Assembly: GCA_021789895.1 (NCBI GenBank)
Contig: JAJYIU010000003.1
Location: 62,001-126,000 of the forward strand
Reading direction: 5' to 3'
From: Acidobacteriota bacterium
Lineage (GTDB): Bacteria; Acidobacteriota; Terriglobia; Terriglobales; SCQP01
DNA: 64,000 nucleotides
How positions within the stretch are numbered: the first letter of the stretch is position 1; each line of letters opens with the position of its first letter. Positions 1 through 64,000 of the stretch are shown here, piece by piece. A model generated the notes under the pieces. It worked only from the letters and a program-made list of their open reading frames with translations, ran no database searches and was not told the DNA's origin. The translations under genes were made by a program, and so were the position numbers.

Positions 1-2
1 GG

Positions 3-1019
3 CCAACGCCCGCCATGCGCGAGGCCATGCGCCAAGCCGAGGTGGGCGACGATGTCTATGGCGAGGACCCGACCGTCAACCGCCTGGAAGCTCGCGCGGC
101 GGAAATTTTCGAGCGCGAGGCGGCGCTGTTCGTTCCCAGCGGCACCATGGGCAACCAGATCGCCCTTCACCTGCATACCCGCCCCGGCCAGGAGGTGGTC
201 TGTGAACGCCGGGCGCATGTGTACGACTATGAGATGGGCATGCCGGCGGCGTTTTCCGGCTGCCTGATGCGCCCCGTTCCCACGCCGGACGGCCGCTTGA
301 GCTGGGATTTCATTGCGCCGCATCTGCATCTTGAGCAACACGTGCACCAGGCGCGCACCGGCCTGATCGTGCTGGAAAACACGCACAATATGGCCGGCGG
401 CATCGCGCTCTCCGCCGCGGACGGCGATGCCGTCTGCCGCGAAGCGCATGCCCTCGGCCTGCCGGTGCATCTCGATGGCGCCCGCATCTTCAATGCCGCC
501 GCTGCGCTGGGCGTGCCGGTGGCGCGGCTGACGCGGGAATTCGATTCAGTGATGTTCTGCCTTTCCAAGGGATTAGGCGCGCCGGTGGGCTCGCTGCTGG
601 CCGGCGCCCGAAGCTGGATCCAGCGCGCCCGCGTCGTGCGCAAAATGCTCGGCGGCGGCATGCGCCAGGCGGGCGTGCTGGCCGCCGCCGGATTGTTGGC
701 GCTGGAAGAAGGCCCGGCGCAGCTTGCCGCCGACCACGCCCATGCCCGCCTGCTCGCCGAAGGGCTGGCGCGGCTGCCCGGCATCCGGCTCGATCCGCCG
801 CAGGTCGAAACCAATATTGTGATCTTCGAGCTCGACGAAGGCATGGACGCCGCTGCCCTGGCCGGCCGGCTGGCCGCTGCGGGCGTACGCTGCGGCGCGG
901 TTGGGCCGCGCGCCTTGCGCTGGGTCACACATCGCGACGTCAGCCGCGAGCAATGCGCCGCGGCCATCGAGATTCTAGCCGGCCTGCTGCGGCAGCCAGC
1001 GGGGGCCCGTCCCGCATAA
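3..1019 (+). CDS. Low-specificity L-threonine aldolase (5' truncated by window edge)
   Basis: PLP-dependent enzyme that cleaves L-threonine or allo-threonine to glycine and acetaldehyde. The reading frame is open to the window edge and encodes P-T-P-A immediately before an internal Met at 15. In this family that Met lies in the conserved N-terminal stretch ([16 protein letters not shown]), so about ten residues and the true start lie upstream. Family signatures are [10 protein letters not shown] near the N-terminus, a PSGTMGNQ segment, the [11 protein letters not shown] segment, and SKGLGAPVG, whose Lys (codon 567-569) is the expected Schiff-base lysine. The C-terminus looks complete, ending at a TAA stop. 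Family assignment is firm; substrate preference is not determinable from sequence. Confidence 0.93.
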
Positions 1020-1119
1020 AACACGCTTTTTGCAGGCGCCGGGAAGCGGCTCGCCGAGGGTACGGCGCCGCTGCGGAGGAGCCGACCCCGGCCGCGGCGG
1101 CGGCATCCAATCACTTAAG

Positions 1120-1266
1120 ATGTTCGTGGTCAAAAACCCTCCGCCCCGCCGGCCGGGCCCGGAGCCCATGCCGCCGCATCCGGCGCCGCCGATGCCGTCG
1201 CCGCAGCCGCCCGAACCGCCCTTGCCGCCGCCAGTGCCGCCGCTGCCCGGCCCGATGGAACGCTAA
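1120..1266 (+). CDS. Small proline-rich hypothetical peptide (48 aa)
   Basis: A 48-residue frame from an ATG at 1120, beginning MFVVKNPPP and continuing as a run of Pro-rich repeats ([25 protein letters not shown]). It fills most of the gap between the threonine aldolase and thiG. No Shine-Dalgarno match is convincing and the composition could simply be GC-rich noise. I do not recognise it. In particular it does not look like the sulfur carrier ThiS that often precedes thiG: it lacks the C-terminal Gly-Gly. Low confidence that it is translated. Confidence 0.22.
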
Positions 1267-1333
1267 ACCGCACTTCTTCCGCAGCAACGCGTTTGCAGCA
1301 AAATCAGCCGGGCGCGAATGCTACCATCGAGGC

Positions 1334-2110
1334 ATGGGCGATGCATTCATGCTGGCGGGGCGCGAGTTCCAATCGCGCCTGATTATCGGCACCGGGAAAT
1401 ATCGCAGCATGCAGCAGACGGCGCGCTGCATCGAGATGAGCGGAGCCGAAGTGGTGACGGTGGCGGTGCGGCGGGTGAATATTACCGATAAAAGCCAGGA
1501 AAACCTGCTCGATTATCTCGATCTTTCCCGGCTGCTGGTATTGCCCAACACTGCCGGCTGCTACAGCGCGGAAGAGGCGTTGCGCACCGCGCGCCTGGCG
1601 CGCGAGGCGCTCGACAGCCCCTGGGTCAAGCTGGAGGTGATTGGCGACCAGCGTACGCTCTATCCCGACACCCAGGCGCTGCTGGAGGCCACGCGAACGC
1701 TGGTGAAGGAAGGCTTTATCGTGCTGCCGTATACCAGCGACGATCTGATCGTGGCGCGGCGGCTGATCGAAGCCGGCGCGGCGGCGGTGATGCCGCTGGC
1801 GGCGCCGATCGGCTCCGGGCTGGGCATCCAAAACACCGCGGCGCTGCGCATCCTGCGCGAATGCATACAGGAAGTTCCGCTGATCGTAGATGCCGGCGTC
1901 GGCTGCGCCTCCGATGCCGCCCTGGCGATGGAACTGGGCGCCGACGCGGTGCTGATGAATACCGCCATCGCGGCGGCGCAGGATCCGGAACAGATGGCCC
2001 AAGCGATGAAATACGCCATCGCCGCCGGCCGGCTCTCGTATCTGGCCGGACGCATGCCGAAAAAACTGTATGCCGCCGCCAGTTCCCCCCTCGAAGGCGT
2101 GGTGCGGTAG
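1334..2110 (+). CDS. thiG: Thiazole synthase ThiG
   Basis: Builds the thiazole phosphate moiety of thiamine from deoxyxylulose 5-phosphate, dehydroglycine and ThiS-thiocarboxylate in the cytoplasm. The 258-residue protein has the usual ThiG length and a TIM-barrel pattern: [46 protein letters not shown], then [14 protein letters not shown] and [27 protein letters not shown]. The Lys of VKLEVI is the expected catalytic lysine. The ATG at 1334 was chosen because ThiG proteins begin directly before this domain; the frame stays open further upstream without homologous content. No other thiamine gene (thiS, thiO, thiC, thiE) is visible nearby, so thiG stands alone in this window. Confidence 0.95.
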
Positions 2111-2381
2111 CCGTCACCGGGATTTCCTTAATCAGCGCAGGGGCCCTGGGTTTAGTCTCCGCGGCTTTTCTTCCACGGCAAAAAAGCGAGCCGGAGCTTG
2201 GCGATTTCCATCGCCAGGAGAAACATCATATCCGGAATGTTTCGTTTTGAAACTTTTTCATACCCGGCACTTTCCTGCGGCACTGATATATGTCAAAAGT
2301 TTCACGCTTCGACCTAAAAACGCTTGGCAGTCAGATAGCCGTGAAGCAGCCTGTGCCCTTAAACACCCGGGGGGGTGATCT

Positions 2382-2582
2382 ATGGTACAAGCGCCAGTCC
2401 AGGAGTCTGCACACTTGAAGCCGATCCGGCATGCGGCCAAGCCTCGGGTCAAGTATTGTTGGCGCTGCCATTGCGAACTGGATCGCCATCCTGCGGAAAG
2501 TTGGATTGAGTCGGGGCTGAAAATTCTGGGGATCAAGACGTATTACTGCCTGCTCTGCAGCACGAAACGATACCGGCACTGA
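2382..2582 (+). CDS. Small zinc-ribbon-like hypothetical protein (66 aa)
   Basis: A 66-residue basic protein with two Cys pairs, YCWRCHCEL and YYCLLCSTK, about 30 residues apart, the spacing of a zinc ribbon. A G-rich stretch just upstream of the ATG could serve as ribosome binding site. Short zinc-ribbon proteins of this kind are often nucleic-acid binding, but nothing here identifies a partner or role. It is flanked by about 270 nt of non-coding DNA upstream, in which I see no RNA structure or promoter I would stand behind. Function unknown. Confidence 0.45.
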   Translation: MVQAPVQESAHLKPIRHAAKPRVKYCWRCHCELDRHPAESWIESGLKILGIKTYYCLLCSTKRYRH

Positions 2583-2657
2583 TTGAGCTGGATGAGCCGT
2601 ACCGCCGGAAAGGCGCGACCCTGCCGCCCTTTTTTCCGGCTCTTCGCCACGAAATCA

Positions 2658-3002
2658 TCAGCGCGTTTTATGCGGCGGCGGAGTGTAGGTATAGATGACT
2701 TCGCCCGGCCGCGTCAGATAAAGCTGGCGGCGGGCGATGCTTTCGATCGCCTGAGGATCGCTGCGCAGGCGTTCAATCTTCGTATGCAACTTGCGGTTCT
2801 GCAATTCCAGTTGCCGGAGTTGCGCCTGTTCGCGGGCCACCACCCGCTGCTGGCGGCGGAGCGCCAGATAGCCATCCGGGCCGGCGATTTCATACAGCAG
2901 CGCCCATACCGCCAGCAATGCAATGGCCAGCAGCAGCATGCGGCGTCCCAGAATCCAGCGGCGGACACCCGGCTTGCGGCGGAGATGGGAGACAATGTTC
3001 AT
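2658..3002 (-). CDS. FtsB/DivIC-like septum formation protein
   Basis: Small bitopic division protein. The 114-residue product has a basic cytoplasmic tail (residues 1-20), one membrane segment (about 21-40, MLLLAIALLAVWALLYEI), and a coiled coil rich in Arg/Gln/Leu (about 48-80, RRQQRVVAREQAQLRQLELQ...). A C-terminal segment (IESIARRQLYLTRPGEVIY) follows, typical of the FtsB/DivIC family, which bridges FtsL and FtsQ at the septum. The start at 3002 (MNIVSHLRRK) was preferred to an in-frame start 13 codons upstream because it places the basic tail directly before the membrane helix. It stands alone, convergent with the small zinc-ribbon gene and divergent from cutA. DivIC versus FtsB cannot be decided. 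Confidence 0.82.
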   Translation of the reverse strand: MNIVSHLRRKPGVRRWILGRRMLLLAIALLAVWALLYEIAGPDGYLALRRQQRVVAREQAQLRQLELQNRKLHTKIERLRSDPQAIESIARRQLYLTRPGEVIYTYTPPPHKTR

Positions 3003-3136
3003 GCAGCCATTTGCGGCGCGAAATTCGCCGCCTGATTTCACTTATCCCGCGAACAGCATGGCCGGGTCAAGCCCAACTTCGCGCGGCGGCGCCGCCAGGA
3101 ACCAAACTAATCAAATGCCGGCCGTCCAGGAATGCC

Positions 3137-3505
3137 ATGACTGACAAACTGCTGGTCATGACGCTATGCGGCAGCCGGCGGGAAGCGCAAGCGATGGCCG
3201 GCGCCTTGCTGCGGCAGCGGCTGATCGCCTGCGCCAATCTCGGCGGTCCGGTCGAATCCCGCTATCGCTGGCAAGGCAGGGAAGAGCGCGCGCGGGAGTA
3301 TCCGCTGCTGTTGAAAACCACGCGCGCGCGCTTTACCCAAGTCGAGCGGGAAATCCGCCGCCGGCACAGCTACCAGGTGCCTGAGATCGTGGCCCTGGAA
3401 ATCGCCCGCGGCAGCGCCGCCTATTTGCGCTGGATGGCCGAAGTCACCGCGCCGCCCCGCCCGAAATCGGCGGCCAAACCGTCTGCAAAATCAAAGCGGC
3501 GCTAA
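3137..3505 (+). CDS. cutA: CutA1-like divalent-ion tolerance protein
   Basis: Small trimeric cytoplasmic protein of the CutA1 family, historically linked to divalent cation tolerance but without a settled biochemical role. The 122-residue product shows the family order: an N-terminal beta strand, GSRREAQAMAGALLRQRLIACANL (double glycine replaced by GSRREA), then an SRYRWQGREERAREYPLLLKTT hairpin and the HSYQVPEIVALEI segment. A Lys/Ala/Pro-rich tail of about 20 residues extends beyond the conserved domain. The ATG at 3137 is the last start that keeps the full domain. Unusually, the hairpin Trp-x-Gly reads WQGR followed by EERA rather than the commoner WxGxxxxxxE spacing; the assignment still holds. 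Confidence 0.88.
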   Translation: MTDKLLVMTLCGSRREAQAMAGALLRQRLIACANLGGPVESRYRWQGREERAREYPLLLKTTRARFTQVEREIRRRHSYQVPEIVALEIARGSAAYLRWMAEVTAPPRPKSAAKPSAKSKRR

Positions 3506-3537
3506 AGCATGGCCGGAAATTGCGCTGCGGCGCTGTG

Positions 3538-4020
3538 CTATTTGGGCGGCAATTGGATGCGAATGACGCGGAAAGCGACTTTACCGCGATGGCCTTTGCC
3601 GAGGGCGCCGCGAAGCACGAGCCGGCCATGATGCCAGTCCGCTTGTCCCGGGCCGGGCTGCATCCACTGGCAAGCGGACCAGAGGGAGTGCCGCTCGCAA
3701 CCGGCGATATAGACCGTTTTATGCCGGTCCTGCACCGCCACGATAATGCCATGGCGGCGAGAGCCGCGGGCGAACGGCGGCTCGACGCAGGCCAGCCGGC
3801 GCTGATGAAAATCGTAGGTGCAACTGATGGCGGTGGTGACGTGCACGGAGCCGGTGAGCAGCACCGTTTTCGCGTCCAGAATGCGGACGGGAAAACTTCC
3901 GGGCTTGGCGGCGGCGAGGCCCACGACCAAAGCCAGCGCCAGCCCCAGCCCCAGCGCCGCGACGCCAGCCCGGCGGCGGCGGGCGAGTGCGGGGACGGCC
4001 GAATCCCGGCGTTTATTCAT
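3538..4020 (-). CDS. Exported hypothetical protein translationally coupled to the BNR protein
   Basis: A 160-residue protein with an Arg-rich N-terminus followed by one hydrophobic stretch (about residues 20-38, GVAALGLGLALALVVGLAAA), consistent with a signal peptide or anchor. The mature part is basic, contains four Cys (IS-C-TY, LA-C-VEP, AG-C-ERH, SA-C-QW) that could form two disulfides, and has an HGRLVLRGALGKGHRGKVAFRV tail. Its ATG overlaps the stop of the upstream BNR gene by 8 nt (ATGAATAA), so the two are very probably co-translated. I recognise no family; a periplasmic or surface role together with the propeller is inference from coupling only. Confidence 0.7.
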   Translation of the reverse strand: MNKRRDSAVPALARRRRAGVAALGLGLALALVVGLAAAKPGSFPVRILDAKTVLLTGSVHVTTAISCTYDFHQRRLACVEPPFARGSRRHGIIVAVQDRHKTVYIAGCERHSLWSACQWMQPGPGQADWHHGRLVLRGALGKGHRGKVAFRVIRIQLPPK

Positions 4021-5941
4021 GTTGGTTCGTTTCCGCCCTCACCCTCACCGGCCACAGCGGGTTGCGGTCGGCCAACGTGCGAGCGGCGTGCGGCGAAAGC
4101 CAGGGAAAGGCGTGGAGGCCGCCGATCTGGGCAAAGAGCACGGCCTCGGGACGGGCCGGCTTCGGAGCCCAGCTTCGCCCGGCGTTGTCGGAGACGAACA
4201 CGACATTCGGATCACTGGTGATGGCGGTGATGCGATGGCGGCCGGCGCGCAACGAAAGCACCGGCATCTGCGGCAGGCCATGGCCAGCCAGCATCCAATG
4301 CGCGCCGCGGTCGGCGGAGAGATAGAGGCCATCGCTGCTGGCGACGTACACCTTGTTCCCACGGATCAGGATTTGGTTGACCCGCCCGCGCAGGCGCAGC
4401 GGCGCGCTGAGGAACTGGCGGCCGCGATTGGCGGAGGAGATGACGTAATTTCTGCCGGCGACGAAGATCAGGCCATTGGCGGCGGCGGCGACGCGGTAGG
4501 CGGGGATCGGCGCTTCCCGCCGCAATTGCCAGCGATGGCCCTGATCGAAGCTGCTCCACAAGCCGCCGGCCGTGGCGGCATAGAGCGAACCGCCGGCGGC
4601 AGCCAGGTCCACGATTTCCCGTTCGCGCAAGCCGCCGAGGCGCTGCCAGCGTCCGGCGCGATAGCGCCAGAGGCCGCGATTGGTGGCGGCCAGCACTTCG
4701 CCCTGCGCGATGCGCAGGCGATAGACACTGGCGGCGGCAGGCCAGCCCCGGCGCAGCGCGCTCCAGTGCCGGCCGTTGCCGGCGCTGGCGAAGACGCCGC
4801 CCCAGCGCAGGTTTCCATTGATCGCCACATAGAAAGCATGCTGGACGGCATCGTAGGCGACCGCGGCCGGCGCGCGCGCCGCCAGCCCGCGATTGACGGG
4901 ATGAAAATGGAGGCCGCCGTCGTTGCTGGCCCAAACGCCGGCAAAATCCGTGCCCAGCAGAATGCGTCCCGGGCGCGCGGCATCCAGCGCGATGGCGTTG
5001 ACGATCAGGTCGGGGTCGGTGGTGCGCTGCCAGTGGGCGCCGTCATCGCCGGTTTCCCACAAGCCCTGGGTGGTGCCGGCAAAGATCCGGCCCGGCTGCC
5101 GCGGATCGGGCACGATCGCCCGAGTGCGGCGGGCGCTGTAGGGAATTCCCTGGATTTTACGGAACTGATTGCCGGCGTTGTCGCTTTCGTAAATGCCGGA
5201 GCAGGAGCTCATCAAGACCTGTTGCGGCGATTGCGGATTGATGGCGACGGCGAAAATATCCGAATCGGTGATGACGCCGCGGCGCAACTGCCACCAGTCG
5301 TGGCCGCCATTGAAGGTCTTCCAGAGCAGGTGATAGGTGCCGGCGTAAATTTCGCGCGGATTGCGCGGCGAAATGGCCAACGATTCGATATTGATCAGGG
5401 CGCGGTTCAGGGGCGGCGAGATGCGGCGCCAATGCTGCCCGCGGTCGCGGCTGGCATAGACGCCATCCAGCGCCCCAGCGACGATGGTGCGCGGATCGGA
5501 AGGCGCGATGGCGAGCGCATGAAAGCTGTGCCCGCCGAGCTGCAGCCGCCAGCTATGCCCGCCGTCGGTAGAGACATAAATTCCGCCGCCGGGACGATCC
5601 AGATTCCAGACCGCCGCCCAGAGCCAGCCGGGTGGGCGGGGATCGGCCGCCAGCCGCGCGACCACACCGTCGCGGTAGCCGGCCACGCGGCTGAGAAACT
5701 GCCAGTGCGCACCGTCATCGTCGGAACGGAACACCAGCCCGGTAGCGGTGCCGAGGTAAAAGCGGTGGGGATGGAGCGGCGCTGCGATCAGCGAGCGCAC
5801 GCTGCCGCCGGGAGGACCATTGGTGGGCGGAGCGGCGAAGGCAAAGATTCCGGCAATCAGCCAGAAACCGATTCCCACGGCGATCCGGGGCAGTCGTCGC
5901 CGTGAGGGGGAATCAGCGGGGAGATACGGGGGAATACTCAT
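4013..5941 (-). CDS. Exported BNR/Asp-box beta-propeller protein (VPS10/sialidase-like repeats)
   Basis: A 642-residue protein with an N-terminal basic region and hydrophobic segment (about 18-37, RIAVGIGFWLIAGIFAFA) that acts as signal peptide or anchor. The remainder is tandem BNR/Asp-box repeats: S-x-D-x-G-x-x-W motifs recur as SDDDGAHWQF, STDGGHSWRL, SRDRGQHWRR, FNGGHDWWQL, TGDDGAHWQR, SNDGGLHFHP, SSFDQGHRWQL and SADRGAHWML, each followed by a strand. Such repeats fold as beta-propellers found in sialidases, sortilin-type receptors and the photosystem assembly factor Ycf48; no sialidase FRIP/Tyr signature is seen. It heads a two-gene operon with the small exported protein downstream. Confidence 0.85.
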   Translation of the reverse strand: MSIPPYLPADSPSRRRLPRIAVGIGFWLIAGIFAFAAPPTNGPPGGSVRSLIAAPLHPHRFYLGTATGLVFRSDDDGAHWQFLSRVAGYRDGVVARLAADPRPPGWLWAAVWNLDRPGGGIYVSTDGGHSWRLQLGGHSFHALAIAPSDPRTIVAGALDGVYASRDRGQHWRRISPPLNRALINIESLAISPRNPREIYAGTYHLLWKTFNGGHDWWQLRRGVITDSDIFAVAINPQSPQQVLMSSCSGIYESDNAGNQFRKIQGIPYSARRTRAIVPDPRQPGRIFAGTTQGLWETGDDGAHWQRTTDPDLIVNAIALDAARPGRILLGTDFAGVWASNDGGLHFHPVNRGLAARAPAAVAYDAVQHAFYVAINGNLRWGGVFASAGNGRHWSALRRGWPAAASVYRLRIAQGEVLAATNRGLWRYRAGRWQRLGGLREREIVDLAAAGGSLYAATAGGLWSSFDQGHRWQLRREAPIPAYRVAAAANGLIFVAGRNYVISSANRGRQFLSAPLRLRGRVNQILIRGNKVYVASSDGLYLSADRGAHWMLAGHGLPQMPVLSLRAGRHRITAITSDPNVVFVSDNAGRSWAPKPARPEAVLFAQIGGLHAFPWLSPHAARTLADRNPLWPVRVRAETNQHE

Positions 5942-5956
5942 TACCTCAGAAACAAA

Positions 5957-5996
5957 AAACGCGGAAGGGGAAAAACCCCCTCCGCGTCAATTTTAG
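5957..5996 (-). terminator. Intrinsic terminator of the OmpA/PKD gene
   Basis: A near-perfect GC-rich hairpin lies at about 5959-5986: arms ACGCGGAAGGGG and CCCCCTCCGCGT around a short A-run loop. Read on the minus strand the stem is followed at once by TTTTTTGTTT, the U-run of a factor-independent terminator. It sits between the end of the outer-membrane protein gene (6103) and the start of the BNR gene (5941), separating the two minus-strand transcription units. Confidence 0.8.
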
Positions 5997-6102
5997 CCGA
6001 AAGTGGCCGGTAACTGATCCGGAAAAAACGCCTCAGGCGTCTTTCCGCCGGTCAATTCCCTGCGGCCCGGTGGTGGACCGCACGGGCATTCGTGCGCCGG
6101 CG

Positions 6103-8112
6103 CTAGCGGTGGTGCGCCTGCAAGGCGGAGGCGTCGAAGCCCTGCCCCGGCCCGTTGAAACTGGCGCCTTGGGGAACGATCCAGACTTCGGCATTCTGGC
6201 CGCCGGTGGTATTATCCGCCCGCAGCGACAGCCGGCTGGCGTCAATCCCCTTGGTTTTAACCAGGTAGGCCTCGGTATTGGCGGCGCGCTCCTGGGCCAG
6301 TCGCAGCGAGCGTTCGGCGCTGGTTGCGTGGCCGCGGACGTAGGCGTGCTCGTTGCTCCCGGCGAAGCCGACGATCACGCCGGTGGCGGTGGTGTCCTGC
6401 TGCAGGCGCAGGGCGACGTCGTCCAACTGCGCCTTGCAGACGTTATCCACGCGGGCGCTGTTGAGGCGGAATTTACAGGTGGTGGCCAGGCTCGCCGTCG
6501 GCGGCGGCGGCGGGGTCTGGATGGTGACGTCGGTGCTGGCTTGTGCGCTCAGGCCGCGATCGTCAGTCACTGTGACGGTGGCGGTGTCGGTGCCAGGCGC
6601 GACCCCGGTGGTGTCCAGGTGAGCGACGCTTTGATTGGTGGTGTCGAGTTTGCCGCCGGTCACGGTCCAGCTATACGTCAGCGGGCGATTGTCGGGGCTG
6701 GAGGCATTCGCAGTCAGGGTCACATTGGCGCCGGGCAGCACGCTCGAGGGATACGCCGAGGCGGTGACCACCGGCGGATGCTTCGGCAGTTCGCTGATCT
6801 CGACCTGCACCGAGCAGGTACCGGTGCCGCCCTGGCCGTTATCCACCGTCACTGTGACGGTATACATGCCAGGAGCCAGCCCGGTGGTATCTAACTGCGC
6901 CTGACTGCCGGCCGGGGTCAACGAACCGCCGGAAGTGGTCCAGGTATAGGTGTACGGCAGCCCGAGCGGGGTCACGCTCGAGGTGATGTGGACGACCGTG
7001 CCCGGATGCACGGACGTAGCGTCGGCGCTGCAGGTCACGGTCGGCGGCGGAGGCGGCGCGGGGCGTCCCATCCGGCTGCCGAAGCTCAAGCCAAAGACAA
7101 ACCCGTCGTCGTTGCCGTAGCTGGCATTATCGGCCAAGCGGTAGCCGGCATTGATGCCGAGCCGCGGAGTGGGGCTGAAACGGATCCCCATGGTGGTGTC
7201 CACCGGCGAGGTGGGGCCGAAATAATTCGAGTGCAGGCCGGTGCCGTAGGGAATGCTGCCGTCGTCTTCGATGATGCCCTGCAGCCGGGTCTTGCGCGGG
7301 AAGATGATCCCGATCGACCACAAGGCCTCGTTGCGCAGCGGCAGCAGCAGCTTGCCGCCGGGATCGGCGTTATTGATGTGCAGCCAGCCGACATTGGCGG
7401 CCAGCGTGCCGGCGTTGCCCAGCCATTTGTCGAGCAACAGATTCACGCCCTCTTCGTATTCGCCGGTGCCGACGCCAAAGGAGTTGACGACGTGGTTGTA
7501 ATCCTGGAAGAAGGGGATATTGACGTACGGCTGCAAGGCGAGGCCCAGCGGATCGCCGCGGTTTTGCGACAGCAATCCGAAGGTCAACCCCACCATGGCA
7601 TCCGTCGGGCCGTGGGTCAGGGTGCTGCGCGCGAAGGGATTTTCGTTGTTGAACGAAGTGAACGTGCCGTTATTGCGAAAAGAGAGCTGGCTGGGGACGC
7701 CCACACGGTCGCGCACGTAGGGGGTCAGGCCGAGATTCAGTTCCAGCCACCGGGTAATACCGACACTCCAGGCAGCCGAAAACGAGGTGAAGACCTGGCC
7801 ACCGGGCTCGCGCGTGTAACGTTGCAGATACACGCCGGCGGAGACGGTGCCGGGGAGCAGGGTTTCGCCTAGTTGCGTGCTCCACAAGCCGGGGGAACCC
7901 GCCAGCCCGCCTTGCGGATCAACAGACTGGTTCGAATTACCGACCGCAGCTTGAGCGGAGACCACCGGCGCCGTCTGCTGATGCGTGCTCGCCTTGCGCG
8001 CGGGTTTGGGATCGGACTTGCCCGGCTTGGCGCCCAAGGCCGGCGAGGTGCTCATCGCCAGCAGAATGATAAAGGCGGCCAGCCATTCCCTACTCCACAT
8101 GCGCTTAATCAT
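6103..8112 (-). CDS. Outer-membrane protein: transporter-like barrel, two PKD domains, C-terminal OmpA-like domain
   Basis: A 669-residue exported protein. Residues 1-28 form a signal peptide (basic start, AAFIILLAMSTSPALGA). Residues about 70-330 are a beta-barrel-like region with alternating aromatic strands (WLELNLGLTPYVRDRVG, LALQPYVNIPFFQDYNH, WSIGIIFPRKTRLQG), like porin-type transporters. Two PKD/Ig-like domains follow (about 345-520; YTYTWTTSGG and LTYSWTVTGG cores, each ending in VTVTVD/TVTVTDDRG). The C-terminus is OmpA-like (about 530-650; ARVDNVCKAQLDDVALRLQQ, VVGFAGSNEHA, RLAQERAANTEAYLV), a peptidoglycan-binding fold. Start chosen at 8112 because AAGGAGG lies 5 nt upstream. It is divergent from a sigma-54 response regulator. 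The barrel plus PKD plus OmpA order makes it a cell-wall-anchored outer-membrane protein; cargo unknown. Confidence 0.85.
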   Translation of the reverse strand: MIKRMWSREWLAAFIILLAMSTSPALGAKPGKSDPKPARKASTHQQTAPVVSAQAAVGNSNQSVDPQGGLAGSPGLWSTQLGETLLPGTVSAGVYLQRYTREPGGQVFTSFSAAWSVGITRWLELNLGLTPYVRDRVGVPSQLSFRNNGTFTSFNNENPFARSTLTHGPTDAMVGLTFGLLSQNRGDPLGLALQPYVNIPFFQDYNHVVNSFGVGTGEYEEGVNLLLDKWLGNAGTLAANVGWLHINNADPGGKLLLPLRNEALWSIGIIFPRKTRLQGIIEDDGSIPYGTGLHSNYFGPTSPVDTTMGIRFSPTPRLGINAGYRLADNASYGNDDGFVFGLSFGSRMGRPAPPPPPTVTCSADATSVHPGTVVHITSSVTPLGLPYTYTWTTSGGSLTPAGSQAQLDTTGLAPGMYTVTVTVDNGQGGTGTCSVQVEISELPKHPPVVTASAYPSSVLPGANVTLTANASSPDNRPLTYSWTVTGGKLDTTNQSVAHLDTTGVAPGTDTATVTVTDDRGLSAQASTDVTIQTPPPPPTASLATTCKFRLNSARVDNVCKAQLDDVALRLQQDTTATGVIVGFAGSNEHAYVRGHATSAERSLRLAQERAANTEAYLVKTKGIDASRLSLRADNTTGGQNAEVWIVPQGASFNGPGQGFDASALQAHHR

Positions 8113-8183
8113 GCGAACCTCCTTCGGCTCTTCCCTGCGGCGGCGGTACAATCCGAAAACGATGTCACTGCCGGGAACTAATA

Positions 8184-8189
8184 ATTATA
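8184..8189 (-). promoter_or_regulatory. Candidate -10 box for the OmpA/PKD gene
   Basis: The minus strand reads GGGTATAATTATT here, a perfect TATAAT about 72 nt upstream of the gene start. No good -35 hexamer sits 16-18 bp further upstream, so this is a weak call. The 281-bp divergent region between 8113 and 8393 is locally AT-rich and must also hold the promoter of the response-regulator gene, for which I see no clear box and no GG-N10-GC sigma-54 site. Confidence 0.3.
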
Positions 8190-8393
8190 CCCATTCCGCT
8201 CATTTTTCGGGAGATATTGTGACTTAGTGCCTAACTGGTTACCCCGCAAACCGGCCATGCATTTAGATTCAATTTTGCAATCACGGGCTGCTTAAAGGCG
8301 GGTTTTGCGCCACATTTTTTCGCGGTCCGTTCGCGGCCGCCGGCCCGTTTCCGCCGCCCGGCACCGGGGGAGGATTTCAGGTAGAGTGGCAAT

Positions 8394-9791
8394 ATGAACG
8401 CCGCACGCATCTTGGTGGTTGACGACGAGTTGCATGAGCGCCAGGGCCTGGCGGAACTGCTCACCGCCTGGGGCTACCAGGTGGAGACCGCTAACGACGG
8501 CCTGCAGGCGCTGCAGAAGCTCAATCAGGACCCGCCGCAGGCGGTCTTGACCGATATCCGCATGCCGCGCATGGACGGCCTGGAGCTGCTGGCCGACATC
8601 CGCCGGCGGCTGGGGGCGCTGCCGGTGCTGGTGATCACCGGCCAGGGTTCGAAGGAAGCCGCGATCGAGTGCCTCCGCCTGCGCGCCAACGATTTCATTG
8701 AAAAACCCATTCGCGGGGAGGAATTGCGCCAGCGCCTGGCCGATGTGGTCAGCGCGCAGCCGGCGGCGGACAGCCGCCTGGCCGGGGGCGAAGAATTCGA
8801 GTTTCTGGGCGGCTCGCCGCTGATGGAAACCATCCGCCACGAGTTGCAGCAGGTGGCCCCCACATCGGCCAGCGTGCTGATTACCGGCGAAAGCGGCACC
8901 GGCAAAGAAGTGATTGCGCGCCTGCTGCACCGCCTCAGCCCCCGCCGCGAGCGCACGTTCGTCGCCATCAACTGTGCCGCCATTCCTGAGAGCCTGATGG
9001 AAAGTGAAATTTTCGGTCATGAAAAGGGGGCTTTTACCGGCGCCCAGGACCGCCGCGCCGGCTGCTTCGAGCTGGCCGAGAACGGCACCCTGCTGCTCGA
9101 TGAAATCGGCGAAATGCCGCTGCCGACCCAGGCGAAATTGCTGCGCGTGCTGGAAGACCGCCGCATCCGCCGGCTGGGCAGCAAGAGCGAGCTGCCGGTG
9201 AATGTGCGGGTGCTGGCCGCCACCAACAAGGATCCCGCCCAGGCGGTGGCCGTCGGCCAATTGCGCCAGGATCTTTACTACCGGCTCAACGTTTTCCATC
9301 TCCATCTGCCGCCGCTGCGGGCGCATCTGGAAGATTTGCCGGCGCTGGCGGGCGGCTTGCTGCAGCGGCTCAACCAGCGGCATCAGCGCCAGGTCGAAGG
9401 CCTCGCGCCCGAGGTGCTGGCGCGCTTCAGCCGCCATGCCTGGCCGGGCAACGTGCGCGAGTTGCGCAACGTGCTGGAACGCGCGGTGATTATCGCCGAC
9501 AGCCCGATGGTGCAGATGCGCCACCTGCCCGCCGACTTCGGCGCCGCCGCCGCGCCGCTGCCTGAAGACGAGCCCGGCAGCGTGCGCGTGCCGGTCGGCA
9601 CCACGGTGGCCGAAGCCGAGCGGCTGCTGATTATGAAGACGCTGGCGCGGGAAAACAACAACAAGACCCGGGCAGCGGAAAAACTGGGCATCAGTTTGAA
9701 AACGCTGCAAAATAAGTTGAAGGAGTATCAGGCGCGCGGCGCTGCCCCCCCGCCCGCCGCCTCCGGCAACTCCGCCGCGCTCGCGCCGTGA
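8394..9791 (+). CDS. Sigma-54-dependent response regulator (NtrC family)
   Basis: Cytoplasmic transcriptional activator of RpoN promoters. Domains in order: receiver (residues 4-120) with phosphoacceptor Asp54 in VLTDIRMPR, the acidic pair DD at 10-11 and the Lys of EKPI; AAA+ domain (about 137-365) with Walker A GESGTGKE (165-172), the sigma-54 contact loop GAFTGA (212-217) and Walker B LLLDEIGE (233-240); Fis-type helix-turn-helix at the end (about 410-445, NKTRAAEKLGISLKTLQNKL). It overlaps the following kinase gene by 4 nt, a classical two-component operon. The target regulon is unknown; the divergent outer-membrane protein gene is a possible target, by position only. Confidence 0.96.
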   Translation: MNAARILVVDDELHERQGLAELLTAWGYQVETANDGLQALQKLNQDPPQAVLTDIRMPRMDGLELLADIRRRLGALPVLVITGQGSKEAAIECLRLRANDFIEKPIRGEELRQRLADVVSAQPAADSRLAGGEEFEFLGGSPLMETIRHELQQVAPTSASVLITGESGTGKEVIARLLHRLSPRRERTFVAINCAAIPESLMESEIFGHEKGAFTGAQDRRAGCFELAENGTLLLDEIGEMPLPTQAKLLRVLEDRRIRRLGSKSELPVNVRVLAATNKDPAQAVAVGQLRQDLYYRLNVFHLHLPPLRAHLEDLPALAGGLLQRLNQRHQRQVEGLAPEVLARFSRHAWPGNVRELRNVLERAVIIADSPMVQMRHLPADFGAAAAPLPEDEPGSVRVPVGTTVAEAERLLIMKTLARENNNKTRAAEKLGISLKTLQNKLKEYQARGAAPPPAASGNSAALAP

Positions 9792-11665
9792 AGCTGAAGA
9801 CCAAACTCAGCCTGAGCGTTTCGCTGCTGGTGCTGGTGGTGGTGGCTACCGTCAGTGGTTTATACCTGCTCAGCCTGGTGCACCAGCAGTTGGGCGACAT
9901 TCACGATAAAGCCAGCTTCATCGCATACGAAGTTTTCAGCGAAATCCGCGGTGAAATGCAGGCTGCGGTGGATCGAGGCCAGCTCAACCCCGACCAGCCG
10001 GCGCAGATTGACGCGTTCCTGCAGCAATTGCCGGCCCAGCCCGGCCTGCGCGTGTTGTTCGAGTCGGCCGTCGGGTATTCCCTGAACAGTCCCATTCAGG
10101 ACGTGGCCGTGGTCAACGCCGGCCAGATGGTCCTGGCCGATTCCAACTCCGGGCTGATCGGCCAGGCGCTGCCGCCGCGGCCGCAGTTGGAAAACATTCT
10201 CACCGCCAGCTCCTGGACCCAGCTTGAGGCGATCTTCGGGCCGGAACAAGTCTATGAGGTGCGGCTCCCGATCCGGCTGCGCAATCTGCCGATCGGCGTG
10301 GTGCGCGTAGGCGTGGGCACCATCTTCGTGCATCAAGCGCTGGGCCGGCGCCTGCGCGCCATCCTGTTTTCCGCCGCCCTCATTGTGCTGCTCAGCACCT
10401 TGCTGGCGGTGGTGTTTTCCGATTTCATGCTGGCCCCGCTCGACGCCCTGAGCCGCCAGTTGGACCGGGTCGCCCGCGGCGAGCCGGTGCAGCCCTGGAT
10501 GCGGCGCGACGAATTCGGCGTGGTCTCCTCCAAGATCGAAAGCCTCGGCCGCCAGATGCAGGATGCGCGCCAGATCTACTCCGCCCTGCAGGAAGACGTC
10601 AGCCGCATGCTGCAAAACATCGAAGAAGGCGTGCTGCTGCTGGATGCCGGGGGCAGGGTGCGGCTGGTCAGCGCCGCCGCCGAACGCCTGCTGGGCCGCC
10701 CGGCGGCGGCGCTCATCGGCCAGCCGGTCGAGGCCGCCTTCAATAGCCATTCCGAGCTGGACCTGGCCGTCTGCAACTCCGTGCGCGCCGGCGAGCCGCT
10801 GCCTGAGCACGCACTAGAGCGCGCCCCCGACCAGGCGCCGGTCACCGCCCGGCTGGAAGCCGCCGGGGAATCCGTTCAGGGCGAGCGCCTGCTGTTGCTG
10901 CAGGACCACGCCGGGCGGCAGCAGCTTGAAGACGAGTTGGAAGTCGCCCGCCGCCTCACCTCGATTGGCCGCCTCACCCAGGGAGTGGCGCATGAAGTCA
11001 AAAATCCGCTCAATTCCATAGCCATACACCTCGATCTGGTTCATACCAAGCTCGCACCCGAGGCGCAGGCGCAGGTGCAAACCCACTTGAGCGTCATGCG
11101 CCGCGAAATCGAGCGCCTCGACCGCGTGGTCAAGGCCTTTCTCGATTTCAACCGCCCGATCGAGCTAGTGCGCCGCCCCACCGACCTGAATGAACTGGCC
11201 GGCGCCGTGCACGAGTTGATTTCCGCCCGCACCGAGGCCGCCGGGGTGGAATGGACGCTGACCCGGGCGCAACCCGCGCCGGTGGTGAACGTGGATCGCG
11301 ACCTGATCGAGCAGGCGCTGTTAAACCTGGTGACCAACGCGCTCGAAGCGATCGCCGCCAGCCCGGTGAAGCGCCTGAGCCTGGAAGTCGCCCGCCAGGG
11401 CGACACGGCCGTGCTGCGGGTGCGCGACAGCGGCCCCGGCGTTCCCGCAGACATACGCGAAAAAATCTTCAATTTGTATTTTTCCACCCGCGCCGGCGGC
11501 AGCGGCATCGGCCTGGCGCTGGCGGCCCGTATCATGGAATTGCACCAGGGCGCGGCCGAACTGCAGCCGCCGAGTGCGGACATGCCCGGCGCCTGTTTTT
11601 GCCTGCGCTTCCCGATGCGCGCCCCCAAAGCGGCAGCGGCCGATCCGCATTCGCGCCTAAACTGA
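9788..11665 (+). CDS. Membrane sensor histidine kinase partner of the NtrC-type regulator
   Basis: Begins with GTG in a GTGA overlap with the regulator stop. The 625-residue protein has a first membrane helix (about 10-30), an extracytoplasmic sensor of about 155 residues, a second helix (about 190-214), a HAMP linker (about 215-270, APLDALSRQLDRVARGEPV), and a PAS-like domain (about 275-375, NIEEGVLLLDAGGRVRLVSAAAERLLGR). The HisKA domain has phospho-acceptor His402 in GVAHEVKNPLN, and the HATPase has an N-box (NLVTNALEAI), G1 (RDSGPGVP) and G2 (GGSGIGLALA). All catalytic motifs are intact. The sensor domain resembles nothing I can name, so the signal is unknown. Presumably phosphorylates the upstream regulator. 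Confidence 0.95.
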   Translation: MKLKTKLSLSVSLLVLVVVATVSGLYLLSLVHQQLGDIHDKASFIAYEVFSEIRGEMQAAVDRGQLNPDQPAQIDAFLQQLPAQPGLRVLFESAVGYSLNSPIQDVAVVNAGQMVLADSNSGLIGQALPPRPQLENILTASSWTQLEAIFGPEQVYEVRLPIRLRNLPIGVVRVGVGTIFVHQALGRRLRAILFSAALIVLLSTLLAVVFSDFMLAPLDALSRQLDRVARGEPVQPWMRRDEFGVVSSKIESLGRQMQDARQIYSALQEDVSRMLQNIEEGVLLLDAGGRVRLVSAAAERLLGRPAAALIGQPVEAAFNSHSELDLAVCNSVRAGEPLPEHALERAPDQAPVTARLEAAGESVQGERLLLLQDHAGRQQLEDELEVARRLTSIGRLTQGVAHEVKNPLNSIAIHLDLVHTKLAPEAQAQVQTHLSVMRREIERLDRVVKAFLDFNRPIELVRRPTDLNELAGAVHELISARTEAAGVEWTLTRAQPAPVVNVDRDLIEQALLNLVTNALEAIAASPVKRLSLEVARQGDTAVLRVRDSGPGVPADIREKIFNLYFSTRAGGSGIGLALAARIMELHQGAAELQPPSADMPGACFCLRFPMRAPKAAAADPHSRLN

Positions 11666-11706
11666 AAAGAACAGCCAGCACGAGGACTGGCGAGCCGTCG
11701 GAACCG

Positions 11707-12321
11707 ATGCCAAAGCAAACTGTATTGCGGAGACTGACGCCAGCCACCCGGCCGCACGCGGGCCCCGGCCCGCGCGGAATGCTGGCCGGCGGACTCGCCG
11801 CGGCCAGCCTGTTGCTAGCCGGCTGTTTTCATTCCGAACCGGCCTTGCCGCCGGCGCCGCCCGCGGTGAGCGAGCCGGTGCTGGTGCTTACCCCGCCCCC
11901 ACCCGTAATGCTGCCCCCCGCGCCCCCGGCGGCGCCTACCGTGGCCGCGTCTCAGCCCTCGCCGCATAAGCCCCAGCCGCGCCGCCATCTTCCGGCGCGC
12001 CATCATTACGCGCCGCACCCCGCCGCGCCCTTGCCGCCGGCGCCCAAACCCGCCGCGCCGCCGCCGCCATTGGATCTCAGCGCCGGTTTGAGCCCGCAGC
12101 AGCAAATCGCTTACCGCCGCGATGCCGTGGCTTGGCTGGCAGCCAGCCGCAATCAACTCGCGGCCGTGGCCCGGCGACATTTCAACGCCATCGGCGAAGC
12201 CGACCGGCTGCAGGCGAAAGATTATGTCCGCCAGGCGGAACGCGCGCTAGCGCACGGCGACGTAGTCAGCGCCCGCAGCCTCGCTTATAAAGCCATGCTC
12301 CTTGCGCAAGCACTGCATTAA
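11707..12321 (+). CDS. Proline-rich lipoprotein with C-terminal helical domain
   Basis: A 204-residue protein with a lipobox ASLLLAGC near residue 40, so the mature form would be a lipid-anchored envelope protein. After the Cys comes a Pro/Ala-rich linker of about 85 residues (PPAPPAVSEP, TPPPPVMLPPAPP, HKPQPRRHLPARHHY), long enough to span the periplasm. A helical domain of about 80 residues follows (SPQQQIAYRRDAVAWLAASR ... RQAERALAHGDVVSARSLAYKA), resembling the helical tails of acidobacterial lipoproteins. The ATG at 11707 gives a 40-residue leader; an internal ATG at 11779 would give a more typical 16-residue signal peptide and is a real alternative. It follows the two-component operon by 41 nt and may be cotranscribed. 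Confidence 0.7.
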   Translation: MPKQTVLRRLTPATRPHAGPGPRGMLAGGLAAASLLLAGCFHSEPALPPAPPAVSEPVLVLTPPPPVMLPPAPPAAPTVAASQPSPHKPQPRRHLPARHHYAPHPAAPLPPAPKPAAPPPPLDLSAGLSPQQQIAYRRDAVAWLAASRNQLAAVARRHFNAIGEADRLQAKDYVRQAERALAHGDVVSARSLAYKAMLLAQALH

Positions 12322-12452
12322 GCCCAAACTCCAGACCGCAGCCCCCGCCCGCAAGGCGGTAGCGCTCCTCCCGGCCCATTGGCAATAGGCCGTAGTTTTG
12401 AAACAAATGGAAACACGGTGGACCGCAAGCCGCGGACTTCCACCCGGGAGCA

Positions 12453-12484
12453 GGCCGGTTCGTCCGCCGGCCGGCAAATTTTTC
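12453..12484 (+). terminator. Possible intrinsic terminator after the lipoprotein gene
   Basis: A 6-bp GC stem GGCCGG / CCGGCC with an 8-nt loop is followed, after six bases, by a TTTTT run. The offset between stem and T-run weakens the call. It lies in the 292-nt gap between the lipoprotein and the zinc-ribbon gene, in which I see nothing else. Confidence 0.3.
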
Positions 12485-12613
12485 TAAATCAAGCGCAGCC
12501 TTTGCCGGCCAAATATCTGAAAAAAAGGCTTAAATTCGCATTCCGCCCTGCCGCCGCGAGAGCGTAAAAATGGCAAGCTTCGTGCTGCCGTAGAGGGTAA
12601 CGGGGACCGGGTC

Positions 12614-12994
12614 ATGAACAGCAAATTATCCACCATGCCGATGAGCGTGGAAATTATGCGCTGCCTGCAGTGCCGCCGCAGCTTACCGGCCGGGTCTTCA
12701 TACTGCCTCTACTGCGGCGCGCCTCAGCAGGAACAGCCGCAATCACAGACCCTCGCCGCCGAGCCCGAAACCAGCTCGCTCACCACCCGGTGGGGAGCCG
12801 GCAGCCTGATCGCATTGTTGCTGGGGGTGGCCTGTTTGATTGCCGCGGTCGTAACCGGAGCGCTGTTCAGCCAGCAGAATTATTACGACTGGCAGGCGGT
12901 GCAAGCCTGGCGGCTGCAATGGCTGGGCGCCGGCATTGCCTGCTTCCTGCTCAGCCTCTGCCTGCGCGGGTTGCGCAACCGCAGCGAGCGCTAA
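12614..12994 (+). CDS. Zinc-ribbon membrane protein, hypothetical
   Basis: A 126-residue protein with an N-terminal zinc ribbon (residues about 17-37, CLQCRRSLPAGSSYCLYCG: two CxxC knuckles of the zinc-ribbon type). A polar linker follows, then two membrane helices (about 60-83, AGSLIALLLGVACLIAAVV; about 102-119, WLGAGIACFLLSLCLRGL). The last residues are basic, so the C-terminus is probably cytoplasmic. Zinc ribbons before membrane helices are common in acidobacterial proteins of unknown function. No neighbour gives a functional hint: the next gene, tsaD, runs convergently. Function unknown. Confidence 0.65.
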   Translation: MNSKLSTMPMSVEIMRCLQCRRSLPAGSSYCLYCGAPQQEQPQSQTLAAEPETSSLTTRWGAGSLIALLLGVACLIAAVVTGALFSQQNYYDWQAVQAWRLQWLGAGIACFLLSLCLRGLRNRSER

Positions 12995-13032
12995 CCGGCG
13001 CCAGCCCGGCCAGCGTTCCCGATTGCAGGCGG

Positions 13033-14154
13033 CTACAACGGCCAGACGGCGTGGGCGCGGGCATCGAGCGGCAGCCGCTCGCCTAAGAGAAAATGCGGAT
13101 AGGCGGCGGCGGCGATCATGGCGGCATTGTCGGTGCACAGCTCCAGCGCCGGGGCGTAAAAGGGCGGTCCGCCGGCCGTTTCCAGCTCGCGGCGCAGGCG
13201 GCGGTTGGCCGCCACGCCGCCGGTCAGCAGCAGGCTGCGGGCGCCGCGCAATTCGCAGGCGCGCAGCGCTTTCGACGCCAACTCGCGCACCACGCAGGCT
13301 TGAAAGCTGGCCAGCAGATCGAGCGTATCCCGGCTGCAGGCATCGCGCCAGGCTTCCCAGCCGGGATTTCCCAGCGGCGCCATGGCGCGGCGCCGCTGGG
13401 CGATCTCGCTCTCCAGCTCCGGATGGGTTTGCACATAGCGCAGCACCGCGGTTTTCACCCCGCTGAAGGAAAAATCCAGTTCGCTTTCACCCGCGCCGCG
13501 GGTTTTCAGCTTGACCCGGGGGAAGGGAACCGCGTTCTCGCGGCCCAAGGCGGCCAGCCGGTCAATGATCGGGCCGCCGGGATAGCTCAGCGCCAGCAGC
13601 TTGGCGACTTTGTCGTAGGCTTCGCCGGCGGCATCGTCGCGGGTGCGGCCCAACAGGGCATAGCGATAGCCGGCGCCGCGCGGCTCGACCTGATAGAGCA
13701 GGGTATGGCCGCCGGAAACCAGCAGCGCCACCGCCGGCCACTCCGGCCCGGGAAGTGCCCGGCGGCGCTGTTCCAGCAGCACCGCCTGGATATGGCCTTC
13801 GAGGTGGTTGACGCCAATCAGCGGCTTGCCCGCCGCCCAGCTCAACGATTTGGCGTAGGTCAAGCCCACCAGCAGCGCCCCGGCCAATCCCGGGCCTTGC
13901 GTCACCGCGATCAGGTCCAGCTCGGCTAACGACTTTTCCGCCGCCGCCAGCGCCTGGCGCACGATCGGCACGATCGCGCGCAAATGCTCGCGGCTGGCCA
14001 GCTCCGGAACCACCCCGCCATAGATGCGGTGCAGCGGCGCTTGCGAGAGCACCAGGTTGGAAAGGATTCGCTCCCCGCCGAGCAGCACCGCCGCCGAAGT
14101 TTCGTCGCAGGAAGTCTCAATGCCGAGAATGCAGGGAAGTTCGCTCATCGCCAT
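13033..14154 (-). CDS. tsaD: tRNA N6-adenosine threonylcarbamoyltransferase TsaD
   Basis: Transfers threonylcarbamoyl from TC-AMP to A37 of ANN-decoding tRNAs, working with TsaB and TsaE in the cytoplasm. The 373-residue protein has the full family pattern: ILGIETSCDETSAAVL at the N-terminus, GGVVPELASREH, TQGPGLAGALLVGLTYAKSL, metal-binding NHLEGHIQA, LLVSGGHTLLY, AYDKVAKLLALSYPGGPIID, and LLTGGVAANRRLR near the C-terminus. Two nearby ATGs (14154 and 14148) are possible starts; both precede the conserved core. The frame stays open for 150 codons upstream but with no homologous content. The partner genes tsaB/tsaE are not in the window. Confidence 0.96.
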   Translation of the reverse strand: MAMSELPCILGIETSCDETSAAVLLGGERILSNLVLSQAPLHRIYGGVVPELASREHLRAIVPIVRQALAAAEKSLAELDLIAVTQGPGLAGALLVGLTYAKSLSWAAGKPLIGVNHLEGHIQAVLLEQRRRALPGPEWPAVALLVSGGHTLLYQVEPRGAGYRYALLGRTRDDAAGEAYDKVAKLLALSYPGGPIIDRLAALGRENAVPFPRVKLKTRGAGESELDFSFSGVKTAVLRYVQTHPELESEIAQRRRAMAPLGNPGWEAWRDACSRDTLDLLASFQACVVRELASKALRACELRGARSLLLTGGVAANRRLRRELETAGGPPFYAPALELCTDNAAMIAAAAYPHFLLGERLPLDARAHAVWPL

Positions 14155-14300
14155 CCGTGGCCGCCGCGGCCGGGTAATTCCAGTAAAGCACAGGGCCGCG
14201 CTCGCGATGGGCGGCGAGCTGCCGTTCGCGCCGACCACTTGCGGGCTGGCGCGCGCCGCGCATGAATGGGGCGGCCCCGGCGGCCCCAGGCGGAGATTTT

Positions 14301-14825
14301 TTATTCGTTTTTTAACCGCTTCACGGCCGCCGCAATCGTGTTCCAGTTGCGCGTGGTTGCCGGCGCGCCAAAGATCTGATCCAGCCGTCCCAGGTAGCCG
14401 ATGGTTTTCATGCGGCGGCGATAGATGCCGAACACGAATTGACGGTCGCGGGCCAGGATGCGCAAAAGCCATTCGCCCGCCGGAGGCAAGGCCAGCGGGA
14501 GGGACGGCCGCAGGCTGGCGTTCCGTTCGAGAATGCTGACGAATCGCACCTGATCCGGTTCGACCGGGACGGCGGCGAACGGATTCTTTTGTTCCAGCCG
14601 AAGCAGCTCCCGCCCTTCGCAAATCATGACCTTGGTTTCGAACGGCAGCTTCCCGCGCAAGGCGGCAAGCAATCTTGCCCGGGAAACCGGCTTACGCACG
14701 ACCAAGGTGCCGGCGGCGCCGATATTTTCGACGTCCAATTCGCGCAGTTCGAGCGCCAGCAGGCTGGGACGGAACGTTTTATGCCCGCCTACATTGATCC
14801 CGCGCAAAAATGCCACCAGCGCCAT
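14301..14825 (-). CDS. DUF1697 family protein
   Basis: A 174-residue cytoplasmic protein beginning MALVAFLRGINVGGHKTF, the hallmark N-terminus of the DUF1697 family (LRGINVGG). A two-subdomain alpha/beta pattern follows, including LPFETKVMICEGRELLRL and a C-terminal RILARDRQFVFGIYRRRMK..GYLGRLDQIFGAPATTRNWNTI, matching the family's TTRNWxT ending. The biochemical function of this family is not established. It lies upstream of tsaD on the same strand, separated by about 150 nt, so a shared transcript is possible but not shown. Confidence 0.9.
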   Translation of the reverse strand: MALVAFLRGINVGGHKTFRPSLLALELRELDVENIGAAGTLVVRKPVSRARLLAALRGKLPFETKVMICEGRELLRLEQKNPFAAVPVEPDQVRFVSILERNASLRPSLPLALPPAGEWLLRILARDRQFVFGIYRRRMKTIGYLGRLDQIFGAPATTRNWNTIAAAVKRLKNE

Positions 14826-14963
14826 TTCACCAGACTATAAGATGTCCATTCGTAGCCTGACCACAGAAATTCACAAGGCATTGCCGCCAGGCGCCTGCCA
14901 ACGCCGTCTGCCGTCCGCGAGCTTCCCGCTTATACTTTGCGGGAAGCGACTTTGGAGGCGCCC

Positions 14964-17732
14964 GTGGCGCAACACAAATTTCTGAGTTGGGGCAGCACGC
15001 TGGCGATCGCACTGCTGCCGGTGGCCGGCAGCCTGCGAGGCCGGCAGAATCCGCACCCGCGCACCTGGCAACGCATCTCGACCGGCAAATTGCTGGCGCC
15101 CGACCTCGGCCCTAGCTGGCGGCTGAACAGCCTGCCGGTTGCCGTTGCGCTCAGCCCCAGCCGGCGCTATCTGGCCATCCTGAACAACGGCTATGGCACC
15201 CGCAAATCGAAATACCGCCAATCCATTGCCATCTTCGACCTGCGCGCCGGACGGGTGCGCGATTTTCCCGACGCGCGGCTGGGGCCCAAAACCCGCCAGA
15301 CATATTTTCTCGGGCTGGCGTTCAATGCCGCCGGCAACCGCCTGTACGCCTCGATGGCTTCGCTGAGCGACCCGCTGGGCCGCCGCCCCAAGGACACCGG
15401 CAACGGCATCGCGGTCTATGGCTTCCATGCCGGACGGCTGTGGCCGAAGCGCTTTCTGCGCCTGCCGCTGCTGCGGCTCGATTCCGGCAAGCGGGAAACG
15501 CTGCCGCATCTGCCGCCGGGTTTTGCCAATCCTTATCCCGCCGGGCTGGCCGTACTCGGCGCCGCCGGCGGCGAGCGGTTGCTGGTCGCCGCCAATTACG
15601 CCGACGCCGCCTTGCTGCTCGATGCGCGCACGGGGCGCCGGTTGCGCCGCTTCGATTTGAGCCAGGCCGCGGTCGTGCCGGCGGCATTTCCCTACGGCGT
15701 GGCCGTTGCGCGGCACGGCGCGCGCTACGCCTGGTGCAGTTTATGGAATGCTTCCGCCGTGGCGCGGCTCGATTTGCGCACCGGCGCGGTGCGGTTGCTG
15801 CCCCTGCTGCAGCCGCAGCATCCGCAGTTGCCGGGCTCCCATCCGACCGCATTGCTGCTGGGGCCCCGGGGCCGGCGGCTGTACGTCACGCTCAGCAACC
15901 GCGATCGCGCCGCCGTGCTCGACGCCGCCAGCGGGCGCATTCTCGCCTGGTTTTCCACCCGCCTGCCAGGGGAACGCTATGCCGGCGCCCAGCCTGACGC
16001 CCTCGCGCTCGGACGCCGGCATCTCTATGTCGCCGACGCGATGCAGAATGCGGTGGCGGTCTTCGATCTGGCGAACATTCCCGCGCGTGCCGCGGCCACG
16101 CCCCCGCTGCTACGCGCCCAGGGTTTCGTTCCCACCGAGTGGTATCCCACCGCGCTGGCGGCGGCGGGCGGAAAGCTGGTGATTATCACCGGCAAGGGCG
16201 TGGGCACCGGCCCCAATGCCGCCGGGACCCGGCCTGTCCGCTACACCTACATCGCCAAACTTATACACGGCTCGGCCGCCGTGCTCGACCGGCGCGCGCT
16301 GCTGGCGCGCCTGCCGGCGCTCACCCGCATGGCGCTGCACGCCAACCGCATGGACCGCGCCCCGCTGGCGCGCGTCTTCGCCGGCGCCAACCCGATCCGC
16401 CACGTGATCTACATCATCAAGGAGAATCGCACCTACGACCAGGTCTTCGGCGACCTGCCCGGCAACGGCGATGCCGCCTACTGCATGTACTGCGCGGCGA
16501 TTACGCCCAACGAGCACGCCCTGGCGCGGCAGTTCGGCATTCTCGACAACTTCGATGTTTCCGCCGAAGTTTCCGCCGACGGGCATGAATGGTCCGACGC
16601 CGCCGCCGCCAGCGATTACAACGAAAAGACCTGGGAGATCAATTACCGCAATGGCCAGCGGCCCTACGATTTTCAGGGCTCGATTGCGGACGCCATCCCG
16701 CTGGCCGAAGGCGTGCCCAACGTGGATGAACCGTTCACCCGGTATTTATGGAGCGACGCCGCCCGCGCCGGCATCCGCTATCGCATATACGGCGAGGATA
16801 TCGTGGCGCACTGGTGCAACCAGCAGGCGCGCCAGCGCAGCGGCCGCGCCGGCACTCCCAGCGGCCGCGCCCGGGCCTGCCGCCGCACCTGGATCCGCCC
16901 CGGCCAGCCGCTGCCCACGCGGCTAGGCGCCGATTCCGGACACCCCAGCCCCTACGGCTGGCCGATCCCCATCCTCGCCGGCCTCGAGCCCACGTTCGCG
17001 AGCCAGCGCGGGCACTTCGATCCGCGCTATCCCGACTTCAAGCTGAATTATCCCGACCAGTTGCGCGCCGACGAATTTTTGCGCGAATTCCGTCAATTCG
17101 CCGCCGGGCGCGGCGGGCGGAAGCTGCCGCAATTGATCGTGCTCTGGCTGCCCGACGACCATACCGCCGGCGCCAGCCCGGGGTTTCCGCGGCCGGCGGC
17201 CTCAGTGGCGGATAACGATCTCGCCCTGGGGCGCATCGTGGCGGCGGTGTCGCACAGCCGTTATTGGCGCTCCACCGCCATCTTCGTGCTCGAAGACGAT
17301 GCCCAGAACGGTCCCGACCACGTGGACGCGCACCGCTCAACCGCGCTGGTCATCAGCGCCTGGTCGCCCGGCGCGGCTGCGCATCCATATATCGAGCATC
17401 ACTTCTACACCACGGTCAATATGCTGCGCACGATCGAGGTGCTGCTCGGCCTGCCGCCGATGAACAATAACGACGCCCGCGCCTCGGTCATGGCCGGCTT
17501 GTTCCGCGGCTCCGGGCGCCAGCCGCCGTTCCGGCCGCGCCGCCGCAACCTCCGCAACGGCTTGATCTATCGCGCCAATCCGCCCCGCGGCTATGGCGCC
17601 CGGCGCTCGGCGGCGATGGATTTCAACCATGCGGATGAGGATAACAGCGCGGTCTTGAATGCTATTCTGTGGCATGCCGCGCGGGGCAATGTCCCCCTAC
17701 CGGCCAGCCCGGCGGGACGGCAAAAAAAATGA
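14964..17732 (+). CDS. Exported fusion of a YVTN-type beta-propeller and a phosphoesterase domain
   Basis: A 922-residue protein. Start chosen at GTG 14964 because GGAGG sits 5 nt upstream; the frame remains open to a TTG at 14937 with no ribosome site. The N-terminus is weakly hydrophobic (FLSWGSTLAIALLPVAGSL), a likely signal. Residues about 30-440 are a seven-bladed-type propeller (VALSPSRRYLAILNNGYG, LGLAFNAAGNRLYASMA, LLLGPRGRRLYVTLSNRDRAAVLDA, ALGRRHLYVADAMQNAVAVFDL). Residues about 470-880 are a phosphoesterase of the phospholipase C/acid phosphatase superfamily (HVIYIIKENRTYDQVFGDLPGNG, FGILDNFDVSAEVSADGHEWS, IFVLEDDAQNGPDHVDAHRST). The Asp/His residues that bind metal in the family are present. 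The substrate is unknown. Such propeller-phosphoesterase fusions are known in acidobacteria. Confidence 0.9.
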   Translation: MAQHKFLSWGSTLAIALLPVAGSLRGRQNPHPRTWQRISTGKLLAPDLGPSWRLNSLPVAVALSPSRRYLAILNNGYGTRKSKYRQSIAIFDLRAGRVRDFPDARLGPKTRQTYFLGLAFNAAGNRLYASMASLSDPLGRRPKDTGNGIAVYGFHAGRLWPKRFLRLPLLRLDSGKRETLPHLPPGFANPYPAGLAVLGAAGGERLLVAANYADAALLLDARTGRRLRRFDLSQAAVVPAAFPYGVAVARHGARYAWCSLWNASAVARLDLRTGAVRLLPLLQPQHPQLPGSHPTALLLGPRGRRLYVTLSNRDRAAVLDAASGRILAWFSTRLPGERYAGAQPDALALGRRHLYVADAMQNAVAVFDLANIPARAAATPPLLRAQGFVPTEWYPTALAAAGGKLVIITGKGVGTGPNAAGTRPVRYTYIAKLIHGSAAVLDRRALLARLPALTRMALHANRMDRAPLARVFAGANPIRHVIYIIKENRTYDQVFGDLPGNGDAAYCMYCAAITPNEHALARQFGILDNFDVSAEVSADGHEWSDAAAASDYNEKTWEINYRNGQRPYDFQGSIADAIPLAEGVPNVDEPFTRYLWSDAARAGIRYRIYGEDIVAHWCNQQARQRSGRAGTPSGRARACRRTWIRPGQPLPTRLGADSGHPSPYGWPIPILAGLEPTFASQRGHFDPRYPDFKLNYPDQLRADEFLREFRQFAAGRGGRKLPQLIVLWLPDDHTAGASPGFPRPAASVADNDLALGRIVAAVSHSRYWRSTAIFVLEDDAQNGPDHVDAHRSTALVISAWSPGAAAHPYIEHHFYTTVNMLRTIEVLLGLPPMNNNDARASVMAGLFRGSGRQPPFRPRRRNLRNGLIYRANPPRGYGARRSAAMDFNHADEDNSAVLNAILWHAARGNVPLPASPAGRQKK

Positions 17733-17773
17733 CTCTCCGAGTGGAAAGATTGGCGCGCCAGAGAACGTAAAAA

Positions 17774-17809
17774 AGAAGACCGAAGCGGAGGGGTTGGCGC
17801 TTCGGCCTT
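17774..17809. terminator. Hairpin with terminator-like polarity toward the minus strand
   Basis: Arms GAAGACCGAAGC and GCTTCGGCCTTC form a 12-bp stem with one G-U-type mismatch and a 12-nt loop. The U-run lies on the minus strand (TTTTTTACG after the stem), while the plus strand has no T-run after it. Both flanking genes are on the plus strand, so it would act on antisense transcripts, or on plus-strand RNA as a stem only. Confidence 0.45.
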
Positions 17810-17882
17810 CTCAAGAGCAACAGGTTTAAGTCTTCTGTTCTTTGAGACGGGCGCGCCGGGCGGGCGGTTACCGGAATAATAT

Positions 17883-18845
17883 ATGCCTGCGGCGATTCAA
17901 CTGCGCGGGGTGAGCAAATCGTACGGGAAAGTACGCGCCCTGCAAAACCTCGATCTGGATATTCCCGCCGGCGGCGTATATGGCCTGCTCGGCCCCAACG
18001 GCTCGGGCAAAACCACTACCCTGCGCATGATCACCGGCATCCTGTTGCCGGATGCCGGACGCATCGAGATCTTCGGCCATGCCGCCGGGCGCGCCTCGCG
18101 CGACCTGCTGGGCTACCTGCCGGAGGAGCGCGGGCTGTATCCCAAAATGAAGCTGCGGGAGCAGTTGGTTTTTTTCGCGCGGCTGAAATCGGTGCCCCGC
18201 GCCGAGGCCGAGCGCCGCGCCGGCTATTGGCTGGAGCGGCTGGAATTGCAGGACTGGGGCGGGCGGCGGCTGAATGAGCTCTCCAAAGGCATGCAGCAAA
18301 AAGCGCAATTCGCGGTCAGCCTGCTGGGCGAGCCGCGCGTGCTGATTCTGGATGAAATGACTTCCGGCCTGGATCCGGTCAATGCCGAACTGGTGCGCCA
18401 GATTCTGCTGGAGCAGCGCGCGGCGGGGAAAACCATACTGTTTTCCACCCACCGCATGGAAGACGCCGAACGGCTCTGCGACTCGATTTGCCTGATCGCG
18501 CGCGGGCGCAAGCTGCTCGACGGCGATATCAACGAAGTGCGCGCCCGCGCCGGGCGGCAGACCGCGCGGCTCGATTTCCGCGGCGATGCCGGCTTGCTGC
18601 AGCAGGCGCCGGGAGTGCTGCAGGCCGACCTCTACGGCAATTATGCCGAGCTGCGGCTGGCGCAGCCCGACCAGGCGCCGGCGTTGCTGCGGTGGCTCGC
18701 GCCGCGGCTGGAAATCACCCGCTTCGAGCTGCTGCAGCCCACCCTCAACCAGATCTTTCTCGAAACCGTCGCCCGCGGCGGCGAAACCGCCGAACCCCAC
18801 CCGGGCGAAGCCGCCGCGGCCGGCTCGGAGGCCACCCATGCCTGA
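17883..18845 (+). CDS. ABC transporter ATP-binding protein (NatA-like)
   Basis: ATPase subunit of an ABC-2-type exporter. The 320-residue protein has Walker A GPNGSGKT (about 38-45), Q-loop region YLPEERGLYPKMKLREQ, signature LSKGMQQKAQ, Walker B VLILDEM, D-loop SGLDP and the switch His in STHRMEDAERL. The LPEERGLY motif is typical of NatA-like ATPases of Na+ or antibiotic exporters. After the NBD (about 1-225) comes a C-terminal regulatory extension (about 226-320) ending in a Glu/Ala-rich tail. It overlaps the permease gene by 8 nt (ATGCCTGA), so subunits are probably made in equal amounts. Substrate is not predictable. Confidence 0.93.
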   Translation: MPAAIQLRGVSKSYGKVRALQNLDLDIPAGGVYGLLGPNGSGKTTTLRMITGILLPDAGRIEIFGHAAGRASRDLLGYLPEERGLYPKMKLREQLVFFARLKSVPRAEAERRAGYWLERLELQDWGGRRLNELSKGMQQKAQFAVSLLGEPRVLILDEMTSGLDPVNAELVRQILLEQRAAGKTILFSTHRMEDAERLCDSICLIARGRKLLDGDINEVRARAGRQTARLDFRGDAGLLQQAPGVLQADLYGNYAELRLAQPDQAPALLRWLAPRLEITRFELLQPTLNQIFLETVARGGETAEPHPGEAAAAGSEATHA

Positions 18846-20127
18846 ATTGGGCGGCAAGCTGTTGATCATCATTGGCCGCGAATATCTGCAACGGGTGCGC
18901 AGCAAGGCATTTCGCGCCTTTACCCTGCTGTTTCCCGCGATCATGATCGGCTACCTGATGCTGATCATGGCATTGAGCCGCAGCGCCGGGCAGGGCCGCT
19001 ATCGCCTCGCCGTGATGGACCTGAGCGGCAAGCTCTATGCCCCGCTGCAGCGGGAATTGGGCCGCGCCCGGGTGAACGGCCGGCCGCAATTCCGGCTCGT
19101 TTCCGTTGCCGCCACCCCGGCCACCATTTCCGCCGACTCCGCCCGGCTGGAGGCGGCGGTGCTGGCGCATCGCTATAACGGCTTTCTGCTGCTGCCTGCC
19201 GATATTCTCCAGCGCGGCCGGGCCAGCTATCACGCCCGCACCGTCACCGATTTGTTTTTGCTCAACCGGCTGCAGGCCGCGCTCCGCGCCGCCGTCAGCC
19301 GCGCCCGCCTTGCCGCCGCCGGCGTCGCGCCCCAGGTGGCGGGCAAGATCATGCAGCCGCTGCGGCTGCAACAGTTGAAAATCACCGCCGCCGGCGAACG
19401 CGCCGACCAGGGACAAACCTTCGTCCTGGCCTATGTCCTCGGCGGCATGCTCTACATCGTGCTGGTGTTCTATGGCATCCGCGTGATGCTCGGCGTGATC
19501 GAGGAAAAAACCAACCGCACCGCCGAAGTCGTGCTCTCGTCCATGGATACCGAAACCCTGATGCTGGGCAAGCTGCTCGGCATCGGCGCGGCCGGCTTGA
19601 CCCAGTTCGCGATCTGGCTGGTCTTTCTGGCGCTGTTGGCCAGCTATGGACTGGTCACTGCCCATTTCGCCGGCGCGCCTTCCTTCCTCAGCCAGATACC
19701 GCATATCCCCGCCTTCACCTACGCCGCCCTGGTGATGTATTTCGTGCTCGGCTTCCTGCTCTACGCCGCCATGTATGCCGCCGTCGGCGCCTCGGTTTCC
19801 AACACCGAAGAGGCGCAGCAGATGCAGATACCGATTACTTTGCTGCTCGTCGCCGCCTTCATCATCGTCCCGATCGTGCTTACGAACCCTTCCGGCTTGC
19901 GCGCGGTGGTGCTCTCGGAAATCCCCTTCTTCGCGCCGGTGCTGATGATCCTGCGCCTGACCGCCGCGCCGCCACCGGCCTGGCAGGTGGGCTTGAGCTG
20001 GCTGCTGATGGCCGCCACCGCCTGGCTGCTCATTCGTTTTGCCGCCAAGATTTACCGGGTTGGCATCCTCATGACCGGGAAGCGGCCCAACCTGCCCGAA
20101 CTGCTCCGCTGGCTGCGCGCCGGCTAA
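18838..20127 (+). CDS. ABC-2 family permease (NatB-like)
   Basis: Membrane subunit paired with the preceding ATPase. The 429-residue protein has a first helix (about 22-42, AFTLLFPAIMIGYLMLIMAL), a large extracytoplasmic domain (about 50-195), and then at least five helices in the C-terminal half (FVLAYVLGGMLYIVLVFYGI, LTQFAIWLVFLALLASYGLV, AALVMYFVLGFLLYAAMYAAV, PITLLLVAAFIIVPIVL, LSWLLMAATAWLLIRFAA). The segment GVIEEKTNRTAEVVLSSMDTETLMLGKLLG is characteristic of the NatB/ABC-2 family, where it precedes the coupling helix. The first in-frame ATG after the ATPase domain (18838) was used. Likely exports small molecules or ions; direction follows from the family. Confidence 0.92.
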   Translation: MPELGGKLLIIIGREYLQRVRSKAFRAFTLLFPAIMIGYLMLIMALSRSAGQGRYRLAVMDLSGKLYAPLQRELGRARVNGRPQFRLVSVAATPATISADSARLEAAVLAHRYNGFLLLPADILQRGRASYHARTVTDLFLLNRLQAALRAAVSRARLAAAGVAPQVAGKIMQPLRLQQLKITAAGERADQGQTFVLAYVLGGMLYIVLVFYGIRVMLGVIEEKTNRTAEVVLSSMDTETLMLGKLLGIGAAGLTQFAIWLVFLALLASYGLVTAHFAGAPSFLSQIPHIPAFTYAALVMYFVLGFLLYAAMYAAVGASVSNTEEAQQMQIPITLLLVAAFIIVPIVLTNPSGLRAVVLSEIPFFAPVLMILRLTAAPPPAWQVGLSWLLMAATAWLLIRFAAKIYRVGILMTGKRPNLPELLRWLRAG

Positions 20128-20205
20128 GCGCGCGCCGATGCCGCCCGGCATCGCCACGAGCTCGACTTGCGCCCGCCAGTCAATCCGGATAGACTGCTGT
20201 CCATT

Positions 20206-20940
20206 ATGGGGAGCTGCCGGAGTCACTTGGCCATAGTGGCGTCATTGGGCGCATTCTCCGCCGCCCTGGCGGCGCAATCCGCCGCCGGCGTGCAGCGCGC
20301 CCGCAATGCCTCCGGGGTCTGGAGTTTCGCCGAAATCCGCGCCCTGCCCGCCGCCGCCCCGGCCACGGCGGTCAACCATGCCGCCCCGGCTTCCGACCCG
20401 GCACCGGCCGGCGCGCCCGCGGCCGCAGCCGCGCACGGCGGCCCGCAGGCGCGCATCCGCCGCCTGCTCGACCGCGCCGCCCGCCGCTACCGCCTCAGTC
20501 CCCGGCTGGTGCGGGCGGTGGCGCGCCAGGAGTCGGGTTTTTTACCGCGCGCGCTTTCTACGAAAGGCGCCATGGGAGTGATGCAATTAATGCCCGGCAC
20601 GGCGCGCGCGCTGCGCGTCCGCCGCCCCTTCGACGCGGCGCAGAACATTGACGGCGGCGTGCGCTTTCTGCGCGATCTGCTGGCGCGCTATCACGGCAAC
20701 CGCCGGCTGGCGCTGGCGGCTTACAACGCCGGCCCGGGCGCGGTGGACCGCTACCGCGGCGTGCCGCCGTATCGGGAAACACGCGGCTACGTGCGCGCCA
20801 TCCTGGCCCACCTGCGGCTTCCTGCATCTTCCGGCGGGGGCTCGCGCCTGGCCGCGGAGCGGCCGCGGAAGCGCTCCGCGCCGCCGGTCGTTCTCCGGCG
20901 CGGTGCCCGCGGCAGCCTGATCTTCAGCAACACCGATTGA
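20206..20940 (+). CDS. Exported lytic transglycosylase (SLT domain)
   Basis: Peptidoglycan-cleaving enzyme acting in the periplasm. The 244-residue protein has a signal peptide (about 1-25, HLAIVASLGAFSAALAAQ), an Ala/Pro-rich linker to about 85, and an SLT domain (about 90-205). Catalytic Glu is in VARQESGFLPRALSTKGAMGVMQLMP, followed by AQNIDGGVRFLRDLL and the substrate-binding RLALAAYNAGPGAVDRY with YRETRGYVRAIL. All signature blocks of the family are intact. The ATG at 20206 is preferred over an upstream TTG because it gives a normal signal peptide. The C-terminal 40 residues are basic and low complexity. It lies 78 nt after the exporter operon and may be cotranscribed. Confidence 0.92.
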   Translation: MGSCRSHLAIVASLGAFSAALAAQSAAGVQRARNASGVWSFAEIRALPAAAPATAVNHAAPASDPAPAGAPAAAAAHGGPQARIRRLLDRAARRYRLSPRLVRAVARQESGFLPRALSTKGAMGVMQLMPGTARALRVRRPFDAAQNIDGGVRFLRDLLARYHGNRRLALAAYNAGPGAVDRYRGVPPYRETRGYVRAILAHLRLPASSGGGSRLAAERPRKRSAPPVVLRRGARGSLIFSNTD

Positions 20941-21047
20941 TCCGCGCGGCCCGGCGGCGGCGAGCCGCAACCGGGCCACACCCGGCCCGGAATCGCGTAC
21001 AATGCAGCCCTTACGCCGCCCGCCTCGGCGGCATTGCCAAGGAACAA

Positions 21048-22787
21048 ATGTCTCAACCGCCAGCCGCCTCATCCACGCCAGCTCCCGCCGCGCCGCAGGC
21101 GCAACGCCCGCCCAAAATCTACGACGTCGTCGTGGTGGGTTCCGGAGCTTCCGGCGGCTGGGCCGCCAAGCGGCTCGCCGAAGCCGGCCTGGAGGTGGCG
21201 CTGCTCGACGCCGGTGGCCCGCAGCGCGATGCCAACTTCAGCGAGCATCTGCCGGCGGCGCGGCTGCGCTATCGCGATCTGGCGCCCGAACTGCTGCTCC
21301 AGCGGCGTCCGGTGCAGGCCAAGGTGTACGCCTGCATGGAGTACAACGCCGATTGGTTCTGCGACGATTTCGACGAGCCCTACACCACCGCTCCCGGGAC
21401 CGCCTTCAACTGGATGGGGCGGTTGCGGGTGACCGGCGGGCGCACCAACGTCTGGGGGCGGCAGAGCTATCGCATGAGCGACCTCGATTTCAAGGCCGCC
21501 TCGCACGACGGCTACGGCGTGGATTGGCCGCTCGATTATCGCGCGCTGGCCCCCTATTACGACCAGGTGGAAGCGTACGTGGGCATCACCGGCATGCGCG
21601 AAGGCCTGGCGCAGCTACCCGACGGCAAGTTTCAACCGCCGATGGGGCTGACCTGCGCCGAGCAACTGCTGCGCGAGCGGCTGCAGGCGCGCATGCACCG
21701 CGTGGTCACGCTCGGCCGCTCCGCCAACCTGACGCGCGGCCTCAACGGCCGCGCTCCCTGCCACTACTGCGGCCCCTGCGAGCGCGGCTGCGCCACCCAC
21801 TCCTATTTCAATTCCTTCTTCACCACCGTGCGCGACGCGCTGGCCACCGGGCGCTGCACCCTGGTGTCCAACGCGCTGGTGGCGCAAGTGCTGATGGACG
21901 ACCGCCGGCAGCGGGCGCGCGGCGTGCTCTACGTTAATCGCGCAACCCGCCGCGCGCGCGAAGTGCGAGCACGGGCGGTGGCGCTCTGCGCCCAGTCGCT
22001 CGAGTCGGTGCGCATCCTGTTCAATTCCGCCACCCCGCGCCATCCCCGCGGCCTGGCCAATTCTTCCGGGGTGCTGGGCCACTATCTGATGGACCATATC
22101 ACCGGCGGCGGCGCCAACGGCGAGCTACCCGAGCTGGCCGCGCCGCCGGCGATGAACCGCCCCCACCGCCCCGACGGCATTTATGTTCCGCGCTTCCGCA
22201 ATTTATTCACCGGCCCGCAGCAGCGCGAATATCTGCGCGGCTTCGGCTACCAGGGCGGCGGCGGCGCCGGCGGCTTCAACTTCAACGCTCCCGGCTTCGG
22301 CGCCGAGTACCTGCGCGGCTTGCGGCGCAGCGCCAGCGCCTACGTCGGCCTGGGCGCCTTCGGCGAATGCCTGGCGCGCTGGGATAATTACGTCGAGATC
22401 GATCCGCAGCGGGTGGACGCATACGGCGTGCCGGTGCTCCGCATTCACATGCGCTACGGCGACAACGAAATGGCCATGCTGCAGGACATGGCCGCCTCGG
22501 CGGCGGAAATGCTGGAAGCCGCCGGCGCGCGCAACGTGCGTCCCCAAGTCCGCCCCGGCACTCCCGGCGACGCCATCCACGAAGTCGGCATCGCGCGCAT
22601 GGGCGACGACCCGCGGCAGTCGGTGCTCAACCGCTGGCAGCAGGCGCACGATGTGGTCAATTTGTTCGTGATGGATGGCGCCGGCTTTCCCTCCACCGCC
22701 TGCCAGAATCCCACCCTCACCATCATGGCGCTGGCGGTGCGCTCCTGCGATTACCTGCTCGAGCAGCGCCGCCGCGGCGAATTGTAG
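21048..22787 (+). CDS. GMC-family FAD oxidoreductase
   Basis: FAD enzyme of the glucose-methanol-choline group that oxidises an alcohol or sugar hydroxyl. The 579-residue protein starts at ATG 21048 with AAGGA 5 nt upstream. After a 25-residue Pro/Ala tail comes the Rossmann fold (about 28-60, YDVVVVGSGASGGWAAKRLAEAGLEVALLDAG), then RVTGGRTNVWGRQSYRM, a CHYCGPCERGC cluster-like segment of four Cys, and the C-terminal GMC block (HEVGIARMGDDPRQSVLN ... VMDGAGFPSTACQNPTLTIMALAVRSCDYL). It resembles the large subunit of gluconate-2-dehydrogenase-type enzymes but, unlike the paralogue at 60765, has no small-subunit gene next to it and no Tat leader. Catalytic substrate unknown. Confidence 0.9.
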   Translation: MSQPPAASSTPAPAAPQAQRPPKIYDVVVVGSGASGGWAAKRLAEAGLEVALLDAGGPQRDANFSEHLPAARLRYRDLAPELLLQRRPVQAKVYACMEYNADWFCDDFDEPYTTAPGTAFNWMGRLRVTGGRTNVWGRQSYRMSDLDFKAASHDGYGVDWPLDYRALAPYYDQVEAYVGITGMREGLAQLPDGKFQPPMGLTCAEQLLRERLQARMHRVVTLGRSANLTRGLNGRAPCHYCGPCERGCATHSYFNSFFTTVRDALATGRCTLVSNALVAQVLMDDRRQRARGVLYVNRATRRAREVRARAVALCAQSLESVRILFNSATPRHPRGLANSSGVLGHYLMDHITGGGANGELPELAAPPAMNRPHRPDGIYVPRFRNLFTGPQQREYLRGFGYQGGGGAGGFNFNAPGFGAEYLRGLRRSASAYVGLGAFGECLARWDNYVEIDPQRVDAYGVPVLRIHMRYGDNEMAMLQDMAASAAEMLEAAGARNVRPQVRPGTPGDAIHEVGIARMGDDPRQSVLNRWQQAHDVVNLFVMDGAGFPSTACQNPTLTIMALAVRSCDYLLEQRRRGEL

Positions 22788-22828
22788 CGGCGGCGGGGCC
22801 GGAGTACACTGGTTTGTTCGCGAAGCCG

Positions 22829-23266
22829 ATGCGTACCTGGCCTCCCCGCCGCGTGCTATACTTCCGCCGCGCGTTATGGCGCCGCCGCCGGGCGCTGCCC
22901 GCGGCAGGGCTGGCGCTCGCGCTGCTCGCCGCCGGTCTGGCCGGCTGCCGCCGGGGCGCGCCGCGCGGGAACTGGAGCCTGACGCTTTCCACCGTGCCGG
23001 CCGTGCCGGCCGCCGGCCAGTCCACCCGCTTCGTGCTGCACGTCGTCCGCGCCGGCGGACGGCCGCTTTCCGGCGCCTCGGCGCAGCTCTCGCTCAAGAT
23101 GACCTCGATGGATATGGGCGCCAACGTGGTGCAGTTGGCGCCGCAGGGCGGCGGCAACTACGCCGGCAGCGGCCAGTTCACCATGTCCGGCGACTGGGAT
23201 TGCCAGGCCGCGGTCGAAGCCGGCGGCGTCACCCGCCAGCGCACCTTTCACTACAAAGTCGAGTGA
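22829..23266 (+). CDS. Small lipoprotein with a YtkA/FixH-like domain
   Basis: A 145-residue protein with an Arg-rich start, one hydrophobic segment and a lipobox LAAGLAGC (about residue 41), so probably lipid-anchored. The mature part is a beta-rich domain: NWSLTLSTVPAVPAAGQSTRFVLHVVRAGGRPLSGASAQLSLKMTSMDMG, ending with GDWDCQAAVEAGGVTRQRTFHYKV. The Ser/Asp-rich Met-containing SLKMTSMDMG motif and the final strand match the YtkA/FixH-like family, seen with copper and respiratory proteins. The start is uncertain: ATG 22829 was used, and GTG 22853 is an alternative. It sits between the GMC oxidoreductase and the cytochrome/ferredoxin/NrfD genes and may belong to their redox chain. Confidence 0.72.
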   Translation: MRTWPPRRVLYFRRALWRRRRALPAAGLALALLAAGLAGCRRGAPRGNWSLTLSTVPAVPAAGQSTRFVLHVVRAGGRPLSGASAQLSLKMTSMDMGANVVQLAPQGGGNYAGSGQFTMSGDWDCQAAVEAGGVTRQRTFHYKVE

Positions 23267-23467
23267 CGGCAAAAACGGCGCGCGTTTTAATCCAGCTTAC
23301 AGATCGCCTCGCTTTGACTCACATTCGGCCGTGATCCGCGGCATAGCCGGGCATTGCGGCTAACTGGTATCTCCATGGATGTGGCTCACAGCCGTGAGCC
23401 GCGGCCGGGGGCCGGCGCGTGATCGGGCGCACACCCGGCCGCCGCGGCTGCGGCCGGAGGAAAGGCG

Positions 23468-23941
23468 ATGAACCGCTGGCGGAATGGCGAACATTTGCTG
23501 CGCGTGGCGCTGGTTTACGGCCTGGGCGTAGTGGCGTTCGTGCTGCTGCGGATGGCGCTGGTGCCGCGCAGCTTCGGCGAATTCGGCCATTACCGCGGCA
23601 ACGCGATCGCGGAAACCGCCCGGCAGCGGCCGGTTTTCGCCGGCCACCAGGCCTGCAACCTCTGCCACTCCGACGTCGCCGCCCTGAAGCGCACCGGCAT
23701 CCATGCCGGGGTGCACTGCGAGGCCTGCCATGGGCCGCAGGCGGCGCATGCGAGCGATCCGGGCTCGGTGCGGCCGGCGCGGCTGGCCACCGCCCGGCTG
23801 TGCGTGCGCTGCCATGCCGCCAATCCCGCCCGCCCGGCTGCGTTTCCGCAAATCGATCCGCGCCGGCACAACCCCGGGCTGCCGTGCGAGACCTGCCATC
23901 CGCCGCACAATCCACTGCAGTTCCTGAGCCAGCATTCATGA
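23468..23941 (+). CDS. Membrane-anchored tetraheme c-type cytochrome
   Basis: Electron-transfer protein. The 157-residue product has one N-terminal membrane helix (about 10-32, LLRVALVYGLGVVAFVLLRM) and four CxxCH heme sites: CNLCH (63-67), CEACH (84-88), CVRCH (112-116) and CETCH (140-144). Extra His residues (His41, His60, His79, His134, His147) could be distal ligands. It resembles the NapC/NrfH-adjacent or NrfB-like small multiheme subunits. Its stop overlaps the ATG of the ferredoxin gene by 4 nt, so it belongs to a three-gene membrane redox operon. The 200 nt upstream hold a GGCTCAC / GTGAGCC hairpin at 23383-23400 but no promoter I can define. Confidence 0.92.
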   Translation: MNRWRNGEHLLRVALVYGLGVVAFVLLRMALVPRSFGEFGHYRGNAIAETARQRPVFAGHQACNLCHSDVAALKRTGIHAGVHCEACHGPQAAHASDPGSVRPARLATARLCVRCHAANPARPAAFPQIDPRRHNPGLPCETCHPPHNPLQFLSQHS

Positions 23942-24672
23942 ACCTCACCCGGCGCCAATGCCTGTTGCTGCTGTTGCCGGCCGCCGCCGCGGGCTGGGAG
24001 GCGTTGCAAGCCGGCGCCCCCGAGCGCGCTCCCAACTACGACAAGACCCAGCACTGGTGGGGCATGCTGCTGGATATTTCCAAGTGCATCGGCTGCGGCA
24101 ACTGCGTGCGCGCCTGCGCCGCCGAAAACCAGGTGCCGCCCGGCTATTTCCGCACTTGGGTGGAGCGCTACCGGGTGCGCGACGAGGACATGCCCTACCC
24201 CCAGGTGGACTCGCCCGACGGCGGCATGCACGGCTTCCCGCCGATTCCCGCCGATGGGATGAAGGAATTCTTCGTCCCGAAAATGTGCAATCACTGCGCC
24301 GACTCGCCCTGCACCCAGGTCTGCCCGGTGGGCGCGACCTTCATCACCCCCGACGGCGTGGTGCTGGTGGACAAGGAATATTGCCTGGGCTGCCGCTATT
24401 GCATACAGGCCTGCCCCTACGGCTGCCGCTTTTTCAACCCGGTCACCCATACCGCGGAAAAATGCACCCTCTGCTATCACCGGATCACCAAGGGGCTGAC
24501 CACGGCCTGCTGCGAAGCCTGTCCCACCGGAGCGCGCCAGCTCGTGGATTTGAAGAACCCGAACGATCCCATCCATGCCTTTCTCCGCACCCACAACGTG
24601 GCGGTGCTCAAGCCCTACCTGGCGACCGGCGCCAAGGTGTTCTACAACGATCTGGACGGTTCCGTGCGTTAG
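23938..24672 (+). CDS. Tat-leader four-cluster [4Fe-4S] ferredoxin subunit (HybA/NrfC/DmsB type)
   Basis: Periplasmic electron-transfer subunit. The N-terminus MNLTRRQCLLLLLPAAAAGW carries a twin-Arg and hydrophobic core. The 244-residue protein binds four clusters through CIGCGNCVRAC (50-60), CNHCADSPCTQVCP (117-129), CLGCRYCIQACP (149-159) and CTLC ... CCEAC (176-195); sixteen cluster Cys are all present. This pattern is that of the iron-sulfur subunits of molybdopterin oxidoreductases and hydrogenases. It overlaps the tetraheme cytochrome gene by 4 nt and the NrfD gene follows after 9 nt. No catalytic molybdopterin subunit is encoded beside it, so the electron acceptor or donor is open. 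Confidence 0.93.
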   Translation: MNLTRRQCLLLLLPAAAAGWEALQAGAPERAPNYDKTQHWWGMLLDISKCIGCGNCVRACAAENQVPPGYFRTWVERYRVRDEDMPYPQVDSPDGGMHGFPPIPADGMKEFFVPKMCNHCADSPCTQVCPVGATFITPDGVVLVDKEYCLGCRYCIQACPYGCRFFNPVTHTAEKCTLCYHRITKGLTTACCEACPTGARQLVDLKNPNDPIHAFLRTHNVAVLKPYLATGAKVFYNDLDGSVR

Positions 24673-24681
24673 GAGCGAAGC

Positions 24682-25875
24682 GTGCAAGTGCAAGGCTACA
24701 TGTATCCGAACGAATACGAGCTCGCCTGGAGCATCCTGATCGTGGTCTATCCCTACATCACCGGCCTGGTGGCGGGCGCCTTTATCCTGGCATCGCTCGA
24801 GCGCGTGTTCCATGTGGAGGCGGTGAAGCCCACCTACCGGCTGGCGCTGCTGACCGCGCTGGCCTTTTTGCTGGTCGCGCCGCTGCCGCTGCAACTGCAC
24901 CTCGGGCATCCGGAACGCTCCTTCGAGATGTACCTGACGCCGCACCGCACCTCGGCCATGGCCATGTTCGGCTTCGTCTATCTCTGGTACCTGATGGCGG
25001 TGCTGGTGCTGGAAATCTGGCTCGATTACCGGCGCGATATCGTGCTGCTGTCGCAGCGGACGCGGGGCTGGCGGCGGGCGATTTACCGCGCGCTCACCCT
25101 GGGCTCGTCCAACATCAGCGCCGGCGCGCTGGCGGTAGATGAGCGCGCCGGCTACATCGTCACCGTGGTCGGCATTCCCTCGGCGCTGCTGCTGCACGGC
25201 TACGTCGGCTTCATCTTCGGCTCGGTCAAGGCCAACCCCTGGTGGTCGTCGCCGCTGATGCCGGTGGTGTTCATCTTCTCGGCCATGGTGTCGGGCATCG
25301 CCGCCGTGCTGCTGATCTACATGTTCACCACCTGGGTGCGGAAGCGCGCGCTCGACATGCGATGTCTCGACACCATCGCGCGCTACCTGCTATACACCTT
25401 CCTGATTGATTTCAGCCTGGAAATGCTCGATCTGGTGCACCGCATCTACGAGGCCAATGAATCGTTTCGCAGCCTGGATTTCATGGTGCATACCCGGCTT
25501 TATCTGTCGCAAATCGTGATCCAGATCTACATTGGCACCCTGCTGCCGCTGGCGCTGCTGGGGCTGGTGCAGGTGATCAAGCTGGGCGCGACCGCGCGCA
25601 AACGCATTTACGCCTGCGCCGGCAGCCTGGCGCTGGTGGGCATCTTCGCCATGCGCTGGAACGTGGTGATCGGCGGCCAGTTGTTTTCCAAGAGTTTTCT
25701 CGGTTACACCACTTACAAACTGGCGTTTGCGACGCGCGAAGGGCTGCTGCCGGCGATCCTGCTGATGCTGCTGCCGCTGCCCATCCTCTGGGGATTGACC
25801 AAGCTGCTGCCGCCCTGGCCGGAGCGCGAAGCGGAGCCGGCCGGCGAAAACCGCGCCGCGACCCTCAGCCTTTAG
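24682..25875 (+). CDS. NrfD/PsrC-family membrane quinone-interacting subunit
   Basis: Integral membrane subunit that exchanges electrons with the quinone pool. The 397-residue protein starts at GTG 24682 and has about eight membrane helices, beginning with AWSILIVVYPYITGLVAGAFIL. The LQLHLGHPERSFEMYLTPHRTSAM segment matches the conserved LGxPxRF region of NrfD proteins near the quinone site. A last helix (AILLMLLPLPILWGLTKLL) precedes a charged tail. It is 9 nt downstream of the ferredoxin gene, so the cytochrome, ferredoxin and NrfD form one operon. Without a catalytic subunit this could be a quinol:cytochrome module, as in the alternative complex III or Qrc families, or pair with an enzyme encoded elsewhere. 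Confidence 0.9.
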   Translation: MQVQGYMYPNEYELAWSILIVVYPYITGLVAGAFILASLERVFHVEAVKPTYRLALLTALAFLLVAPLPLQLHLGHPERSFEMYLTPHRTSAMAMFGFVYLWYLMAVLVLEIWLDYRRDIVLLSQRTRGWRRAIYRALTLGSSNISAGALAVDERAGYIVTVVGIPSALLLHGYVGFIFGSVKANPWWSSPLMPVVFIFSAMVSGIAAVLLIYMFTTWVRKRALDMRCLDTIARYLLYTFLIDFSLEMLDLVHRIYEANESFRSLDFMVHTRLYLSQIVIQIYIGTLLPLALLGLVQVIKLGATARKRIYACAGSLALVGIFAMRWNVVIGGQLFSKSFLGYTTYKLAFATREGLLPAILLMLLPLPILWGLTKLLPPWPEREAEPAGENRAATLSL

Positions 25876-25921
25876 CCGCCCGGCCGGCCTGAATGCGATA
25901 TCCCCCCCGCCGGAATCTTTG

Positions 25922-25927
25922 TATAAT
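25922..25927 (+). promoter_or_regulatory. Candidate -10 box of the ECF sigma/kinase operon
   Basis: A perfect TATAAT lies 57 nt upstream of the chosen sigma-factor start in an AT-rich patch. No clear -35 hexamer is visible 16-18 bp upstream, where the sequence is C-rich. Low confidence, but it is the only good -10 in the 100-nt gap after the NrfD gene. Confidence 0.35.
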
Positions 25928-25984
25928 GAGGGCGCTTGCTTAACACAACTTCTTCATATTCTTAGGGTTGACGCTGACAGTTCT

Positions 25985-26506
25985 ATGTCCGGCTCCAGCA
26001 CTAACCCGGCCCATGACGCCGCCTTCGCCGAAACCTATCGCAGCCTGCACTCGCTGGCGAATGCTTACATGCGCCGTTTCCCGAACGCCGCCACCCTGCA
26101 GGCCACCGCGCTGATCCACGAAGCCTATCTGAAGCTGGCCCACGAAGCTAAAGCGTTTGCGGACCCGGATCATTTCGTCCGCACCGCCGCCCTGGCCATG
26201 CGCCAGATTCTGGTGGACCATGCCCGCGCCCGGCAAAGCCAAAAGCGCGGCGGCGGGGTTGAACAGGTTACCCTCGACGGCAACGAAATTGCCATGCCCG
26301 GGGGCGTGGATGTGCTGCTTATTCACGACGCCTTGCTACGCCTGCAAGAATGGGATCCCCGCCAGGCCCAAATCGTCGAACTGCGCTGTTTTCTGGGGCT
26401 CAGCGTAGCTGAAACCGCGCAGAACCTGCATATTTCCGAGGCCACGGTCAAGCGCGACTGGGCGATGGCTCGCGCCTGGCTGGTACGGGAACTCAAAGCG
26501 CGATGA
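25985..26506 (+). CDS. ECF-like sigma factor of the TIGR02999 type
   Basis: Alternative RNA polymerase sigma factor, 173 residues. The start MSGSSTNPAHD is preferred to an upstream in-frame TTG because TIGR02999 proteins start just before this helix. Region sigma2 holds ALIHEAYLKLAHEAKAFADPDHFVRTAALAMRQILVDHARAR, and sigma4 holds the helix-turn-helix LSVAETAQNLHISEATVKRDWAMARAWL. The acidic DAED-type patch that canonical ECF sigma factors carry in region 2.2 is replaced by Thr37-Leu-Gln-Ala-Thr41. It overlaps the Ser/Thr kinase gene by 4 nt. In the EcfP/PpkT2 pair of Vibrio, a kinase adds the missing negative charge; the same scheme is plausible here. Confidence 0.9.
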   Translation: MSGSSTNPAHDAAFAETYRSLHSLANAYMRRFPNAATLQATALIHEAYLKLAHEAKAFADPDHFVRTAALAMRQILVDHARARQSQKRGGGVEQVTLDGNEIAMPGGVDVLLIHDALLRLQEWDPRQAQIVELRCFLGLSVAETAQNLHISEATVKRDWAMARAWLVRELKAR

Positions 26507-28728
26507 CTTCGGAGGATTGGGCTCGCCTGAAAATCTGGTTTGGCGAAGCTTTAGCCGCCGGCCTGGAGCAGCGCGCCCGGATTCTGGCCCGCGTCCGCGA
26601 CGAATCCCCGGTATTGGCCGCCGAACTCGAATCGCTGATTGCCACCCACGAATCCCATTCCCTCGCCACGATCGAACTCACCGTTCGCCCCCTGCCCACG
26701 CCGGAAATGTTTCCGCAAGGGTTGCCCTCCGGCTCGCTCATCGGCCCCTACCGCGTCTTGCGCGAGTTGGGGCGCGGCGGCACGGGTATCGTCTTTCTCG
26801 CCGAGCGCGGCGACGACGAGTTTCACCGCCCGGTGGCGCTCAAGTTGCTGCGTTTTACCTGGCCGCGGCAGGAAGCCAGCCCTCCTTCCGGCCTGACCCT
26901 CGAGCGCGGCTCGCTCGCGCGCATGCAACACGGCAATATCGCCATATTGCTGGATTGGGGCGTCAACGACGAGGGCTTGCCCTGGCTGGCGACGGAATTT
27001 GTCGAAGGCGAGCCGATCAGCGATTTTTGCCGCTCGCGCCAACTGAACGAGCCCGCCATCCTCGAGCTGTTTCTGCAAGTCACCGGCGCGGTGGCGTATG
27101 CCCATCAGCGCGGAGTGATTCACCGCGATCTGAAGCCCGGCAACATCCTGGTCAACCGCGAGAGCCAGGTCAAGCTGCTCGACTTCGGGATCGCCCAGCC
27201 GGCGGAAGCCGCGCCGGAGGACTCGGCGGACCACAAATTCACTCCAGTCTTTGCCAGCCCGGAGCAGCTCGAGGGCCAATCCGCCACCCCGGCCAGCGAT
27301 GTTTATTCGCTGGCAGTGGTGCTTGGGCAACTGCTCTCGCAGACCCTTCCGCCAGACCTGGCCCGCATTTCTCCCGGCCTGATCCCCATTTTGCGCCACG
27401 CCCTCGAGCCCGAGGCCCGGCGCCGCTACGCATCCGTGGACCTTTTTCAAGCCGACCTCAAACGTTATGTCCAGCATCGTCCCCCGCACGCCGTTCGCAT
27501 CCCCTGGATGGGCCGCGCCCAGCTCTTTTTCCGCCGCAACCGTGCGCCAGCGGCGGTGGCGGCCCTAGCCGTCGCGGCCATGGCCGGGCTGGGCTTCTGG
27601 TTCTGGAAATCGGCCCCGCCGGCCGCCGCGCCACCGGCGCGCCCGCAGGCCGCGATCGCGTTTATGGGACAGCCGCTGCACATGAGCGCCACCTTGCCCT
27701 TGCGGGTCGCCTGGCCGCGCGGAGCGCGCGTGCACTCGGTCGAGGTGGTGACGCAGGGGGTGCCCAACCTGGATTTCACCAGCCCCGATACGGCCGCTTG
27801 CCGCGGCGATTTCCGCGCGGGGGCGAGCTGCGTGATGCATATCCGGTTTGAACCCACCGCCCGGGACCGGCGTTTGGGCGCGGTGCTGTTCCGGGACAAA
27901 TCCGGAAAGATCATTGACACCCAATTCATCTTCGGCGGCGGGTCCTGGAAAAAGTCCATACAGCTCAGCGCCACTCCCTCGCGCGTCATCTCCGGCCTCA
28001 ACTTCGCGCGCGGGCTGAGCACGGATGGCCGGGGGAATGCCTATTTCATCGAGGCTCGTGGAGACACGCTGGACGAAATTCCGGCCGGTAGTTCCCGCAA
28101 GCGCATCCTGGCGCGCATGCCGCTGCTGTTTCAGAGCGGCGCCACCGCGGTGGATGGGGCGGGGAATCTATATTTCAGTTCCGCCGCCGGTCACGCCGTC
28201 TATGAAATGCAGAACGGCGCGCCCCGGCTGATCGCCAGCTTTCCTACCAGCGTCCTGCTCGACGATAACCTGTCGGTGGACGGCGCCGGCAATCTTTACA
28301 CCAGCGATCAGGAAGGCGGCATTTATATGATCGCCGCCGGCTCGCGCCGCGTGTCCCTTCTTTACCCCGGCAACCAGGGGCACCGTTTCGTCGGCATGGA
28401 CGCGGACCTCGACGGCACCCTGGACTGTGTCGATTATTCGTTCAATATGCTGTATCAACTCGCCGTGGGAAGCTCGCAGTTGCAGCGGGCGATCGGGCCG
28501 GACGGCCACTTGAACCAGCCCCATGCGATTCTCGTGCTGGGGGGCGGGCTGTTGCTCATCGGCAACGATGTCCCCAACGGGCATATACTCAGCTACCCTT
28601 CCTATCGCCAGCCTTCCGTGCTGCCGGCGCGGGGCAGTTTGAGCCTCGCACTTTATAACGGGTCTCAACTTTTTTCGGTGGTCAACAACAGCCAGGTTTA
28701 CGTCTACCCCGTCCGCCCCGCACTCTAG
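26503..28728 (+). CDS. Membrane Ser/Thr protein kinase with C-terminal NHL-like propeller
   Basis: Hanks-type kinase, 741 residues. Kinase domain (about 80-325): glycine loop GRGGTGIV (90-97), Lys114 in VALKLL, catalytic HRDLKPGN (207-214), DFG (227-229), and a SPEQ activation-segment end (APE-like, about 252-255). A single membrane helix spans about 349-368. The C-terminal region (about 375-741) is extracytoplasmic. It starts with a short beta-sandwich-like part, then repeats LSTDGRGNAYF, AVDGAGNLYFSSA and SVDGAGNLYTSDQ of NHL type, a likely ligand-sensing propeller. It is translationally coupled to the preceding sigma factor, suggesting the sigma factor or a linked protein is its substrate. 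N-terminal 75 residues are helical and of unknown role. Confidence 0.95.
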   Translation: MTSEDWARLKIWFGEALAAGLEQRARILARVRDESPVLAAELESLIATHESHSLATIELTVRPLPTPEMFPQGLPSGSLIGPYRVLRELGRGGTGIVFLAERGDDEFHRPVALKLLRFTWPRQEASPPSGLTLERGSLARMQHGNIAILLDWGVNDEGLPWLATEFVEGEPISDFCRSRQLNEPAILELFLQVTGAVAYAHQRGVIHRDLKPGNILVNRESQVKLLDFGIAQPAEAAPEDSADHKFTPVFASPEQLEGQSATPASDVYSLAVVLGQLLSQTLPPDLARISPGLIPILRHALEPEARRRYASVDLFQADLKRYVQHRPPHAVRIPWMGRAQLFFRRNRAPAAVAALAVAAMAGLGFWFWKSAPPAAAPPARPQAAIAFMGQPLHMSATLPLRVAWPRGARVHSVEVVTQGVPNLDFTSPDTAACRGDFRAGASCVMHIRFEPTARDRRLGAVLFRDKSGKIIDTQFIFGGGSWKKSIQLSATPSRVISGLNFARGLSTDGRGNAYFIEARGDTLDEIPAGSSRKRILARMPLLFQSGATAVDGAGNLYFSSAAGHAVYEMQNGAPRLIASFPTSVLLDDNLSVDGAGNLYTSDQEGGIYMIAAGSRRVSLLYPGNQGHRFVGMDADLDGTLDCVDYSFNMLYQLAVGSSQLQRAIGPDGHLNQPHAILVLGGGLLLIGNDVPNGHILSYPSYRQPSVLPARGSLSLALYNGSQLFSVVNNSQVYVYPVRPAL

Positions 28729-29104
28729 CCCAGGCGAACTTTCCTCCGAAACCAACATTGGCTGCTTCCGCTTTTCTCATAGAGAGATAAGCAGTTAGTA
28801 GTCCAATCAGATGAGTGGTGAAGTGATTTCCGGCAGGTTTCGCTGGCGCCGTGAGCTTTCGCGGGCGTTTTTCTCGTTATCCCAAATGAGCGTTATCTGG
28901 CTGCGGCTGGTCACTTCTCGCCGTGAGCCAGGGCACAAATACGTCCGCCAGGCCGGGAATCCCCCCGGAAGTTCACGGCCCGGCGGTGCAAGCTCACATG
29001 CCGCGACGCCACGGGTTTCATGTCCATCCGGGAATTCGCCGGCTCAGGGCGAGGTGTGCCTTCAGATGGCATTCCACCCGGACGGCAAAAACGGAGGAAA
29101 CAAC
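28729..29104. other. Intergenic region upstream of the FG-GAP gene, 376 nt
   Basis: Non-coding in the sense that no frame has a plausible ribosome site before 29105. It is unusually long for this genome and rich in short GC stems (for example the CCGGGAATCCCCCCGG stem near 28962). I could not match it to a known riboswitch or RNA class; the c-di-GMP-I core was looked for and not found. It may be a structured leader of the exported protein. Confidence 0.35.
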
Positions 29105-31294
29105 ATGCAGAATTGGAACACTAGCTCCAGTAGCGTAAGTCGAGATCTGGCGAAGTTTTACGGATTCCTGGCGATTTTGGTTTTGGCATTGATGGCCTTG
29201 CCGCGCCCGGCGCAGGCGCAGGCGCAATTTCAATCGCAGGTCTTGATTTCCGGCTTCGGCAATTCCTATGTCGGCGCGACGGGCGATCTCACCCACAACG
29301 GGAATCAGGATATTGTCGGATTCTACGGTCCGAAACTGATCGTGGCGCTTGACGACGGCACGGGTCATTTCCCAACCATCAATACAATCCCTTTGCCCTG
29401 GAATGTACAACGAGTCGCGCTCGCCGATATGAATGGCGATGGCAACCTGGATATCGTACTGGTTGCGAACATACCCTACCAATCCGGGGTGGTGGCGGTG
29501 ATGCTCGGCGATGGGCATGGCAGTTTCGGGCCGCCGATCACTTATCAACTGCCTGCGGTCAACGGGGCGCCGGTCTACTTGCAAAGTCTCGCGATTGCCG
29601 ATTTCAACGGCGATGGGCGGCCGGATGTCGCCGTGGTCAGCACCAACCAGGTCGGCTATACTCCTGGCGGACAAGCTTGGGTTTTATTTAACCTGGGCAA
29701 TGGCGCGTTGTCGGCGCCATCCACGCCGGTATTCCAAAACTATATGGGCTATGGCAGCGCCCCTGCCCTGGATGTCGCCGCCGGCGATCTGGATGGCGAC
29801 GGGCATCAGGATATAGTGCTGGTCGGCGGGGTGAACGATTTTCAAGATTTCCCACCCGTGGTCGTGCTATGGGGACAAGGTAACGGCAGCTTTACGCCGA
29901 TGAATTTGAATTTTGCCCTTGGCACTTCGGGCCATCAACTCTCTCATAGCGCCCAAGGCATCGCTTTGGCCGATCTGAGCGGGGATGGCAGGTTGGATGT
30001 TTTGGTATCCTCCAGCTACTATGCTCCGGGAACGGGCGGATATATCGGATATGCGGGGGGCAGCCTGACAGTATTTCCGAACCTAGGCTCACGCAGTTTC
30101 GGCGCCCCGGTTTCCTACGTTGGGCCTACCTATCCGTGGAAACCTCAGGTCGGCGATTTAAACAATGATGGACATCCCGACGTGGTGATCGCCGGCGGCC
30201 AATACGGCAATCTCGTCTATTACCTAAACGATGGCTCCGGCGGGCTGCAAACCCCCAATACCATCTGGACCAAGGGTGGGGAATCGGCGGTGTTGGGCGA
30301 TTTCAGCCACAGCGGTTCCGGAACGCAAGGCATCGCGTTTGGCACCCCTTCCAATGGCACTTACATCATTCTTAATGGTTCGGCCATCGCAGCCTCGACT
30401 ACCACCGTGGCGGCTTCGGCCAATCCTTCGGTTTATGGACAAGCGGTGACTTTCACCGCAACCGTCACCGGCACGGGCAGCAATACGCCCACCGGCACTG
30501 TCACCTTCAAGGACGGCATGGCCACGCTCGGCAGCGTCAGCTTGAATGCGGAGGGACAGGCGGCGTTCACGACCGCTTCGCTAGCGGTCGGCGCGCATGC
30601 CATCACCGCCAGCTACGGCGGCGACGCTCGCTTTGCCGCCAGCGCCTCCACCGCATTCACCCAGACGGTGAACAAGGCGGAGACCTCGCTGGCTTTAACC
30701 AGCTCGGCGAATCCCGCGCTGCTGAACCAGCCCATCACGCTTACCGCCATGCTCTCCGTGGTTGCTCCCGGAGCGGGATCGCCCACCGGGACGGTGCAAT
30801 TCCTGGTGGATGGCTCGCCCAGCGGCGCCCCCGTCAGCCTGGCCGCCGGCAAGGCCAGCCTGTCGCTGTCGAATCTAAGCGTGGGCTCGCATACCATCTA
30901 CGCCGATTACAGCGGGGACGCGGATTTTCTCTCCAGCACCGGAGAGCTCTCGCAAACGGTGGCATACCGTTTCCTGGGCCTGTATGCGCCCTATTCCGCG
31001 CTGCGGAAATACCAGCCTGGTCAAGCCATCCCGTTGATCTGGCAGTATGCCGATTATTCGGGCCAGGTGGTGAACTCGAGCGGCGCCGAGCCCGCGGTGA
31101 GCTTTTCCGCCTGCGCCGGCAGCGCCGTCCCGGCTTCCGCCGCGGGGGCCAGCGGCTATCAGTACTCCAGCCTGACCAATACCTGGCAATTCAACTGGAA
31201 AACCACCGGCGTCACCGCCGGTTGTTACAACCTGACCATCACCAGCATGAAAACGGGGCAAAGCAACGGCCCGTTTCCGGTGCAATTCCGCTAG
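29105..31294 (+). CDS. Secreted FG-GAP/VCBS repeat protein with two Ig-like (Big_3_5-type) domains
   Basis: A 729-residue extracellular or surface protein. The ATG at 29105 is chosen because GGAGG lies 7 nt upstream and a clear signal peptide follows (about 15-40, FYGFLAILVLALMALPRPAQAQAQ). Residues about 45-430 hold FG-GAP/VCBS repeats with Ca2+-binding-like DxNxDG loops (ADMNGDGNLDIVLVANI, ADFNGDGRPDVAVVS, GDLDGDGHQDIVLVGG, ADLSGDGRLDVLVSSS, GDLNNDGHPDVVIAGG), as in integrin-type propellers. Two Ig-like domains follow (about 435-525 and 528-620; TPTGTVTFKDG, SPTGTVQFLVDG), each ending in SYGGD or DYSGD. The C-terminal 100 residues contain two Cys (SFSACAGS, TAGCYNL). Role is probably adhesion or polymer binding; unproven. 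Confidence 0.9.
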   Translation: MQNWNTSSSSVSRDLAKFYGFLAILVLALMALPRPAQAQAQFQSQVLISGFGNSYVGATGDLTHNGNQDIVGFYGPKLIVALDDGTGHFPTINTIPLPWNVQRVALADMNGDGNLDIVLVANIPYQSGVVAVMLGDGHGSFGPPITYQLPAVNGAPVYLQSLAIADFNGDGRPDVAVVSTNQVGYTPGGQAWVLFNLGNGALSAPSTPVFQNYMGYGSAPALDVAAGDLDGDGHQDIVLVGGVNDFQDFPPVVVLWGQGNGSFTPMNLNFALGTSGHQLSHSAQGIALADLSGDGRLDVLVSSSYYAPGTGGYIGYAGGSLTVFPNLGSRSFGAPVSYVGPTYPWKPQVGDLNNDGHPDVVIAGGQYGNLVYYLNDGSGGLQTPNTIWTKGGESAVLGDFSHSGSGTQGIAFGTPSNGTYIILNGSAIAASTTTVAASANPSVYGQAVTFTATVTGTGSNTPTGTVTFKDGMATLGSVSLNAEGQAAFTTASLAVGAHAITASYGGDARFAASASTAFTQTVNKAETSLALTSSANPALLNQPITLTAMLSVVAPGAGSPTGTVQFLVDGSPSGAPVSLAAGKASLSLSNLSVGSHTIYADYSGDADFLSSTGELSQTVAYRFLGLYAPYSALRKYQPGQAIPLIWQYADYSGQVVNSSGAEPAVSFSACAGSAVPASAAGASGYQYSSLTNTWQFNWKTTGVTAGCYNLTITSMKTGQSNGPFPVQFR

Positions 31295-31306
31295 CCGGTA
31301 GCTCAT

Positions 31307-31344
31307 CTGCCGCCGCGCGCCGCTGCTCTCGCGCGCGGCGGCAG
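31307..31344. repeat. Long GC-rich inverted repeat
   Basis: Arms CTGCCGCCGCGCG and its complement flank a loop of about ten bases, giving a 13-bp all-GC-type stem just after the FG-GAP stop. No T-run follows. It may stall polymerase or protect the transcript 3' end ahead of the intrinsic terminator 50 nt further on. Confidence 0.5.
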
Positions 31345-31394
31345 CCAAGCGCCGCCGCTCCGGCATTTCGCGCAACTAAAACCATGTTTTCAGG

Positions 31395-31423
31395 AGCCTG
31401 TTTTCTGCAGGCTACTTTTTTTT
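31395..31423 (+). terminator. Intrinsic terminator of the FG-GAP gene
   Basis: A stem AGCCTG / CAGGCT with loop TTTTCTG is followed two bases later by eight T residues. This is a classical factor-independent terminator on the plus strand about 100 nt after the FG-GAP stop, separating it from the minus-strand tRNA gene. Confidence 0.85.
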
Positions 31424-31453
31424 GCGGGGCGAGGCGGGCAATTACCGGTATTC

Positions 31454-31530
31454 TGGTGCGCCTGGCAGGAATCGAACCTGCGACCAACGGTTTAGGAAAC
31501 CGCTGCTCTATCCTTCTGAGCTACAGGCGC
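31454..31530 (-). tRNA. tRNA-Arg (anticodon CCU), CCA encoded
   Basis: Read on the minus strand the cloverleaf is complete: acceptor GCGCCTG pairing with CAGGCGC, T8-A9, D stem GCTC/GAGC, anticodon stem GCGGT/ACCGT, loop TTCCTAA (anticodon CCT), five-base variable loop, T arm GCAGG-TTCGATT-CCTGC, discriminator A and an encoded CCA. Total 77 nt including CCA. It reads AGG codons. Confidence 0.96.
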
Positions 31531-31714
31531 ACGCCCGTTCGAGTTTAGCAGTCCATGGTGAAAGGCTCGAATTTTCACGCTCAAATCAGACTATCCGATA
31601 TCCTGCATTCCTGCCGTAGGGAAGGCAACTCTTCCAACGGATCATGAACAACGATTGCCCGTTGAATATCCGTACTCTGGAAAGCAAAAAATGTAAACCC
31701 AAACGGTTGAAGAT
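31531..31714. other. Region between tRNA-Arg and transposase remnant
   Basis: About 180 nt with no convincing gene. It must contain the tRNA promoter (minus strand), but no clear -35/-10 pair is visible. It is more AT-rich than the flanking genes and may be further decayed insertion-sequence DNA. Confidence 0.3.
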
Positions 31715-32242
31715 GTGGGGCCTACCCCTTGGAAGCGCCGCGATTTGCCCATGCCCACCAATTAACGCATCAATAAAGCAAGGTTGTACGTCGTCGCATT
31801 CACGCCCACTGGATTGGCCTTTTAGATGCGAGCTTCGGTGCTCTGTATCCAGGTGAACATGGCATGCGTTTCCAAATCTAGCAAACGCCGCATGCGTGAA
31901 ATTGTGGAATGATCCGGCGCGCCTTCTTCAAAGCTCACGCCAATGAGCTAGCGAATGGCCAAGGAATCAGCCGCACGCCAGGCAATGCCTCGTTCCGAAT
32001 CAATGCCCTCGAAATAACCGACTAGCAGCGGCGAAAATACAGGTCCGGCGGGATGCTTGGCCGCCCTGGCGCTGGGCGTAGAACCGATCGCATTGCGTTT
32101 CGGCAAACCGGTCAAATCCGTGTTCGTACGGAACCCGATTCAGGCTTTGATAAAACGGATGTCCGGCCGAAACCGGCAACTGCGAAGTCGCAATCCAAAG
32201 TTCGTCCTGTCATTGGCGCTTCTCCCGCTTGTCCATCGCCAT
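31715..32242 (-). pseudogene. Decayed IS1182-like transposase with stop codons, frameshift and internal deletion
   Basis: The minus strand from ATG 32242 reads MAMDKREKRQ, a TGA stop, then QDELWIATSQLPVSAGHPFY and QSLNRVPYEHGFDRFAETQC, the typical N-terminus of IS1182-family transposases. Near 32050 the frame shifts and continues LLVGYFEGIDSERGIAW, RAADSLAIR, a TAG stop, EEGAPDHSTISRMRRLLDLE and FTWIQ, ending at a stop at 31822. Just beyond, NATTYNLALLMR-stop-LVGMGKSRRFQG resembles the C-terminal block of the same transposases, so about 250-300 central residues are missing. No terminal inverted repeats are recognisable. The element is non-functional. Confidence 0.82.
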
Positions 32243-32495
32243 CTGGTTTGCTCCGAGACTTCGCTTAAAATCACGCATGCCGGTTAGAAAAGTTGCACTT
32301 TTTACGGACTTTAACCATAGGCTGCTAGCCGCGAGATCCATCGTGGCGGAAATCCCGCGTTTCGGTCTACGGACATTTTTATAGGCAATATCTTCGAATT
32401 TGCCAAGGACGAAAACATCTGTCCGACTCGGCCGCTAACGCTAATGGGAATGAAATGGTGGAGAGAAAGCAGGCCCACGCGGGAAAATTTCGCGG
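32243..32495. other. Intergenic DNA between IS remnant and VWFA gene
   Basis: About 250 nt without a supported gene. It is relatively AT-rich; I see no terminator hairpin with a T-run for the VWFA gene that ends at 32496, nor a clear IS end. Confidence 0.3.
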
Positions 32496-34631
32496 TCAAG
32501 GCAGAATGCGTAAGGGAAGATGGTCGGCAATCAATTGGCGGCCGATCATATCCACCGCGAGCACAGCGCAGTTGTAATTTCCCGGCGGCAACTGCCTGGC
32601 CGGAACGGCAAAGGTAAAAATTATGGCGCTGCGGCCTGAGGCATTGTAATGCCGGACGGTTAGCGCGGGGGTCAAATAAACCAGTTTTTTGCCTTGCAAA
32701 AATCCGACCCGGCCGACGACGTGAATTCCGCCCGAAGCGGAGCGCATCGAATTGTACACCTCGAAATATAGATAAACAGGCCGGCTTTGACTGAATATCT
32801 GCCAAGGGTTCGGGATATAGCGGCGGCCTTGGAATACCGGCGGTTGCGCCGGATGACGCGCCGGTTGAAGGCGATTGCTGAAGACTACGCTGCTTATTCG
32901 CAAGCGCCGGCTGAGCGCGGCGCTCTGATACCAATCCGGGAGCTGCAGCGAAGAAATCACTGTGCCAATCCGGCCGCTGACTTCGTTTCGCACCACGAAT
33001 TTCAATTTGTATTTTCCCGGGGGCAACTGAAAGCTGCCATTGCATTGCAGGCCGCTATGCGGTTTCGAGAGGGGAAACGGCACTTGCGAGAGAAAGCTGG
33101 ATACGATTTTGCCGCCGGCTTGATAGGCCGCACCGGCCAGGTCGAAATGCTTTTGGCCAGCCGGGATGGAGGCGGCGCCGTTAGGCAAGCTCCAGTCGGC
33201 AGGCGGCAGCATCAGTTGAGTGCGGACCAGATATCGCCGCGGCCGCAGCAAGAAATCGTCCGTGCTCACCGCCAGCCGAAGCTGATGCATTTCAGCTTTT
33301 TCCGCCAGCGCCATTTGCAGCTCGCGATCGCGCTGTTTTGCGGTCATATGCCGGAAATCCGGGGGCATGATATAGCCGCGCCGATAGCGCAGCCGCACGC
33401 TGCGGCGGTCCACCCGCACCGTGATTTTGCGAAACTTGCCATCCGGCACGGGATCGCTGCTGTGGTATCCAAGCAGATAATAAGCTCCCAGATCGCGATG
33501 CACGCGGGTAAAAACCAGGTTCAGATCATTGGAGTTGACAAACGCCTTGCCGCCGGTATTACCAGCGAGCGAAAACAGCATATCCCGGGTTTTGGCCAAA
33601 TAGCCGGTGCGAATGGAGGCCCCGGAGGGGGTGGGCATGCCGATACTGCGGCTGCGGGCGGAAAAGCCGGCGTCCGCTTGCAGACCGCGGCTGTCGACGG
33701 TGTAAAGCGAAACGTTGGCGCGGGTGGCGGCATCAATTCCAGCCTGGAGGACATCGAGATTATCCTGGCCGATGCGCCCCCCGCCGCCGGTGAAAAAGAT
33801 CAGCGCTTTCTGCTGCGGGAAGGCGCTCAATTGCCGGCAAATCGTCTCGATGGCGCGCAGGCGGCGGTTCGTTTGCTGTAGATAAAAGAGGAGGTCGGGA
33901 TCTTCCAACTCCGAGTTCAAATAATCCTGCTCGCCGGCAGGGGAGCCGTTTTCAGCGCCCGCTTCCGTATCAGTTTGGCCCGTCAGGCTGGCGCCGCTAT
34001 CGGTGAGGGTGGTATTGCCGGGTGCGGGAACTTCCCCGCCTTGGGTGGAAAGGCTGACCGGCGAGTACGGACTGGGGCCGAGCTTCGCAACCGCCTGCCA
34101 TAATTTTTTGCGTGACTGGGTAAACGATTGCAGGACCTGGAGCGAGTGATCCAACCGCACCATGGCCACCCGGTCGCGGTGTTTCAACTGGCGCCGCACG
34201 AAATGCAGCAGCGCCCGCCGGGTGCGCTGCCAATCCTGCAGGCGCATCGTGCTCGAATCCACCAGAATCACAATCCAACGGCTGGCCAGCGGGGTCTTAG
34301 CCACCGGCAGCATCCCGTTCCGGCGGATGTGAGGCGGAGCCGCGAGTGCCGGCTGCGGTTGAGGCGGCCGCGCCAGATCGATCACATCGAAACTGGCAAT
34401 CGCCTGGCGGCGGCCATTTTCGTAGATTTGAAAATCGCCCGGGTGCAAGCCGCGGACGAACCGGCCATGCGAATCGCGCACGCTGACATTGACCAGCACC
34501 AGCGAAGTGGCCGCGTGGAACCGCGGCACCGGCCGGCTGGCTGGCAAGGCCCCAGGATGGGATTGGGCGAAGGCCAAGCCCACCAGCAACATGGGCATCA
34601 ACCGCCATCGCCTAAAGCAGCGAAATTGCAT
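32496..34631 (-). CDS. Exported VWFA-related protein of acidobacterial type
   Basis: A 711-residue protein with a signal peptide (about 8-24, WRLMPMLLVGLAFAQS). An N-terminal module contains VLVNVSVRDSHGRFVRGLHPGDFQIYENGRRQAIASFDVID, the hallmark of the acidobacterial VWFA-related proteins (TIGR03436). The VWFA domain follows (about 120-400) with WIVILVDSSTM at the metal site: the MIDAS DxSxS reads D-S-S-T-M, so the last Ser is replaced. The sequence DKALIFFTGGGGRIGQD-like strand and YYLLGYHSSDPVPDGKFRKITVRVDR close the domain. The C-terminal 300 residues are beta-rich and of unknown fold. Acidobacterial genomes carry many copies; function is unknown, surface or envelope role inferred. Confidence 0.88.
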   Translation of the reverse strand: MQFRCFRRWRLMPMLLVGLAFAQSHPGALPASRPVPRFHAATSLVLVNVSVRDSHGRFVRGLHPGDFQIYENGRRQAIASFDVIDLARPPQPQPALAAPPHIRRNGMLPVAKTPLASRWIVILVDSSTMRLQDWQRTRRALLHFVRRQLKHRDRVAMVRLDHSLQVLQSFTQSRKKLWQAVAKLGPSPYSPVSLSTQGGEVPAPGNTTLTDSGASLTGQTDTEAGAENGSPAGEQDYLNSELEDPDLLFYLQQTNRRLRAIETICRQLSAFPQQKALIFFTGGGGRIGQDNLDVLQAGIDAATRANVSLYTVDSRGLQADAGFSARSRSIGMPTPSGASIRTGYLAKTRDMLFSLAGNTGGKAFVNSNDLNLVFTRVHRDLGAYYLLGYHSSDPVPDGKFRKITVRVDRRSVRLRYRRGYIMPPDFRHMTAKQRDRELQMALAEKAEMHQLRLAVSTDDFLLRPRRYLVRTQLMLPPADWSLPNGAASIPAGQKHFDLAGAAYQAGGKIVSSFLSQVPFPLSKPHSGLQCNGSFQLPPGKYKLKFVVRNEVSGRIGTVISSLQLPDWYQSAALSRRLRISSVVFSNRLQPARHPAQPPVFQGRRYIPNPWQIFSQSRPVYLYFEVYNSMRSASGGIHVVGRVGFLQGKKLVYLTPALTVRHYNASGRSAIIFTFAVPARQLPPGNYNCAVLAVDMIGRQLIADHLPLRILP

Positions 34632-34797
34632 AAAAAAAATTGCCGGCCGGCTACCAAATCCAGCCTAGTTATAGCACCAGATCGAGCCATCGGAAAGCGG
34701 CGTTCGGGGGTTTGATTAATGATAAATTTAACCCCATGGCATTGCGAGAAGCGGCGGCCCTATTACCGCCGGCATTTTGCAATCAAAACGGCTGACG

Positions 34798-36192
<1,395 letters not shown>

Positions 36193-36219
36193 TGCTGATG
36201 TAGCGCCGCCGCTGGAGCT

Positions 36220-37824
36220 TCATTCACCGGCCCCACCAGGGCGCCGATGGCGGCGCATCTTCATTCCGGGCCGGAGGCGGCCCGCCGTGGGGCCATCGAT
36301 CTGCTGGCGCTGATATTCATAGACATTCGGTTCCTGATATTGATAGACATCTCCGGTTTCGCGGCGCAGTTCCGCTATCCGGTTGATCAGTTCTTGTTTC
36401 AGTCCGGCCTGCGCCGGATCGTCCGCCAGGTTGCGCAACTCGCCCGGGTCTGCTTGCAAGTCGTAGAGTTCGAATTGCTCCGGGGGCAAGAAGTAATGAA
36501 TCAGCTTGTAACGCTCCGTCCTGACTCCCCGTTGCGGCCGGACCTGCTCGACGCCGGGATATTCGTAATATTCATACAACCAATCCCGGCGCCAGCCGGC
36601 CGGCGGCGCGCCTTGGAAAAACGGCGCCAAGCTCCGGCCCTGGAACCAATCCGGCACCTTTACGCCGGCCAGTTCCAGAATGGTCGGCGCGAGATCCAGG
36701 TTGAGCGCCATCTCGCCGGGCTTGAGGCCCGGACGAATCCGGCGCGGATAACGAATCGCCATGGGCACGCGGATTGAAGGTTCGTGCATGAACCGCTTGT
36801 CATAAAAACGCCACTCGCCCAGGAAAAAGCCGTGATCGGCGCTGATGAGGAGCACGGTATCGTCGAGGGTGCCGGCCTGTTCCAGCGCCGCCATCACCTG
36901 GCCCACGTGGTCATCATTGCTCACCACGCCCGCGAAATGATCTTTGACCAACTCCTCCAGCGAGCGCGGGTCATCGTTGCCCAGAACCGTCGTCCCGATT
37001 TTATTGTCAGCATGCTGAAAGGCCAAAGGCTTTCCGGGATAGCCTTTCAGATCTGCATCGAATGTAACCGGCTTGGGAATACGCTCGCCGTTGTAGAGAT
37101 CCAAGTACCGCCGCGCGCGATAAAAGGGCGCATGCGGCGCGACGAACCATAAAAACATGCAGAACGGCTTTTCGTGCTTGCGCTGGAGCCATTGCAGGGC
37201 ATGCGCCGTGATCACGTCGTCCACGTAGCCATGAAACTGGCGAGGCGGCTTGGCGCGCCCCTGTTCGCTTTCGGTAATCACCGGATGATAGTAGTCGGCG
37301 CCGGCCGATTCGATCCCAAAATAATGGTCCCACCCCCGCTGCGCCTGGCCGTTGACGTGAATCTTGCCGAAGAAGGCGACCTCATAGCCGGCATGCCGCA
37401 ACAGATCGGCCAGCGTCGGGATGTCATTCGGAATGCTCCGCGTGTGGTTATCGATGCAACTGTTTTCGTGCGGATAGAGGCCGGTGAGAATGGAGGCCCG
37501 CGATGGCAGGCACAAGGCGTAAGTCACAAACGCATTGGGAAAGCTGATGCCTTCCTTGACGATGCGATCCAGGTGGGGGGTGGAAATAATCCGGTTTTCC
37601 ATGGCGCTGAGCCCATGGCTGTCCCAGTCCGCCATGGTCCACGAACTGTATTCATCGGGCCGCACGCCTTCCTGAAGAAAAAAGACGAAGCTCGGCCGCG
37701 CCGTATCGGCTGCCGGCGTTGCCTGCGACCGCAGCGAATTTGCGCCCAGAGCCGCCGAACTAACCGCCCCGGCCCCGGTTTTCAAGAAAGTTCGCCGAGA
37801 TGTCTTGCCCACATCCTGTTCCAT
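36220..37824 (-). CDS. Tat-exported Cys-type sulfatase
   Basis: Sulfate-ester hydrolase of the alkaline-phosphatase superfamily. The 534-residue protein starts with a Tat leader (SRRTFLKTGAGAVSSAA). Formylglycine site is CLPSRAS (Cys105, Arg109) within FVTYALCLPSRASILTGLYPHEN; further catalytic blocks are ISADHGFFLGEW (metal Asp-His) and YDKRFMHEPSIRVPMAIRYP. The first metal-ligand pair, usually Asp-Asp in VxDDLRPD, reads Gln-Glu-Gly (FFLQEGVRPDEY), so one ligand is Glu and the other lost. A maturase gene lies next door. The C-terminal Tyr/Gln segment VYQYQEPNVYEYQRQ is unusual. Substrate unknown: glycan sulfates are likely in this context. Confidence 0.92.
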   Translation of the reverse strand: MEQDVGKTSRRTFLKTGAGAVSSAALGANSLRSQATPAADTARPSFVFFLQEGVRPDEYSSWTMADWDSHGLSAMENRIISTPHLDRIVKEGISFPNAFVTYALCLPSRASILTGLYPHENSCIDNHTRSIPNDIPTLADLLRHAGYEVAFFGKIHVNGQAQRGWDHYFGIESAGADYYHPVITESEQGRAKPPRQFHGYVDDVITAHALQWLQRKHEKPFCMFLWFVAPHAPFYRARRYLDLYNGERIPKPVTFDADLKGYPGKPLAFQHADNKIGTTVLGNDDPRSLEELVKDHFAGVVSNDDHVGQVMAALEQAGTLDDTVLLISADHGFFLGEWRFYDKRFMHEPSIRVPMAIRYPRRIRPGLKPGEMALNLDLAPTILELAGVKVPDWFQGRSLAPFFQGAPPAGWRRDWLYEYYEYPGVEQVRPQRGVRTERYKLIHYFLPPEQFELYDLQADPGELRNLADDPAQAGLKQELINRIAELRRETGDVYQYQEPNVYEYQRQQIDGPTAGRLRPGMKMRRHRRPGGAGE

Positions 37825-37896
37825 AGGCCTCCTCTTGGTGTTCCCGCATTGCGCATCTCCCGAATCTCAATCATGAAATCGCTGCGTGGAACATGC

Positions 37897-39342
37897 TCAT
37901 GGCCGGGTGGTGTGCATATGGCTGAAGTCGAGCTTCGTCGCGGTGGTAATGACCTCCGGCCGGTTCAGGCGCTGATGAAAGTTGAAGCAATCGAGCATGT
38001 CATGGGCTTTCGCGTCCCGCTTGGTTAATGACTTCAGCCCAAAGCGGTCTTCGATCAGCTTAAGCGGCGAAGTGAAGTCGAAGTAAGTGTGGCAGATGAA
38101 TCCAGGCTTGGCATAAGGAGAAATGATCAGCGCCGGCACCCGGGGGCCATAGCCGTACCGATCCACTTGTGGAGGCGGAACATGATCGTAAAATCCGCCG
38201 AAATCGTCCCAGGTCAAAATTATCACTGAATCTTTCCAATAAGGGCTGCGCATCAACGCATTGATGAGATGAGTCACATGCCACATGCCCTGGTTAGCGT
38301 CGGCAGGCGGATGCTCGCTGTCTTCCCCCGTCGGCACAATCCACGACACCTCAGGCAGGCGGTGTTCGGCAAGATCACGATAAAAATTGCCGAGCGGCAC
38401 CAGGTGGTCCATCAGCCTGGGGTTCTTTTGAAAAGCGATAAAGCCGGGCAAAGGATTCCAAAGGCTGTGCTGGTGAGGATTGATTTTTTGGTCGTAATAG
38501 CGCCAGGAAACGCGCGCATGCTGCAACAGCTCGGCCATAGTTTTGTAGCTGTAAACACCCGGCTCGTTGGCGACGCCTGGCAGCGGGTTATTGACCATCC
38601 CGCCCGATTGCGCGGCCACAGTGTAAAGATGGTTCGGTTCGCTGGGTCCCATCAAGGATGAAAAGAAATTGTCGCAAAGGGTAAAGCGGCGCGCGTACTC
38701 CCAATAGTTCGGAATTTCATGCCAGTCGTAATAGGACAGCGTGTTGAGCACCCAGGCGGGCGGCGGCCCGGATGGCGGGCCAAAGCGCCGCGGATGGCGC
38801 TGGAACTGGCCGCCCCGTTCCGCCATGCGCCGAAAAGCCCGCTGCCTCAAGCGCATCAGGCGCCGCTGCAGCGGGGTCAGCGGTTTCGGATGAACCAAAG
38901 CGGGCTGGGGCTGGGGTACCGGCCGATTGTGCCAATAATATTGAAGCGCTCGCGGCCATTCGGCCCAGAGGAATCCATCCATCTTGCCGCCATCATAGGC
39001 CGTGTGCGCTGCCTGCCAGGAGTGGTTCAAGTCGTGTGGAATGGCTGTATGGCGAAGATGAAAGGGCGCAACCTCCGGCGGCCCCCCCGGTTTGTAGGGT
39101 AGCTTCAGCCCCTGAGGGATGCCATTGGCCCCCGGATAGGTGCCGAAGTAACGGTCGAACGACTGGTTTTCCTGAATAATATAGATAAAATGCTTGAGCG
39201 GAATAGCCCTTGGGTTGAGCGGCTTAGACTTCTTGCTACCAGCCCGCCCATACCCCGAAGCTGCCATGGCGCTCAAGCCCACCAGAATGGCAACCAGCAT
39301 TGCAAAGCGCGTATGGGGACCGCCAGATTTTCTCGTCGACAT
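37897..39342 (-). CDS. Exported phosphoesterase, phospholipase C/acid phosphatase type
   Basis: A 481-residue secreted hydrolase of the PF04185 phosphoesterase family. Signal peptide at about 12-32 ([20 protein letters not shown]). Family motifs: [27 protein letters not shown] at the N-terminus (metal-binding Glu-Asn), [57 protein letters not shown], and [17 protein letters not shown] with [31 protein letters not shown]. It is upstream of the sulfatase on the same strand with a 72-nt gap. It shares the fold class with the C-terminal domain of the propeller protein at 14964. Probably releases phosphate from phospholipids or phosphoesters. Confidence 0.92.
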
Positions 39343-39398
39343 TTGCTTCCTCCTCCACAGGCCGATTCTTTTGGATTACGGACAGAATCATGACGCAA

Positions 39399-40382
39399 TT
39401 ACCAACCCTGGCCGCGAAGCATTTTTAAAAATTCAATTGCGACCTGCGGCTGGGCCCGCCCGCAGGTGGGGCAGCCCGGGCCGCCACCCGGAACGTTCAA
39501 CCAATACCCTTGCACCAGATTTCGCGTTGCCTGGAATTCCTTGAAAATTTCCTTCGCGGTCACGCGCAATCCGTGCGGATTGGTGCTTAGCCCGGCCAGG
39601 ACCAAGGCGCGGGGGTTGGCGCGGCGGACCTGCGCCGCTGCCTGCCGGACATACCAAACAAAAAGCCTCGCATCGGGTTCCGCGCCCTGGGATTGAATTT
39701 CGTAAACGTCGGCGGCGGGTGCGGTCTGCGCCGCAATCTTGAGGCGAATGAATTCCCGCGCCGCATCGCCGAAGTTTCGCCGCCGCTGGTACGGGGAGAT
39801 GGAATGCACCAGGTCCGTGGCCGGCGTCACCAGGAGCCGCATGCCTCGCGCATGCGCCAGTCTCGCTGCCAGGCTGGCGTAATGAGGCACATTTAGCCGC
39901 TCGGCCATCGGCGTGAACGGCCAGGATTCCGGATCGTACAAAACACCCCAGACGTTCGCGAGCGAGCCCAACCGTCGGGACATGACCGCATAGCTGCGGA
40001 AGCCGCGAACGCGCCGGCATCGCCAAAGCTTGAGAAAACCCGGCATATGGGCTCCGGCGATGAGCCATGTACGCTCGTTATCAAAGGCTTGGCGCAGCAA
40101 GCCGGGCGGGTGCGGCGCCGCCTTCAGTCGCGCGATTCCGCCGGCGGCAACTATCCAGCGCAACTGCGCCCGGGGCAGGGCCGCCGCGCGCCGCGGCACC
40201 GCAGCGAGAATCAGGAGAATGGGCAAAAAAATATGCCGCCCAATCCACTGAAGCGCCCGGCTCGAGCGATGACTAATCTCTGCTTTGGCGAAGCAGATGC
40301 GAGGCCGCCGGCTGCCAGGCCGCGCACGCCCCAAGGTGGCCATGCGTTCCAGCGCCGGCGCGGCAATTTCGTCGAGGGCCAT
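39399..40382 (-). CDS. Hypothetical protein, TIM-barrel-like, one N-terminal hydrophobic segment
   Basis: A 327-residue protein with an Arg-rich N-terminal 45 residues and one hydrophobic stretch (about 48-62, RHIFLPILLILAAVP), so possibly membrane-anchored or exported. The rest looks like an alpha/beta barrel with WLIAGAHMPGFLKLW, VWGVLYDPESWPFTPMAER, GMRLLVTPATDLVHS, ADVYEIQSQGAEPD, ALVLAGLSTNPHG and NLVQGYWLNVPGG at regular spacing. Two Cys near the end (GPGCPTCGRAQPQ) form a CxxC. Similar proteins occur beside secreted enzymes in acidobacteria, but I cannot name a family. It sits upstream of the phosphoesterase on the same strand, 57 nt away. Start codon not certain. Confidence 0.65.
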   Translation of the reverse strand: MALDEIAAPALERMATLGRARPGSRRPRICFAKAEISHRSSRALQWIGRHIFLPILLILAAVPRRAAALPRAQLRWIVAAGGIARLKAAPHPPGLLRQAFDNERTWLIAGAHMPGFLKLWRCRRVRGFRSYAVMSRRLGSLANVWGVLYDPESWPFTPMAERLNVPHYASLAARLAHARGMRLLVTPATDLVHSISPYQRRRNFGDAAREFIRLKIAAQTAPAADVYEIQSQGAEPDARLFVWYVRQAAAQVRRANPRALVLAGLSTNPHGLRVTAKEIFKEFQATRNLVQGYWLNVPGGGPGCPTCGRAQPQVAIEFLKMLRGQGW

Positions 40383-40555
40383 AAGCTTTTAGCGGCCAGC
40401 GGGTGAGGCATCGAACCCACCGCCGGCCGGCAGCAGAGCCGGGTGAAAGGGCGCCGCTTCAAGTCCCCCTTTCGATTTGGATCGGGACCGGCATCGTGGC
40501 GAGCTTCAAGCCGTTTTCGGAGCGCAGTGGCACCCACGGGGCCCAGCCTTTTCGA

Positions 40556-41725
40556 TCAAGCGCTGGGATAGAGTTTGGTCAGCACAAATTCACGATGGCC
40601 CAGGGCTTCGGCACAGGTGAGCCGGCCCGAAGCGCAGCGGATCATGGTCTCCCAGAGCTGATCCGCCGCCTGCTCCAAGGTGAGCCGGCCGGTGAGCAAA
40701 CCACTGACGTCCACGTCAATGTGCTCGCTCATGGTGGCGGCGGTTTTCGGATTGGCGGTAAGCTTGACTACCGGTTCGATCGGATTGCCGATGATGTTGC
40801 CCTGGCCGGTCGGAAAGAAGTGCAGCACCGCGCCGGCCGCGGCAAAGAGAGTGACCGCCTCGGCGGCAGCCGACGAAGTATCCATGAAATGCAAGCCGCG
40901 GCCGGCCGGCGGGCAGGCCGGCTTAAGCACGCCTTGCACCTTGAGGCGTCCGATTTTTTCAATGTTGCCCAGGGCTTTTTCTTCGATCGTGCTCAGCCCG
41001 CCGGCAATATTGCCTTGCGTGGGCTGCGAACCGAACAGGTCGGCGCCGGAAGCTTCCATTGCGCCGACGTAATTTTTGTACATTTCAAGAAAAGCCTTTT
41101 TCAAGTCCGGAGTTTCCATGCGCTCGGCGACAAGATGCTCGGCGCCGGTCAACTCGGAAGTTTCGCCGAACAACAGCGTACTTCTCGCCTCGAACAGGCG
41201 CTCATAGACGCGGCCCACGGTGGGGCAGGAGCCCAGGCCGGTGGTGGTGTCGGACTCGCCGCATTTGGTGCTGAGGATGGCGTCTTTCAATTCCACCGGC
41301 TCGCGCTGCAAGCCGGTAGCGTCTTGCAGCAGCCTGGCGGCGGCGCGCGCGGCGGCCGCCGTAGTGCGCAGATCCCCCTGTCCTTCGATCGAAAAGTATT
41401 CCACCGGCTTTTTCGCCTGGGCGATGCCCTCAGCGATGCGGCGTGCCCAGTTGGGCTCAATGCCGATCACTACCGCAGCGGCGACATTGGCGTTTTGTCC
41501 GGTGCCGATCAGCGTGCGGAAAAACAATTCCAAGTCATCGCCATATTGCAGCCGGCCATAGGCGTGCGGTAAGGCCAGCACGCCGGGAATGGAGGCGGCC
41601 ACCGCTTCGGCGGCGCGATTGGAGATGTCATCAACCGGCAAGATAATGACGTGGTTGCGCGTGCCGACGCTTCCGTTGGCGCGGCGGTAACCGAAAAATT
41701 TCGTAGTCAGTAATTTCTGGCTCAT
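40556..41725 (-). CDS. UxaA-family hydro-lyase, large subunit (altronate/galactarate dehydratase or sulfolactate sulfo-lyase beta type)
   Basis: A 389-residue cytoplasmic enzyme subunit. It begins [22 protein letters not shown], the hallmark of the UxaA/GarD C-terminal catalytic domain, with [21 protein letters not shown], the metal-site region [26 protein letters not shown], and [20 protein letters not shown] near the end. A separate small SAF-domain subunit gene lies 12 nt upstream. This split arrangement is known for SuyAB, (2R)-sulfolactate sulfo-lyase, and for split altronate or galactarate dehydratases. The substrate is not decided by these motifs. The operon is next to a GntR regulator, so sugar-acid dehydration is the simpler guess. 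Confidence 0.88.
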
Positions 41726-41737
41726 CGTTTCCTCGCT

Positions 41738-42073
41738 TTAGGCTTTTTCTCCGGCGCCCGGCCAACGGCGGCTGCGCAGGTTGTGAATATGCACGTGGCT
41801 TCCGGCTGGAATATCGGCGGTGGCTTCGCCGATTATTTGCCCGTACTCAATCACGTTTTCCCCGCGGCGCAAGTCGCGCAGCGCGATCTTATGGCCCAGC
41901 GGGATGGCAGTTTTGGCTTTCAAGCTGGACAACGAACTGCCGTTCAACAAGTGGATAGTGATTGGATCACCGGGTTGCAAATCGCGAACCGCCACGCCGA
42001 CACTATCCGGGCCGGCATGAGCCAGGGCGGCCGGAGCGCTCGTTTCCAAGTCGGCCAGTTTGGGGGTGGACAT
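41738..42073 (-). CDS. SAF-domain small subunit of UxaA-type hydro-lyase
   Basis: A 111-residue protein consisting of one SAF domain: DSVGVAVRDLQPGDPI, then a short linker, AKTAIPLGHKIALRDLRRGENVIEYGQIIGEATADIPAGSHVHIHNLRSRRW. The IPLGHKIAL and VHIHNL blocks match the N-terminal domain of UxaA and the SuyA subunit; the His residues there are thought to help bind metal or substrate. It is the first gene of a two-gene operon with the large subunit. A promoter-like TATAAT and a candidate GntR site lie 50-65 nt upstream. Confidence 0.88.
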   Translation of the reverse strand: MSTPKLADLETSAPAALAHAGPDSVGVAVRDLQPGDPITIHLLNGSSLSSLKAKTAIPLGHKIALRDLRRGENVIEYGQIIGEATADIPAGSHVHIHNLRSRRWPGAGEKA

Positions 42074-42120
42074 GATTTTCTCCTTAATGAAGTCCGCTTT
42101 TGGCCATGGCCATCATAGGT

Positions 42121-42138
42121 ATATTATATATCACAAAT
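42121..42138 (-). promoter_or_regulatory. Promoter/operator region of the UxaA-type operon
   Basis: On the minus strand TGTGATATATAATAT includes a perfect -10 TATAAT (42123-42128), about 50 nt before the SAF gene. The same 15-mer, 14 of 15 matched, lies before GH3 at 43189-43203 in the same orientation to its gene. The overlapping sequence ATATCACAAAT (42128-42138) matches the palindrome ATATCAGATAT at 9 of 11 positions. Confidence 0.5.
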
Positions 42139-42325
42139 CAGAGGCGGGAGCGGTTTTTCTGCAGCGTGACTGCCTCGCATCTTGGCCGCGGTCTAGCCAG
42201 CTTTGCCTGGCGGGAATACCTTATGGGGGCTAGGCAAGTTGCGAAGATTCGCGAAATTTGATTTCCGCCGCCGTTCGGCTTAATCATCAATTCCGCGATC
42301 GTGTCCACGAGCCAAGTAGCCGCCG

Positions 42326-43027
42326 CTAAACCGGCACAGCGGTCGCCGGGGATGCCGGCGCCGGCGCGGTGTGACCCCGCTTGCGATCCTGCTGACGCAT
42401 AAATTCAAGCAATCGGGCCCGGACCTCGCGGATGTGCTCAGCCATCAATTTTTCTGCCAAGGCGTTATCCCGGCGCCGCAAGGCGTTGAGAATACGTCGG
42501 TGCTGCAGTGTAGAATGCTGTCCGGTGAGTTGATAAGTCCGCAGCCGCAGAACGACCAGTTGGCCATACATGTTTTCCAACACCTGCCGCAGGCGTGAGT
42601 TTTCACTGCAGCGCGCCAAGATGCTGTGAAACTCCATGTCGCTGCTGATATATTGCCGCCGATCGCTACGTTCCAGGGCTTGGAATGCCTTTTGCACAGC
42701 ATGGGTTAACTTCTGGTGGGCAGTGGCAGTCAACTTCAGGTTGCGCACTAAATGGCACTCCAGGGCTTCCCGCAGATCGTAGATTTCATCCACGTCGCGC
42801 GGTGAAAAGGAGCGGATAAAAGCCCCGCGCCGTGGTTTAATGACGATCAAACCTTCGTTTTCCAGCCGGTTCATTGCCTCGCGCACGGGGGATTTACTGA
42901 TGCCGAGCGCCTGGGCGAGGTAGTCTTCGGTCAGGCGATTGCCATTGGCTAGCGTACCGCTAAGGATGCCGTTACGAATGCGTTGATAGGCCTGTTGCGT
43001 GAGTGTGGGTGGAATCTTCAGTTTCAA
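42326..43027 (-). CDS. GntR-family transcriptional regulator, FadR subfamily
   Basis: A 233-residue regulator. Start chosen at TTG 43027 because AGGGGA sits 6 nt upstream; a TTG at 43066 in the same frame has no ribosome site. The N-terminal winged helix (about 1-70) reads QQAYQRIRNGILSGTLANGNRLTEDYLAQALGISKSPVREAMNRLENEGLIVIKPRRGAFI. The all-helical FCD effector domain (about 80-215) contains DLREALECHLVRNLKL and the metal/ligand His pattern (FHSILARCSEN, HRRILNALRRRD, HIREVRARL). It lies between the UxaA-type operon and GH3 and probably represses or controls both, responding to a sugar acid or its breakdown product. A palindromic candidate site is in its own promoter. Confidence 0.93.
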   Translation of the reverse strand: MKLKIPPTLTQQAYQRIRNGILSGTLANGNRLTEDYLAQALGISKSPVREAMNRLENEGLIVIKPRRGAFIRSFSPRDVDEIYDLREALECHLVRNLKLTATAHQKLTHAVQKAFQALERSDRRQYISSDMEFHSILARCSENSRLRQVLENMYGQLVVLRLRTYQLTGQHSTLQHRRILNALRRRDNALAEKLMAEHIREVRARLLEFMRQQDRKRGHTAPAPASPATAVPV

Positions 43028-43132
43028 AGCGCATCCCCTTTGGCCGGCCCGCGCGATTCGCTCCAAGCGGCGCGGTTTTGGCTGCTTGCGCAGGTCAAAC
43101 TCCGCGCTTCCTTTCGCCCGCCGTTTTCCTTT

Positions 43133-43143
43133 ATATCAGATAT
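43133..43143. promoter_or_regulatory. Perfect palindrome ATATCAGATAT, candidate GntR operator
   Basis: An 11-bp palindrome with a central A lies in the divergent region between gntR (106 nt upstream of its start) and GH3 (85 nt upstream). Close copies occur in the intergenic regions at 54828 (10/11), 50622 (9/11) and 42128 (9/11). Confidence 0.55.
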
Positions 43144-43188
43144 TCACTGCCCATTGGCCATCTTGGCTGCCCTGGCCGGGCCATAACG

Positions 43189-43203
43189 TGTAATATATAA
43201 TAT
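43189..43203 (+). promoter_or_regulatory. Candidate core promoter of the GH3 gene
   Basis: TGTAATATATAATAT includes TATAAT at 43196-43201, 26 nt before the GH3 start. It matches the UxaA-operon promoter element (14 of 15) in the same orientation to the gene. No TTGACA-like -35 lies 16-18 bp upstream, which would fit activator-dependent use. Confidence 0.45.
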
Positions 43204-43227
43204 TTCAGCAATAGCGGAGAAGAATTC

Positions 43228-45561
43228 ATGACGCGACGGACATTCACCACCTTGATCACCGGGTTGGGCACTTGGGTGCACAAGCTAACGGCGGCGGCCG
43301 CCGGACGGCCCGACCCGCGCCGGGCGGCGCGCGCCGCCTCGGTTCCCGCCAGCGCTGGCTACCGTAACCCGCAATTACCGGCCGAGCAGCGCGTGGAGGA
43401 CTTGCTTCGCCGCATGCAACTGCAGGAAAAGGTGGATCAACTGCGCGGGGGCCGAACTTCGAGTTATGGCATGCTCGATTCTACCGGCCAATTCGCGGAC
43501 CAGGACATTCGAGGAGACTGGCGGCATATCTACGACATGCATTCCCGCCGCCCGCCGCGCGATCAGGCGGTGTACCGGAACTGCCTGCAGCGCTATGCGG
43601 TGGAAAAGATCCGCCTCGGCATCCCGCAAATTTTCCAGGATGAAGCGCTCCATGGCTATACCGCCGATCATGCCACCTGCTTTCCGCAGGCAATTGCCCT
43701 GGGCAGCACCTGGGATCCCGCGCTGCTCCAGCGGGTATTCACCGTGGCCGCCGATGAAGCGGCCGCAGCGGGAATCAACCAGGTATTTGCGCCGGTTCTC
43801 AACCTGGCGCGCGATCCGCGCTGGGGCCGGACGGAAGAGACCTATGGCGAGGACCCTTATCTCTCAACGCGTTTGGGTGTAGCCGCCATTCAGGGTTTGC
43901 AAGGCACGGGCTATTCCATTGATCGCCATCACGTGCTGGCGACCGCCAAGCATTTTGCCGCGTTGGGAGAATCATTCGGCGGGCGCAATACGGCGCCGGC
44001 GAATTTTCCGGAGCGCGAAATGCGCGAGGTCTTCCTGCCCATGTTCCGCGCCGCGGTGGGGGAAGCCCAGGTGGGCAGCATCATGGCCGCCTACTGCGAA
44101 ATCACGGGCGGCATTCCCTGCCACATCAATCATTGGCTGCTCAACCGGGTGCTGCGCGAAGAATGGGGATTCCGCGGCTATGTTACCTCCGACGGCGGTG
44201 GGCTCGAACAGTTGGTCAAGCAGCATTACGTCGCTGCCGATTTCGCCGAAGCGGCCCGAATGGCGATTGCAGCCGGCGTGGATTACGACCGTTCAGCGGG
44301 AAACGTGTATTCCACGCTAGGGGACCAGGTGCGGGCGGGGAAGATTCCGGAAAACCAGGTGGACCGGGCCGTGTCGAGGATTCTCGCTGCAAAATTCCGC
44401 CTGGGCCTGTTTGAAAATCCGTATGCCGACCCCGACTATGCTGCGAAAATCACGAACTGCACGGCCCACCGGAAGCTGGCGCTCGAGGCCGCGCAGAAGG
44501 CGATTGTCCTGCTGAAGAATGAAAACCATCTTCTCCCGCTGGACTTAAAAAAATACAAAACCATCGCCGTGATTGGGGGCGACGCCGCGCAGGTGCATCT
44601 GGGCGGCTACAGCCGGCCCACCCGGAGCGGCGATATCAGCCTGCTCGAGGGCATCCGCGCCGGCGCGGGCTCAGCGGCCCGGGTCCTTTACGCCGAGGGC
44701 TGCCAGATCACCCTCGATTTCGGCCGGCGTGCCACCATTCCAAGCCCGAAAGCCCAGCTCGAGACGATTCGCGCGGCGACCGAGGTTGCGCGCAAGGCGG
44801 AGGTGGCCATTCTGGTATTGGGTGGCAATCACCACACCTGCTTTGAAGGCGGCGACCGCAACTCGCTCGATCCGGTCGGCCTGCAGGACCGCCTGATCCA
44901 ATCCGTTGTCGCCACCGGAACGCCCACGGTACTTTTCCTGATTAACGGGCGCCCGCTTTCGATCAACTATGCGGCCCAGCACGTGCCGGCGATTTTGGAA
45001 GGCTGGTATCTGGGGGAAGCAGGCGGAACAGCGGCGGCGCAAGTGCTGTTTGGGGAAATCAACCCGGGCGGCAAGCTGCCGGTTACTTTCCCGCGCTCGG
45101 TGGGGGACTTGCCGGCATACTACAATCGCAAACCGAAAGCCGCCGAGCAACATTATCTCTTCACCAGGCGCGGGCCGCTCTTCCCATTTGGCCACGGGCT
45201 GAGCTACACGTCGTTCAGATTTGCCAGTCTTAAGCTGTCCAAATCGCGCATTGCCCGCGAAGGCGAAACCATGGTCAGCTTCAATGTGACCAACACCGGC
45301 TCGCGTCCGGGCGACGAAATCGCGCAGCTCTATATTCGAGACCAGGTCAGCAGCGTGACCCGGCCGGTGAAGGAATTAAAAGGGTTCCAGCGCATTCATC
45401 TGCGGCCGGGTGAAACGCAAACCGTTCGGTTCAAACTCACGCCCGCGGAACTCGGCTTCTATAACGCCGACATGCACTGGGTGGTCGAGCCGGGGAGTTT
45501 CGAAATCATGGCCGGGTCGAGCTCGGCCGAGACCATCAGCACAATGCTGGTGGTCGCTTAA
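43228..45561 (+). CDS. Glycoside hydrolase family 3 (beta-glucosidase/xylosidase type)
   Basis: A 777-residue exported exo-glycosidase. The N-terminus MTRRTFTTLITGLGTW is Tat-like. The GH3 (beta/alpha)8 domain (about 45-390) has AVEKIRLGIPQIFQDEALHGY, NLARDPRWGRTEETYGEDPYL, AKHFAALGE, and the nucleophile Asp322 in GYVTSDGGGLEQ. The second alpha/beta domain (about 420-620) has IAVIGGDAAQVHLGGYSRPTR, VLGGNHHTCFEGGDRNSLD and ILEGWYLGEAGGTAAAQVLFGEINPGGKLPVTFPRS. A C-terminal Fn3-like domain (about 660-770; FNVTNTGSRPGDEIAQLYIRD) closes it. Sequence shape favours beta-glucosidase or xylosidase. It is divergent from the GntR gene and carries a shared promoter motif. Confidence 0.94.
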   Translation: MTRRTFTTLITGLGTWVHKLTAAAAGRPDPRRAARAASVPASAGYRNPQLPAEQRVEDLLRRMQLQEKVDQLRGGRTSSYGMLDSTGQFADQDIRGDWRHIYDMHSRRPPRDQAVYRNCLQRYAVEKIRLGIPQIFQDEALHGYTADHATCFPQAIALGSTWDPALLQRVFTVAADEAAAAGINQVFAPVLNLARDPRWGRTEETYGEDPYLSTRLGVAAIQGLQGTGYSIDRHHVLATAKHFAALGESFGGRNTAPANFPEREMREVFLPMFRAAVGEAQVGSIMAAYCEITGGIPCHINHWLLNRVLREEWGFRGYVTSDGGGLEQLVKQHYVAADFAEAARMAIAAGVDYDRSAGNVYSTLGDQVRAGKIPENQVDRAVSRILAAKFRLGLFENPYADPDYAAKITNCTAHRKLALEAAQKAIVLLKNENHLLPLDLKKYKTIAVIGGDAAQVHLGGYSRPTRSGDISLLEGIRAGAGSAARVLYAEGCQITLDFGRRATIPSPKAQLETIRAATEVARKAEVAILVLGGNHHTCFEGGDRNSLDPVGLQDRLIQSVVATGTPTVLFLINGRPLSINYAAQHVPAILEGWYLGEAGGTAAAQVLFGEINPGGKLPVTFPRSVGDLPAYYNRKPKAAEQHYLFTRRGPLFPFGHGLSYTSFRFASLKLSKSRIAREGETMVSFNVTNTGSRPGDEIAQLYIRDQVSSVTRPVKELKGFQRIHLRPGETQTVRFKLTPAELGFYNADMHWVVEPGSFEIMAGSSSAETISTMLVVA

Positions 45562-45601
45562 AAGATGATCACCCCCCGTAAGCTCAACCGGTCTTTTGAT
45601 T

Positions 45602-46831
45602 TCAGTGGGTGGATGCGGCTTCCGTGCGGCTCGCCGCCGCGGCGCGGCGAAAGGCGCTGGCGTAAAATCGCCCGGCCGAGCGCCGCTGCGCCCGCAGCCT
45701 GCGAAAGATAAGAAATTGCCGATGGGCAGCGGCCCGCCGGCCGCCGGCGGCCAAGGTTCGGGCCAACAGATAATGCGGAGCGGGCAGGCCGGGGGCGAGC
45801 CGCACCGCCAGGCTCAGATCGGCTAGCGCGGCGCGGCGCCGGCGAGCGCGCAACGACAGGCGGGCACGGTAATACAAGGCCAGCGCGGCCACGCGGGAAT
45901 GCACCGCTCCGGGCCGAAGCCCGGGCCCGGCCAGCGCCAGGGTATGATTCAAGTCACGCCGGGCGGCGGCATCCTGCCGCAGCAGCACCTCCGCTGCGCC
46001 GCGCTGGTAGCGGCAGCGCAGGCAAGCAGGATTGAGCCACAGCGCAGCGCTGTAGCGGCGGATAGCTTCCGCCAGCCGCCGCCGCTGTAACGCCGCCATG
46101 CCGAGCTCGAACTGGGCTTCGGCCAGACGTGGATCAAGCGCAAGCGCTCGCCGGAACTCGGCCTGGGCGGCGCGGGTTCGCCCCTGCTGCAGGAGCGCAT
46201 CCCCAAGCAGCAGATGCAGCGCAGGCAGATGGGGATTTGCATACAGCAGCTGGCGCAAGGTAACGCGCGCGGCGTGGTTTTGGCCGGACAAAGCCTGCGC
46301 GGCGGCGAGATTGAACAGCAGGCCCAAAGGCGGCCGGGGTTGGCTGCGCCGCGCCCGGACCAACGTCGCGGCAGCGACGTGGTATTGTCCGCTATTGAGC
46401 TGCGCCAAGCCGAGCAATTGCAGCAGTTGCGCGTTATCCGGCTGCCGGCGCAGCGCCAATCGCAGTTGCGCTTGCGCCGAACGCCACTTCCGCACGGCAA
46501 TATAAACCAGCGCCAGATCCAGGCGTACCGCCGCCGAAGCCGGAGCCAACTCGGCGGCGCGGCGAAGCGCCCGCGCCGCAGCGCGGTAATGGCCGAGGTG
46601 CTTCAGGGCATTGCCCAAATTTCCCCAAGCGGCCAATGAACGCGGGCGTAGCCGCGTCAGGATACGGCTATCCACCACGGCGCGAGACCATTGATGCGCC
46701 TGCATGGCCATTATTTCATCGCGCTCCACGGCACGCACCCGCCGCGGGAGCGTGTGCTGCCGGGCAATGCCGAAGCAATGCAGCGGCTCAGCCGGCACGC
46801 AGGACAGCCATATCAGGAGCATCAGGATCAT
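45602..46831 (-). CDS. Exported TPR-repeat protein
   Basis: A 409-residue protein made of about ten tetratricopeptide repeats, for example AAWGNLGNALKHLGHYRAAARALRRAAEL, LLQLLGLAQLNSGQYHVAAATLVRA, ALHLLLGDALLQQGRTRAAQAEFRRALALDPRLAEAQFELGMAALQRRRLAEAIRRYSAALWLNP. The start at 46831 gives a leader MILMLLIWLSCVPAEP with a possible lipobox (WLSC); an in-frame start at 46900 would put a charged segment before it. TPR arrays are protein-binding scaffolds. Its role next to GH3 and the TonB receptor is not known; such TPR proteins often accompany acidobacterial sugar loci. Confidence 0.8.
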   Translation of the reverse strand: MILMLLIWLSCVPAEPLHCFGIARQHTLPRRVRAVERDEIMAMQAHQWSRAVVDSRILTRLRPRSLAAWGNLGNALKHLGHYRAAARALRRAAELAPASAAVRLDLALVYIAVRKWRSAQAQLRLALRRQPDNAQLLQLLGLAQLNSGQYHVAAATLVRARRSQPRPPLGLLFNLAAAQALSGQNHAARVTLRQLLYANPHLPALHLLLGDALLQQGRTRAAQAEFRRALALDPRLAEAQFELGMAALQRRRLAEAIRRYSAALWLNPACLRCRYQRGAAEVLLRQDAAARRDLNHTLALAGPGLRPGAVHSRVAALALYYRARLSLRARRRRAALADLSLAVRLAPGLPAPHYLLARTLAAGGRRAAAHRQFLIFRRLRAQRRSAGRFYASAFRRAAAASRTEAASTH

Positions 46832-47257
46832 GGTCGGCCATCCTAGTTCAATCTTGGCTTGGATATTATCCAGTTCTTTTGCGGAAAATTCAGCGATCAC
46901 CTGGCCGATCAGGCTGGAAGGCAGGATTTGGCAACCGGAGCTTTCATAGCAATGAACTCGAGGCGCGGGTGGCCGGGATCAACGATGCTGGGCGAAGCGA
47001 TAAGCGTCGCTGGGCTTCGTTGTTTTTTCATGCTTTAAGCAAAACCTGCGGTTTTGCTATTGGCTCGGCAATCCTCATGTACGTCCATGTACACTGCGGT
47101 TGCCTCGCGCCTCCCGCCTCGCTCTGCTCGCTTCTCCCTTCGCCTTGGCGTTACTGAATCGCGGAGGGTCGGGACCTGACAGGAAACCCCGACCTTCCCA
47201 CTCGACCTCGGCATATCTAACTCCCATCGGTGAACTCGTGGGCCGCCGCTAAATGTA
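46832..47257. other. Intergenic region with palindromes between TPR and TonB genes
   Basis: No supported gene. It holds a perfect hairpin AGCAAAACC-TGC-GGTTTTGCT (47038-47058), a direct repeat CATGTAC-GTC-CATGTAC with 10-bp period (47076-47092), and a stem GGTCGGG / CCCGACC near 47167-47195 with no T-run. The hairpins may end TonB-gene transcripts or be a small repeat element; I do not recognise it. Confidence 0.45.
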
Positions 47258-50200
47258 TTAAAAAGCTATATGTGCGCCTAACTGCAACTCGCGCGGATCG
47301 CCCGTGCCGCTGATTTGGTCGAAGCTGCCGTTGCCCAGGCTGGCATTGGGGTTGTTGAAGTTCGGCTGGTTGAAGATATTGAAGGCATCGGCTTCAATGC
47401 GCAGTTGGAGGTGCTCGCCGAGCCGGAACGACTTGAAGAAATTCATGTTCCAGCTTTGATATGACGGGCCGATCAGGATGTTCCTGCCGGAATTGCCGAA
47501 ATAGCCGGCGGGCGGGGTGTAAAACGGCCCGGCGAACCACATGTCCAGAGATTTGGGGTAACTGATGACGCCTGCGGATGATAGATCGGCGCGATCGGCC
47601 AGGCCGTGAAAACCGCTCAGCCCGACGCCGAATGGCGTGCCGCTCATGAAGGTGGTGATTCCCGACCAGCGCCAACCCCCCAGCGCCTCGCCTAAAATCC
47701 CATGCTGGTTCCGGAAGAACGGCAGGTCGTAATAATAATGGAAGACCAGCACGTTCGCGCGTCCGGTGCGCGCCCACTCGGCGGAGCGATTATAGGCATT
47801 CTGGGGGCCATCGGCGTTGCTCATCGCGTGGGCCAGGGTATAGGAGACTCCAAAGCTCAAATGGTGGGTCCAGCGCCGCTCCAACCACACCTGTAGCGAA
47901 TTATATTCACTGGCTGCGTCATTGCTTTCAATCGAGATATTGCCGAAGCCTAAATATGGACGGAAGGGGTTCTCCGAAGTGCTGTTTTTGAAATCGGGAT
48001 AGTAATCGTACACCTGGCCGGTATTGGGATCGGTGTATGGACCCGGCTGGTTATAGTTGACATTCCGCGGCAGATGGCTGCCGTGCGAGCCAACGTAACC
48101 AACGCGGAGTTGGGTATTGTTGCCGAAATTGTGTTCAATACCCAGGCTGTATTGCACATACTGATGCGGCTTATAAAACTGGTTGAGCGCCAACAGATTG
48201 GGTGCGGCGAGGCTGGCCGCCGTGCCGCCGCTGGGATTGTCGAGCGTCGGATAGCTGAACGAAACGTTCACTGTCTGCGGGGAGCGTAAGCTGTAGCTAT
48301 CGTTCCCCTGGTTGCGATAATAGCCAACCCCGCCGCCGCCGCGCAAAACGGTATCATGCAAGCCTGGCAGCCGCCAGGCGAAGCCGACGCGCGGCGCAAA
48401 ACCGCCGTAATAAGTATGCGTGGTGGAGCGGCCTAACTGGGGAATCAGCGGAGAGCCGGCTTGGACCTCGCCATCATAATAGTCGCAGGTGCGCCCCGCG
48501 GGACAATACAAATTGCCGCTTTTATTCACCAGATATGACGTAGCCGGATTGTAGAGCTGCGGCAGCCAGGTCATGAAATTATTGTTGGTTTCGTAGGCGT
48601 GCGGAATGTACTGATAGCGCAGGCCCAAATTCAAGGTCAATGCCGGCGAGACCTTCCAATCATCCTGGAAAAATGGCTCGAACTGGTGATAGCGCCAATG
48701 CCCCATCACCTCCTGATTGAGTTCGCTATAGGAACTGGGAATGCCCAGTAGAAAATCGGCGAAGGGGTTGCCGGTGGATAACAGTTGGCCTTGAGAATTT
48801 TTGATGGACCAATTGCCATTGAAGGAAAACGAACCCTGGGTATCGCCGCCATTGGGCTGGTTCTTGATCCCGTACTGGTAATAGGCGCCGTAGGTGAAGG
48901 TTTGATTGCCCACGACTTGGGAAAGCATGTCGGTGACCGACCATTCGGGAGTATTCAGTTGATACGGCCATTCGCCCACGTCGTAGCCGGTGTAACCGTC
49001 GTTAAAACTAAGGTGTGGAATTCGATTCAGCGGATTGTTGCCAAAGACGGTGGGGGAGTTGAAGCCGGAGGGCCGGGCATAAGTGCCTTCCGGCGTGCCT
49101 TTGTCGTACTTATAGCCAAACTGAAAATCCACCTCGTTCAGCACTTTCGGGTTCACGATCTGGGTCAGGCGGATGGCCAGGCTGTCGGTGGGAAGGATAA
49201 AGTGAGTGCCCACGGTGGGAAATCCATCGCCCGCCCAAAGGCTGGTGCTATAGTGCTGGCTCCAGCCTTCATGGATGTAATGCAGCATGAGTTTCAGCGA
49301 AGAACTGATGTCGTAGTCGATGCGCGCCAGTTCCTGGTGATAAGCCTCCGGTTCGACCGTAGAGGTTACAAAGTTGTGGAAATTGTTCTCGCTGGCGGTG
49401 AAGGGCAAGGTTTGGGCGGGAAAGATGCCGGTCTGAATCAGCGCCTGGGCGTCCGGGCTGATGCAAGTTGAGCGAATCGTCCAACCGCTGATGCAGCCTG
49501 TGGGCACGCCCGCCACCTTGGAATTTAATCCTTTTTTCCCTTTTTGCTGCGCGCCCCAAGCCGAAAAATCGCCCAGCAGTTCCTGCGGGCTGGGGGTATG
49601 AGTGCTGAACACGTGGGGAGCTCGATACGAGCGCCACTCCTGACTATAGAAGAAATACAGTTTTTTCCGCTTAATCGGTCCACCCAGGGTGAAGCCGTAG
49701 TCGTTGAGCTTCAACTTCGGCCGAGGCTGGCCGGCCTGGTTGAGGAAGAAGTAATTGGCATCCAGCGCATCATTGCGCAAAAACTCGAAGGCACTGCCAT
49801 GGTAGGCGTTGCTGCCGCTGCGGATGCGGGCATTGATGACGGCCCCGCCGGCCGAGCCGTAAACGGCGCTGTAGTTGCTGGTTTTGACGCTAAATTCCTT
49901 GATGGATTCTTCCGACGGGCTGACGATCAGGTTATTGCGGCTGCCCAAATCAAGGTTTTCCGCACCATCCACCAGCCACGCACCCGCCTGTTCCCGCGCG
50001 CCATTGAATGAAATGCCACCCAGGCCGAAATGGCCGATGCCGCGGAAGCCGGTGGGGCCGCTGGCGGCGCCCGGCACCAGTTGCGCCAAATCCATAAAGT
50101 TGCGGCCGTTGACCGCAAGATTTTGGATGTCATGCCCGTAGACCACGTAACTTTGCGTGCCGTTTTCGGTTTGCAAATTCACCGCCGTAGTTCGCACGGT

Positions 50201-50545
50201 CACATGCTGGGTCGCAGCGCCCAACTGCAAGCGGATGTTCAAGCCCAACTGTTCGCCGGCGTCCAAGCGCACGCCAACGCGGGTGGTGGTCTTAAACCCT
50301 TTGGCATCGACCGAGACCCGATACGTGCCGGCGAGCAGGGCGGGGATCTGGTAATGCCCGTCTGCGTTAGTTACGGCCGGATTGCTGATGCCGGTGCCGA
50401 CATTGACGGCGGCCACCTGCGCACCGGGCACCACGGCGCCGCTGGGATCGGTGACAAAGCCGGAAATGGTTGCTTGCCGTTGGCCATAAAGGCTGAGTGC
50501 TGCGGTCAACAACATGACGGGAGGAAGGAAACGTCCGAATTTCAT
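47258..50545 (-). CDS. TonB-dependent outer-membrane receptor, Oar-like, with carboxypeptidase-regulatory domain
   Basis: A 1095-residue outer-membrane protein. Signal peptide at 1-22 (LPPVMLLTAALSLYGQ). Residues about 25-105 are a carboxypeptidase-regulatory domain (ATISGFVTDPSGAVVPGAQVAAVNVGTG ... GHYQIPALLAGTYRVSVDAKGFKT). The plug domain (about 110-240) has NLAVNGRNFMDLAQLVPGA and FNGAREQAGAWLVDGAENLDLGSRN. The rest is a large barrel ending in an aromatic residue (LQLGAHIAF, C-terminal Phe, typical of barrel assembly). Oar-like receptors take up polymers or oligosaccharides in acidobacteria, often with a binding lipoprotein; no SusD gene is seen here. It has a good sigma-70-type promoter and a GntR-like site upstream. 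Confidence 0.94.
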   Translation of the reverse strand: MKFGRFLPPVMLLTAALSLYGQRQATISGFVTDPSGAVVPGAQVAAVNVGTGISNPAVTNADGHYQIPALLAGTYRVSVDAKGFKTTTRVGVRLDAGEQLGLNIRLQLGAATQHVTVRTTAVNLQTENGTQSYVVYGHDIQNLAVNGRNFMDLAQLVPGAASGPTGFRGIGHFGLGGISFNGAREQAGAWLVDGAENLDLGSRNNLIVSPSEESIKEFSVKTSNYSAVYGSAGGAVINARIRSGSNAYHGSAFEFLRNDALDANYFFLNQAGQPRPKLKLNDYGFTLGGPIKRKKLYFFYSQEWRSYRAPHVFSTHTPSPQELLGDFSAWGAQQKGKKGLNSKVAGVPTGCISGWTIRSTCISPDAQALIQTGIFPAQTLPFTASENNFHNFVTSTVEPEAYHQELARIDYDISSSLKLMLHYIHEGWSQHYSTSLWAGDGFPTVGTHFILPTDSLAIRLTQIVNPKVLNEVDFQFGYKYDKGTPEGTYARPSGFNSPTVFGNNPLNRIPHLSFNDGYTGYDVGEWPYQLNTPEWSVTDMLSQVVGNQTFTYGAYYQYGIKNQPNGGDTQGSFSFNGNWSIKNSQGQLLSTGNPFADFLLGIPSSYSELNQEVMGHWRYHQFEPFFQDDWKVSPALTLNLGLRYQYIPHAYETNNNFMTWLPQLYNPATSYLVNKSGNLYCPAGRTCDYYDGEVQAGSPLIPQLGRSTTHTYYGGFAPRVGFAWRLPGLHDTVLRGGGGVGYYRNQGNDSYSLRSPQTVNVSFSYPTLDNPSGGTAASLAAPNLLALNQFYKPHQYVQYSLGIEHNFGNNTQLRVGYVGSHGSHLPRNVNYNQPGPYTDPNTGQVYDYYPDFKNSTSENPFRPYLGFGNISIESNDAASEYNSLQVWLERRWTHHLSFGVSYTLAHAMSNADGPQNAYNRSAEWARTGRANVLVFHYYYDLPFFRNQHGILGEALGGWRWSGITTFMSGTPFGVGLSGFHGLADRADLSSAGVISYPKSLDMWFAGPFYTPPAGYFGNSGRNILIGPSYQSWNMNFFKSFRLGEHLQLRIEADAFNIFNQPNFNNPNASLGNGSFDQISGTGDPRELQLGAHIAF

Positions 50546-50583
50546 GTTGACTTCTCCACACTCTGGATTTTTCCCAGGTTTCC

Positions 50584-50611
50584 ATTATCCTTAGCAGATG
50601 ACGCATGTCAA
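50584..50611 (-). promoter_or_regulatory. Sigma-70-type promoter of the TonB receptor gene
   Basis: On the minus strand TTGACA (50606-50611), a 16-bp spacer and GATAAT (50584-50589) lie 39-66 nt upstream of the start at 50545. The -35 matches the consensus perfectly and the -10 at five of six positions. It is the clearest promoter in the window. Confidence 0.6.
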
Positions 50612-50621
50612 GAAATATGAG

Positions 50622-50632
50622 ATATCAGATTC
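50622..50632. promoter_or_regulatory. Candidate GntR site upstream of the TonB gene
   Basis: ATATCAGATTC matches ATATCAGATAT at 9 of 11 positions and lies 10 bp upstream of the -35 box, a position that suits activation rather than repression. The remaining 350 nt up to the symporter gene hold no gene or hairpin I can support. Confidence 0.4.
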
Positions 50633-50989
50633 CAGTCAGCGGGCTGATCGCCGGGCGGGAAGATTTGGGGTTCGGTCCTGTTGAAGTCCTGCCGCCGCCT
50701 AAGGCTATGAAAACAATGCCTCTGATATTCAGCTGGGCTGGGGGCAGGATGCAGCCTAAGCAAATGCGCGGCCCGGTTCCGGGTTGCAGCCGGCAACCGG
50801 CTGGCGGCGCCACCGACGCTTCCGGACAGTGCGCATACACTCCACCAACCGCAAGCTGGCGGCCCGGAAGATCCGTGACAAACCGCGGGAATTCAGTTAT
50901 GGTGACGCAAGTCAGCCCGCTGCCGCCAGGGTTCAGGCAACGGCATAAGCAAGCTTTTCCCCGGATCCGCGAACCTTAAGCCAAACGCT

Positions 50990-52471
50990 ATGACGGCCTC
51001 TCACTTTATTCTTCTCGGGCTGGTAATTTACGCCGTTCTAATGCTGGGGTTTTCCTCCTTCTGGATGCGCAAAATCCGCACTCCGGCCGATTACCTGGTC
51101 GGCGGGCGGCATTTTTCTTTCTGGATTCTGGCGGGCACAATTACCGCCGGCTGCATTGGCACCGGCGTGATTGTCGGCGCCTCGGGCTTGGCTTACCGGC
51201 ATGGCTGGGCGGGCAGCGTGTACCCAATCGCCTTGGGGCTGGGCACGGCTTTCACCGGGCTGTCCTTTGCCATGGCGCGGCGCTACAATTTCATGACCTT
51301 AAGCGAGGAGATCACCGCCTATTACGGCGGCAACCGCATCATCGCCGAATTTTCTAATCTCAGCTTGTTTTTCTCGCAGTTGTTCTGGGTGACGGTGCAG
51401 ATTATGGGCGGCGCGGCAGTCATCGCCAGCGTCACCCAACTCCCGCTCTCCACCAGCGTTTTTTTGGCCGGGACCATAGCCGCCGGGGTTACCATCCCCG
51501 GCGGGCTGAAGAGCGTGGTATATACGGATTTCCTACAAGCCTTGATTTTATTGACCGGCTTTAGCCTCTTGAGCTATGAGGCGCTGTTCCATCATGGCGG
51601 CTGGAGCGCGCTGCGCGCTTCGGTACCGCCCGCGTATTTTTCCTTTCTGGGCATTGCTGCCTATGGCGGCTGGCAAGTCGCCGGGCTGTTGGTGGCATTA
51701 ATCCTGGCGGTTGTCGCCGATCCCGGCCGGCGGCTAAGTATGTACAGCGCGAAAAAGGAAAGCTATGCCCGCTGGGCGATGGTGGCCGCGGGCCTCGTCG
51801 TCATCGCCTTTTCTACGCTAATCGGCATCACCGGGATGACCGCCTTCCGGCTCAATCCGCACCTGGCCCGGCCCGATGAAGCGATCCTATGGCTGGTTAT
51901 GCATGCATTGCCGGCCTGGCTGGCGATGCTGGTAGTGGTTTCGATCACTTCCGGGATTATCTCCTGCACCAACGGTACGGCGATGGCGGCGAGCACCTTC
52001 TTTATTCGCCACATCTACCCATTGTTTACGCGCGGGCGCTTTCCCCGGCGGCCGCTGCTAACCGTCCGGCTGGCGCTGGTCGTGCTGTTTTTATTGGCCA
52101 TGACGGTGGCATTGCACGCCGGCACGATTGTCGGGTTTGTGGTGAAATTTCTGCCGCTGACCATGAGTGGGGTGGCGATTATCATCCTGCTGGGCCGATT
52201 CTGGCGGCGCAGCACCTGGCAGGGCGCGCTGGCGGCGCTGCTAGTCACGCCGCTAGTCTCGCTGGCGGGCATGTGGACACCCGGCCACCCGCCCTGGCTC
52301 AGCAACGCCATCACGCCGACCCTCGCCGGCGCCGCTGCGCAGATCGTTGTCAGCCTGCTCACGCCGGCCAAACCGCAAAGCTTCGAGCAGGCTGCGCGGA
52401 TCATCGGCGCGGCGCGGCAGGCGCTGGAAGCCGGCGAGAGCGCCTCGACGGTTCAGGCGGCGGCGCAGTAA
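50990..52471 (+). CDS. Sodium:solute symporter (SSS family)
   Basis: A 493-residue inner-membrane transporter with about thirteen helices, beginning MTASHFILLGLVIYAVLMLGFSSFW. Family pattern: TPADYLVGGRHFSFWILAGTITAGCIGTGVIVGASGLAY (helices 1-2 with the unwound TM1 region), LSEEITAYYGGNRIIAEFS, GGLKSVVYTDFLQALILLTGF (TM6 region, conserved KxxxYTDxxQ), VADPGRRLSMYSAKKE, and SITSGIISCTNGTAMAASTFF. The Ser/Thr residues around TSG-S/CTN likely form the Na2 site. It probably takes up the monosaccharides or disaccharides freed by the GH3, GH92 and GH2 enzymes. It is in a position to share the TonB-gene regulatory region. Confidence 0.93.
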   Translation: MTASHFILLGLVIYAVLMLGFSSFWMRKIRTPADYLVGGRHFSFWILAGTITAGCIGTGVIVGASGLAYRHGWAGSVYPIALGLGTAFTGLSFAMARRYNFMTLSEEITAYYGGNRIIAEFSNLSLFFSQLFWVTVQIMGGAAVIASVTQLPLSTSVFLAGTIAAGVTIPGGLKSVVYTDFLQALILLTGFSLLSYEALFHHGGWSALRASVPPAYFSFLGIAAYGGWQVAGLLVALILAVVADPGRRLSMYSAKKESYARWAMVAAGLVVIAFSTLIGITGMTAFRLNPHLARPDEAILWLVMHALPAWLAMLVVVSITSGIISCTNGTAMAASTFFIRHIYPLFTRGRFPRRPLLTVRLALVVLFLLAMTVALHAGTIVGFVVKFLPLTMSGVAIIILLGRFWRRSTWQGALAALLVTPLVSLAGMWTPGHPPWLSNAITPTLAGAAAQIVVSLLTPAKPQSFEQAARIIGAARQALEAGESASTVQAAAQ

Positions 52472-52502
52472 ACGACCTGCGGCGGACCGGCACGCGTCGG
52501 CT

Positions 52503-53549
52503 TCAGCGCCACGAGGCAAAAGCATCCATTTCCCGGCCGCGTTCAGCGGCAAGACGCTCCAATGCCGGCTGCAGCGCCAACCGCTCGTGGACGATGCCGC
52601 CGACTGCGGCGGCCAGTGCTCGCGGGTCTTCGTGCCGGGCGAAGGTAACGTTGCGGCCGACCATCACCCCGCGCACGTTGGCCCCGGCGCCCATGCCCGC
52701 GGCAAACTCGGCCAGCACCGAGGTTGGATCCTCGCGCGGCGGCCCGCCCAGCATGAGGATGGGCAGCGTGGTGGCGCGCGCCACGCGCTCGTAGCCTTCG
52801 CTGTAAGAGAGCTTGAGGTAGGTATAGGCGGAGGATTCGCCGAGCGCTGCGGCTGCGCCCACATCGCGCACCAGAGCCTCCACGCTCTTCACCGTTTCAT
52901 AGCCGCCATCGGCCTTGCGGCGCACGCTCATCGGCTCGAGAAAGGCATATAGATTTCGGCGATATAAATCGGTAATGGCTTGAGCGCAGTCGCTGATGGC
53001 CTGAATAGAAAGCGAATCGGCGGGGTCCAGGCGATACATCAATTTGCCGCCGTCAAAATTCAGCCGCCGCAATTGCCGCGCGCTAAAACAGGTGAAGCGA
53101 TCGTCAATTTCGCCCGCCACGCCGGCATGGCCGCCGCGGTTCATGCATCCGACCAGCACCTTGTCGTCCAACAACGACGGCCCGCCGGCTTCGCGCACCA
53201 GGGCATTGACGATCAGCACGTCTTCCATGAAATCGGTGGTGCCCATGATGCCGTCGCAGCCGGGCGAGAGCAGTACGCGCAAGGCGCGGGCAAGATAGCT
53301 GTGACGATCCCCCATGCCCAGAGGCTCGCCTTCCAGCGCCGTCACCCGGCGTCCGGGATGGTCGGTGGCCAGGATCACCAGCCGGCCGTCCAGCGTCAGG
53401 CGAGCGCGCCGGCGCCGGCGTTGCGCTTCGGCCAGGATCGTCTCCGGCCGCGTTACACGCACCTCGGTGATCGCTTCGAACAGTTTTTGCGGCAGGTAAT
53501 CCGCAGGATGGAACGTAGATTGTTTTGCGCTGCTGGCATGTGAACTCAT
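52503..53549 (-). CDS. Class I aldolase, DhnA/Cgl0159-like
   Basis: A 348-residue cytoplasmic Schiff-base aldolase of the DhnA/class I family. Blocks: LTLDGRLVILATDHPGRRV (barrel start, conserved DHPG), SPGCDGIMGTTDFMEDVL, LDDKVLVGCMNRGGHAGV, NFDGGKLMYRLDP, EPMSVRRKADGGYET and, with the likely Schiff-base lysine, AYTYLKLSYSEGYERVARATTLPILMLGGPP, then GANVRGVMVGRNVTF. Similar proteins occur in inositol-catabolic and sugar-kinase loci. It lies 23 nt after the phosphofructokinase gene on the same strand, so kinase and aldolase form an operon: substrate phosphate would be cleaved to triose-phosphate and a carbonyl product. Confidence 0.82.
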   Translation of the reverse strand: MSSHASSAKQSTFHPADYLPQKLFEAITEVRVTRPETILAEAQRRRRRARLTLDGRLVILATDHPGRRVTALEGEPLGMGDRHSYLARALRVLLSPGCDGIMGTTDFMEDVLIVNALVREAGGPSLLDDKVLVGCMNRGGHAGVAGEIDDRFTCFSARQLRRLNFDGGKLMYRLDPADSLSIQAISDCAQAITDLYRRNLYAFLEPMSVRRKADGGYETVKSVEALVRDVGAAAALGESSAYTYLKLSYSEGYERVARATTLPILMLGGPPREDPTSVLAEFAAGMGAGANVRGVMVGRNVTFARHEDPRALAAAVGGIVHERLALQPALERLAAERGREMDAFASWR

Positions 53550-53572
53550 GGCGTTTCCTCAAGCATAAAAAG

Positions 53573-54775
53573 TTAATCCGCCGAAGCAGTGGCGGAGATG
53601 CGCGCATACTGCGCGAGCGGGCCGCCGATCAGCGGCAGGACATACTCGCGGTAGCCGTCGCGGATGCCATTGCCCTGTTCGCTGAGAAATTCCCCGGGCA
53701 AGACCCGGGTTTGGTTGGCAACGCGATCGAGCGGCACTGCCTCATAACCAACCTCATAGGGAGACTGGCTGAGCCGGCGGATGGCGGTCATGAACCCGCT
53801 GTGTCCCTTTAGCGCCCAATCCACGGCAAAGGCGCCGGCGGCTTCGGCTTCGCAATGATCGACAGGGGAGCATAGCGCCATCGAAGCGCGGCCCAGCAAT
53901 CCGGGTTTTTCACTGCGGGCGCGAAGCCCCAACTCCCGGGTGACCAGTTCGGCCAGATTGGTAGCGACGTCCCCGGGCAAAGGATGGCCAAAACCATCGG
54001 TGGCGCCCTGCGCCCGGCAGAGCCCCCAATTCCGGCCCTGTTCATCCACTGCGCCTTCGGAAACTGCCGCTACCGCCCAGCCATAGCGGTCGAAAGCGGT
54101 CTGGACATCATCGAGGAAGCGCTGGCGGGCCAGCGGGCGCTCGGGGACATAAATCAGGTGCGGGGCGTCGCCGTCATGCTGGCGGGCCAGCAGCGTTGCT
54201 GCCGTCAGCCAGCCGGCGTTGCGGCCCATCACTTCCAGAATGGAAACCGGCGTCGGCAGGCTGCCGACGTCCATGCCCAAATCTCGCGCGGCCTGCGCTA
54301 TAAACCGCGCGGCGGAGCCAAAGCCGGGGCAATGATCGGTGACCGGCAGATCATTATCAATGGTCTTGGGAATGCCCCCGCACGCCAGCGCATAGCCGAG
54401 CGCGTCTGCCGCCTGGTGCATCTTCAGTGCGGTATCCATCGAATCGTTGCCACCGATGTAGAAGAAATAGCGCACCCCGTGCTCGCGCAAGGCCTCGACC
54501 GCGGCTTGCGCTTCCTCAGCAGTGAGCATCTTGCGGCACGAGCCCAGAGCGGCTCCCGGCGAATGAACGATCGCATTCCAGTGCGCCGGGCTCAATCCGC
54601 GCAAATCCGCATATTGGCCGCGCAGCACGCCCAAAATGCCTTGCTGTGCTCCCCACACCCGGCTGTGGGGAGCCAATCCGGCCAAGGCCCGTTGCACCGC
54701 CCCATACAGGCTGGCGTTGATGACCGGGGTGGGGCCGCCTCCTTGCGCAATGACGAAATTTCCGGTAGAAGACAT
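53573..54775 (-). CDS. 6-phosphofructokinase family kinase, PPi-type signature
   Basis: A 400-residue cytoplasmic sugar-phosphate kinase. Sequence blocks: AQGGGPTPVINASLYGAV (12-30), YIGGNDSMDTALKMH (107-120), CGGIPKTIDNDLPVTDHCPGFGSAARFI (132-159), EVMGRNAGWLTAATLLA. The ATP/PPi discriminating motif is GGND (108-111), with an Asp where ATP enzymes have Gly; together with PKTIDND this favours pyrophosphate as phosphoryl donor. The middle and C-terminal domains (DVATNLAELVTRELGLRARSEKPGLLGRAS) match the long PFK group. First gene of an operon with the class I aldolase. The substrate may be fructose 6-phosphate or a related ketose phosphate. Confidence 0.9.
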   Translation of the reverse strand: MSSTGNFVIAQGGGPTPVINASLYGAVQRALAGLAPHSRVWGAQQGILGVLRGQYADLRGLSPAHWNAIVHSPGAALGSCRKMLTAEEAQAAVEALREHGVRYFFYIGGNDSMDTALKMHQAADALGYALACGGIPKTIDNDLPVTDHCPGFGSAARFIAQAARDLGMDVGSLPTPVSILEVMGRNAGWLTAATLLARQHDGDAPHLIYVPERPLARQRFLDDVQTAFDRYGWAVAAVSEGAVDEQGRNWGLCRAQGATDGFGHPLPGDVATNLAELVTRELGLRARSEKPGLLGRASMALCSPVDHCEAEAAGAFAVDWALKGHSGFMTAIRRLSQSPYEVGYEAVPLDRVANQTRVLPGEFLSEQGNGIRDGYREYVLPLIGGPLAQYARISATASAD

Positions 54776-54827
54776 AGGGATAAACTATAAAGCTTCGCGC
54801 CGCTCTTCAACCATGATCCGTACTAGA

Positions 54828-54838
54828 ATATCAGATAC
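54828..54838. promoter_or_regulatory. Candidate GntR site between PFK and GH92 genes
   Basis: ATATCAGATAC matches the palindrome ATATCAGATAT at 10 of 11 positions. It lies 53 nt before the PFK start (minus strand) and 43 nt before the GH92 start (plus strand), so it could control both divergent operons. Confidence 0.5.
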
Positions 54839-54880
54839 CAGAAACAACATCCCGGCAATCATCGCCTAGGAGCCATTCAC

Positions 54881-57232
54881 ATGAGCCTAATCATCCAAGC
54901 GAACTTCTCCCGGCCCATGCCATTTTGGCGCGCTGCACTGATGACGTGCTGGATTCTGCTGCTGATTACGCTGAAAAGCCCGGCTCAGCGCCCGGGAGCC
55001 GCGCCCGCTTTGCACTGGGTCAACGTCTTCGCCGGGACCGCGCCCACTCCCAAGGGACGGTTTGGCAAGTTCGGTAATGGCGGCGATGTTTTTCCCGGCG
55101 CAACCACCCCCTTCGGCATGGTCCAGTTCAGTCCCGATACGGACACCCCCATGCCCGGCGGCTACTTTTATCCCGACCACCGCATCACCGGATTCAGCCT
55201 GGATCACTACAGCGGCCGCGGCTGCATGTACGAAGAGGATATCGGTTTTCTTCCGGTCCCCCATGGCCCTCCGTTCGCGGCGTTTCCAGACCGCATTTCA
55301 GCCCGCTTCGCGCATCGCGATGAGCGGGCCAATCCCGGCTTTTACCGGGTCCGCTTGCGGAACGGCCTGGTAGTCAGGCTCACGGCAGCCCCGCGCGCCG
55401 GCGTGGCGGCCTTCACCTTTCCCGGCATTCGCGGCAGCATCCTGATCAACCTCGGCCATAGCGCCCGCGGCACGCAGGCTTCCGGCTTGCGTTTCATCAG
55501 CCAACGCGAAATCGCCGGCTGGGCGCAGACGCAGATCGGCTGCGGCAAACCCGGTTACCGCGTTTATTTCGACGCAGTCTTCAATCGCGCACCGGCGCCC
55601 TTTGGTGTCTGGCAAAACGGCAAATTGCAGCCCGGCGGACGGCAGGCGGCGGGGCCCGGCGCCGGCGCCTATCTCAGCTTTCCTTCCTCCGGAGCGCGGA
55701 CTACGGTTTTGATGAAGGTTGGGCTTTCCTACGTCAGCCTGGCCAATGCCCGCCTGAACCGCCGGACAGAATGTCCCGGCTGGGATTTTGCGGCGCTCCG
55801 CCGCCGCGCGGAACGGCGCTGGGACCGGGCGCTGGGCCGCATCGCGGTGCTGGGCGGAAGTAATCGCGGAAAGCGCATCTTTTACACCGCCTTCTATCAC
55901 ACCCTGCTGGAACCCAATCTTTTCAGCGACGCCAATGGCCAGTATCCGGGTTTCGACGGGCGCATCCACCGGCTGCCACCGGGGCACCGGCAGTACGACA
56001 ACATCTCCGGCTGGGATTTTTACCGCTCGCAGGCGCCGCTGCTTGGGTTTTTCTTTCCCGCGGTGGCTTCGGATATCGCGCAATCATTAGTGAACGACGC
56101 CGAACAAGACCCGGGCGGCGGCATCCCGCGCTGGGAACAGATCAATCACAACTCCAATGGCATGGTCGGGGATGGCAACCTGCCGCTGATCGCCAACCTG
56201 TTCGCCTTCGGCGGCCGCCGCTTCGATCGCCCTGCCGCGCTCCAGGCGATGTTGCGCAACGCGCTTAAGCCTGCCACCCGCTCAGATGGGCATCCCGTGC
56301 GGCCACATTTGAAAAGCTATCTGCGCCTCGGCTGGGTTCCGGCCGGCCGTATGCGCACTAGCGCGTCGGCCACGCTGGAGTACGCCAATGCGGATTTCGC
56401 CGCCGCGCAATTCTCGCTGAAATTAGGCGACCGCCGCGACGCGATCATCTTGCTGCGCCACTCCCGCTACTGGCGGCATCTCTTCAACCCCCATACGCGC
56501 TACCTGCAGCCCCGCGAGGCCGACGGCAGTTGGCCGCCGGAAGCGCCGGCCAGCGGTCACGGCTGGTCGGAAGGTTCGAGTGCGCAATATACCTGGATGG
56601 TGCCGTATGATTTGCCCGGCCTGATTGCGCGCCTGGGGGGGGCTAAGGCGGCTGCCCGGCGCCTGGACACCTTTTTCGAGCAACTCAATTCCGGCGCTCA
56701 CAGCCGCCACTATTTCCACGGCAACGAGCCGGGCGAGTCCTCTCCCTGGATTTACGACTTTCTCGATCGGCCATGGGAGACGCAGCGCCTCGTCCGCCGC
56801 ATTCAAACCACGCTGTGGCAGGATAGCCCGCAGGGCCTGCCCGGCAACGATGATGGCGGGGCGATGTCGAGTTGGTATGTTTTCTCGGCGCTGGGCCTCT
56901 ACCCGGAAATCCCCGGGGTCGGCGGATTCGTCATCGGCAGCCCGATGTTTCCCAAGGTCACGCTGCGCCTGGCCCACCGCCGCATCTGGACCATCAGCGG
57001 CACAGGCGCCGGCCCGACGGCGCCCTACGTGCGATCACTGAAAATTAATGGGCGCGCCAGCGCATCGCTCTGGCTGCCGCTCTCCGCCGCTCTGAAGCAC
57101 CGGCGGCTGGCGCTGCGCTTCCAACTGGCATCACAACCGGATCGCGCCTGGGGCGCGGCTAAAGCCGACCGGCCACCGTCATTTTTTCCGCCTTTCCGAA
57201 CGGGCACGGCGGCCAGCACTGCGCCCCGCTAG
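54881..57232 (+). CDS. Glycoside hydrolase family 92 alpha-mannosidase
   Basis: A 783-residue exported Ca2+-dependent exo-alpha-mannosidase. The N-terminus has a hydrophobic leader (about 14-34, FWRAALMTCWILLLITLKSPAQ). GH92 blocks: WVNVFAGTAPTPKGRFGKFGNGGDVFPGATTPFGMVQFSPDT, SLDHYSGRGC, then NISGWDFYRSQAPLLGFFFP and WEQINHNSNGMVGDGNLPLIANLFAFG. The catalytic-region HGWSEGSSAQYTWMVPYDLPGLI is followed by HGNEPGESSPWIYDFLDRPWETQRLVR and GLPGNDDGGAMSSWYVFSALGLYPEIPG. The Glu and Asp residues of these blocks are the expected acid/base and water activators. A GntR-like site lies just upstream. It heads an operon with GH2, 20 nt downstream. Confidence 0.95.
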   Translation: MSLIIQANFSRPMPFWRAALMTCWILLLITLKSPAQRPGAAPALHWVNVFAGTAPTPKGRFGKFGNGGDVFPGATTPFGMVQFSPDTDTPMPGGYFYPDHRITGFSLDHYSGRGCMYEEDIGFLPVPHGPPFAAFPDRISARFAHRDERANPGFYRVRLRNGLVVRLTAAPRAGVAAFTFPGIRGSILINLGHSARGTQASGLRFISQREIAGWAQTQIGCGKPGYRVYFDAVFNRAPAPFGVWQNGKLQPGGRQAAGPGAGAYLSFPSSGARTTVLMKVGLSYVSLANARLNRRTECPGWDFAALRRRAERRWDRALGRIAVLGGSNRGKRIFYTAFYHTLLEPNLFSDANGQYPGFDGRIHRLPPGHRQYDNISGWDFYRSQAPLLGFFFPAVASDIAQSLVNDAEQDPGGGIPRWEQINHNSNGMVGDGNLPLIANLFAFGGRRFDRPAALQAMLRNALKPATRSDGHPVRPHLKSYLRLGWVPAGRMRTSASATLEYANADFAAAQFSLKLGDRRDAIILLRHSRYWRHLFNPHTRYLQPREADGSWPPEAPASGHGWSEGSSAQYTWMVPYDLPGLIARLGGAKAAARRLDTFFEQLNSGAHSRHYFHGNEPGESSPWIYDFLDRPWETQRLVRRIQTTLWQDSPQGLPGNDDGGAMSSWYVFSALGLYPEIPGVGGFVIGSPMFPKVTLRLAHRRIWTISGTGAGPTAPYVRSLKINGRASASLWLPLSAALKHRRLALRFQLASQPDRAWGAAKADRPPSFFPPFRTGTAASTAPR

Positions 57233-57252
57233 CCACCAGCCGCCTACGCATT

Positions 57253-59640
57253 ATGCCCAACCCTACCGTCCCAGCGTTCTCGCGCCGCGGCTTTCTTGCA
57301 TCCGCCGCCGGCGCCGCCATCGCTGCCGGATCCGCGCTGCCCGGCTGGTCTTTTCCCTCCGAACGCAACTCTTTCAATTTTGCATTGGCCAGCATCGAAT
57401 TGAATGACGGATGGCGGTTCGGCGGGCCGTTGCGCAACCGCGCCGCGCTGGACCCGGACTTTGACGACTCGGAATTTCAGCGCGTCAGCTTGCCGCATTG
57501 CGTTAGCCGTTTATCCTGGCAACGCTGGCAGCCGAAAAGCTGGGAGCGCGTTTGGATCTACCGGCGGCGCTTTGCGCTACCTCCTGCATTGCGCCATGGC
57601 CGATTGCTTTTGCACTTTGACGGCGTGATGACTGGCGTCACGCCGGTCATCAATGGCCGTGTGCTTGAAAAACATCTCGGCGGATATTTGCCTGTCCAAT
57701 ATGAAATTACCCGCCTGCTGGTGAAAGATGAAAATTTGCTGGCGCTGTTGCTCGATGCGCGCTGGAGCAATACCCCGCCCGAGGGTTCCTCCCGGGGGCC
57801 GCGTTCGATCGACTATCTAGAACCGGGCGGACTTGTGCGCCCGGTCCGTCTCCTGGCGGTACCCGAAATTTTCATTCGCGAAGTGTTTGCCAAACCCCAA
57901 CGGGTGCTCGATGCGGACCGGAGCCTGGAATTGCAATGCAGTTTGAACGCAGGTACCGCCGCCCCTCGTCCGCTGCGGCTGGTGGCCCGCTTGTTGCGGA
58001 ATGAACGCGAGCTGGCGCGCACCGATTGTGCGCTCAAAATCGAGCGCCCGGGCGAACATGTCTTCCAGCTTCAGTTCGATCGCCTCGGCGAGCTGCGTCT
58101 CTGGTCGGTGGATGCGCCCCACCTGTACCATCTTGAGGTCGCGCTTCTGGACCGAGGGGGCCGCGCCTTCCAGCGATACCGAACCCGCATCGGATTTCGC
58201 GATACCCGTTTCGAGGTGGACGGCTTTTTCTTGAACGGCAGCCGACTGCGCTTGTTTGGCTTGGACCGGCACGAGCTCTACCCGTATGTCGGATTCGCGA
58301 TGCCGCCGCGGGTGTTGCGCCGCGATGCCCAGATCCTTCGCCGCCAGTTGCACTGCAATTTCGTACGCTGCTCGCATTACCCGCAATCGCCGTCCTTTCT
58401 CGACGCCTGTGATGAGTTGGGGCTGATGGTTTGGGAAGAGCTGCCGGGTTGGCAATACCTTGGCGACGACGCCTGGAAAGAGCGCGCGGTGCGGGATGTG
58501 GGGGCAATGGTACGGCGCGACCGCAACCGCCCCTCGGTGGTGATCTGGGGGGTCCGGATCAACGAGTCCGCCAACGATCCCGCGCTCTATCGCCGCACGC
58601 GCGCGCTGGCTTATGAACTGGATGGCACCCGCCCCACTTCCGGCACCATGACGCGCCGCTCAACCCAAAATTGGTATCAGGATGTTTTCGCCTTTGACGA
58701 CTACCATGCCAATCCCGACGGCAGCGTCAACATTGCGCCGCCCTTGCCGGGCGTGCCTTATATGCTGGCGGAAGCGGTGGGGCAGTTCAACTACCGCGCG
58801 GGGCGCGGCTTCGATAGCGTTTACCGGCGTGGCGGCGATGCCTGGCTGGAGCGGCAACAGGCGTTGCGGCATGCGCAGGCGCACAACAACGGCGCCGCCC
58901 ATCCCCGCCTCAGCGGCGTCGTCGCCTGGTGCGCCTTCGACTACGGCAGCCTGATCAACTCCTACCAGGGAGTGAAATGCCCGGGCGTCGCCGACATCTT
59001 CCGTATCCCCAAACTGGGAGCTGCGTTCTATCTAACGCAGGGTGATCCGCGCCGGCGGCCGGTCATTGAACCGAATTTCTACTGGGATTTCACCGCCGGC
59101 CCGCCGCTGCGCCCGGGCGAGCCGGCCGCGATCTTTTCCAATTGCGACCGTCTGGAACTGTATTTGGACGGCCGCCATGCCTTCACGCTCGCGCCCGACC
59201 GCGCGCAATTTCCGCATCTCCGGCATCCACCCTTTTTCGTCCGCCTCGAGTTGCGGCCGGAGGCGCGTCCGGAGCTGCGCATAGACGGCTTTACCGGCGG
59301 CCGGCGCGTCTTGTCGCGCTCCTTTTCCGCCGACACCACGCAGGATCGGTTGGTTGTATTCGCCGATGACCGCGAGCTGGCCGGCGACGGCTCGGATGCC
59401 ACCCGGCTGGCGTTTTTTGCCGCCGATAAATTCGGTGCGCTGCGGCCTTCCGCAGGCGGTGAAATCCGGCTGCGGATCGAAGGGCCGGGAGAAATCGTGG
59501 GCGACAATCCGTTTTCGCTGGCCGAAAATGGCGCCGGCGCAGTCTGGATCCGCGCCGCGGCACAAGGCGCGGGAACCGTCCGTGTCGTCGCCTCGCATTC
59601 CCGGCTGGGCGAGCGCGCAGTCTGCATTCAAGTCAAGTGA
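57253..59640 (+). CDS. Tat-exported glycoside hydrolase family 2 (beta-galactosidase/mannosidase type)
   Basis: A 795-residue enzyme with a Tat leader (SRRGFLASAAGAAIAAGSALPGW). GH2 domain order: sugar-binding jelly roll (about 45-200; SLPHCVSRLSWQRWQPKSWERVWIYRRRFAL, LLLHFDGVMTGVTPVINGRVLEKHLGGYLPVQYEIT), Ig-like domain (about 205-315), and TIM barrel (about 320-610) with FFLNGSRLRLFGLDRHELYPYVG and CNFVRCSHYPQSPSFLDACDELGLMVWEELPGW. The acid/base is in SVVIWGVRINESAND (Asn-Glu) and the probable nucleophile Glu in VPYMLAEAVGQFNY. A C-terminal beta-sandwich region follows. The nucleophile segment differs from the usual TE(Y/F)G, so specificity is open. Same operon as GH92. Confidence 0.9.
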   Translation: MPNPTVPAFSRRGFLASAAGAAIAAGSALPGWSFPSERNSFNFALASIELNDGWRFGGPLRNRAALDPDFDDSEFQRVSLPHCVSRLSWQRWQPKSWERVWIYRRRFALPPALRHGRLLLHFDGVMTGVTPVINGRVLEKHLGGYLPVQYEITRLLVKDENLLALLLDARWSNTPPEGSSRGPRSIDYLEPGGLVRPVRLLAVPEIFIREVFAKPQRVLDADRSLELQCSLNAGTAAPRPLRLVARLLRNERELARTDCALKIERPGEHVFQLQFDRLGELRLWSVDAPHLYHLEVALLDRGGRAFQRYRTRIGFRDTRFEVDGFFLNGSRLRLFGLDRHELYPYVGFAMPPRVLRRDAQILRRQLHCNFVRCSHYPQSPSFLDACDELGLMVWEELPGWQYLGDDAWKERAVRDVGAMVRRDRNRPSVVIWGVRINESANDPALYRRTRALAYELDGTRPTSGTMTRRSTQNWYQDVFAFDDYHANPDGSVNIAPPLPGVPYMLAEAVGQFNYRAGRGFDSVYRRGGDAWLERQQALRHAQAHNNGAAHPRLSGVVAWCAFDYGSLINSYQGVKCPGVADIFRIPKLGAAFYLTQGDPRRRPVIEPNFYWDFTAGPPLRPGEPAAIFSNCDRLELYLDGRHAFTLAPDRAQFPHLRHPPFFVRLELRPEARPELRIDGFTGGRRVLSRSFSADTTQDRLVVFADDRELAGDGSDATRLAFFAADKFGALRPSAGGEIRLRIEGPGEIVGDNPFSLAENGAGAVWIRAAAQGAGTVRVVASHSRLGERAVCIQVK

Positions 59641-59668
59641 AATGCAGTTGCAACCCGCTGCTTTTCGA

Positions 59669-60613
59669 TTACCCGTGCGGCTTGCGCCTGCCGGCCCGCA
59701 TGGCCTTCGCTCGATTGGCAATTTCGCGCTCGATCCAACCGTCGCCGGCGCCGGCCGGAACGTCGCGCCATAGGCCCCAGCGCTCACGATGCGTCACCGC
59801 CTTTCCGGGCGCCAGATTGCCGAGCGGCCCCAGGCTCTCCAGCTCCAGCATCTGCGGATTGGTATAGACCTCGTAATGGCAGCCGAAATCGGGATATTCG
59901 GCTGCGGGTTGCGCTGGACCGGCCTGCTTGATGAAAAGATGCCCGCGGCGGTAATACGCCAGCCAGGCGCCGGCGTGGTGAATGCCTATTTTTTGCCAGG
60001 GATAATTCGTGCGCGGCCGGGTCAACTGCCGCAGGCTAAGATACTGTTGGCCGCGCACCCAACGCCGGTCGCTGAGATCGGTGTATGGCCAGATTATCAG
60101 GCTGCCGTTCGGCAGAAAATTTTTTGCTCCCCAGGGAGCCCGCGGCGGCAGCGGCAAAATAGCCGTTCCGCCGGGCGCCATCACGGAAATCGCCCAGGGC
60201 GCGAGGCGCAGCGCCCGCCGGCCCAGGTTGGCAATGCGATAGTTCACCTCCACGCCCGCTTCCGCCAGGCGCAGACGGATTTCCTTTTGCAGCCGCACGC
60301 CATCCGGCCAGGTTTCCGGCGGCGCCAGAAAGCTCACCATATCGCCGTTCCGCCGCATCTCGACCGGGGCGTGGTCGGGAAAATACGTGCGGGAGGTTTC
60401 GGGTGCGATCCACAAGCGGCCGCCGCCGAAATTAGCCCATTTTCTGCCGGCCGCGGCCAACTGCTCCGGATAAACTTTGAATTCGTTTTCGTCGTTGTAA
60501 AAGCCAAACGCGATCACCCGCGGCCCCAGCCCGGTTAACACCTTCAACTCGACGATGCCATTGGATAGACGGACTGCGCGATGCCCATGGAATTCGACCG
60601 ATTCGATGTCCAT
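59669..60613 (-). CDS. DUF4380-like protein
   Basis: A 314-residue protein beginning MDIESVEFHGHRAVRLSNGIVELKVLTGLGPRVIAFGFYNDENEF, a pattern of the DUF4380-like group with a galactose-mutarotase-like beta-sandwich fold: WIAPETSRTYFPDHAPVEM, VRLQKEIRLRLAEAGVEVNYRIANLGRRALRLAPWAISVMAPGGTAILPLPP, and GCHYEVYTNPQMLELESLGPLGNLAPGKAVTHRERWGLW near the end. The last block resembles the catalytic region of mutarotase-type folds. ATG 60613 is preferred to upstream in-frame starts, which have no conserved content. It is convergent with GH2 and divergent from the GMC operon. Function unknown; sugar binding or epimerisation is plausible. Confidence 0.78.
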   Translation of the reverse strand: MDIESVEFHGHRAVRLSNGIVELKVLTGLGPRVIAFGFYNDENEFKVYPEQLAAAGRKWANFGGGRLWIAPETSRTYFPDHAPVEMRRNGDMVSFLAPPETWPDGVRLQKEIRLRLAEAGVEVNYRIANLGRRALRLAPWAISVMAPGGTAILPLPPRAPWGAKNFLPNGSLIIWPYTDLSDRRWVRGQQYLSLRQLTRPRTNYPWQKIGIHHAGAWLAYYRRGHLFIKQAGPAQPAAEYPDFGCHYEVYTNPQMLELESLGPLGNLAPGKAVTHRERWGLWRDVPAGAGDGWIEREIANRAKAMRAGRRKPHG

Positions 60614-60764
60614 AACGGTACAGCATACGCGCAACCCGGGCGTGATGCGAGGTGGAACTGTTAAGCGGCCGTTTTTAGGCGGGGTCAATTCGTGCGATGA
60701 TGCGCCGAAGCCGCCTCTGGGCGCATTCAGAGATCGCCAGGGCGCGTCAAAGGATTCAAGCCGC

Positions 60765-62384
60765 ATGGCAACCAGGGAATATGACGTCTGCATAATCGGT
60801 TCAGGCGCAGCCGGCGGGGTGATGGCCAAAGAATTGTGCGAAGGCGGGGCCAAGGTGCTGATGCTGGAAGCGGGACAGCGGGTCGCTCCGGCGCAGTTTT
60901 TATCGCATACCTGGCCCTATAGCCTTCCCTACCGCGGCCTGCGCGGGGAAAAGCAGGCCCTGTTTTACCCGCCGGATATTGCCCGCGTGCGCTACGAATC
61001 GAGCGATCCGGTGAGCGTGGACCGCATTCGGGTGCTGGGCGGGCGGACGTTGCATTGGAACGCGGTGACGCTGCGCTATGCGGCGCGAGATTTTCAACCT
61101 TACTCCGCCGAAGGCATCGATGAAGACTGGCCGCTGAGCTACGCCGAAATGGAGCCTTATTACGATCGCATCGAGCAAACCATCGGCGTTTGCGGGCAGG
61201 ACGATCATCTGGAAATTTTGCCTGCAGGGCGGCATTATCTGCCGGCGATTCCCTGGCGCTGCAGCGAACATCTGCTGCACCGGGCGACCCGCTCGATGGG
61301 GATCCCGTTGATTGCGGTGCGCAAGGCGGTGTTGACCCGGCCTTACGATAACCGCCCGCCTTGCCATTATTGCGGCCATTGCATGACCGGCTGCGACGCC
61401 GAAGCGATTTTCACCTCGCCCGACTGCATGCTGCCCAAAGCGCGGGCTACCGGCAACTTCACCCTGCGCCAGAACGCCATCGCGCGCGAGTTGCTGGTGA
61501 ACCGCGAAGGCCGGGTGAGCGGCGTGGCCTGGGTGGACCGCCGGACCAAAAAAGAAGATGTCGCCCGCGCCCGCATCTTCGTGGTCTGCGCCGCCACCGT
61601 GGAATCGGCGCGGCTGCTGCTGAATTCACGCTCGCCGCTCTTTCCCGACGGGCTGGCCAACGGCAACGGCATGGTGGGGCGTTATCTGCATGGGCATTCG
61701 GGCGGCACGTTGTACATCTATTTGAAGGAACTCGAAGGCGTGAAGCCGTTCAATCAGGACGGCGCGACCGACCACGTTTATATCCCGCGCTATAACCAAC
61801 TCTTTGGCCGGCCGGCCTACAGCGGGGGGTGGGGCATCCAGGTGAACTTCGCCTCGTACATGTTTCCCCTTCAGGCGCACCGTATACGCGGCTATGGCGC
61901 GGACTACAAGCGGCAAGTGCGCGCGCTGCAGCCCGGTTTTCTGCACCTGGGCAGCTTCGCCAAAATACTCGCCCGTCCGGAAAATTACGTCGGCGTCGAT
62001 CCCCATCGGACCGACGAATTCGGTATTCCCGTCCCGGTGGTGCATTTTCGCTTTGCCGGCAACGACTATGCGTTATGGCAGGACCTGAAGCGGAGCCTGC
62101 TGGAAATCGCTGGCCATCTGCGCGGCGCGACGGTGTTTCCACAGTTCGGGCGCACGCCGGGAGGCTTTGGCAGCCACGAAGTGGGAACCATTCGGATGGG
62201 GCGGGATCCGAAGACCTCGGTGCTCAATGCCTGGTGCCAGGCGCGGGAAGTGAAGAACCTGTTTGTCACCGACGGCAGTTGCTTCACCAGTTGCAGCGAG
62301 AAAAACCCTACTTTGACGATCATGGCGCTATCATTGCGTGCTGCCGGCTACATCCGGGAGCAGCGCCGGCGGGGGGAATTATGA
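60765..62384 (+). CDS. GMC-family FAD oxidoreductase, large subunit of a sugar dehydrogenase
   Basis: A 539-residue FAD enzyme. Starts MATREYDVCIIGSGAAGGVMAKELCEGGAKVLMLEAG, the FAD Rossmann fold; RVLGGRTLHWNAVTLRY is the second FAD block and CHYCGHCMTGCDAEAIF a cluster-like Cys set. The C-terminal GMC signature is GFGSHEVGTIRMGRDPKTSVLN ... LFVTDGSCFTSCSEKNPTLTIMALSLRAAGY. Its stop overlaps the start of a gluconate-2-dehydrogenase subunit 3 gene (ATGA), so it is the catalytic subunit of a two-subunit periplasmic dehydrogenase exported as a complex on the small subunit's Tat leader. Members oxidise gluconate at C2 or glucosides at C3. The 150-nt gap to the DUF4380-like gene is the divergent promoter region. 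Confidence 0.93.
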   Translation: MATREYDVCIIGSGAAGGVMAKELCEGGAKVLMLEAGQRVAPAQFLSHTWPYSLPYRGLRGEKQALFYPPDIARVRYESSDPVSVDRIRVLGGRTLHWNAVTLRYAARDFQPYSAEGIDEDWPLSYAEMEPYYDRIEQTIGVCGQDDHLEILPAGRHYLPAIPWRCSEHLLHRATRSMGIPLIAVRKAVLTRPYDNRPPCHYCGHCMTGCDAEAIFTSPDCMLPKARATGNFTLRQNAIARELLVNREGRVSGVAWVDRRTKKEDVARARIFVVCAATVESARLLLNSRSPLFPDGLANGNGMVGRYLHGHSGGTLYIYLKELEGVKPFNQDGATDHVYIPRYNQLFGRPAYSGGWGIQVNFASYMFPLQAHRIRGYGADYKRQVRALQPGFLHLGSFAKILARPENYVGVDPHRTDEFGIPVPVVHFRFAGNDYALWQDLKRSLLEIAGHLRGATVFPQFGRTPGGFGSHEVGTIRMGRDPKTSVLNAWCQAREVKNLFVTDGSCFTSCSEKNPTLTIMALSLRAAGYIREQRRRGEL

Positions 62385-63004
62385 GCCCAGAGAAGCCTGG
62401 CAGGCGCGTGCCACGAACACCGGATCGGAAAATGAAGCGGCGAACCGCCGTGAAGATGGTCGCGCTCGGCGCGCTGGCCTCCGGCCCGCTGCTGGCCGGA
62501 CTGCCTGCCGCCCGCGTCGCGGCCGCGGCCGGCGAGGACGGCAGCGGCCGGCTGCATTTTTTCACGCTCGAGGAAAATGCGCTGGCGGACCAGTTGATGG
62601 AGCGGATCATTCCCGCCGACGCGCATTCACCGGGGGCGCATGCGGCGCGCGTCAGCCGTTTTGCCGATTGGATGCTCGCCACCGGCAGCCGCTCCGCCCG
62701 CCGCCAGTGGCGGCAGGGCTTACGGCTCCTGCGGCAGGAAGCGGCGCGCAGCTCGCCGGCGGCGGCGTTGGCCAAGGCGGCCGCGAACGAAGCGCATCCG
62801 CGCACCGCGCTGGAAAAATTCTTCGCCGCCCTCAAATCCATGACCATCAACGGCTATTACACTTCGTCCATCGGCATTCATCAGGATTTGCAATACCAGG
62901 GCAACACCTACCTGGGGTCATTCCCAGGCTGCACGATCCGCCGCCTGGCGCGCATCTCGCAAATCGCGCCGGCGCCCTCTTGCCGCGGAACGGCTGATTC
63001 CTAG
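62381..63004 (+). CDS. Gluconate 2-dehydrogenase subunit 3 family protein, Tat-exported
   Basis: A 207-residue small subunit, the chaperone and export partner of the GMC enzyme. Twin-Arg leader (about 18-48, KRRTAVKMVALGALASGPLLAG) followed by the gluconate_2-dh3 domain: FFTLEENALADQLMERIIPADAHSPGAHAARVSRFADWM and LEKFFAALKSMTINGYYTSSIGIHQDLQYQGNTYLGSFPGC. The ATG overlaps the preceding stop by 4 nt and places the Tat leader normally. In the family this subunit carries the large subunit across the membrane by hitch-hiking. No cytochrome c subunit gene is visible next to it, so electrons must pass to a cytochrome encoded elsewhere. Confidence 0.9.
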   Translation: MSPEKPGRRVPRTPDRKMKRRTAVKMVALGALASGPLLAGLPAARVAAAAGEDGSGRLHFFTLEENALADQLMERIIPADAHSPGAHAARVSRFADWMLATGSRSARRQWRQGLRLLRQEAARSSPAAALAKAAANEAHPRTALEKFFAALKSMTINGYYTSSIGIHQDLQYQGNTYLGSFPGCTIRRLARISQIAPAPSCRGTADS

Positions 63005-63021
63005 GCAAAAAGGAAGCAGGC

Positions 63022-63945
63022 ATGAAATTCAGCGTCAACACCATGGTCTGGACCACTCGCGTGGGCGAGCCGCAGGCGGCGCTGCTGGCGCGCATCCGGG
63101 AATGGGGCTTCGAGGGAGTGGAGTTGTTCCTCTCGCCCGAGGAACCCGCCGATCTGGCCGCCGTGCGCCGGCGGCTCGATGCGCTGGGCCTGGCGCGAAC
63201 TGCCTGCTGCGTGCTGCCGCGCGCAGCCAATCTGGTGGACGCCGACCCCGCGGTACGGGCGCGCGGCAGGGAATTTCTCAAAACTTGCATTGAGCGCAGC
63301 GCGGAGATGGGCGCGACGCTGATCTGTGGACCGATTTATGCGGGCCTGGGAGTGATGACCGGCCGGCGGCGCAACGCGGCGGAATGGCATTGGGCGGTGG
63401 AGGGCCTGGCAAGCGCCGCCGAAGCCGCGCAATCCGCCGGTGTGCAGTTGTGCCTGGAACCGCTCAATCGCTTTGAAACTTATTTCTTGAATACATTGGC
63501 CGATGCGGCGCGCCTGGTCCAGGCGGTGGGCTCGCCGCAGGCGCGTATTCACTTCGATACGTTTCACGCCAACATCGAAGAACGAGACCCGGCCGCCGCA
63601 TTGCGCTCGGCCGCTCCCTGGCTGGGACACGTGCACGCCTCGGAAAACGACCGCGGCACACCGGGCAGCGGCCATGTCGCGTGGCGCTCGATTCTCGGCG
63701 TGCTGCACGAGATCGGTTATGGCGGCTGGGTTTGCATCGAATCTTTCGCTCAACCCGAGCCGGAACTGGCGGCGGCCGCGGCCATCTGGCGAGACCTGGC
63801 CGATTCGGGAGACGAGTTGGCGTGCAATGGGCTGCATTTTCTGCAAAACCTGGCGCGCGAAATCGAGGCCACGCCGCAAAACCGTCCCGCGGCGGTTGCT
63901 ATGGGAGCCACGGCAATTCCCGCCGCGCCGCGGCCAAGATCATGA
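63022..63945 (+). CDS. Sugar phosphate isomerase/epimerase, D-tagatose 3-epimerase-like
   Basis: A 307-residue TIM-barrel enzyme of the AP-endonuclease-2/xylose-isomerase-like superfamily. Motifs match ketose 3-epimerases: FSVNTMVWTTRVGE at the N-terminus, catalytic/metal Glu in LCLEPLNRFETYFLNTL, IHFDTFHANIEERDP (metal His-Asp region), GHVHASENDRGTPGSGHVAW, and the second catalytic Glu in WVCIESF. The family also includes 3-keto-glycoside lyases of sugar-oxidation pathways. It lies 17 nt after the subunit-3 gene and its stop overlaps the next ATG (ATGA), so it is part of one operon with the GMC dehydrogenase. Confidence 0.87.
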   Translation: MKFSVNTMVWTTRVGEPQAALLARIREWGFEGVELFLSPEEPADLAAVRRRLDALGLARTACCVLPRAANLVDADPAVRARGREFLKTCIERSAEMGATLICGPIYAGLGVMTGRRRNAAEWHWAVEGLASAAEAAQSAGVQLCLEPLNRFETYFLNTLADAARLVQAVGSPQARIHFDTFHANIEERDPAAALRSAAPWLGHVHASENDRGTPGSGHVAWRSILGVLHEIGYGGWVCIESFAQPEPELAAAAAIWRDLADSGDELACNGLHFLQNLAREIEATPQNRPAAVAMGATAIPAAPRPRS

Positions 63946-64000
63946 CCCGCCCTCTGCATCGCGGCAGGAGAACATTTCTGCAGACCCTGGCTGCGGGCGT
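63942..64000 (+). CDS. Tat-leader protein, 3' truncated by window edge
   Basis: Only 19 codons are inside the window: MTRPLHRGRRTFLQTLAAG, a typical twin-Arg leader (GRRTFLQTLAAG). The ATG overlaps the preceding stop by 4 nt, so it is the next gene in the operon. In similar loci the next gene is often a Gfo/Idh/MocA-type oxidoreductase or a DUF1080 protein with such a leader, but this cannot be known from the visible part. Confidence 0.65.
   Translation, partial: MTRPLHRGRRTFLQTLAAG

Follow-up and report, generated by a model that had tools for sequence, protein, structure and literature searches.

A sigma factor with a neutral region 2.2 patch and an overlapping membrane kinase gene in an Acidobacteriota genome: a probable ECF43-like pair whose kinase carries an N-terminal module that tracks the sigma gene

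The window, which is the whole stretch of 64,000 nucleotides of acidobacterial DNA that was analysed, carries an ECF-type sigma factor gene (25985..26506, 173 aa) followed by the gene of a membrane Ser/Thr kinase of the Hanks type (26503..28728, 741 aa); both genes, and the features described within them, lie on the forward (+) strand. The best reading of the sequence evidence is that they add one more example to the ECF43-like sigma/kinase pairs already known from EcfP/PknT and EcfK/PknS. The two proteins probably work one-to-one, the kinase activating the sigma factor by phosphorylation without an anti-sigma factor, and we give this reading a probability of roughly 0.7. The support comprises the gene overlap, the neutral patch, the conserved Thr41 and Thr96 of the sigma factor, an intact kinase, conservation of the pair over its full length, and co-inheritance of a kinase N-terminal module with the sigma gene. 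Direct phosphorylation has been shown for EcfK by PknS according to the available text of PMC13147305, and phosphorylation of EcfP by PknT is reported in the accessible part of PMC8999054. Research on sigma factors activated by kinases is recent, and a search of largely non-subscription literature returned no account of such a pair in acidobacteria, nor of a docking role for the N-terminal segment. The tracking of the sigma gene by the kinase N-terminal module is what is new here, and it is a wider result than the pair itself.

The ATG start of the sigma gene at 25985 is common to four orthologues, and its stop overlaps the kinase start by 4 nt (ATGA, 26503..26506), so that the sequence-only reading was right about the overlap, its coordinates and its strand. 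Orthologous full-length pairs were found in four relatives, and the kinases align through to the end of the sensor. Identity to the sigma protein of the window was 81% in L054, 79% in L055, 78% in L056, and 70% in L057, and the corresponding values for the kinases over the matched length were 72, 73, 79, and 55%. The overlapping start was kept in all five pairs (ATGA in four, GTGA in one), and Thr37, Thr41, and Thr96 of the sigma factor were invariant in 5/5. Because four full-length orthologous pairs keep these three residues together with the overlapping start, the observation is more than chance.

Against the curated cut-offs, the sigma protein scored 183.8 bits for TIGR02999 (cut-off 126.15) and 154.4 bits for PF07638 (cut-off 21.1; E 4e-45), and it is the only TIGR02999 member above the cut-off in the host genome. 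When it was aligned with seven ECF paralogues from the same genome, the acidic D-A-E-D patch of sigma region 2.2 fell on Gln39-Ala40-Thr41-Ala42 (codons 26099..26110). None of these four positions is acidic in the window protein, compared with at least two in each of the seven paralogues, whose patches read DAED (three), EAED (two), LAEE, and DTPD. It had been proposed that Thr37-Leu-Gln-Ala-Thr41 stands in place of the acidic residues; TLQAT is indeed present at 37-41 and the patch is uncharged, but the patch itself is QATA (39-42) and Thr37 lies outside it. In the structure model of the sigma factor (pLDDT 71.6), which gave weak Foldseek matches to ECF sigma factors in the PDB (best E 0.0027), Thr37 stands at the start of a helix (37-53), and the position is Thr in 112 and Ser in 11 of 130 family members, a conservation that probably reflects a helix cap. 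The replaced acidic residues of DxxD, with Thr in third place at the position of EcfK Thr51, and the adjoining Hanks-type kinase gene, whose overlap persists across the orthologues, would place the protein in ECF43, an assignment made by patch motif and gene context.

The family was described from 130 distinct proteins found by HMM (L009-L053, L146-L174, L233-L288), made up of 44 places above the cut-off, one weaker match from the first profile search, and 85 of the highest-scoring places from a phylum sample, so that divergent members are under-represented in the counts. The pattern-found proteins (L066-L145) were excluded because their search pattern included the patch. At the position of Thr41, 120 of the 130 have Thr, four have Ser, and six have Ala, Asn, or Gly. 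The position of Thr96 is less uniform (Thr/Ser 75, Asp/Glu 17). In 109/130 members the sigma gene has a kinase ORF within 1.5 kb in the same orientation; this includes nine of the ten without Thr at the patch, a point that tells against the preferred reading. At least 124 of 297 genomes from the phylum carry the family at E 1e-25 or better, with about 11 candidates per genome scored. Charge compensation at the patch was also considered: Glu occupied patch position 1 in four of the five non-Thr members among the first 74 proteins (L009-L053, L146-L174), but in none of five among the later 56 (L233-L288). The association over all 130 has p 0.0003; it is not claimed, because the idea arose from the first 74 rows and did not replicate in the later 56.

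Concerning the phosphorylated residues, the available text of PMC13147305 places phosphorylated Thr51 of Xanthomonas citri EcfK within QATE, describes a second site at Thr106, 55 residues on, and gives the ECF43 patch consensus as QTTA, with Thr in third place. The equivalent residue here is therefore Thr41 (codon 26105-26107), the proposed phosphosite. Of the two residues put forward by the sequence-only reading, Thr37 and Thr41, only the latter thus matches a known phosphosite position. Thr96 (codon 26270..26272), which that reading had missed, is a candidate second site; it lies in the linker between sigma2 and sigma4, in a segment (89-107) that is disordered in the sigma model, and its spacing of 55 from Thr41 equals that from Thr51 to Thr106 in EcfK.

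The kinase matches PF00069 at E 2e-34, and its catalytic domain (approximately aa 82-345; 26746..27537) retains the expected residues, namely the Gly-rich loop (90-95), Lys114, Glu134, Asp209, Asn214, and DFG at 227-229, with Thr247 in the P+1 loop. Among solved structures its best match was 9EED (E 7e-37, residues 4-307), identified in PMC13147305, within the text available, as PknS 1-364 of X. citri. A single transmembrane stretch (approximately aa 350-368; 27550..27606), whose hydropathy peaks with 1.86 at aa 350, precedes 369 outer residues (aa 373-741; 27619..28725), which appear to form an extracytoplasmic sensor composed of an Ig-like part, judged by eye, and an NHL-like propeller. The propeller suggested earlier is supported at the level of sequence, in that phmmer matched residues 496-687 to designed propellers with six blades (Pizza6, E 6e-21); there was no Pfam NHL match in the kinase, and a single-sequence fold of the ectodomain (pLDDT 41) gave no reliable structure. 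The full-length outer region, with 57-80% identity in the four orthologues, was restricted among 60 genomes to the five orthologous kinases. Two of the same genomes also encode giant secreted proteins (ORFs of 2165 and 1650 aa) in which more distant copies of it (32-40%) stand as a tandem pair, and weaker matches are widespread, with any match in 35/60 genomes. On account of these tandem copies and widespread weaker matches, a secreted propeller protein family seems to be the source from which the sensor was taken.

Ahead of the catalytic domain, the kinase carries an N-terminal module (aa 1-49; 26503..26649), the proposed sigma-docking module, which the sequence-only reading did not notice. 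It follows a pattern of about 50 residues (W..v..lF..al....R..fl......d..l..ev..LL), and no Pfam family was matched in any of its 37 members. In PknS, the N-terminal segment of 83 residues is described, in the accessible text of PMC13147305, as unseen in the crystal, predicted to be helical, and one that 'may play a functional role'. A profile built from the 37 module segments and searched against the PDB found PknS (9EED) first (E 3.6e-8, residues 7-50), which indicates that the module crosses phyla, and the pairwise alignment of the two kinases spans 4-307. The module was also present on kinases of the Pseudoalteromonas and Eleftheria operons. Among the 35 kinases that PF00069 finds in four genomes, it occurred in 5/5 of those linked to TIGR02999 genes and in 0/30 of the others, the latter count coming from model nt4 (similar to A3, below) and HMMER cut-offs that a very divergent module could escape. 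In 60 genomes the module profile gave 47 matches, 42 of which lay within 4 kb of a sigma gene above the cut-off, where about 0.2 would be expected; this count is to be read knowing that A3, the module model, derives from kinases linked to sigma genes, including some from the 60 searched genomes, and so recognises linked kinases by construction. As for the remaining five, one stands beside a sigma gene split between two frames (G034), and around the other four no sigma match lies within approximately 1.5 kb. In the reverse count, 41/44 sigma genes had a module within 4 kb.

Mapped onto a tree of 72 kinase domains, the module needs eight changes (at least five forced by well-supported branches), compared with 23.6 for shuffled labels, and several kinase lineages therefore carry it. 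In 161 pairs, distances of module and sigma factor were correlated with r 0.517, or 0.399 among pairs of loci with more than 40% difference between their sigma proteins, a correlation that may partly arise from the two coding stretches being neighbours. The values were lower between sigma factor and kinase domain (0.308; 0.105 for distant pairs) and between the module and its own kinase domain (0.206; 0.046). Even the best kinase-domain window of equal length followed the sigma factor less closely than the module did (0.378; 0.188 for distant pairs). For distant pairs, the bootstrap 95% range of the difference between r(sigma, module) and r(sigma, kinase domain) was 0.20-0.39. The HMM-found subset (100 pairs) gave a stronger correlation for module and sigma factor, 0.629 versus 0.357, and the contrast was smaller in the pattern-found subset (61 pairs), with 0.554 versus 0.495 overall and 0.147 versus 0.002 for distant pairs. 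The most economical interpretation is a joint action of sigma factor and module, in which they would most likely be ligand and dock. Beyond this, and with slightly less than even odds, we tentatively propose that the PknS-type N-terminal segment serves specifically to dock sigma factors and is the defining mark of sigma-phosphorylating kinases in different phyla. Sigma factor and module would then make up a single unit, in evolution as well as physically, to which different kinase domains and sensors have been joined time and again.

A competing account would be that the module follows the sigma gene merely because the two are coded side by side, kinase domains and sensors being swapped behind it by recombination, with no contact between module and sigma factor. 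The first windows of the kinase domain do follow the sigma factor slightly better (r 0.36-0.37 versus approximately 0.2), as an effect of proximity would give, and 36/47 module matches are immediately downstream of, and on the same strand as, a sigma gene. However, the correlation does not fall off along the sigma gene, as its far-end window tracks the module as well as the near-end one (r 0.40 versus 0.37); the module is retained where the kinase is on the other strand or farther off (6/42 neighbours); in Eleftheria it sits on a second kinase and not on the one adjoining the sigma gene; and unlinked kinases do without it, as counted above. We regard mere adjacency as an unlikely explanation, though one with appreciable weight. 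Anti-sigma factors, too, are laid out as membrane proteins with a helical N-terminal module in the cytosol and a gene next to that of the sigma factor, and the kinase could accordingly double as one, its module keeping the sigma factor sequestered as long as the kinase is inactive. The search for anti-sigma domains of the zf-HC2 type gave no match on the contig, which agrees with such a double role and also fits the earlier suggestion of a path without an anti-sigma factor; elsewhere in the host genome, of the other eight PF07638 sigma genes, four directly adjoin a zf-HC2 match (C21, C75, C22, C13). A zinc-finger anti-sigma origin of the module was rejected, since profile comparison with zf-HC2 domains of related genomes gave an hhalign probability of 1.1, although a short helical domain could escape such a comparison. 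Moreover, EcfK activity requires PknS according to the available text of PMC8999054, which argues for the kinase as an activator, and sequestration by the kinase appears quite improbable.

Two further alternatives concern the sigma factor. In one, the linker residue Thr96, like Thr106 of EcfK, would be the decisive switch, with Thr41 secondary or structural. Its invariance in all five orthologues favours this, as does the description in PMC13147305, as far as its text is available, that EcfK Thr51Ala is still functional in X. citri and the Thr51Ala/Thr106Ala double variant is not. Across the family, however, the linker position has Ser or Thr far less consistently than the Thr41 position does (75/130, with Asp/Glu in 17/130, against Thr/Ser in 124/130), and the same partial source reports phosphorylation of EcfP at the patch Thr only; a decisive Thr96 is thus held to be distinctly unlikely. 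Nevertheless, the functional EcfK Thr51Ala variant of X. citri suggests that the switch may not depend solely or decisively on Thr41, and a two-site model may apply. In the other alternative, the substrates of the kinase would be other proteins, the sigma factor would be controlled by its synthesis only, and the neutral patch would be tolerated with other residues holding core polymerase. Polar residues around EcfK Thr51 are modelled as contacting beta' in the accessible text of PMC13147305, which is compatible with this account, but the gene overlap in 5/5, the kinase linkage in 109/130, and the direct phosphorylation of the relative EcfK make it very improbable.

The preferred reading, activation of the sigma factor by its neighbouring kinase, would proceed as follows. 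At rest, the sigma factor would bind core RNA polymerase poorly on account of the neutral patch in region 2.2. The membrane kinase would be activated when its extracytoplasmic Ig/propeller domain senses a ligand or a surface condition; the N-terminal module of the kinase may hold the sigma factor, and Thr41, probably together with Thr96, would be phosphorylated by the catalytic domain. By analogy with EcfP and EcfK, the phosphates would restore negative charge for the beta' clamp, so that the sigma factor would join RNA polymerase and the regulon would be switched on, with no anti-sigma factor needed. The EcfP-like activation proposed by the sequence-only reading agrees with the sequence evidence throughout, including the uncharged QATA and PknS as the nearest solved relative, but Thr41 is perhaps not the only switch. 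The Vibrio kinase, named PpkT2 there, is called PknT in the passages of PMC13147305, PMC8999054, and PMC8103513, none of which uses the name PpkT2.

When compared to EcfK/PknS (X. citri, ECF43), the pair shares the Thr in third place of the patch (QATE there, QATA here), the second Thr 55 residues on, and a kinase built of an N-terminal segment, one membrane span, and an outer domain; PknS is the best PDB match, N-terminal segment included. In contrast, PknS has periplasmic TPR repeats where an Ig/propeller sensor is predicted here, and the EcfK patch retains one acidic residue where the window sigma factor lacks any. A type VI secretion system belongs to the PknS regulon. EcfP/PknT (Vibrio parahaemolyticus, ECF43), compared by the descriptions in the available parts of PMC8999054, PMC8103513, and PMC13147305, likewise has a patch without an acidic residue (STTA), and EcfP is activated by phosphorylation of the patch Thr (PMC8999054). 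TIGR02999 (Sig-70_X6) sigma factors encoded beside kinases in Acidobacteriota and other phyla resemble the window pair in family, patch (QPTA, QTTA, QATA), and an adjacent kinase with the same module; the full-length propeller kinase, unlike these shared traits, is confined to the five orthologous pairs among the 60 genomes.

With no acidic patch residue, one genomic copy, and a second candidate site at the EcfK spacing, the pair offers a clean test case for the charge-switch model. The tracking of sigma genes by the module in 60 genomes provides a testable answer to how kinases find their sigma factors and a marker for sigma kinases encoded away from sigma genes. If the docking proposal is true, the sigma kinases of a genome could be recognised by the module alone, and their sensors could be rewired by swapping the parts behind it.

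Regarding the surroundings of the pair, the scanned neighbours (20937-25875 in part, and 29105-31294) belong to other families, and a sigma-70 promoter scan of the region returned nothing. The FG-GAP/Ig-like secreted protein encoded downstream (29105-31294) was rejected as a third member of the operon: the place is taken by an elongation factor P-like gene in L055 (by eye) and by unrelated genes in L057. For a possible structured leader before this gene there was no Rfam match, and the DNA was conserved in the same-genus genome only. The protein itself looked conserved in L056, which is of the same genus, and a distant FG-GAP protein is present in L054.

The N-terminal module of the kinase (its first ~50 residues) was found in several gene arrangements relative to TIGR02999 sigma genes. 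At three loci (L030, L041, and L050), the kinase bearing the module was encoded on the opposite strand from the adjoining sigma gene, which indicates that the pairing of sigma factor and module outlasts the loss of the operon layout. On a plasmid of Eleftheria terrae (L340, 4534-8507), the sigma gene was followed by two kinase genes, of which the second carried the module and the first lacked it. Four other module-bearing kinases (L290, L312, L314, and L318) had no TIGR02999 sigma gene within about 1.5 kb and are candidates for action on a distant sigma factor. At another locus (L295, genome G034), the TIGR02999 sigma gene adjoining the module-bearing kinase was split into two overlapping frames.

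Upstream of the window's sigma gene, the region at 23468-25875 encodes a multihaem cytochrome and an NrfD-like membrane subunit, together with a frame judged by eye to be 4Fe-4S ferredoxin-like, and it has a sequence match at L056, the orthologous locus of a same-genus genome. Downstream of the kinase gene, an intergenic stretch of 376 nt (28729-29104) precedes the gene for a secreted FG-GAP/Ig-like protein (29105-31294). This stretch is possibly a leader or promoter region; in a search of 60 genomes, 314 bases aligned at 81% identity in the L056 genome, the remaining 58 genomes gave no match, and no Rfam family was matched.

The sensor module of the window kinase, with putative Ig-like and NHL-like propeller parts, also occurs as two tandem copies in each of two giant secreted proteins, namely a 2165-aa ORF at L197 (2597-9095, minus strand) and a 1650-aa ORF at L198 (1040-5993, plus strand). 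In both proteins, repeats recognised by eye as MBG-like come after the tandem copies, and both genomes also carry the sigma/kinase pair.

Follow-up and report, generated by a model that had tools for sequence, protein, structure and literature searches.

Gene content and coupling of the cassette

Oxidative (3-keto) breakdown of sugars has been recognised only lately as a route other than hydrolysis. Genes at the 3' end of the acidobacterial DNA analysed here (the window, 64,000 nucleotides in all) raise the question of whether they encode such a route, and which step each product would take. The original prediction described four coupled genes, the last being a Tat-leader protein cut by the window edge, and all of these elements were present:

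60765..62384, + strand: GMC flavoprotein dehydrogenase gene, ATG to TGA, 539 aa (PF00732 and PF05199)
62381..63004, + strand: small subunit (SUB3) gene of the Gluconate_2-dh3 type (PF13618), Tat leader, Met at 62432
63022..63945, + strand: TIM barrel gene, AP_endonuc_2 (PF01261), ketose 3-epimerase type, without signal peptide
63942..64000, + strand: 5' end of an FG-GAP/VCBS beta-propeller gene, Tat leader, going on beyond the window
L006:3942-5219 on the contig, ending at window position 65219: the complete propeller gene, 425 aa, RR leader

The GMC and SUB3 genes share an ATGA overlap (SUB3 start 62381, GMC end 62384), 17 nt separate the SUB3 and TIM barrel genes, and a second ATGA overlap at 63942 joins the TIM barrel and propeller genes; the four genes are translationally coupled. 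The remainder of the operon, which the original prediction had asked to be sequenced, was read from a 20 kb contig stretch (L006, in which window position 64000 is L006:4000). The fourth protein proved to be a seven-bladed FG-GAP/VCBS propeller comprising the propeller domain only, and a GH27-type gene lies 3' of it on the opposite strand.

Conservation of the cassette in relatives

The same four genes were found together in many acidobacterial contigs, which confirms that the grouping is real and not due to chance. Of the 11 GMC orthologues nearest to that of the window (69-77%), 8 had all four genes, in mostly unrelated flanks, and the more distant loci L036, L038 and L046 kept the four genes in shuffled order. 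The four genes form a portable cassette. The close GMC orthologues at L012, L014 and L019 are without this TIM barrel and propeller; L012 (72%) carries ThuA and Gfo genes just upstream. The distribution of the cassette is patchy, since no close orthologues occur in 13 genomes of the family. Lateral transfer as judged from base composition was dropped, the G+C content being 64.5% for the cassette and 63.6% for the window. Among 1243 plasmid places, the best was a ThuA-MFS-TIM-SUB3-GMC locus of Novosphingobium with the same TIM type (42%), which in Novosphingobium RL4 adjoins a second cluster of GMC, TIM, MFS, hydratase and Gfo genes. What was established directly comprises the genes with their coupling, the conserved set, the GMC clade and the residue conservation described below.

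The GMC dehydrogenase and its small subunit

The GMC protein has no signal peptide. Its FAD motif G12-x-G14-x-x-G17 and the catalytic residues H471 and N514 are invariant (alignment A3), and it contains a four-Cys motif, CxxCxxCxxxC. The PF13618 subunit that adjoins it has a Tat leader beginning at Met 62432 with the RR motif MKRRTAVKMVALG; it is kept beside the GMC orthologues and is presumed to be the export escort of the GMC subunit. In a tree of GMC proteins that left out the characterised LacA and GlycDH themselves, the window GMC fell in a clade of 38 rows with support of 100/99. This clade also holds GMCs from keto-sugar loci of the Croceicoccus, Pseudoalteromonas and Novosphingobium kind, with genes for Gfo, 3-keto-disaccharide hydrolase, C-glycoside deglycosidase beta subunit or ThuA, while the fructose and glucose dehydrogenases (FDH, GDH) and the triheme-cytochrome-linked (gluconate-type) GMCs lie outside it. 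Such neighbours are not exclusive to the clade: the GMC at L076, which falls outside it, likewise has ThuA, Gfo and TIM genes nearby. Because the window GMC groups with GMCs of 3-keto-glycoside operons, its oxidation is likely to take place at C3; the clade and the gene neighbourhoods of its relatives bear out the proposal of a GMC and small subunit of the glucoside 3-dehydrogenase kind.

The Pfam name of PF13618, gluconate 2-dehydrogenase subunit 3, would fit a gluconate 2-dehydrogenase-like complex yielding 2-keto-gluconate. Neither window positions 50000-64000 nor the 20 kb stretch L006 contained a CxxCH protein of at least 80 aa. Where a triheme cytochrome does adjoin the GMC (L079, L082 and L112), those GMCs form another clade. 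Oxidation of gluconate only at C2 is disfavoured by the missing triheme cytochrome and the different clade, and we consider a complex of this type highly improbable.

With the Caulobacter LacABC and DUF1080 system for 3'-ketolactose (PMC9007349) the cassette shares a periplasmic GMC with subunit 3, but it has a propeller gene in place of DUF1080. As to a third component like that of LacABC, the cassette offers, beyond GMC and SUB3, the TIM barrel and the propeller, and no CxxCH protein lies close by. In the same genome, two proteins are closer to the DUF1080-linked GMC (C36 and C19; 47-48% to the L116 protein), and the sole DUF1080 gene is on contig C73, with Gfo genes next to it. The cassette itself contains neither a Gfo nor a DUF1080 nor a transporter gene. 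A Gfo/Idh/MocA oxidoreductase, named in the original prediction as an enzyme of 3-keto-glycoside pathways, was absent from the whole 64-kb window; the genome's 11 such genes all lie on other contigs.

The TIM barrel and its active site

The best matches of the TIM barrel in PDB and Foldseek were ketose 3-epimerases (2e-44; 5e-22), with a VIA Z of 33 for the fold at about 30% identity. In the alignment, the metal set E146/D179/H205/E240 and the O1-O3 recognition set E152/H182/R211 were invariant, so that the protein resembles the D-tagatose, D-allulose and L-ribulose 3-epimerases in fold and in both sets of residues. NCBIfam places it in the D-psicose/tagatose 3-epimerase type, with 166.8 bits for the D-psicose 3-epimerase family NF051856, below its curated cut-off of 300; it differs from the known enzymes in this score and in its coupling to a GMC dehydrogenase. 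The E. coli YcjQRS pathway for 3-keto-gulosides and 3-keto-glucosides likewise relies on an AP_endonuc_2 epimerase that works beside a carbonyl at C3 (identity 29%), but YcjR has Gln where the cassette protein has Glu152, and its annotated 3-dehydrogenases, YcjQ and YcjS, do not belong to the GMC flavoproteins.

A GMC with a Tat subunit and a sugar-phosphate-isomerase-like TIM barrel is also the combination of the GlycDH-TAT-OGE-HYD-Gfo system of Rhizobium and Agrobacterium (PMC10628242). The likeness extends to the Tat signal of the small subunit, the TIM gene within the operon and the keto-sugar chemistry, and together with the grouping of the window GMC it speaks for a classical deglycosylation of this kind, in which the GMC would make a 3-keto-glycoside, the TIM barrel would beta-eliminate it and the propeller would be a sugar-binding helper. 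However, the cassette differs in having a single TIM barrel of the ketose 3-epimerase type, an operon without Gfo, and a Tat-exported propeller. AtOGE binds Mn with a His on beta5 and has its catalytic His two residues on (H132/H134; PMC10628242), whereas beta5 of the cassette protein ends in E146-P-L, which puts Glu146 at the place of the His ligand; comparison with that site found no beta5 His-x-His in the sequence. The TIM barrels of the canonical operons (L115 and L116) are IolE-like, unlike the window protein. Moreover, the latter has no signal peptide and is predicted to be cytosolic, whereas the GMC acts outside. For these reasons we regard deglycosylation of the Agrobacterium type as quite unlikely. 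Of the two roles first suggested for the TIM barrel, ketose 3-epimerase and keto-glycoside lyase, the former agrees with its sequence, fold and active-site residues, and the latter is not supported.

The propeller resembles aldos-2-ulose dehydratase

A phmmer search with the single propeller sequence gave weak integrin matches only, and a profile search listed aldos-2-ulose dehydratase (AUDH) at an E-value of 0.0033, unconvincing by itself. By structure, AUDH took ranks 1-3 among 350,542 PDB chains (E 2.7e-9, VIA Z 28.1), with CRTAC1, LGI1 and integrins a little below (Z 23-26). Like the Phanerochaete AUDH (4a7k/4a7y/4a7z), the cassette protein is a seven-bladed VCBS propeller; unlike it, it is a bacterial, Tat-exported, single-domain protein whose chain has neither a cupin nor a lectin domain, and the identity is 16%. 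Fungal AUDH acts after a GMC enzyme, pyranose 2-oxidase.

The whole-chain score had not settled the alignment with AUDH (residues 1-430, identical to 4a7k by PDB sequence search), and a blade-by-blade Z matrix was used for the register. The best of the seven registers scored 27.3 vs 22.0 and placed H232, H298 and H330 onto H215, H295 and H337 of AUDH, which we take to be the histidines of its propeller metal site; this register is not decisive, as MAFFT and hhalign chose another one, with AUDH one blade off. E179, H232, H298, H330, K349, R350 and H354 were kept in 21-23 of 23 propeller relatives (33-50%). FG-GAP propellers are often binding proteins. The conservation in this one exceeds the calcium loops, and the invariant His, Glu, Lys and Arg residues look catalytic.

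This conservation bears on a polyol or free-sugar route, in which the GMC would make a ketose in the periplasm from a polyol (or aldose), the TIM barrel would be a plain ketose 3-epimerase, a phosphofructokinase (PFK) and a Cgl0159-like protein would give entry to glycolysis, and the propeller would be a surface sugar-binding protein. All seven ketose 3-epimerase residues are kept in the TIM barrel, and the PFK and Cgl0159-like genes lie 6-8 kb upstream, but on the other strand and outside the conserved cassette. The GMC clade consists of 3-keto contexts, and the propeller is conserved beyond its calcium loops, both of which make this route unlikely.

Many propeller relatives outside the cassette adjoin Gfo, cupin, DUF1080, ThuA or GMC genes, and a separate cupin-like gene follows the propeller relatives in L124 and L126. 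About half of the relatives examined have no keto-sugar partner nearby, including one elsewhere in the same genome (L125) and the family counterparts L161-L163. We tentatively suggest that this FG-GAP/VCBS family may be a class of keto-sugar beta-eliminases, hitherto overlooked, that are exported and metal-dependent, are related to AUDH and act in bacteria after a GMC or Gfo-type dehydrogenase, and may thus be a third, propeller-based lyase of glycoside oxidation in Acidobacteriota beside the DUF1080 and TIM-barrel enzymes. No paper tying VCBS propellers to 3-keto-glycosides was found in open-access text.

Proposed pathway

The original interpretation was partly supported. With evenly balanced confidence, we propose that the cassette is a self-contained module for periplasmic oxidation of a sugar or glycoside, propeller-catalysed rework of the keto-sugar and cytosolic epimerisation; we infer the substrate, the regiochemistry and the order of steps. 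The GMC would fold in the cytoplasm and be carried out by SUB3 through the Tat pathway. Judging from its family and clade, it would oxidise a hydroxyl of the ring, that at C3 being the likeliest, with electrons passing to FAD, then probably to a cysteine-bound Fe-S centre, and then to a membrane acceptor encoded elsewhere. The fold, residues and gene company of the Tat-exported propeller suggest that it would bind a metal ion via the invariant histidines and act on the keto-sugar by alpha-proton abstraction and beta-elimination, or by a rearrangement of a related type, much as AUDH does. The product would be taken up, epimerised beside the carbonyl by the cytosolic TIM barrel as ketose 3-epimerases do, and passed into central metabolism.

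The most interesting part of the cassette is the propeller, with its predicted role. If the proposed pathway is true, the cassette would be a portable Acidobacteriota version of 3-keto breakdown with a ketose-3-epimerase-type partner, it would give a testable function to exported FG-GAP propellers annotated merely as 'VCBS repeat-containing', and it would link a bacterial gene set to fungi, in which a GMC oxidase and aldos-2-ulose dehydratase work as a pair.

Glycoside hydrolase genes near the cassette

The GH2, GH3 and GH92 genes cited as context for the cassette are present upstream:

43228-45561: GH3 gene
54881..57232, + strand: GH92-type (alpha-mannosidase family) protein gene, context only
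57253..59640, + strand: GH2-type protein gene, Tat leader

The GH3 gene lies about 15 kb away. The glycoside hydrolase context as a whole has a weak link to the cassette: a relative of the same GH2 (59%) stands directly upstream of the cassette at L017, the sole such case among the cassettes seen, and the GH2-type protein possibly supplies the substrate of the cassette.

Conservation of the four-gene cassette

The reading frames were re-derived from the sequence and bore out the gene positions of the original prediction, with Pfam assigning the first three genes to GMC oxidoreductase, Gluconate_2-dh3 and AP_endonuc_2. The fourth gene, cut off by the window end, was followed to its stop on the same contig (C5, of which the window is 62001-126000), as had been proposed for the rest of the operon, and encodes an FG-GAP propeller.

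60765-62384, plus strand, flavoprotein dehydrogenase (GMC)
62381-63004, plus strand, small subunit with Tat leader (SUB3)
63022-63945, plus strand, TIM barrel
63942 to past the window end (65219 in window numbering), plus strand, propeller of 425 aa with RR leader and FG-GAP repeats

With the GMC protein as query, 77 loci were found in genome contigs of bacteria and archaea. Eight of the 11 with 69-77% GMC identity and a complete match carry GMC, SUB3, TIM barrel and propeller in the same order as the window (L011, L013, L015, L016, L017, L018, L020 and L021), while other arrangements were found in L036 (SUB3-GMC-propeller-TIM), L038 (GMC-propeller-TIM), L046 (TIM-propeller-GMC) and L032 (TIM-GMC-SUB3). 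The flanks vary, with efflux permeases, peptidases, an outer membrane efflux protein and similar genes, and clustering of all neighbouring proteins revealed no further neighbour common to more than 4 loci. As the order is shuffled and the company kept while the flanks change, these gene neighbourhoods argue strongly for a single function shared by the four proteins. The cassette is patchy, since none of the other genomes in the window's own family (14 genomes) exceeds an identity of 45% for the GMC, 49% for the TIM barrel or about 47% for the propeller. In L017, the gene directly upstream of the cassette is related to the GH2 of the window (59%). Two close GMC orthologues have, instead of the cytosolic TIM barrel, one that carries a Tat leader and belongs to another subfamily (L014:5339-6286, L019:2460-3416), which suggests a version acting wholly in the periplasm.

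Downstream of the cassette come, in order, a GH27-type gene on the opposite strand, GH2, a large outer-membrane-receptor-like protein, GH76, GH92 and a gene resembling aldehyde dehydrogenase, the receptor and this last gene being identified by eye only. The four glycosidase genes (L006:5226-16962, past the window end) form an alpha-mannan-like polysaccharide locus. Upstream, a divergent gene (59669-60613; DUF4380 match below threshold) has its upstream region in common with the GMC gene and lies outside the conserved cassette.

The dehydrogenase likely oxidises at C3

In a tree of 51 GMC proteins, built without LacA and GlycDH, whose biochemistry is characterised, the window protein fell within a 38-row clade (100/99) that excludes fructose dehydrogenase, glucose dehydrogenase and GMCs adjoining a triheme cytochrome. 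The clade includes GMCs from four plasmid records with the following genes.

Croceicoccus: C-glycoside deglycosidase beta subunit, GH3, Gfo/Idh/MocA-type oxidoreductase (Gfo), TIM, SUB3, GMC
Pseudoalteromonas: Gfo, TIM, MFS, 3-keto-disaccharide hydrolase, GMC, SUB3, TIM
Novosphingobium ES2-1: ThuA, MFS, TIM, SUB3, GMC
Hymenobacter: GH92, GMC, SUB3

ThuA and a Gfo dehydrogenase also lie upstream of a 72% GMC orthologue (L012). A CxxCxxCxxxC motif is kept in the clade of the window's GMC and absent from several relatives. Because of this kinship and the gene company of the relatives, C3 oxidation by the GMC is likely, which favours the 3-keto-sugar route of the original prediction, though not the lyase role that it gave to the TIM barrel. 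A second GMC dehydrogenase in the window (21114-22784; about 42% to the cassette GMC, 44% to the Croceicoccus protein) is one of three paralogues (C5, C19 and C73), and seven such GMC genes occur genome-wide.

The TIM barrel resembles ketose 3-epimerases

By sequence and by predicted fold (mean pLDDT 81), the closest solved relatives of the TIM barrel were 3-epimerases of D-tagatose, D-allulose and L-ribulose. A more remote match was YcjR of E. coli, a 3-keto-glucoside 4-epimerase (8e-19; Z 27.6), which has Gln at the site of the barrel's Glu152. The Agrobacterium keto-glycoside eliminase AtOGE has His132 and the catalytic His134 around beta5, together with Asp163 and His189 (PMC10628242); this site was absent from the cassette barrel, where Glu146 stands at the beta5 end. 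These relatives, the fold and the missing site argue against a keto-glycoside lyase. Unlike the cassette barrel, those of canonical keto-glycoside operons (Croceicoccus, Pseudoalteromonas) match IolE-type profiles. Among 1243 plasmid places, the best match (42%) is a barrel of the cassette's type that lies next to SUB3 and GMC in Novosphingobium. In Novosphingobium RL4, this TIM/SUB3/GMC cluster has another one (GMC, TIM, MFS, hydratase-type TIM, Gfo) a few kb away. In this stretch (L109:13000-27500), cluster one holds the ketose-3-epimerase-type TIM and ThuA, and cluster two IolE-type and hydratase-type TIMs and Gfo.

The propeller resembles aldos-2-ulose dehydratase

Of the four genes, the one for the propeller proved the most interesting. 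With a propeller model built from 13 sequences (pLDDT 81.5), fungal aldos-2-ulose dehydratase (AUDH) ranked 1-3 among 350,542 PDB chains, with Z 28.1 across 341 residues, followed by CRTAC1, LGI1 and integrins at 23-26; AUDH belongs to the same VCBS superfamily (PMC8023676). In blade-by-blade comparison the like-with-like register was best (summed Z 27.3 versus 22.0 or less for the others; 9.7 for blade 2 and 10.1 for blade 6) and places H232, H298 and H330 on AUDH H215, H295 and H337, although other alignments chose another register. For AUDH, a Zn ion has reportedly been placed at the base of the cleft in the propeller, with His155 proposed as acid/base. Independently of AUDH, E179, H232, H298, H330, K349, R350 and H354 are conserved in 21-23 of 23 relatives (33-50% identity), which is more than calcium loops alone would need.

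A survey made without use of the GMC found a good propeller match in 20 of 247 acidobacterial genomes, and the 20 stretches were examined. The propeller has Gfo genes next to it in L122, L123, L124, L126 and L130, a 3-keto-disaccharide hydrolase in L121, and ThuA with a TIM barrel in L119. In its vicinity are SUB3, GMC and TIM genes in L127, and TIM and GMC in L123. Granulicella tundricola has the order DUF1080-Gfo-propeller-SDR. Overall, 8 of 20 loci have a keto-sugar partner gene within 3 kb, against an estimated chance expectation of roughly a tenth of random genes or fewer (about 40 partner genes in the window's 3.75 Mb genome). No such partner was near the remaining loci, among them L125, the second propeller of the window's genome, or near the counterparts of L125 in the window's family. 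On the propeller's other side, L124 and, by sequence resemblance, L126 have a cupin-like gene. AUDH joins propeller and cupins in a single chain, so these pairs resemble a split AUDH architecture, a suggestive parallel. The small cupin-like genes (L124:9913-10488, L126:7982-8557; two Acidobacteria) have Tat leaders and follow the Gfo-propeller pair. Tandem genes of the propeller's family occur at L160:8705-11607, in a genome of the window's family.

Proposed route

In the simplest account, GMC/SUB3 would oxidise a sugar in the periplasm, the propeller would carry out a metal-dependent elimination or rearrangement of the resulting keto-sugar, and the TIM barrel would epimerise in the cytosol. 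Standard keto-glycoside enzymes are encoded elsewhere in the genome (Gfo and DUF1080 on C73, ThuA and hydratase-type TIM on C30, Gfo and TIM on C69). Phosphofructokinase and Cgl0159-like genes (52503-54775, minus strand) adjoin a sodium:solute symporter (50990-52471) and together may possibly provide a ketose entry route to glycolysis. At 40556-42073, altronate/galactarate dehydratase is split into two genes, for the SAF and catalytic parts, with a GntR regulator alongside.
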